Shown here in pieces: positions 1 through 22,610 of a DNA stretch of 22,610 nucleotides. Position numbers and translations under genes: made by a program. This DNA comes from a virus. Location: positions 1 to 22,610 of IMG/VR virus record IMGVR_UViG_3300032053_009540. One strand, given 5' to 3'. Below the pieces are notes generated by a model. It made no database searches. It was not told the DNA's origin and was given only the letters and a program-made list of their open reading frames with translations. Numbering within the stretch: the first letter of the stretch is position 1; each line of letters begins with the position of its first letter.

Positions 1-607
1 CCCATATGATAATCGAGCCGTCTGACTTTAATCCCAAACTATGATAGGCACCAGCCGCCACTGCAATGAAACCGCTGTTTGGTGCTGGCACATCACATGG
101 GAATTCGGTGTTATCACCCCATCCGACAATCGAACCATCGTCCTTCAGAGCGAGATTATGGAATGCGCCACACGCAATGGCTATAAATCCGGTGTTAGGA
201 ATTGGAAGATCGGCCAATCCCTGTCCGTCGTACCCCCAGCCGACAACCGACCCATCCGCCTTCAGACCAAGGCTATGATAGTAACCACCAGCAACGGCGA
301 TGAAATCGCTGTTTGGCAAGGGGACATTGCACTGACCATAATCGTTGTGTCCCCAAGCCACGACAGAAGTGTCGGACTTCAGTCCGAGACTGTGATAGTA
401 CCCGCCAGCAACGGCGCTAAAATCGCTATTTGGCTCAGGAACAGTGCATTGTTCGTTGTCGTTGTATCCCCACGCCGTGACTGAGCCACTGGCTTTGAGA
501 CCCAGACAGTGATAATCACCAGCCGCAATGGATACAAAACCCATGTTCGGCGCAGGGACCTCTGCTTGTCCATGCTCGTTAAATTCCCACGCCGTGATAG
601 GTCCCAT
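1..607 (-). CDS. RCC1-repeat protein, 3' end cut by window edge
   Basis: The frame opens at an ATG (607-605) and stays open to base 1, giving about 202 residues with no stop, so the gene is partial. A GAGGGA Shine-Dalgarno site, overlapping the TAG stop of the upstream gene, sets the start. The product is five complete RCC1-type repeats of 39 residues plus the beginning of a sixth. Typical unit pieces are NSGFIAVAAG, YHSLGLKADGS and the W-G pair that ends each unit. RCC1 repeats are known to fold as blades of a seven-bladed beta-propeller. The two complete RCC1 sets in the neighbouring giant gene have exactly seven repeats, so about two more are expected beyond the edge. No signal peptide is visible. 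The position after the neck gene suggests a virion surface or fibre protein. That role is inference; the repeat assignment is secure. Confidence 0.85.
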   Translation of the reverse strand, partial: MGPITAWEFNEHGQAEVPAPNMGFVSIAAGDYHCLGLKASGSVTAWGYNDNEQCTVPEPNSDFSAVAGGYYHSLGLKSDTSVVAWGHNDYGQCNVPLPNSDFIAVAGGYYHSLGLKADGSVVGWGYDGQGLADLPIPNTGFIAIACGAFHNLALKDDGSIVGWGDNTEFPCDVPAPNSGFIAVAAGAYHSLGLKSDGSIIIW

Positions 608-619
608 GGTCCAGTCCCT

Positions 620-1171
620 CTATCGTCTTCGATCGCCGCGCTGCCCGGCTTCTGTAGTAAACACGTTGGCGACATAATTCATAAGCGATTCCAACTGCCC
701 GATCGCAGGATCATAAGGCCCACGATATGGACCAAGGATAGCGCCACCCGCAGCGCCTGGCGAGGCGACAATCTGCCATCGCAATTTCTCGTACGCCTTG
801 CATGGCCCCAGTGTCAGTAGGTCGTTGTACCCGCCAAACGTAACGCTCGTATCGATCGAAGAATCGCCATCACGTACCCTGATGCCCTGTCCAAGCGACA
901 TCTGAAATTCGCCAGTAGTCAAGACGCAAGCCGCTCGTAGTACTAGCAAGGACTGAGCGACCGCGTCGCCAGCTACCACTGGGTCGGGAGATATCGATAC
1001 GTCCCCCAGGTCGAATGTGTAGGCGGACATCATCTCAACGTCGGGAGTCGTTAGAATCCCGGCGGTCACAACAACCTGCTTGAGATAGCCAGAGGCGTAC
1101 CGATAGGGCTCTAGGCCGTCACCTATCAAAACGCGCACCATCGTCACAAGATCAGTATCCCAGGTGGACAT
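620..1171 (-). CDS. Probable neck / head-completion protein
   Basis: This 183-residue protein has an ATG preceded by AGGAG five bases upstream, and it begins 11 bases after the previous stop. The sequence is soluble with no signal peptide or membrane segment. Residues around 10-30 (VRVLIGD, EPYRY, YLKQVVVTAG) and the later ACVL and GPCKAYEKLRWQ stretches resemble, from memory, conserved proteins found next to capsid genes in environmental tailed phages and usually called head-tail connector or neck proteins. No motif proves this. The C-terminus is arginine-rich (GDRRR). It sits between the Ig-like gene and the RCC1 gene, in the late operon downstream of the capsid gene, where neck genes are expected. 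That it lies beyond an 8.7 kb adhesin gene is unusual. The gene is secure; the function is tentative. Confidence 0.72.
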   Translation of the reverse strand: MSTWDTDLVTMVRVLIGDGLEPYRYASGYLKQVVVTAGILTTPDVEMMSAYTFDLGDVSISPDPVVAGDAVAQSLLVLRAACVLTTGEFQMSLGQGIRVRDGDSSIDTSVTFGGYNDLLTLGPCKAYEKLRWQIVASPGAAGGAILGPYRGPYDPAIGQLESLMNYVANVFTTEAGQRGDRRR

Positions 1172-1182
1172 AACATCTCCTA

Positions 1183-1530
1183 CTAGATGGTGTGCCTAAA
1201 CGACGCGAGGTCCCACAGCGACGGCATGTAGTCAGACTCTGGCGCTTCCAGGATGAAGTCGCCGTAGTCCACGTTACCACCACCATCGTTGAACTCGTAG
1301 TGGTACTGCTGACGATTCGTCTCCATGCGAGGCAAGTTGCCAAGAGAATAGGAGTACGAGCCCGTACCATCTATCTCCGTGGCCCCACTGGTCGGAAGGA
1401 CCACCTCCACAGCATCCAACCAGAGGCGAACCGTAACCGTCAGCCCAGTCGCATCCAGATTTCCGACGATTGATGGCGGCGACGCTTCGTCGTAGATATA
1501 CCAAGGAATTCCAGGTCCGATCGTACTCAT
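1183..1530 (-). CDS. Small Ig-like beta-sandwich protein
   Basis: The product is 115 residues. The ATG at 1530 follows AAGGAG with a seven-base spacer, and the site lies over the TAG stop of the giant gene. Residues about 18-100 look like one immunoglobulin-like beta-sandwich: a VGNLD opening, alternating hydrophobic strands (TVTVRLWLD), a proline turn (GNLP) and a closing aromatic strand (YHYEFND). The same pattern and spacing occur in the last ~85 residues of the giant protein encoded just upstream (shared VGNLD, a TV-K/RLW strand, then an L-P turn and a Y-Y-E strand). The gene is probably a detached copy of that domain, or the reverse. Ig-like domains are common accessory domains of phage tails, necks and capsids, so a virion attachment role is reasonable. 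No enzymatic motif is present. Confidence 0.78.
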   Translation of the reverse strand: MSTIGPGIPWYIYDEASPPSIVGNLDATGLTVTVRLWLDAVEVVLPTSGATEIDGTGSYSYSLGNLPRMETNRQQYHYEFNDGGGNVDYGDFILEAPESDYMPSLWDLASFRHTI

Positions 1531-1531
1531 T

Positions 1532-4500
1532 CTATTTCTCCTTCCGGCGACGACGCCGAGACTTACTTACCTTAGAGTCCGGCCGAGTTTGCCAGACGAA
1601 CTCACCCTTGAACACCGACCCACTTGATGCGTACATCTCGTAGTAGTACATGGTCCGCACGTTCGACGCGACCGGCAATCCGGCCGTCGACCATGCCCAT
1701 CGGCCAGTGTCGCCAATCGGATAACATCCAGCCACACCAACTGGCGTAACTTCGACGGGACCATCATGGTCTAACCGCCATACCTTTATTGTAACCTCTC
1801 CGGATACTCCGACGTAATCCAGATTGCCGACCAATTGCGGAGCATTATCGAAAGACCCAGTCAGGTCCGAAAGAACCCACGCATACCCTACTGCTGGGTC
1901 GGCGGGCACATCGAGGGTAATTCCATCAAGCGTAGCTCCAAAACCACCAGCGAAAACTTCAATTGCACCATGCGATAACGGAGCACACCACACCTGAGCA
2001 GTTCCACGATTTGTCCAATACACCTTGTTGTTTTTCCAGTCAACTGCGATGCCAAGGGGGTCAGATACGCCACGGAATCGCGATGCCACCACATGGTGGA
2101 AGCCGCACGACGCAGACGTATACCCAGTGTTGGGTGCGGGGATATTAAGCTGGCCACTAGCGTTATTTCCCCAGGCCCTTAGCGATCCATCGTCCTTCAG
2201 GGCGCAATTAAAGTGCGCTCCTGCCGAAATAGCTACATAATGATTGTTTGGTAATGGCACAACACGCTGCTGGCTGCCGTTACTGCCCCAACACACGATA
2301 GTTCCGTCCGCCTTCAACCCCATGCTATGCACAAAACCGCCAGCTATGGCGATGAAACCGCTGTTTGGTGCCGGTACGTTACACTGCAAGTAATCATTCC
2401 TGCCCCACGCCACGACCGAACCATCCGCCTTCAAACCTAGACCATGATAGGAACCAGCAGCGATCGCCACGAAACCACTATTTACCGGTGGAACTGTACA
2501 CTGCCCGTAAAAATTCTCGCCCCACACAGCGATAGAACCATTCGACCGTAAAGCCAAACAATAGGCGGCACCACCAGCAACAGCTATGAATCCGCTATTT
2601 GGCGATGGTATAGCGTACGAATAGGTCGACGGACCAGACGGCATGATCCAGCCATGTGATCCGCTCCCTACGGTATTTCCCCAGTACGCTACGGAACTGT
2701 CGGGACGAATCGCCAGACCAAAACCTCCACCAGCAGCTACAGCGATATAACCACTGTTTGGCAAAGACGGATTGCATTGCCCATAGAAATTGTTCCCCCA
2801 CCCAGTGATGGTCCCCCTGCTGTCAAGAGCTAGACAAAAATTACTACCACCACAAGATATGGAGGTAACTCCGGACAGAGACTCTGGGACATTCAACTCG
2901 CCATTGAGATTACCGCCCCACGCTACTATCGCACCACTACCATCAGAGGCCGTATACAAATCCTGGACTGCTGTGCCCGCGAAAGTACACGACATGATCT
3001 TATTGATCGGCGACCGCATCGTCCAATAGATTCGACGCTTACGAGGATCGATATCAACACGAGCCACGTTGGAACCTACAGTTACCAGAGTTCGCAGAAT
3101 TCCAGATCGAATGCTGAATTTCTTGATCGTACCATCCGTACGATCGGCGAATATCAATGCCCGTTCGGGGTGGTAATACCGCAGCCCAACCGGATCGGAA
3201 GCCCCGGTCATCGCAACCACCGTCGTAACGTTGCTGCCATCGAGGCCGCACGACATGATCTTGTTCGTAACCGTGTCGGTCCAGTATACCTTGTCTCCGT
3301 ACGTGTCGATGTCCATGGCCATCGGAAGAATGGCACCAGAGAGAATGTTCGTCCGATTGCGACCATCAAGTTCCGAGCGAGTAATAGCGCTGAACGGAGC
3401 GGAGTTGGTCCAGAACAAGAAACCGCTTTCGATGTTCACCGTAATGTCGCGCGGATCACCAACACCAGACGAAACTACCCACGGATCGTCACCATTCACG
3501 CGCTTGCTATGAACAACATTCAGAGGATTCGAGGCGTCGCACCACCAAACCTTGGTGGGATACGAGATGCTGCCACGAATCATAGCGGTGGTCGTACCAA
3601 CTCCAACTGTCTTGGTCGACATATAGAGCGAGGTCGTACCGCTAGCCAAACCAGGCGATTGCAGCATCAAAGGCATCGTCGCGACGACAACCTTGTGCCC
3701 GCGCTCGTACAACGTCCCGGCTGGTGATGTGGACTCATGCCCAACCAATACGCAAGTCTTGGTACTGGTAATCGGCTCGCGACCGACCATGACCAACGGA
3801 CAATTCTGCACCGCTGGTTCCGGAACCTTCAGGAAACATGGCGACGTATAGGTTGCGATAGACGGGAAGTGGAATGCCAGCGTGCAAGTGCCATGCAGAA
3901 CGTCATACGCACCGACAAAGGCCGTCGTATCGCCACTGATCGCCGTGGGTCCATGGATGTAGGCCGAGCGATTGCCAAGAACAACCTCATGCGAACGGAT
4001 GAACATGTCCAGGCTATCGTCGGCCGGTACGAATCCAACAATGTGTGCAGTCCGAACACCCGATACCACCCCATGCACATCTGCTAGAACGCATGTGCAA
4101 TTTCCGCTAGCAACCGCATGGCCACGCAAGTACGCGGAGGTCGAGCGATTTAGCGACTCGTGTCCACAAAGGACTGCCGTACAACCGCTTGCCAAAACAT
4201 CATTGGCCTTCGGCAGCACGCACGGACGGTTGTTGTTTATCGACTCGTTGCCCCACAGACAAGCGGTCGTGGAAACTTCAATCGGCTCGGGAACCTTCAG
4301 GAAGCACGGCGCGGTATATGTCGCGATCGACGGATGATGGAACGCCAATGTGCAAGAACCAGAGAATACTTCATAAGCACCAACGAAGACCGTAGTGTCA
4401 CCGCTAGTCGCGATAGGCCCACGCATTACCAGAGTGGTCGTCCCGACGGCAAACGTATCGGCCGCTAGGTAGCAATCCATGGACTGCGTCGCGTAATCAT

Positions 4501-7500
4501 CAAAGTAGTCGCGATACACCGAGAACGGCCGATCGTACGTTTCGGCAAGCGAATACAGACGAACTAGGTCCACAGAATCAAGGCGAGACAGGTTCCGCCA
4601 AACGATTACTTCATCGATCCGGGTCGTGTCGCCAGCCACAGATAATCCTGGGGAGACCGGCGCGACCGGAAGCGGAACGTAACCGGCGTCCTGGACACCT
4701 ATCGGGTCTAGGGCGCTGCCGTCGATCGATGCTCCAAGCGTCCACCAACCATCGGCCGAGTTGACAAAATCCAGTACCACGAAGTGCCACTGGTCGTCGT
4801 TCAGAGACGACAGTGCGGGCACACTCCATCTCGCGGAATTCATCCAAACCGTACTGCCGGAGATCGAGGCCGACAGCGATGCTCCGGCCGTGATTAGCGA
4901 ACCACCAACAGACGGATTCATGCACCACAGTCCGACCGTCAGCCTAGTGGCACTGGTCGTCGACGGATATACTAACGGTGACGAAGCGTCCAAAGACGAC
5001 TCGCCAACCATCGCGGATAGAATCTTGCCGTCATCAACAACGGTTGTTCCGTCCCATGTTTGGTCGTGCGTGAACTCAATCAGATCATCGCATTCGTGGT
5101 AGAAAACTACGTTGTCGTCAAACGGCAACTTCCCGGCGGGCATACGGCCACGCATATACACGGAACCCGAAGTGCCAACCGGCTCGTGGCCACGTAAATA
5201 CGCAACAGTATCGCCGTCAAGGGGCTCATGACCACGCAGGTACAATGTGCCCAAAGACCCAGGTGCTTCGTGTCCCCGCATGTATGCCGTAGTGTCGCTG
5301 TCGATCGGCTCGTGACCGCGCAGGTACCAATCGCAATCGTTGACTACCACTTCGTGGGCGTATAGGATGACGCATGGACGATTGTCGCCAATGGGTTCGT
5401 GCCCGCGAAGATACGCAACGCCGAAAGAATCGAGTGGTTCGTGGCCTCGCAAATACATGGGGCATGAAGTATCGAACGGCTCGTAGCCGTGCAGATGCGC
5501 CGTGATATCGTCATCAAGCGGCTCATGGCCACGTAAGTATACGGTCGTATCTTCTTCGAGTGGTTCATGTCCGCGTAGATATAGTGTGCCCAAGGCATCT
5601 GGCGATTCATGGCCACGCACGTATGTCGTGATGTCGCCATCGAGTGGTTCGTGGCCGCGCAGATACGCTGTGTCAGAATCATCGAGGGGCTCGTGACCAC
5701 GCAGATATACGGTGGAGTCTGCGTCTAGCGGTTCGTGCCCACGTAAGTATGCCACACCCGAAGAATCAACTGGCTCGTGGCCGCGCACGTACAGGGAACC
5801 CAAAAGCCCAGGCTGTTCGTGACCTCGCATATACACAGTTACCGAACCATCGAGTGGCTCATGGCCGCATAGATATGCGACGCCCGAGGAGTCAACGGGC
5901 TCGTGGCCGCGAACATATTCGGTGATCGACAAATCTAGCGGTTCATGTCCGCGCAGATAAATCGAACGATCATTTGACGTAACCTCATGAGCATTCAGAA
6001 TGACGCATGTGCAATCGTAGCTGATTGGCCCATGACCGCGCAAATACACGGTTCCCGATGAATCGATGGGCTCGTGCCCACGTAGGTATGAAATACTCGA
6101 AGAGCCAACCGGCTCATGTCCACGCAGATATGCTACGCCACTATTACTTGCCGGTTCTGGAACAGCCAGATATATCGTTGTCACGCCATAGGTTGGTTCG
6201 TGGCCGCGCATGTACAAAATACTTGCGTTATCCACGAACTCGTGACCCAATACATATGCCGTACCTGTACCACTCGCCAATTCACTGCCACACAGGTATG
6301 CGACACCAGACGAGTCAAGGGGTTCATGGCCGCGTATAAACGACGCATAAGTTCCGGACTGCGATGGAAAACCACCAAGCGTATACGCAACGCTCGACTC
6401 TGCGATAGACAGATGGCCCCGGACAAACAGCGTAGCCGACCCACTCGCTTGATCTTTCTCAAAGAAATCGTAGTATTCAACTACCTGGTATCCGGAGGCC
6501 CCAAGGTTGTATAAGTTCGCCAAAACCTGATCTTCCATCAGATTCGTGCGAGACCATACGACCACCTCGTCAAGTGCCGCCCCCGTAACAGCGTTGGGAA
6601 CCGTTCCGAATATGGACGCTGTCCCGCCAACTGTGACGCCAGAAATACTTCCAGTTGGGACTAATGTTACCCAGGACGTACCGTCCACCGAGATTCTTGG
6701 CGTATATGACAAGGCTCCGGACGGATGCCATGACGCCATCGTCATGTGCCACTGGTCGCTGGCTACTCCGGACATAGGAGATGGTGCCCAGATACTCCCA
6801 CTGGTACCCGTCAACCTCATTCCGGACGACGTGAACTCATGCACAAATCCATCGGATACCCGAATGGTTCCACTAGAGTTTAGGGTACCGCTTGACCACG
6901 CCGAAACCGTAATGGACTTCGCTGCGACTCCAGACGGCGCACGGGTCAAGGACAGGGGGGGCAAACCCTTGGTGGTACGAAAAACCAAGACACCAGACGG
7001 ATGACCTCCCAGATGGTAGTCGCCAGTGGAGTTATACGCCAACGTTACTGGGTATTGGGACCCAGTAAGTGAAGCTGGCAGTGTTACCGTATCCGAGATC
7101 GACATACCCAAGTCGTTCTCGTCAACAGTCAATCGAGATATAGCAATGCCAGAACTGACCAGGCTCACGTATGCCGCTTCACATTGGTGGCTAAGATACC
7201 CACCACCACGATCAAGGCTCAGTGGGATGATCTGCCGGACCGCAGCTATCCATGGGGTGGCAATAGACCCATATAGCTTGCTCGTACGAACCGTACCGTC
7301 GCCATTGCGACGAACGACAAGAGCCTTGGACTCATAATAGCCAGCAGAGCCAGGAAAATCCCACATCACGATCGCGGTGTCATCGCTGATTGCTACACAC
7401 AAGATGCTACTACCCGCATAATATCGCGTTCCGGAACAAACCTGATCATCGAATTTGATGGTGCTCCCCGACACTGACAGGGTACCCACCCATAGGCCAC

Positions 7501-10195
7501 GACCCTCCTCGGCACCGATGACCCATACCCCATGGGTATCGTCGAGCATACATGCCGCTTGCGTAACCACACTTTTTATGTCGGGCAACATTGGTGGGCA
7601 ATATATGCTACCCATAGGCATTGTCGCCGCAGCCCCAGACCCGGCCACGGTACCGATCATAAACCCCTGATATGCGTCCAACAAAATGCGTCGACCGCTC
7701 AGAATACCTCCAACGTTGCCACCACCTAGATAAGCAAAATCAAGACCACCAGATTTCGGAGTTATCAGAACAGGACCACCATTATAATACTTGGCGAGGA
7801 CACTCTTACCATCATCGAATGAGACTAGCCGCGCATTGACATAAGATATCGCAGATGCTATGTATGTTATGACCGCACTGGATGGATTGATCGTGCCATA
7901 ATACACGCGCGGTTCCGTGGTCCCACTCTGAGCAAGCCAAAGAAATCCAGAGGCACCAAACGGACAAATCATCGCCGGGCCGTAATATTCCGTTCTCTGT
8001 GTCCAGCCAGGGATGTTCCCAGAGGCAATCAGCGACAAGATTCCGCTGGATGAATCGCCGAAAGCACCGTCGATATAACCAGACCTGGTATACTGGCGAC
8101 TACCAGAACCGGCCGCTTGCGAGATATATTCAAATCGGTCATCGCACGGCCAGTATGACTTAATTTGAGACTGATAATAGCCATCATGATCGGGATATCT
8201 ACCGCCGCGCACCGTGCAAGTGACGCCAGACGCGAACAACCTCGGGCCGGTTACGAAACACGTAAATCGTGGGGTACTATTGACCTCGCTCTCGGCGACC
8301 GTTACCGATACAATAGTCCCTCCGTCTGAATATACCGATTCACTATTTACTGGATTTTCATAACCGGACGGAGACGACAGAGTCCTAACAATTTGTGGTA
8401 TACCGGGGCGTTGGCAAGGAGAATCGATCAGACCACCCCCCTGCTGCACACCAAGTACTTTCGTATTTCGCGGCGTGTTTACCACATCGCGAACACTAGT
8501 CACAAGGTTAGTGTAATAAATATCATAATACTCAAAACCAGCACAATACAACATTTTCTGGACACGATCAAAGCACAACCCATAGTAATATGGATATCTG
8601 ACCGTAGTCCCACTCACAACCATGGTCCATTCGCTGGGATTAGAAATGCGAGTCCGCATAATCGGATATCCGCCGGACCCTGCGATGTAGTAAGGAACAT
8701 ATATATAATCATTTGCAACATCCGCGAAAACACCACGCGGTATGGATACGATCGGAATCGTCTTGATTGTCCGCCCATCGCCTAGCTCAACGTTATAAGA
8801 GCATATGGTGGTACCACCACTAAGGGCATACACGCGATGATCATATGGATCAAAACACGGAAAAGTCGCAGTCAGTACTTTGCCCGATGCGCCGTTAAAA
8901 GCTCCGGACGAACGAACCGTTGATCCATCGGTCCAGATCACCCTTCCGGTGGGCACATCATATCCGACGATATCACCGGCAGTCAAATCCGCCAAGCGAT
9001 TGGGCAATTCTACGTAACGATCTGGCTGATTAGTCTTGCCAGCATGAATATGATTCCTACTTAACCACCATAGATCATACCCATGCCCACTAGCGGTAAC
9101 ACCCATCTCTTGCAGGACGTTACCCCTCATGAATATCGTAGATGACCCACTCAGTGGCAAGTGGCCTCGCGAATACAGCGTCGACGAACCGTCACAAGCA
9201 ATACCACTGCAATATAGATATACACCCAGAGTGCGAACAATTCCACCGCACAGCATGATAGGGCATGTTGCGACGATTCCACCGTGACCCGACGTGTAGA
9301 TGGTGAGCGTCTGGTATGCAAGATCGTCTTTCAATCCCAGGGTATGGCGCGCACCACCACCGAAGACTCGGTACCTATTATTGTCGGATGGTATAGTGCG
9401 CTGTCCGTATGTGTTATCTCCCCAAACTACTAAGACCCCTCCGGCCTTCGCACCCATGCTATGAGATACGCCAGCGCCGACCGAAATGTATCCGCTATTA
9501 CCAGACGGGACAGTCGTCTGACCATTAAGGTTATATCCCCAGGCCACGATCGAACCACTGGCCTTTAGACCCAGGCTGTGGTATTGACCAGCAGCAATCG
9601 CAACATACCCACTGTTTTCAGATGGGACAGTAATCTGTCCTTGTCCATTATACCCCCAAGCCACGATAGAACCATTTGCCTTGAGACCGAGAGTGTGCTG
9701 ATAACCGGCGGCTATTGCGATATACCCACTATTGCCAGACGGCACGGTCGTCTGACCATTGACATTCTGTCCAAAGGCCACTATCGAGCCACTAGACTTT
9801 AGACCCACACTATGGGCCTGACCAGCAGCAATAGCGACATAACCACTGTTGCCAGACGGAGCGGTCAGTTGACCATATGCATTCTCGCCCCATCCGTAGA
9901 ACACACCGCCAGTTTTAAGTCCAATGGAAAAATATTCACCAGCAGCGACGGCAATAAAACCACTATTATTGGCTGGAGGAAGTCCCTGATCGCTACTGGT
10001 GTGTCCCCAGGCAGTTACGGAACCACTCGCTTTTACCGCCAGGTTGTGATAGGGACCAACACCAATGGCGACGAAATCGCTATTGCCCGATGGCGCTACT
10101 GCTTGCCCCCAGGTACTTGTACCCCAAACTACGATCCGCCGGAATGGACTGCCATCGACGAAAAGCCCGGTCATGCCACTACATGGTGTCGCCAT
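1532..10195 (-). CDS. Giant 2,887-residue modular propeller/LamG/repeat adhesin
   Basis: The ATG at 10195 directly follows the TAA of the HTH gene, with a GGGAG site about eight bases upstream; the stop is TAG. Modules in order: seven RCC1 repeats (20-293); a few degenerate short repeats (295-370); propeller-like periodicity (370-600 and 690-1060); LamG-like domain (1085-1245); about 31 units of a 14-residue repeat (1256-1690); second LamG-like domain (1690-1900); degenerate units (1905-2215); five YWTD blades (2213-2415); seven RCC1 repeats (2420-2706); a sixth YWTD blade (2708-2765); Ig-like domain (2786-2868); basic tail (KSRRRRRKEK). No signal peptide or membrane segment is seen, which fits assembly onto a virion. 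Families with these folds usually bind proteins or sugars, so a receptor-binding fibre or adhesin is the likeliest role. That role is inference. A bacterial-style adhesin carried by a prophage is the alternative. Confidence 0.88.
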   Translation of the reverse strand: MATPCSGMTGLFVDGSPFRRIVVWGTSTWGQAVAPSGNSDFVAIGVGPYHNLAVKASGSVTAWGHTSSDQGLPPANNSGFIAVAAGEYFSIGLKTGGVFYGWGENAYGQLTAPSGNSGYVAIAAGQAHSVGLKSSGSIVAFGQNVNGQTTVPSGNSGYIAIAAGYQHTLGLKANGSIVAWGYNGQGQITVPSENSGYVAIAAGQYHSLGLKASGSIVAWGYNLNGQTTVPSGNSGYISVGAGVSHSMGAKAGGVLVVWGDNTYGQRTIPSDNNRYRVFGGGARHTLGLKDDLAYQTLTIYTSGHGGIVATCPIMLCGGIVRTLGVYLYCSGIACDGSSTLYSRGHLPLSGSSTIFMRGNVLQEMGVTASGHGYDLWWLSRNHIHAGKTNQPDRYVELPNRLADLTAGDIVGYDVPTGRVIWTDGSTVRSSGAFNGASGKVLTATFPCFDPYDHRVYALSGGTTICSYNVELGDGRTIKTIPIVSIPRGVFADVANDYIYVPYYIAGSGGYPIMRTRISNPSEWTMVVSGTTVRYPYYYGLCFDRVQKMLYCAGFEYYDIYYTNLVTSVRDVVNTPRNTKVLGVQQGGGLIDSPCQRPGIPQIVRTLSSPSGYENPVNSESVYSDGGTIVSVTVAESEVNSTPRFTCFVTGPRLFASGVTCTVRGGRYPDHDGYYQSQIKSYWPCDDRFEYISQAAGSGSRQYTRSGYIDGAFGDSSSGILSLIASGNIPGWTQRTEYYGPAMICPFGASGFLWLAQSGTTEPRVYYGTINPSSAVITYIASAISYVNARLVSFDDGKSVLAKYYNGGPVLITPKSGGLDFAYLGGGNVGGILSGRRILLDAYQGFMIGTVAGSGAAATMPMGSIYCPPMLPDIKSVVTQAACMLDDTHGVWVIGAEEGRGLWVGTLSVSGSTIKFDDQVCSGTRYYAGSSILCVAISDDTAIVMWDFPGSAGYYESKALVVRRNGDGTVRTSKLYGSIATPWIAAVRQIIPLSLDRGGGYLSHQCEAAYVSLVSSGIAISRLTVDENDLGMSISDTVTLPASLTGSQYPVTLAYNSTGDYHLGGHPSGVLVFRTTKGLPPLSLTRAPSGVAAKSITVSAWSSGTLNSSGTIRVSDGFVHEFTSSGMRLTGTSGSIWAPSPMSGVASDQWHMTMASWHPSGALSYTPRISVDGTSWVTLVPTGSISGVTVGGTASIFGTVPNAVTGAALDEVVVWSRTNLMEDQVLANLYNLGASGYQVVEYYDFFEKDQASGSATLFVRGHLSIAESSVAYTLGGFPSQSGTYASFIRGHEPLDSSGVAYLCGSELASGTGTAYVLGHEFVDNASILYMRGHEPTYGVTTIYLAVPEPASNSGVAYLRGHEPVGSSSISYLRGHEPIDSSGTVYLRGHGPISYDCTCVILNAHEVTSNDRSIYLRGHEPLDLSITEYVRGHEPVDSSGVAYLCGHEPLDGSVTVYMRGHEQPGLLGSLYVRGHEPVDSSGVAYLRGHEPLDADSTVYLRGHEPLDDSDTAYLRGHEPLDGDITTYVRGHESPDALGTLYLRGHEPLEEDTTVYLRGHEPLDDDITAHLHGYEPFDTSCPMYLRGHEPLDSFGVAYLRGHEPIGDNRPCVILYAHEVVVNDCDWYLRGHEPIDSDTTAYMRGHEAPGSLGTLYLRGHEPLDGDTVAYLRGHEPVGTSGSVYMRGRMPAGKLPFDDNVVFYHECDDLIEFTHDQTWDGTTVVDDGKILSAMVGESSLDASSPLVYPSTTSATRLTVGLWCMNPSVGGSLITAGASLSASISGSTVWMNSARWSVPALSSLNDDQWHFVVLDFVNSADGWWTLGASIDGSALDPIGVQDAGYVPLPVAPVSPGLSVAGDTTRIDEVIVWRNLSRLDSVDLVRLYSLAETYDRPFSVYRDYFDDYATQSMDCYLAADTFAVGTTTLVMRGPIATSGDTTVFVGAYEVFSGSCTLAFHHPSIATYTAPCFLKVPEPIEVSTTACLWGNESINNNRPCVLPKANDVLASGCTAVLCGHESLNRSTSAYLRGHAVASGNCTCVLADVHGVVSGVRTAHIVGFVPADDSLDMFIRSHEVVLGNRSAYIHGPTAISGDTTAFVGAYDVLHGTCTLAFHFPSIATYTSPCFLKVPEPAVQNCPLVMVGREPITSTKTCVLVGHESTSPAGTLYERGHKVVVATMPLMLQSPGLASGTTSLYMSTKTVGVGTTTAMIRGSISYPTKVWWCDASNPLNVVHSKRVNGDDPWVVSSGVGDPRDITVNIESGFLFWTNSAPFSAITRSELDGRNRTNILSGAILPMAMDIDTYGDKVYWTDTVTNKIMSCGLDGSNVTTVVAMTGASDPVGLRYYHPERALIFADRTDGTIKKFSIRSGILRTLVTVGSNVARVDIDPRKRRIYWTMRSPINKIMSCTFAGTAVQDLYTASDGSGAIVAWGGNLNGELNVPESLSGVTSISCGGSNFCLALDSRGTITGWGNNFYGQCNPSLPNSGYIAVAAGGGFGLAIRPDSSVAYWGNTVGSGSHGWIMPSGPSTYSYAIPSPNSGFIAVAGGAAYCLALRSNGSIAVWGENFYGQCTVPPVNSGFVAIAAGSYHGLGLKADGSVVAWGRNDYLQCNVPAPNSGFIAIAGGFVHSMGLKADGTIVCWGSNGSQQRVVPLPNNHYVAISAGAHFNCALKDDGSLRAWGNNASGQLNIPAPNTGYTSASCGFHHVVASRFRGVSDPLGIAVDWKNNKVYWTNRGTAQVWCAPLSHGAIEVFAGGFGATLDGITLDVPADPAVGYAWVLSDLTGSFDNAPQLVGNLDYVGVSGEVTIKVWRLDHDGPVEVTPVGVAGCYPIGDTGRWAWSTAGLPVASNVRTMYYYEMYASSGSVFKGEFVWQTRPDSKVSKSRRRRRKEK
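1592..1840 (-). other. C-terminal Ig-like domain of the giant protein
   Basis: Residues about 2786-2868 form one predicted beta-sandwich that begins PQLVGNLDYVG and closes with a tyrosine-rich strand (MYYYEMY) and GEFVW. It aligns by eye with the separate 115-residue protein encoded just downstream (VGNLD, then TV-VRLWLD, then YHYEF). This suggests a domain duplication across a gene boundary. Confidence 0.6.
1901..2074 (-). other. Sixth YWTD blade, separated from the other five
   Basis: Residues about 2708-2765 read SDPLGIAVDWKNNKVYWTN followed by a second strand pair, the classic YWTD (LDL-receptor class B) blade. It lies immediately after an RCC1 propeller and completes the count of six blades begun at 3559-2951. 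YWTD propellers are known to have six blades. Confidence 0.6.
2078..2938 (-). repeat. Second RCC1 seven-repeat block in the giant gene
   Basis: Seven consecutive units, mostly of 39 residues, occupy residues about 2420-2706. Each runs from a W-G pair through a P-NSG[FY][IV]A[IV]A-G motif to a G-LK-DGS motif. Unit three is expanded by about 14 residues. Seven is the blade number of the canonical RCC1 propeller. At the DNA level the period is 117 bases with much third-position variation. Confidence 0.85.
2951..3559 (-). repeat. Five YWTD (LDLR class B-like) blades
   Basis: Residues about 2213-2415 hold five blades of roughly 40 residues. Their signature strands are KVWWCD, GFLFWTN, DKVYWTD, RALIFAD and RRIYWTM. 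SDP-G- or DPR-I- segments precede several of these strands, and LDG- or GT-type turns follow them. The family is known from LDL-receptor class B repeats, which pack six blades into one propeller. The sixth blade here lies 860 bases downstream, beyond an RCC1 block. Confidence 0.7.
3815..3961 (-). repeat. Copy 2 of a 49-residue internal duplication
   Basis: Residues 2079-2127 (starting YIHGPTAISGDTT, ending FLKVPEP) align without gaps to residues 1923-1971, with 37 of 49 identical by my count. The DNA copies differ largely at third codon positions. The copy offset is 156 codons. Confidence 0.8.
4283..4429 (-). repeat. Copy 1 of a 49-residue internal duplication
   Basis: Residues 1923-1971 (starting VMRGPIATSGDTT, ending FLKVPEP) are the upstream partner of the copy at 3815-3961. 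Both contain FVGAY, CTLAFH and PSIATYT. The block spans several 14-residue units, so it marks a multi-unit duplication within the array. Confidence 0.8.
4496..5128 (-). other. Second LamG-like (concanavalin-fold) domain
   Basis: Residues about 1690-1900 look like a LamG/pentraxin jelly roll. The visible landmarks are a TRLTVGLWCMN strand, the NDDQWHFVVLDF strand (the DQWHF motif is typical), a WWTLGASIDG strand, and the closing RIDEVIVWRNLS strand followed by a short helix (VDLVRLYSL). The family often binds sugars or proteins. Confidence 0.7.
5126..6430 (-). repeat. Tandem array of ~31 14-residue (42-bp) RGHEP repeats
   Basis: Residues about 1256-1690 consist of tandem units with consensus YLRGHEPLDSSGVA. 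I count about 31 units, nearly all exactly 14 residues; two variant units of about 15 residues begin VIL and contain AHEV. The RGHEP core is almost invariant at protein level, but its codons vary freely, for example CGT/CGC/CGA/CGG for arginine. That argues for old repeats held by protein selection and not for recent DNA slippage. A long fibre or stalk of beta structure between the two LamG domains is plausible. I do not recognise a named repeat family. Confidence 0.9.
6461..6943 (-). other. First LamG-like (concanavalin-fold) domain
   Basis: Residues about 1085-1245 show a LamG-type layout: a SITVSAWSSG strand, SDQWHMTMASW (the DQWH landmark), a TPRISVDGTSW strand, and a closing ALDEVVVWSRTNL strand with a following short helix. 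The same landmarks recur in the second copy at 4496-5128, so the 14-residue array is bracketed by two related domains. Confidence 0.65.
7016..8128 (-). other. Propeller-like region of the giant protein, family unknown
   Basis: Residues about 690-1060 show recurring strand pairs spaced about 40-60 residues apart (FLWLAQSG, SVLAKYYN, GFMIGTVAG, GVWVIGAEEG, TAIVMWDF). The pattern resembles a beta-propeller, but no family motif is clear. Confidence 0.35.
8396..9088 (-). other. Possible diverged YWTD/NHL-like propeller
   Basis: Residues about 370-600 contain aromatic strands at roughly 35-50 residue spacing: LWWLSR, RVIWTDG, HRVYALSG, DYIYVPYY and KMLYCAGF. Blade-like WTDG and FDPYDHRVYAL pieces suggest a YWTD- or NHL-type propeller. 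The evidence is periodicity only. Confidence 0.4.
9317..10138 (-). repeat. N-terminal RCC1 seven-repeat block
   Basis: Residues about 20-293 form seven tandem units of about 39 residues. The typical unit is WGYN-GQ-TVPSGNSGY followed by IAIAAG-YHSLGLKA and SGSIV. Seven blades match the canonical RCC1 propeller. Units 3-6 are very similar to each other at DNA level (117-base period). Confidence 0.88.
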
Positions 10196-10570
10196 TTACG
10201 CATCTCCCGCAACAAAGCTAAGCACACCGGACGACACGAAGTATTGCTCGATCTCGGCATCAGAATATGCGATACGAGAAGCTACCGAACGGCTACGCAT
10301 GGCAAAGCCGTTTGACCGCAACCGGCGCACGACAGATGAAGCGGCAATGTGGACCAACCGACCAACCTGCGTGGCCGACAACCCCATATTATAAAGTTTC
10401 ACGACTACTTCTAGGGGAACTTTTTGAGCCGCGATAGAACGCGACCGAAGTGGAACACCATGGCGACGCAGACAGTTGTAAATAGCCACACGGCTGCGAC
10501 CATCAACTTCGGCGATGTCACCGCAACTGTGCCCGGAATTATACATTGAGATGACCTGGTCGCTGTCCAA
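10196..10570 (-). CDS. Tandem helix-turn-helix protein
   Basis: The 124-residue product probably starts at TTG (10570) with a GGAG site seven bases upstream; an in-frame TAG lies five codons before it and no ATG is available. It contains two HTH units repeated at a 50-residue offset: residues 6-45 (VISMYNSGHSCGDIA, ending PLRSRS) and 56-95 (VVKLYNMGLSATQVG, ending AMRSRS). This Y-G-S---IA--G layout with a basic R-R-S end resembles resolvase-type or homing-endonuclease-associated HTH modules. The gene abuts the giant adhesin gene (TAA then ATG, no gap), so translation may be coupled. It could regulate the adhesin, be a stripped recombinase or endonuclease, or have a DNA-binding role in packaging. 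No catalytic domain is present. Function unknown. Confidence 0.7.
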   Translation of the reverse strand: MDSDQVISMYNSGHSCGDIAEVDGRSRVAIYNCLRRHGVPLRSRSIAAQKVPLEVVVKLYNMGLSATQVGRLVHIAASSVVRRLRSNGFAMRSRSVASRIAYSDAEIEQYFVSSGVLSFVAGDA

Positions 10571-10708
10571 AATGCGTCTCCGCTACCTTAACAGTGGGCA
10601 CAACATCCGCTACGATACTATACGCAACTCGGACTATACCCCCCAGATCGACGCAATTGCCAGAGGAAGTATCACAAAATATTCTCCAGCAGAGTAATCG
10701 TCGTGAAA
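10571..10708. other. 138-base gap, possible promoter region
   Basis: This is one of the larger gene-free stretches in the window. On the minus strand it holds two TATAGT hexamers (10638-10633 and 10622-10617), each a fair match to a -10 box, but no good -35 hexamer at 16-18 bases. A promoter here would make sense because a strong terminator lies upstream of the small gene before it. I see no coding capacity and no hairpin terminator in the gap. Confidence 0.25.
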
Positions 10709-10996
10709 CTAAACATCGACCGTATCCCCCTCAACGACAACTACTGGTGCTGGAATCTTGACAACTCCTATTCGCTCGCCACCAACATCCAGGAACTCAC
10801 CGACCCATTCCCATGTGCCGTCGTTGGCTAGCTTGATGTTCGAGAGAACGACTGATCGATAACGAGAAAGACAGGAGACAATCACGAGGATACTAGCAAT
10901 AGAATTGCGCATTACAGTTTCGCTGCCAGACCGATCGTCGGACGGCGGAACTATAGAATACTTCGCTACTAATCGCCTGTAATCGGGACGCCGCAT
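10709..10996 (-). CDS. Hypothetical small late protein
   Basis: The product is 95 residues if the ATG at 10996 is used. The same frame is open further upstream to a GTG at 11116 (135 residues), but that extension would translate through the terminator hairpin at 11098-11064, so I prefer the later start. A 22-codon leader frame (11064-10996) ends in TGATG on this ATG, which could couple the two. The Shine-Dalgarno site is weak. Visible features are a hydrophobic stretch (SIASILVIVSCL) too short to be a convincing membrane segment, an NDGTWEWVGEFLD strand and a valine-rich end (APVVVVEG). The position between capsid and HTH genes suggests a virion or assembly role. I do not recognise the family. 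Confidence 0.5.
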   Translation of the reverse strand: MRRPDYRRLVAKYSIVPPSDDRSGSETVMRNSIASILVIVSCLSRYRSVVLSNIKLANDGTWEWVGEFLDVGGERIGVVKIPAPVVVVEGDTVDV

Positions 10997-11063
10997 CAGT
11001 TCCAGATAGGAACGCTGAGTTGCACTAGCTCGGCGGGACTCGTAGCCACGATAGCTTCCCCCA

Positions 11064-11098
11064 TAAACGAAAAGGGGACCGGATTGCTCCGGCCCCCT
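11064..11098 (-). terminator. Intrinsic terminator behind the major capsid gene
   Basis: On the minus strand an 11-bp stem (AGGGGGCCGGA pairing with TCCGGTCCCCT, one G-U pair) closes a GCAA tetraloop and is followed by TTTCGTTT. It begins 26 bases after the capsid stop codon. The stem is strong and GC-rich, and the U-run is slightly broken. It would end or attenuate transcription after the head genes. Confidence 0.8.
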
Positions 11099-11123
11099 CT
11101 GGGTCACAAACAACACTTCACGA

Positions 11124-12134
11124 CTAGAACGAGCCGATCAGCACGCGACGATCGTCCAGGACCGCAAAGCCGATTTCGGCCCAGGCATAGAACCCGGCCC
11201 GCTGCTGACGATGCAGTCGGGGGTCATCGAACACCGACAGGGGTTCGCGAATCGGCATGACAAACGAATCGCGGTTCGTCAGGTCGAGACCGATACAAAT
11301 CTCCTTGTCGCCCGAACCCATCGACCCACCGAGAGTGATGTCGAAGAAGTTCTGGAACTCCTGTCCCTCGCCCAGTTCGTCGAGGGTATGCAACTTCACG
11401 CCGTAGATCGAACTGAGAACTTCGTTCTCGCCGTCGGCCGTAAAGATTTCGCGCATCGTGAGAGGATCGATATTGTCCTCGGTGGTGTCACTGCCCCACT
11501 CGCGGATGTCCTCAAGGGCCTCTGGGCTGAGGAACAGATCAGACAGCCGACCGCGCTTGATGGACGTACTGTTGCCACCAGCAAGCCGACGCATCTGGGT
11601 TTTCATCAGAGAGACCAACCGCTTGGTGAACTGACCAGCAGCGGCATTGGCGTCGTAGATCAACACGCCACGACCAGCGCCAGCGGCGATAAGAGTCCGC
11701 CAGCCATCGGTGTTGAGCTTCTGGGCGACTCCCGCCTCAAGAAGCGCCAGGGCCTTCGACACAACCGGCCATCGGGCGTCGCGGCTGTATTTGAGAGGCC
11801 AATCGATGGCATTCGCCACCGAGTACGTCGGGACCGTCACCTTGTCGCTGGTGATGCTCCGACAGGGGATCGCACCCTCAGACGGAATCGTGTAGGCAAT
11901 GTAATCGCCTTCGCGACCCGGCTGGTAGAAGTCGAGCGGATACTCGGCCGTAGCACCAGGGCCGAGAGGCTCCTCGACGAAAATGCCGCCGAGAATGTCA
12001 CCGGCGAGCGGGACCGACCGCAACGGCTCAATCAACGCAGCCGCCAGGGCCTTCATGCCGCGCTCGGATTCCCGTGGGTCCGAGGCACCGGCCATACGCA
12101 ACAGCTTACTCATTTCCTCAGTTGGCTTAAACAT
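11124..12134 (-). CDS. Major capsid protein (HK97-fold type)
   Basis: The 336-residue product begins at ATG with a strong GGGAGG site ten bases upstream. The central LSDLFLSPEALEDIREW motif (residues 197-213) is a hallmark of one large group of HK97-fold phage capsid proteins. The C-terminal RAGFYAWAEIGFAVLDDRR stretch is the expected end of the fold. A helical N-terminal segment (residues 1-40) precedes the body, with no sign of a long cleaved delta domain. The gene lies directly after the decoration and scaffold genes and before a terminator, the standard place for the most highly expressed late gene. It forms the icosahedral shell. Assignment is by motif and position; a structure-aware search would settle the subgroup. 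Confidence 0.9.
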   Translation of the reverse strand: MFKPTEEMSKLLRMAGASDPRESERGMKALAAALIEPLRSVPLAGDILGGIFVEEPLGPGATAEYPLDFYQPGREGDYIAYTIPSEGAIPCRSITSDKVTVPTYSVANAIDWPLKYSRDARWPVVSKALALLEAGVAQKLNTDGWRTLIAAGAGRGVLIYDANAAAGQFTKRLVSLMKTQMRRLAGGNSTSIKRGRLSDLFLSPEALEDIREWGSDTTEDNIDPLTMREIFTADGENEVLSSIYGVKLHTLDELGEGQEFQNFFDITLGGSMGSGDKEICIGLDLTNRDSFVMPIREPLSVFDDPRLHRQQRAGFYAWAEIGFAVLDDRRVLIGSF

Positions 12135-12152
12135 ACTGACCGTTACCTCCCT

Positions 12153-12659
12153 TTACAGATTCACGTAGACGCGGGCGAAACCGTCGGCGTCCTTTGAAGT
12201 CTCGAACTTACCAACAAGAGCACAACCCGTAGCGCCAGTCGGAGCGACAGTGCCACTGGAACTCATGTAAGCAGGATCACCAGCGCCCGGCCTACCGTCG
12301 ATGGCATCCGTTACAATCCAACCCTTGCGAACGATCCCAACCTTGCGGCCAGGATAGGACGTATTTCCCGAATCGTCCCAGCGTCGCGGCTCGGAAGTCT
12401 GCTCGTTCTTGACATCCTGGCACAACACACCGATGGGTACCTTGCCGCTGGGATTGACAACGACCTCAACGGTGTTACCATTTCCCATGCCGGGCTCGTA
12501 CGTGGGCAACACGCCAATGTCATCAAGACCAACGCCACTGGTAGCAGTAGCTAGAACGGCGAAGTGCCCCTTCGTCGTAATGGCTTCCGTCACAGCGCCA
12601 ACCTTGTAGAAGCGCGTCAGGTCAACCTCAACATGATAGTCAAAATCTGGCTTCAACAT
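12153..12659 (-). CDS. Head decoration / capsid cement protein
   Basis: The 168-residue product starts at ATG with a GGAGG site nine bases upstream that overlaps the TAG stop of the scaffold gene. The C-terminal half has the layout of phage decoration proteins: GWIVTDAIDG, then GDPAYMSSSG and APTGAT, then LVGKFETSKDADGFARVYV. The last segment is typical of small capsid-stabilising proteins encoded just before the capsid gene. No signal peptide or membrane segment is present. It would bind the expanded shell from outside and stabilise it. It lies 18 bases upstream of the capsid gene, consistent with co-translation in large amounts. The family is recognised by pattern and location only. Confidence 0.75.
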   Translation of the reverse strand: MLKPDFDYHVEVDLTRFYKVGAVTEAITTKGHFAVLATATSGVGLDDIGVLPTYEPGMGNGNTVEVVVNPSGKVPIGVLCQDVKNEQTSEPRRWDDSGNTSYPGRKVGIVRKGWIVTDAIDGRPGAGDPAYMSSSGTVAPTGATGCALVGKFETSKDADGFARVYVNL

Positions 12660-12672
12660 ACAACCACACCTC

Positions 12673-13308
12673 CTAGTTTTTGCTCTCTTTGCTGGGACGC
12701 GGCAACAGCGCCTGCGCTACGGCCCGAGCAGTCTCTTGCGTTTGATCGTCAATCGTCACGTTCCCGAGCGACACGTCGCCCTCGGGTGGCAACACTACGG
12801 ACTCAGCAGTCAGTTCTGGAACCGTGACAGTCGCGGACGCAGAACCAGCATACCTCAACACAACGGCGAACGTCTCGTCGGTCATAGCCCGAAGCTCGGC
12901 CATCGTCTCGGCGACCTTATCGTCAGCAACCGGACGGACAACCAGCATCTTGTCGAAACGATCCTTCGCCGCCTGGTCCAGCTTGGCCTCTGTGGCAGCA
13001 GCCTTGAGGATAGCAAGCTCGGACGCCATCGCCTCGCACTCCGTTACCTTAATGGCCAACGCATCCCGCTCGGCCGTGAGAGCATCTCTCTCACCAGTAA
13101 TCGCAGCCACCGAAGCAGCAGCCGCATCGCAATTCGTCTGCAAATTCTGGCACTCAGCAGACTTCGCCTCCAGGGCACTCTTCGCTTCGGCACAAGCCTG
13201 CGCCGACGCCTCAAGTGAACTGGTAAGTTCGCCACATTTGGTCGTCAATGCCGACACCTCGTCCGTCAGCCTCTGGACCTCAGCGGCCACCGCAGTCGAC
13301 TCATCCAT
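12673..13308 (-). CDS. Nested in-frame scaffold protein (internal start)
   Basis: An ATG at codon 238 of the protease-scaffold gene (13308-13306) has a near-perfect GGAGG site with a seven-base spacer, stronger than the signal of the full-length GTG start. Translation here yields a 211-residue protein (start MDESTAVAAEVQRL) that is exactly the coiled-coil and tail part without the protease. Lambda Nu3 is made in the same way from within the C gene. The start lies just after a glycine/serine-rich linker (SFNGGST), a sensible domain border. Separate production is inferred, not shown. Confidence 0.72.
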   Translation of the reverse strand: MDESTAVAAEVQRLTDEVSALTTKCGELTSSLEASAQACAEAKSALEAKSAECQNLQTNCDAAAASVAAITGERDALTAERDALAIKVTECEAMASELAILKAAATEAKLDQAAKDRFDKMLVVRPVADDKVAETMAELRAMTDETFAVVLRYAGSASATVTVPELTAESVVLPPEGDVSLGNVTIDDQTQETARAVAQALLPRPSKESKN

Positions 13309-14019
13309 CGTAGAACCTCCGTTGAAACTTCCAATGCTCATGATCACGGCACGCGGGTCTGCTGGATCAGACACCACTGCGCCTCCGGCGAATGTTAAGT
13401 TCAATAGCACTCGCCCCAAACGTCTCTGTCCCCACAAACCACTTCCGCCGTAGATACGCAAATGCTTGGTCAAAAACGACGTAGCGGGCGTGCGAGCAAG
13501 AACGCTAAAAACTCCAGTAGTCTCGTCGCGAATCGCATAGGCAATATCGTCGAAAAAACACTCCATCGACAGAGCCATCTGACCAGCCGCGATACGCCAG
13601 ATCACATCTTGCTGTTCTGTCGCTGCCGCCAGCGGATATAGAACACCGCCAATGTCTATTCGTACATCGGCGGGAGAATCAGAATAGCCGCTAGGCCCCA
13701 TGCCTACCGGCACCCCGTCGTCGCCGCACAGCGAAGCGCTAACGATATGTCCAACGAGATTAGCCGAGTCATGCTCAAGGCTAATCGGCTTGTCTACCGG
13801 AGTCGTCACGCCCTTGACAAGCTCGTCCCGAAGAAACACATCGTCATTGAGGTTCCAACCAGTATGGCACAGAATCCCAGTGAACCGCACCAGGTCGGGG
13901 TCGCTAATATCTGCCACCGCCTTATTTATGACATCTCGCCTAATCTCTGACACAACCATGCTGGCGCGGCATAGGTTGCCCAGATCGACAAGATGGGCCT
14001 CCAGTGGATAGACTTTCAC
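12673..14019 (-). CDS. Prohead protease fused to scaffold
   Basis: The product is 448 residues from a GTG start (GAGGAG five bases upstream). Residues 1-200 resemble prohead maturation proteases: NLNDDVFLRDEL, then KPISLEHDSANLVGHI with likely catalytic His83, then ALSMECFFDD with likely catalytic Ser151. Residues about 240-350 are alanine- and glutamate-rich with heptads (AEVQRLTDEVSALTTKC), a predicted coiled coil typical of scaffolds. The remaining tail is acidic and flexible. The protein would template the procapsid and then digest the scaffold and cut itself out before DNA packaging. Protease and scaffold in one frame recall lambda C/Nu3 and Mu I/Z. It lies before decoration and capsid genes, as expected. 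The catalytic residues are inferred from motif position. Confidence 0.87.
   Translation of the reverse strand: MKVYPLEAHLVDLGNLCRASMVVSEIRRDVINKAVADISDPDLVRFTGILCHTGWNLNDDVFLRDELVKGVTTPVDKPISLEHDSANLVGHIVSASLCGDDGVPVGMGPSGYSDSPADVRIDIGGVLYPLAAATEQQDVIWRIAAGQMALSMECFFDDIAYAIRDETTGVFSVLARTPATSFLTKHLRIYGGSGLWGQRRLGRVLLNLTFAGGAVVSDPADPRAVIMSIGSFNGGSTMDESTAVAAEVQRLTDEVSALTTKCGELTSSLEASAQACAEAKSALEAKSAECQNLQTNCDAAAASVAAITGERDALTAERDALAIKVTECEAMASELAILKAAATEAKLDQAAKDRFDKMLVVRPVADDKVAETMAELRAMTDETFAVVLRYAGSASATVTVPELTAESVVLPPEGDVSLGNVTIDDQTQETARAVAQALLPRPSKESKN
13309..13320 (-). promoter_or_regulatory. Internal ribosome binding site for nested scaffold
   Basis: The minus-strand sequence GGAGGTTCTACG sits directly before the in-frame ATG at 13308. 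A full GGAGG core inside a coding region at optimal spacing is unlikely to be chance and decides the internal start. Confidence 0.7.
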
Positions 14020-14101
14020 AGCAACTCCTCTAAGTATCTATACGCAGAATTGCGAAATCGCACGCAACTACTTAACAGTACGCACCACGATTGTAGCAAA
14101 A

Positions 14102-14500
14102 CTACTTACTATTCTTCTCGTCGTGGTCTTTGCAGATGGCCGCAAGATCGTCCGCCGCATCCTGGTAGGATTTCAGCAATGCCTTCGCGTGCCGAACCAG
14201 ATGGGCTCGGGCCTTCTTGGCGAACGATTCCTGCGACTCCTTGATAGGAATCACCTGATAAACACGAGCCAGGGCATTCCGTAGGTGCGGAAGGTCCACT
14301 GTGCCATTGGCGTTGGGATCAGTGGCGGACTTTGTGTGGTGCGGCAAGTGTCGGTACTTCTGCAACGTTTGGCCATTCTCGCCCTTTTCAGCGCCACTCT
14401 CAATGATAAAAGCAGCGTCCGGGAATGTAGCATCGCCATATCCAGCCATCGCCATTTCCGCCGCCCGCTGCAACGATGAAACAAAAGCATTCTCGTCCAT
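14102..14500 (-). CDS. Small HLPHH-motif phage protein (DUF6582-like)
   Basis: The 132-residue product starts at the ATG at 14500, which has GGAGAG at a four-base spacing. An upstream ATG at 14554 gives 18 more residues and overlaps the stop of a decayed HTH frame, but its ribosome site is poor. The centre holds KYRHLPHHTK and then NGTVDLPHLRNALARVYQV. From memory this H-LP(H)H...DLPHLRNAL pattern recurs in phage head genes next to or inside prohead proteases and portals and is grouped as DUF6582. The rest is helical (FAKKARAHLVRHAKALLKS). Its position just before the prohead protease fits a head-assembly role. The biochemical function is unknown. Confidence 0.75.
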   Translation of the reverse strand: MDENAFVSSLQRAAEMAMAGYGDATFPDAAFIIESGAEKGENGQTLQKYRHLPHHTKSATDPNANGTVDLPHLRNALARVYQVIPIKESQESFAKKARAHLVRHAKALLKSYQDAADDLAAICKDHDEKNSK

Positions 14501-14550
14501 TTTTCTCTCCATTATGCCAAACGCAACTCTGCCATCAGAATCCCCCTGGA

Positions 14551-14655
14551 TCATCTTATATGTTTCCAGGACCGTCGCCGGACAATCATAAACACCGTTC
14601 TTTGATGTACTCCGAATCGCAGAGCGAGTTCTTGCTGTGTGAAATTCCCGCCATA
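14551..14655 (-). pseudogene. Decayed helix-turn-helix fragment
   Basis: Between two in-frame stops (TAA 14658-14656 and TGA 14553-14551) lie 34 codons with no usable start codon. They read as a clean HTH: FTQQELALRFGVHQRTV, then FMIVRRRSWKHIR. The pattern ELA-RFGV---TV--IVR--SWKH is common in small phage HTH proteins and at the end of HNH homing endonucleases. I read it as the 3' stub of a lost endonuclease or regulator. It sits exactly at the junction between the sugar island and the head genes. Confidence 0.5.
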
Positions 14656-14686
14656 TTACCCAACCACCCTCGCACGCCCTACGTAC

Positions 14687-15490
14687 CTATGCTCGGCGCA
14701 TATCGTCGATCTGTTCGTCGAGCGGGGGGATTGGCATGGCTTTGTTAAAATCTGGGAAAATTGTACTTAATGTGCGGTCGATGCGACCCAGCAACTCGGT
14801 GGGACGTATGCGCAACGGCGACGCGCGCAACGCATTCAGCTTCATCAGCAAATCATATTTGCTAACCGTCTCCCCAAAAACATGCCGCACGCCATCAATT
14901 CGATACTGCGCAGTTTGCAACAGCAAAAGGATACAATCAGCCAATGTAGTCGTCGTAACTCCGTTCCACATACTGTTAGTAAAACCGTTGCATTCCGATT
15001 CCTGCGCCATAAACCATTCAAATAACGACAAACTCCTCGATAGTTCTGGCCCAATAATTGAAGTACGAAGCACCAGCGCACTGTGCGTTGGCTCGCCGAG
15101 CGCCTTAGACCGCCCATAAATGTCCGGTTCATCTGGCAAATCTGTCTCAACGTAATTACCGACATCTCGACCAGAAAAGATGCAATCACTCGACACATGG
15201 ATAAGGCGACTCTTCTCCGCCAAGCGATGTGGGAGATACGAATTAAGCATTATCGCACGCAATATTCCATCTGCGGTTGGCAATTTCGGCAAGCGCTGTC
15301 GGATCATCCCGACACAGTTTATAACAATAGCGTGGCGCAATGAGTCACATAACAAGTCGATGTTTGCCATCTCCGATAGATCACCGTACTGTTTTCTGGT
15401 CAGTGGAACAACGTCATCGTAGGCACGAGACAACGTGGCCGCAACCACATGTCCAAGCATTCCATCTGCGCCCAAGACAATAATCCTCAT
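14687..15490 (-). CDS. RmlD/CapF-like nucleotide-sugar reductase (SDR)
   Basis: The 267-residue product starts at ATG 15490, overlapping the previous TGA as ATGA, with GGGAGG ten bases upstream. A longer frame to 15508 would put that site inside the gene. It is an extended short-chain dehydrogenase: GADGMLGH nucleotide-binding motif (residues 7-14), HVSSDCIFSG (98-107) and YGRSK (Tyr125, Lys129) as catalytic residues. The NGFTNSMWNGVTT segment matches the substrate region of RmlD-like and CapF-like reductases. Such enzymes reduce a 4-keto nucleotide sugar with NAD(P)H. With the cupin epimerase and 2-epimerase next to it, a UDP-L-FucNAc- or L-QuiNAc-type pathway is the best guess, with dTDP-rhamnose as the alternative. 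After the TAG stop the same frame stays open through the next gene. Confidence 0.85.
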   Translation of the reverse strand: MRIIVLGADGMLGHVVAATLSRAYDDVVPLTRKQYGDLSEMANIDLLCDSLRHAIVINCVGMIRQRLPKLPTADGILRAIMLNSYLPHRLAEKSRLIHVSSDCIFSGRDVGNYVETDLPDEPDIYGRSKALGEPTHSALVLRTSIIGPELSRSLSLFEWFMAQESECNGFTNSMWNGVTTTTLADCILLLLQTAQYRIDGVRHVFGETVSKYDLLMKLNALRASPLRIRPTELLGRIDRTLSTIFPDFNKAMPIPPLDEQIDDMRRA

Positions 15491-15984
15491 CGCTCTACAA
15501 CCTCCCATATGTCGGGGAAGAATTTGGTCGAATATCTTATGTCATCGCCAAGCGATTCGTCGGTCGTCATGTCCGAAAAATACAACAGTTGTGCGTCAGC
15601 CGTAAGAATCCTGCTACTGTTGGCGTAACCAGGTGGAATTTTAAGCAAGCTAGGATTTGGGTCTGAACTAAGAATTACCCGTTTAGCACCAACCACTGTT
15701 TGCCAAGACCCGCGCTGCATCAGTACGCCGGAACCATGCCCGGCTGCCGCATCCGCCAAAGCCCACAGGGGCATCGATCCAATGATAACGGTTCCGCGCA
15801 GACAAGTCACCCACTTAGTCTCTCTCTCGTGCCCATGCCATGGGCGGATAAAGCCTGGCAAATGATTAGTCACCACATACAATCGCCGTATATTCGACCC
15901 CCTAAAATCGAACGAATTGAAGCATTGTAAAAATCCTCGATCGTCGGCGATCCTCTGCCCATCAAAAAGCTCGCAATCAGACAC
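15487..15984 (-). CDS. RmlC-like cupin sugar epimerase
   Basis: The product is 165 residues from a GTG start with GGGGG eight bases upstream. Motifs of the dTDP-4-dehydrorhamnose 3,5-epimerase/CapF-cupin group are visible: ADDRGFL (13-19), IRPWHGHERETKWV with His50 and His52, a CLRGTVII strand, IPPGYANSS (116-124) and LLYFSD. In classical RmlC the PPG segment is followed by a histidine; here Asn occupies that place, so the specificity may differ. It would epimerise C3 and/or C5 of a 4-keto sugar before reduction by the next gene product. The stop overlaps the start of the reductase by four bases, so the two act like the split halves of the two-domain CapF protein. Confidence 0.82.
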   Translation of the reverse strand: MSDCELFDGQRIADDRGFLQCFNSFDFRGSNIRRLYVVTNHLPGFIRPWHGHERETKWVTCLRGTVIIGSMPLWALADAAAGHGSGVLMQRGSWQTVVGAKRVILSSDPNPSLLKIPPGYANSSRILTADAQLLYFSDMTTDESLGDDIRYSTKFFPDIWEVVER

Positions 15985-16015
15985 AAATAGTACCCCCGCT
16001 TAATGGCGCAATAAA

Positions 16016-17116
16016 CTACCACGTTTGCGCATCTGACAAAATACCATCTATGGTCTCACTGGTCCGACCGTCGCCAAGCCAGCAGATATCTGGCCCAATG
16101 CGGCCAGCCATTACGTTCTGCACATAACCAACGGCGCAACCATAGGATTCGGGGCTAAACACATCTAGCATGATTGAGCATCCATGCTCGATGGACTGCG
16201 GTCGCTCGGTTGATGACCTTGGAACAATAACTGGCGTGCCGACCAAAGCGGCTTCTTCCTGTGACGTTCCGCTGTCCGACACCAGGCAAACCGATCTTCG
16301 CTGACGGTCCATATACTCGACGAAGGACATGAGTCCAACTAAGGAAAAACCACACTTCTCCACACTAATCCCTGCCTCATCCAATGACGCCATCGTCCTT
16401 GGAAAACAAATCCATGTGACTTGTTCTTTCAAGAGGTCTTGCAGGGACATTAGATGCTTGACAATTGCCGCTAATCTGGATGAACTCCTGATATTTTCGT
16501 CCCGATGAATATCAACCAAGATGCCCGTACGACGCCCGGCTATCGAATGACTATTAGCCAAATACTGTCTGACCGGCTCTACTATCGTATTACCAACCAA
16601 GTATATCTTATCGACACCAATGCCTTCTCGGATCAAATTGGCAACATTGTTTGCATGATACGCAAAGAGCAAGGATGAACAATGATCACATACTATGCGG
16701 TTAATCTCTTCTGGCATGTACCCATCGCCAGACCGCATTCCCGCCTCGATGTGACCAATTCGCCATCCCATCTTCTTCAGTACTGGACATACTAGGACGG
16801 AATTAGAATCACCTAGCAACAAAACCATGTCCGGACGTATATCTTCCTTGAGCAACAGTCCGACTAGCTCCATTTGCAAAACACTCAATTGCTCAACATG
16901 CCCACGTCCAGGAGCCCCAACATGTAGCGTATAGTCTGGGAGCCTAATCTGGAGATCGCGAAAGAATACGTCCTTGAGTTCCGGCTGATAATGCTGGCCT
17001 GTCCAGATAAAAATATGCCTAAACAATGGATTATTATCCAGTCTTTTGATCAGATAAGCAAGTCGAATTAAGTCCGGACGAATACCAGCTACTGTAACGA
17101 TGATCTTTTGGAGCAC
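16016..17116 (-). CDS. UDP-HexNAc 2-epimerase (WecB/FnlC-like)
   Basis: The 366-residue protein begins at a GTG whose first G is the last base of the glycosyltransferase TAG; AGGAGG lies ten bases upstream. Family motifs are present in order: GIRPDLIRLA (normally GTRPE), TGQHYQPEL, LLGDSNS (Asp103), HIEAGMRS (Glu124), PEEINR (Glu136/137), GNTIVEPV, IHRDEN (His204) and SDSGTSQEEAALVGTPVI. These cover the known catalytic residues, so it should be active. The FFRDLQIRLPDYTL stretch resembles the FnlC/CapG branch that makes UDP-L-FucNAc more than plain WecB. The reaction would be C2 epimerisation of a UDP-N-acetyl sugar. UDP-ManNAc is the alternative product. Confidence 0.9.
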   Translation of the reverse strand: MLQKIIVTVAGIRPDLIRLAYLIKRLDNNPLFRHIFIWTGQHYQPELKDVFFRDLQIRLPDYTLHVGAPGRGHVEQLSVLQMELVGLLLKEDIRPDMVLLLGDSNSVLVCPVLKKMGWRIGHIEAGMRSGDGYMPEEINRIVCDHCSSLLFAYHANNVANLIREGIGVDKIYLVGNTIVEPVRQYLANSHSIAGRRTGILVDIHRDENIRSSSRLAAIVKHLMSLQDLLKEQVTWICFPRTMASLDEAGISVEKCGFSLVGLMSFVEYMDRQRRSVCLVSDSGTSQEEAALVGTPVIVPRSSTERPQSIEHGCSIMLDVFSPESYGCAVGYVQNVMAGRIGPDICWLGDGRTSETIDGILSDAQTW

Positions 17117-17967
17117 TAGATCATGTCCTCCTGTGAGTCAGAAATTTGTCCCCAAATCCTACCAGGATTTGCAATCGGCGGCCTGATACCTGCTTGCGTC
17201 TCACTTACGATATGGGTATAAGCAGACCTGGACTGCTGCACAGCAGAAACGGCACCGGGGTCGATCTGATTATCCTTTTGGTGGTCCTGGTGCAAAACAT
17301 AATAATCAGCGAGGTCCAATATGCGGCAGTCAAAATGATTCACTTGTGCATGAAAAGCCAGTAGATCGTCATCATAACCTATCTCCTTTATGTCTTCATC
17401 AAACCCGCCAATTTTCCCGATAGCCGCAGCAGTGGAGCCAAGACAAAAACACAACAATCTAGGATTATTGCGACCGACAAACTCCGATCGTCCCGCGAAC
17501 TCACTCGTCAATACGTCGAGTCGTTGCAGCCATTCTGGTTCGCGTTGCGACAGCCATATATTATCATCTGGTGTTAGGCTTAAAGTTTTGACGCAATAGA
17601 ACGGATCAACCTGCGACGCGACCAATTGTGACCATAGTCCATCTATGACGTTACCAACATGAAAACATTCCGGATTTTGTATGATAAGATATTTCGCGCT
17701 AGCCCGCTGAATAGCACAATTCATGGCCCAATTTTGATTCCGATACCTGTATGTTCTATTGGTAGAAAACACCCTGATATTCATAAATGGAGGTCGGTTG
17801 ATAAACTGGCGACATACTGTCAGTAGTTCAGAAGAAGTAACATCATCATTAACAATAACAACCTCTATGGCCTTTTCTGTGTTCTGACACTGAACGGATA
17901 GCAATGTCCTGCGGAGAAGGTCTGCGCGACGGAAATAACTCATGCAGATCGTGATATCTGGAACCAT
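17116..17967 (-). CDS. Family 2 glycosyltransferase
   Basis: The product is 283 residues. The ATG at 17967 lies three bases after the portal stop, and its likely ribosome site (AGGGGG) is inside the end of the portal gene. The GT-A fold is clear: DITICMSYFRRADLLRRTL at the N-terminus, EVVIVNDD (35-42) for nucleotide binding, IIQNPECFHVG (95-105) in the metal-site region, GGFDEDIKEIGYDDDLLA (187-204) as the acceptor/catalytic segment and a late HQDH. No membrane segment is seen, so it is cytoplasmic. The co-encoded sugar enzymes probably make its donor. Acceptors could be virion proteins or host glycans. DNA glycosylation is less likely because no base-modifying enzyme is nearby. Confidence 0.85.
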   Translation of the reverse strand: MVPDITICMSYFRRADLLRRTLLSVQCQNTEKAIEVVIVNDDVTSSELLTVCRQFINRPPFMNIRVFSTNRTYRYRNQNWAMNCAIQRASAKYLIIQNPECFHVGNVIDGLWSQLVASQVDPFYCVKTLSLTPDDNIWLSQREPEWLQRLDVLTSEFAGRSEFVGRNNPRLLCFCLGSTAAAIGKIGGFDEDIKEIGYDDDLLAFHAQVNHFDCRILDLADYYVLHQDHQKDNQIDPGAVSAVQQSRSAYTHIVSETQAGIRPPIANPGRIWGQISDSQEDMI

Positions 17968-17970
17968 ACC

Positions 17971-19941
17971 TTATAGCCCCCTGGCGTGCCCCTCAGACCA
18001 AGCAATTGACATCAACAAACGGCGGTCTTCACCTACCGGGCAAGACTTTGTGACCGCCGCAAAAGTCTCCGCCATCTTGTTGTACAGTTGTGTGTATCGT
18101 GACAAACGGGCATCGTCGACATAACCACCGTGGTCACTAACCGACTCTGGCGTTACGGGGTCTTCTGGGGACATAGCACACAGAATGGTCCACGCCACAG
18201 CGTCGCGCATTTCATCGGTTATATCGTCGAGTAGTGGGTAGATAAGCGATAGAAACTGCATACCCAGCACTTTCGTGTTACGCTCTCGCGGCGAACCATC
18301 GGGCGTAGAAGATGGACGACCAGGATCGCCATCTCCGTCCTGTCTCGGCAGATCGCCAAGTGGGTTGTCGCCCCCACCGCCAGTATCGCCCGAACCAGTC
18401 TTAGTGGCAGCTAAACGCAACTGCTGCTCAAACTGCATGTCCATAACACTTTTGGGACGGTAATATGGACCAGCACGCTCAAGGATGGGCGGTTCGGCCT
18501 GACGAAGCTCCTCCTCCTGTCTGAGCCCCTCGATCTCGTACAGATACTCCCTACCAAACGCCTGATGGACCGTCTCAACAGTTATGATACCACGATCTAA
18601 AAGCTGGATCAGCAATCGCTTCTCGCCGACTTCATCACGCAACGCTGTGACGTTGAATGAAATCGATGGCGGTTCGACCCACCCCATCGCGCGCCGAATC
18701 ATATCCAGTTCGTTTTTGAGCCACGCCACGCACTTCATCCGGACGTATTCCAGCCGCTCGGATAACGTCTTCAATTGGACGAACGTACTAGACGAAGACT
18801 TGGTACCAGTATCGCTACCGCCGACCAACAGATCGGGAATTCCAAGTCCGCGTACGATATCCGCGTTGACGCCCTTGTATTTATCGCCACCAAGAATCTT
18901 GTCCAGCGGCGGATACTCTACCTGGAGGTCGATCATGTCGTCCCAAACCAGGTCCATAATCCCGCCACCGGTGTTGTTCTGCAAAATTGACAATAGCTTG
19001 TTGACGGCCGTGCTGGTCGGCAATACTTCCTTGTCCGAATTGCCCAACTTCCAGATGCGAATCGCGTTGATAACACCGTCAAGAGCAGCCATGTCGGCCA
19101 GTCTCATCTTCGACTTGAATACGATGTCCTCCATGACAGCGTACAGGAACGACGTACCCCACGCCTCCCAATCGTCTTTCTTGTAGAAATCGACCCAGAC
19201 CACCGACTCGTCCATGGTGACATATCTCTGTCCCCTGTCGATGGCGGTCATAATGTCGGCCGGAATCTTCTTCAGTAACGCGGCGTTCTTCGCCTGTTTG
19301 GCCTGCTGTATTGCGGAAAGTAATTCTTGGGGGATACGAACGTCTATCGACTTAGAGTCGACGAACCTTCCGAGACCGCCGCCGGTACGACAAGCAATGG
19401 CTGGAGAAATAAAGGTATACATAATTGGGATACGGACATCCCCCGGTTGATCGAGGGGGAAATCCTCTTGCGACATTTCCATCGGACGCCTTGCGGCGTA
19501 AACCATTCGACGCTTTGGATCAGACAACATGGTCCCCATGGTCCTGCGACAAATGACATTCCCATCACGCAATAGATTACGTTGAAACGTGTGAATGCGA
19601 TCCGGTAGATTGACAAGTTGCGCCCACTGACGATAGAATCGTTGCTGCGCCTTCGATCGATGGTTGATCTGAACGCCATCGGAAGCAAAATCTGCCATCA
19701 AATCGATCATGTTGCGCACAAGACCGATCTTCTTATAGAGTTCCTGGCACGCCACGACTATACCTTCGTGGTTCGTCGGAAGCAGTTCCTCGGGACGCGC
19801 GCGATAATAGTCCTCGCGGGAAAACCCAGGACGCTGCGACACAACATCCGCTCGCGTCACCCCGCGTACGCAGACATTCGCCGTGGCACTACCAAAACTG
19901 TTAATCTTTTCGCCAGAAGCACTTACGTACATGTCATCCAC
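17971..19941 (-). CDS. Portal protein
   Basis: The 656-residue product probably starts at the GTG at 19941, six bases after GGGGAG. The frame also allows a TTG at 19965 (664 residues), but that lacks a good site. Portal features include YYRARPEELLPT, the helical IVVACQELYKKIGLVRNMID segment, FQRNLLRDGNVICRR, a long helical middle and PDLLVGGSDTG. These resemble portals of large tailed phages. Between residues about 515 and 560 lies a low-complexity linker rich in Gly, Asp, Pro and Ser, then a helical tail with LLDDITDEMRDAV. Twelve copies form the ring through which the terminase pumps DNA. It lies 62 bases after the terminase gene, which supports the call. Confidence 0.87.
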   Translation of the reverse strand: MDDMYVSASGEKINSFGSATANVCVRGVTRADVVSQRPGFSREDYYRARPEELLPTNHEGIVVACQELYKKIGLVRNMIDLMADFASDGVQINHRSKAQQRFYRQWAQLVNLPDRIHTFQRNLLRDGNVICRRTMGTMLSDPKRRMVYAARRPMEMSQEDFPLDQPGDVRIPIMYTFISPAIACRTGGGLGRFVDSKSIDVRIPQELLSAIQQAKQAKNAALLKKIPADIMTAIDRGQRYVTMDESVVWVDFYKKDDWEAWGTSFLYAVMEDIVFKSKMRLADMAALDGVINAIRIWKLGNSDKEVLPTSTAVNKLLSILQNNTGGGIMDLVWDDMIDLQVEYPPLDKILGGDKYKGVNADIVRGLGIPDLLVGGSDTGTKSSSSTFVQLKTLSERLEYVRMKCVAWLKNELDMIRRAMGWVEPPSISFNVTALRDEVGEKRLLIQLLDRGIITVETVHQAFGREYLYEIEGLRQEEELRQAEPPILERAGPYYRPKSVMDMQFEQQLRLAATKTGSGDTGGGGDNPLGDLPRQDGDGDPGRPSSTPDGSPRERNTKVLGMQFLSLIYPLLDDITDEMRDAVAWTILCAMSPEDPVTPESVSDHGGYVDDARLSRYTQLYNKMAETFAAVTKSCPVGEDRRLLMSIAWSEGHARGL

Positions 19942-20003
19942 AGTATGCTCCCCAAAACACGGCAAGGGACCAGGCCCCTATATTCATATACCCATCCGGG
20001 GCA

Positions 20004-22079
20004 CTATGACCCAGCTTTGTGCTTTAGATAACCAAAGCCCATTTCTCCTGTCAAATATTCGGCAGCATTTCGCATCCTACCGACTCCCGGACCACGATAC
20101 ATGGGACCGCCCGGCACGTCAGTCACTTTGCCCATATTACCGACAACATCGTCATAATCGATACCATGTGTCGACTGACCGGCAATGTCCTCGTCGTAGA
20201 CATATCGATAGGCCATAAGCAGGGCGCTGTAACGATCCTTCTTCAGACGGGTACCACGATGAGCGGAGGTTGCCTCGCTGCGTCCGGGCAATCCAAACTT
20301 CGGTTTACCACCGGCTGTCTCCGTGATAGAGATCAGACAAATCTCATCCTTGAGCGCCTCTATCTCCATAACGCAGTCTTCGTAGGTATCGACGGTCCGA
20401 CCGACCGCCTTCTCGGCACTCAGAGAAGCCTGCATCTTTACGGTATCGAAGCACGGGAAAAATAGTTTGCGTGTCTCGAACCCCTTGTGCATTGAATAGT
20501 TGGCCTGAGTGTTCCATTCAGTCGAAGGATGAACTAGATGTAGAATATGGGGACCATCCGACGCACCGTCGAGTGATGTCGGGTTTTCACGATCGACGAC
20601 TTCGTAGATGGGGCGCTCGCCAGCAGCAATGATACGGGTATTGCGCAACATCTCGGCGATAGGATATCCACCCCCCTGACTATCCATCTCGATGCGCACG
20701 ATCTTGAAAGCTCGACACAACTCCCGCACCTTTGAACAACAATAGGCGTAGTAGTCGTCGCTGGTGGCCAGACCAGATTGCTTGCGACGCTCAAACTCCG
20801 GCTTATTCACCGACCAGCAATAGACGATACGAGCATGGTTCCCCCACACCTCCGCGACGACGATAGCCAGATTGTCCATCTCGGATGCCGGATCAATACC
20901 CATCACGTACTTGCGATCTGGATCGCCATTCATGGCTGGCGTGAATTCTACGGGACCATCTACCGTATGGATCGGCATACCGGGGCGCGGCGTGCAGGAC
21001 TCCAACATGCTCCGTTTGTAATAACCATCTGAATCGCTGACGAAAACCGAAGCATACTCCATCAAGAACACGTTGCGCGGCATGGACATCTGAGCCGAAG
21101 CTAACTGTTTAGAGTCCAGTAGTCCGGGCTGTACGCAAGTATACGGAATTCGCATGATGCCAAAATCGCGCCAGTCAAAACCTTCCGGTACACCAACGTC
21201 ACTGCCGAATAGCTTGAGTAACTTCCGGCGATCGCCACGACTCTTGATGATCGCTCGCCATAAATCGTGTCTCTTGGCGAAATGATTGAACGCATACGAT
21301 GCTGTTCCGGAGTAGATAATCTGATTGTATGAAATCTTTCCACCAGCCAGTACTTGCCCCATCTGGTCGGGGATGCCAAGACCCTTTAACCGAGCGACGG
21401 TGGCCAGGCGACGAGCCTCGTCAACGGGACTCTTGTGCGTTGCCGCAAATCCCTGGACTACGGTGTCAAATATCTCCTCGGAAATCGACGCAAACTCGTC
21501 CGCAATTACAACGGTAGCGCGCAGTCCCCTGATTTTGGAACCGTCGCCCATTGGAATGGCACAAATAAACGATGGCCCAACTCGGCAATAGCACGAATCT
21601 ACCGAGGTCTTTGGGCGTCCACGATTCCCTCCGCAGATATCCCGAAGAATTGGTGCGTTGTTCCAGATACTTTCAACGTAGTTGAACACTACCTTGGCTT
21701 GCCTAAAGCCAGCGCCGACAATGACAATCTTTGCTCCTGGGTCAAGCATGGCTCGCATCAGAGCATAGACCGCAAGTAGGAATGACTTTCCGCTCCCCCT
21801 AGATGCAACCAAGATTGGACGAGCAGTTCGCCACAAAAATCTCAACTGAGCAATCTGCATTGGAAACAGGTCAAGATTCAGCAACACCTTGGCAGCCCAG
21901 CCTATGTATCGCTCGCTCGTCACCGCAGACATGACATCGGATAGCAGATGTTCAATATTGAAGAACGGATGGTTATCCCCAACTACCGGGACATCATCGC
22001 GATATGGGAATAAGTATCCATAGTCTATCTCATCGCGGGAGAGAAGGGAATCAAGTTTTTCGGCAGAAGCAACCATCAT
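20004..22079 (-). CDS. terL: Terminase large subunit (ATPase-nuclease)
   Basis: The product is 691 residues; the ATG overlaps the previous TGA as ATGA, with AGGA just upstream. The ATPase half has Walker A ASRGSGKS (92-99), Walker B VVIADE (190-195) and the coupling motif YSGTAS (256-261). The RNase H-like nuclease half has three well-spaced acidic residues: Asp396 (MGIDPASE), Asp466 (RIEMDSQGGG) and Asp615 (KKDRYSALL). The length is somewhat above the usual 450-650. It packages the genome through the portal and cuts the concatemer. No small terminase subunit is visible; it may lie beyond the right edge. The call is secure. Confidence 0.96.
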   Translation of the reverse strand: MMVASAEKLDSLLSRDEIDYGYLFPYRDDVPVVGDNHPFFNIEHLLSDVMSAVTSERYIGWAAKVLLNLDLFPMQIAQLRFLWRTARPILVASRGSGKSFLLAVYALMRAMLDPGAKIVIVGAGFRQAKVVFNYVESIWNNAPILRDICGGNRGRPKTSVDSCYCRVGPSFICAIPMGDGSKIRGLRATVVIADEFASISEEIFDTVVQGFAATHKSPVDEARRLATVARLKGLGIPDQMGQVLAGGKISYNQIIYSGTASYAFNHFAKRHDLWRAIIKSRGDRRKLLKLFGSDVGVPEGFDWRDFGIMRIPYTCVQPGLLDSKQLASAQMSMPRNVFLMEYASVFVSDSDGYYKRSMLESCTPRPGMPIHTVDGPVEFTPAMNGDPDRKYVMGIDPASEMDNLAIVVAEVWGNHARIVYCWSVNKPEFERRKQSGLATSDDYYAYCCSKVRELCRAFKIVRIEMDSQGGGYPIAEMLRNTRIIAAGERPIYEVVDRENPTSLDGASDGPHILHLVHPSTEWNTQANYSMHKGFETRKLFFPCFDTVKMQASLSAEKAVGRTVDTYEDCVMEIEALKDEICLISITETAGGKPKFGLPGRSEATSAHRGTRLKKDRYSALLMAYRYVYDEDIAGQSTHGIDYDDVVGNMGKVTDVPGGPMYRGPGVGRMRNAAEYLTGEMGFGYLKHKAGS

Positions 22080-22582
22080 ATTTCCTGTTCGCCCGCGTCT
22101 ATGTCTGGTTTCGATTCGAGCTTGATCACTGCCTCAAAGAATTGTTGGGCCAGCTTTTGGCCACAAGACCCAGCGAACATGAATGGTACGCCATACTCTG
22201 CTGTTAGTGACATCAGCCAACTGGTGAGTGCCTTTCCAGGCACGTTGCGTTTCATGCTGGCCGGGCTCAGAGATAGAACTTCTGGAGTCATAACGGATTC
22301 TACCACCACGAGCTTGTACCTATACGCACGAAGACGATCCATCTCTCGCTCGAACCGCTTACGTTCCAGGAAGTTACCCCACAACTCAGAGAAGTCATTC
22401 TTTCGTTCGACAACCACCACGCTGTCGTAACCAACTACTGAATAATCTCCCGTTTTGAGGGTATCTATAATCTGGCCAGCACACTTGGGAGGATTCTTGT
22501 TCGGACGGCTGGGCTCAAAATTCCAGCCATTACCGACGTGCTCTCTGGTGTCCCTGATGACAGTATAGTCCGGATAGACCAT
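22076..22582 (-). CDS. ERCC4/XPF-family nuclease
   Basis: The 168-residue product from ATG 22582 has AAGGA ten bases upstream. The frame is also open to the window edge, so a start further upstream cannot be excluded. The ERCC4 domain signature is complete: IRDTREH (9-15), LKTGDYSVVG (42-50) and VVVERKNDFSEL, with the catalytic Glu59-Arg60-Lys61 triad, then ERKRFEREMDRL. This fold cuts branched or flapped DNA. Its end overlaps the terminase start by four bases, so the two are translationally coupled. It may trim branched concatemers before packaging, the role of gp49-like resolvases in other phages, or act in recombination. That role is inference. Confidence 0.9.
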   Translation of the reverse strand: MVYPDYTVIRDTREHVGNGWNFEPSRPNKNPPKCAGQIIDTLKTGDYSVVGYDSVVVVERKNDFSELWGNFLERKRFEREMDRLRAYRYKLVVVESVMTPEVLSLSPASMKRNVPGKALTSWLMSLTAEYGVPFMFAGSCGQKLAQQFFEAVIKLESKPDIDAGEQEI

Positions 22583-22610
22583 TATGCCACGTTCCTTGGA
22601 ATGCGCAAGG

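Follow-up and report, generated by a model that had tools for sequence, protein, structure and literature searches.

What does a phage make with sugar genes placed in the middle of its head operon, and what receives the product? The window considered here, 22,610 nucleotides of IMG/VR record IMGVR_UViG_3300032053_009540, carries four such genes on its minus strand: a GT2-family glycosyltransferase (17116..17967, 283 aa, PF00535), a non-hydrolysing sugar-nucleotide 2-epimerase (16016..17116, 366 aa from a GTG start, PF02350), a cupin (15487..15984, 165 aa) and an RmlD-like SDR (14687..15490, PF04321; 267 aa from the start at MRII or 273 aa from an upstream ATG at 15508). Their number, order and coordinates, as given in the initial annotation, are all borne out in the sequence. 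The transferase ATG follows the portal stop after 3 nt and the transferase and epimerase genes overlap by 1 nt. The cupin, which also starts with GTG, is separated from the epimerase by 31 nt (15985..16015) and overlaps the reductase by 4 nt with the MRII start (15490) or by 22 nt with the ATG at 15508. A further 132 nt precede the next gene. The described packing with overlaps of 1-4 bases is thus correct for two of the three internal junctions and fails at the epimerase/cupin gap. In Ignavibacteria and in one other phage (L282), this gap is the site of an additional Cj1427-like SDR of approximately 320 aa, referred to below as X.

The upstream boundary of the insertion is the portal gene (17971..19965, minus strand), recognised by phrog_2739 and by synteny conserved in about 85 relative loci; the protein has no match in annotated phages. 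The downstream boundary is p150 (14102..14554, minus strand), a small head-operon protein which lies directly after portal in most relatives having it. A location between portal and prohead protease, as first described, is therefore accurate on the portal side, but it is p150 and not a protease that directly follows the cassette. The gene labelled as the protease, p448 (12673..14019, minus strand), is a conserved head-operon gene located between portal and the cement and major capsid genes (relatives, n=40). Family profile searches returned no meaningful match for p448, and the label derives from position, by which it could be a protease or a scaffold. The major capsid gene itself (11124..12134, minus strand; phrog_2522) encodes a protein with about 57-63% identity in closer relatives, and the late, head-operon setting is supported. 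A separate promoter for the cassette was considered and rejected: a consensus scan scored barely above shuffled sequence. The GC content of the cassette is lower than that of the neighbouring head genes. Cassette genes occupy the portal-p150 interval in none of 51 non-identical relatives, and an FkbM methyltransferase is found there in 13. Across 20 relatives searched over their full records (72-181 kb) there is no epimerase, and GT2-like matches occur in three, one very weak. Two close relatives (L002 and L003) end inside portal.

The transferase matches PF00535 significantly (38.3 bits, cut-off 23.3), in agreement with its annotation as a glycosyltransferase. Identity between it and its relatives is only 25-31%. 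A scan of viral_contigs with the transferase recovered 21 viral relatives; single-sequence scans with the window epimerase and reductase recovered none. Conserved among the transferases are an acidic GYDDD region and a QNPECFH motif, the latter common to epimerase-adjacent transferases of other phages. The fold model, of moderate confidence (pLDDT 71), is of GT-A type and closest to K4CP and other GT-A enzymes, and the closest folds are those of sugar-polymer and protein transferases. The epimerase is a clear member of Epimerase_2 (PF02350, 202 bits, cut-off 30.6), in which the residues D103, E124, E136/E137 and H204, taken here to be catalytic from what is known of E. coli WecB, are invariant in the alignment. 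Its score against the WecB/RffE equivalog TIGR00236 (196 bits) is under the cut-off of 210.15. The phylogeny proposed to check its designation as FnlC/WecB-like included S. aureus CapG, FnlA-linked epimerases and E. coli WecB, with E. coli FnlC left out. The window enzyme clusters with those of phages and Ignavibacteria (100/100), in a phage clade (99/92) sister to Ignavibacteria. CapG belongs to another clade, which places the window enzyme outside FnlC/CapG, and WecB is separate, on a very long branch. The designation is not supported.

The cupin alone is below family thresholds (PF00908, 21.8 of 27; PF05523, 21.5 of 23), although a homologue passes, and its identity as a cupin is supported. 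The pocket residues R47, H50, H52, E55 and K57 are invariant in 48 of 48 sequences, and an insertion of about 18 residues is unique to the window copy within the alignments. In structural comparison, the best match of the AF2 model (pLDDT 83) is the cupin domain at the C-terminus of CapF, with a VIA Z of 14.6 and an rmsd of 2.1-2.9 over 115-124 residues, against Z 12.9 for the next-best family. This provides fold-level support for a separate CapF-like cupin. The protein is probably a C3/C5-epimerase or ketoisomerase of a 4-keto sugar nucleotide. The reductase, a probable C4-ketoreductase, scores 58.8 bits against PF04321 (cut-off 27) and has an invariant Gly-rich motif and Y131xxxK135. CapF/FnlB is a single SDR-cupin polypeptide, whereas the window has two separate genes. 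There was no hit of the reductase to the CapF/FnlB model NF047837 at E<=0.01, and blastp against S. aureus CapF was not significant (best E 0.08). A careful 38-row tree places the reductase outside the FnlA-linked reductase clade (100/98); it replaces a quick tree of 86 rows in which the protein was nearer to that group. Synthesis of dTDP-rhamnose by an RmlC/RmlD pair was rejected because the equivalog scores are far under cut-off (TIGR01221, cupin, 17 of 155.75 bits; TIGR01214, reductase, 59.6 of 224 bits).

The cassette is more than a chance assembly: a cupin-alignment scan of viral_contigs identified 44 non-redundant phage locus groups in which these genes occur together. X and RmlD are present in all 44, the cupin in 42, GT2 in 25 and the epimerase in 24; GT2 directly adjoins the epimerase in 19, as in the window. 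HMM searches and trees assign the contiguous cupin, RmlD, epimerase and GT2 homologues of the window to this module, and X has no match anywhere in the window. The missing gene had been proposed to be a 4,6-dehydratase of the FnlA/CapE type. None was found in the window, and an FnlA-type enzyme occurs in only 2 of the 44 groups, so such a dehydratase is most likely not what is missing. The closest solved relative of X (149 bits, versus 57 for the next) is PDB 6vo6/6vo8, the C4-dehydrogenase Cj1427. At the site where dehydratases keep Asp or Glu, X mostly reads STCSVYG, and its assignment as a 4,6-dehydratase was rejected. Homology together with these missing acid residues suggests that X would be a C4-dehydrogenase rather than a dehydratase. 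A cupin epimerase and a C4 reductase act on the product of Cj1427 (PMC10680097).

Cassette parts lie against head genes in two phages unrelated to the window phage: portal and a major head protein are upstream of X-cupin-RmlD-epimerase in one (L250), and GT2 and RmlD are just upstream of TerL-portal-virion protein in the other (L241). Most other phages carry the module inside large glycosyltransferase clusters, not between head genes, and some carry it near replication genes. The isolated cyanophage Yong-DA has distant epimerase and X matches amid polysaccharide genes, not beside head genes. The cupin has no match among annotated phage or plasmid records.

The closest bacterial relatives are from Ignavibacteria (epimerase, 42-44% identity; cupin, 36-40%). 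All 11 strong group-I cupins in 296 genomes are beside X and RmlD, the epimerase is also present in nine of the short stretches fetched around them, and the gene order is epimerase-X-cupin-reductase. Next to this operon are motA/motB and chemotaxis genes, together with very large glycosyltransferase-like ORFs; no GT2 homologue was found. A search for the terminase in 395 genomes of the Ignavibacteria phylum, which had no positive control, found it in none.

The reading preferred here, to which we give an even chance, is that a rare-sugar module carried by phages has been inserted in reduced form, as these four genes, between portal and p150 in the head operon, where it follows an X-type C4 oxidation route and serves a virion acceptor. 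X would oxidise an NDP-sugar, probably a UDP-HexNAc, at C4 and without dehydration. The resulting 4-keto intermediate would be epimerised at C3 and/or C5 by the cupin and reduced at C4 by the RmlD-like enzyme; the WecB-type enzyme would invert C2 and GT2 would transfer the finished sugar. The window does not encode X, the proposed first enzyme, which weighs against this reading. With no X on the contig, the 4-keto substrate would have to be supplied from elsewhere, either through an X gene in a part of the phage genome that was not sequenced or by the host. Genomic position alone, in the head operon here and partly so in the two unrelated phages, favours virion glycosylation. The most likely acceptor would be a co-made virion protein (capsid, cement, tail or the 2,887-aa adhesin), whose sugar would alter adsorption or shield the particle. 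That the cassette is expressed with the head proteins and that the virion or the adhesin is glycosylated, as suggested in the initial annotation, are still inferences. The observation made there is partly confirmed; its interpretation is partly supported, including a nucleotide-sugar pathway with its own transferase. Dozens more uncultured phages carry the same gene set, and in bacteria it is found next to motility genes; a mobile pathway that coats proteins with sugar is therefore probable, the target here being perhaps the virus particle itself.

The frequent location of the module in glycosyltransferase clusters, in some phages near replication genes, speaks against a virion target and fits modification of the host surface equally well. 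The sugar would then be added to host LPS, capsule or flagellin, blocking superinfection or masking a receptor, and the motility/flagellar-type locus of the bacterial cassette implies that the host flagellum could be the target. Such a role is possible but rather doubtful for a cassette which begins 3 nt after portal in a late head operon, has parts placed against head genes in two unrelated phages and has neither a polymerase, a flippase nor a membrane anchor gene beside it. That these genes carry out the final steps of UDP-L-FucNAc or UDP-L-QuiNAc synthesis, with CapF split in two and FnlA/CapE contributed by the host, appears unlikely: both the epimerase and the reductase branch apart from the FnlA-linked and CapG clades, the NF047837 model finds no match, X far outnumbers FnlA in the homologous phage loci (44 groups versus 2) and only 3 of 6 Ignavibacteria genomes tested encode a full-scoring FnlA/PseB-type protein. 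In favour of this pathway are the enzyme families of the epimerase and reductase, which are those used there, the CapF-like cupin fold, the usual location of bacterial reductase homologues beside an FnlA-type dehydratase and a WecB-type epimerase, and a giant-virus precedent of dehydratase, reductase and 2-epimerase (PMC10117803).

The missing X, the unique cupin insertion, the long branches of reductase and epimerase and the low GC relative to the head genes could also indicate decaying cargo, a formerly complete module which has lost X and is being eliminated. Four open frames in tight translational packing, with cupin pocket, epimerase catalytic residues and SDR motif all intact, make this improbable. 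Glycosylation of modified phage DNA by GT2 with the cassette sugar is very improbable. Phage glycosyltransferases acting on DNA are known (PMC12619734); however, no gene for modifying DNA bases was recognised in the window, GT2 is a PF00535 member whose closest folds are sugar-polymer and protein transferases, and DNA-modifying genes are not expected within a head operon.

A broader proposal, that of a widespread and largely undescribed phage module, is put forward tentatively. It would place a stereo-inverted hexosamine, made without a dehydratase by C4 oxidation, cupin epimerisation, C4 reduction and C2 epimerisation, on virion proteins, would share ancestry with a flagellin-glycosylation-like Ignavibacteria locus and would be located in the head operon in this phage. 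Virus-made sugars on giant-virus virions and glycosylated mycobacteriophage capsids are already established. If correct, a conserved module with its own transferase and seemingly no need for a 4,6-dehydratase would constitute a new route to virion glycans, linking the decoration of phage particles to bacterial flagellar glycosylation. Its four to five small enzymes are directly assayable.

Several known systems share parts of this organisation. For UDP-L-RhaNAc/L-QuiNAc, Megavirus chilensis (mg534-mg535-mg536) and Moumouvirus, like the window, encode a reductase (270 aa), a 2-epimerase and adjacent glycosyltransferases, and the virus-encoded sugar ends up on virion fibrils; unlike the window, they have a 4,6-dehydratase/5-epimerase (mg534) and neither cupin nor X in the listed cluster, and are eukaryotic giant viruses with fibrils instead of a head operon (PMC10117803). 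In glycosylated mycobacteriophages glycans are carried by capsid and tail-tube proteins and, in the portion of the account consulted, no sugar-nucleotide cassette of their own is described (PMC12619734). S. aureus CapE-CapF-CapG and E. coli FnlA-FnlB-FnlC (UDP-L-FucNAc) combine a cupin, an SDR reductase and a 2-epimerase, and CapF provides the closest cupin fold. However, CapF is one bifunctional protein, the pathway has a dehydratase, and the window epimerase and reductase belong to other clades. The capsular heptose pathway of C. jejuni (Cj1427 C4-dehydrogenase, C3/C5 cupin epimerase, C4 reductase) follows the same logic as X-cupin-RmlD of the homologous phage loci, although it uses GDP-heptose substrates and has no WecB-type 2-epimerase, and the window has no dehydrogenase (PMC10680097, PMC7949155). 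The Ignavibacteria operon has X and giant glycosyltransferase-like ORFs alongside, and no GT2 homologue was found there, but its gene order is the same as in the window and it includes the closest bacterial relatives.

The window is the entire 22,610-bp IMG/VR record, to which no other contig belongs. The order on its minus strand is ERCC4-type nuclease (22076-22609, phrog_3490), large terminase (TerL), portal, GT2 glycosyltransferase (17967-17116), 2-epimerase (17116-16016), cupin (15984-15487), RmlD-like reductase (15490-14687), the small protein p150, the conserved protein p448, cement and major capsid protein (MCP). Beyond the latter, also on the minus strand, lies a 2,887-aa adhesin-like protein (1532-10195), the "giant adhesin" of the initial annotation. 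The four sugar genes are located where that annotation had placed them. Their described packing by 1-4 base overlaps holds for two of the three internal junctions (1 and 4 nt) but not for the epimerase-cupin junction, a 31-nt gap; junction details excepted, the observation is sound. The cassette begins 3 nt from the portal gene and ends 132 nt before p150, and its GC content (45-50%) is below that of the adjacent head genes (52-60%). Both in the window and in its relatives, the nuclease gene stands immediately before TerL, a place in which one might look for a small terminase.

About 85 related-phage loci, collected with portal and p448 queries and including several records of 150-181 kb, keep the order ERCC4-TerL-portal-interval-p448-cement-MCP. 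Among the 51 non-identical relatives with a complete portal-p448 interval, its length ranges from 20 to 2,633 nt (median 536), compared with 3,951 nt in the window. Because none of these 51 intervals contains any of the four cassette genes, and the epimerase was not found in 20 whole records of relatives, the cassette appears to be specific to the window's lineage. Two near-identical relatives (portal 98% and 92%) end inside the portal. The 51 intervals contain a conserved 109-aa protein, p109 (32), an FkbM-family methyltransferase, TIGR01444 (13), p150 (7) and an HNH-type ORF (5); loci L010 and L007 are among the carriers of interval FkbM/p109. Neither a recognisable p109 nor FkbM was found in the window. 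Judged from these sequences, the insertion site is a variable interval, and the FkbM methyltransferase that some relatives carry there is likewise an enzyme with frequent links to glycan modification. The same interval holds a 177-aa ORF in relatives L049 and L052 (7190-7723) and, in L051 (6500-7240), a 246-aa ORF with caspase-like motifs recognised by eye only. In other relatives (L021, L011, L012, L030, L034, L038, L063, L074), insertions at no fewer than three positions split TerL; they are 1.1-2.4 kb long, stay in frame and contain no stop, which would fit inteins. The terminase of the window has no such insertion.

GT2 and cupin-alignment scans of uncultured phages yielded, after removal of near-copies, 44 locus groups. 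All 44 include the reductase and a further SDR, here called X; the cupin occurs in 42, GT2 in 25, the epimerase in 24 and an FnlA-type protein in 2, with GT2 and epimerase within 100 nt of each other in 19. The closest relative of the window epimerase (49% identity) is in L282, where contiguous epimerase-X-cupin-reductase genes reproduce the window order plus X. A search of 50,697 annotated phage records gave no cupin of the window's group (group I). Region 4000-17000 of the 635-kb huge phage LR745206.1 combines a long glycosyltransferase cluster with genes for an FnlA/PseB-type dehydratase and for a reductase that shares 36% identity with that of the window.

The cassette had been interpreted as the late steps of UDP-L-FucNAc or L-QuiNAc synthesis, with an FnlC/WecB-like epimerase and a dehydratase possibly supplied by the host. 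The epimerase phylogeny does not bear out this identity: the window groups with 27 phage sequences (99/92), the Ignavibacteria form their sister group (100/98), and FnlA-linked epimerases and Staphylococcus aureus CapG fall elsewhere. The addition of Escherichia coli WecB, a very long branch, leaves this placement unchanged. Similarly, 12 FnlA-linked reductases form one clade (100/98) excluding the window, which lies beside phage and Ignavibacteria sequences without finer resolution. The CapG and CapF sequences, identified by reading, came from a record labelled Staphylococcus phage (OR844989.1, 282,636 bp); judging from its genes, it contains the capsule locus of S. aureus (CapE, CapF, CapG) and is therefore probably host DNA.

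The best match of X is PDB 6vo6/6vo8 (149 bits; next 57), the solved structure of Cj1427. The Tyr-Lys pair of SDRs is retained in X, as is STCSVYG or a close variant of it; the acidic residues of dehydratases are lacking. According to PMC10680097, Cj1427 is a C4-dehydrogenase, and its 4-keto product serves C3/C5 cupin epimerases as well as C4 reductases; the title of PMC7949155 accords with this. By its predicted fold (model pLDDT 83), the cupin comes nearest to the cupin domain of CapF (Z 14.6), and residues R47, H50, H52, E55 and K57 are invariant in 48/48 sequences, including the window's. In the order that we infer, X would oxidise C4, after which C3/C5 epimerisation, reduction at C4, epimerisation at C2 and transfer of the product would follow. 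Since this first enzyme has no gene in the window, the substrate in this virus would have to come from elsewhere. The cassette is better read as a pared-down relative of a C4-oxidation module than as UDP-L-FucNAc synthesis with a host dehydratase.

In bacteria, the usual neighbours of the reductase family are an FnlA/WbvB-like dehydratase and a WecB-type epimerase. Ignavibacteria, however, provide the best bacterial matches of both the window epimerase and the window cupin, and there the genes run epimerase-X-cupin-reductase. In 296 genomes of this phylum, 11 cupins belong with that of the window (231-278 bits, against no more than 142 for the next group); X and the reductase adjoin all 11, and the epimerase is also seen in 9 of the stretches fetched. 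A full-scoring FnlA/PseB-type protein is present in 3 of 6 tested genomes with the operon. Reading of the sequences around the operon (L215, L220, L221, L216) identified motA and motB, genes for response regulators, and ORFs of 500-2,400 aa that resemble glycosyltransferases or methyltransferases, which makes the locus a candidate flagellar glycosylation island. Among them, ORFs of up to 2,400 aa have the look of multi-domain glycosyltransferases.

Virion glycosylation is the leading, but unproven, function of the cassette. A role at the host surface is a serious rival, because most other phages keep the module inside large glycosyltransferase clusters. Modification of virion proteins is favoured by the head-operon position, 3 nt from the portal, and by the FkbM methyltransferases occupying the same interval in relatives. 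Moreover, parts of the cassette adjoin head genes in two phages unrelated to the window's: in L250 portal and major head protein lie upstream of X-cupin-reductase-epimerase, and L241 has GT2 and reductase with terminase, portal and a virion protein downstream of them. Virion glycosylation also has precedents in giant viruses (PMC10117803) and in mycobacteriophages, as cited in PMC12619734.
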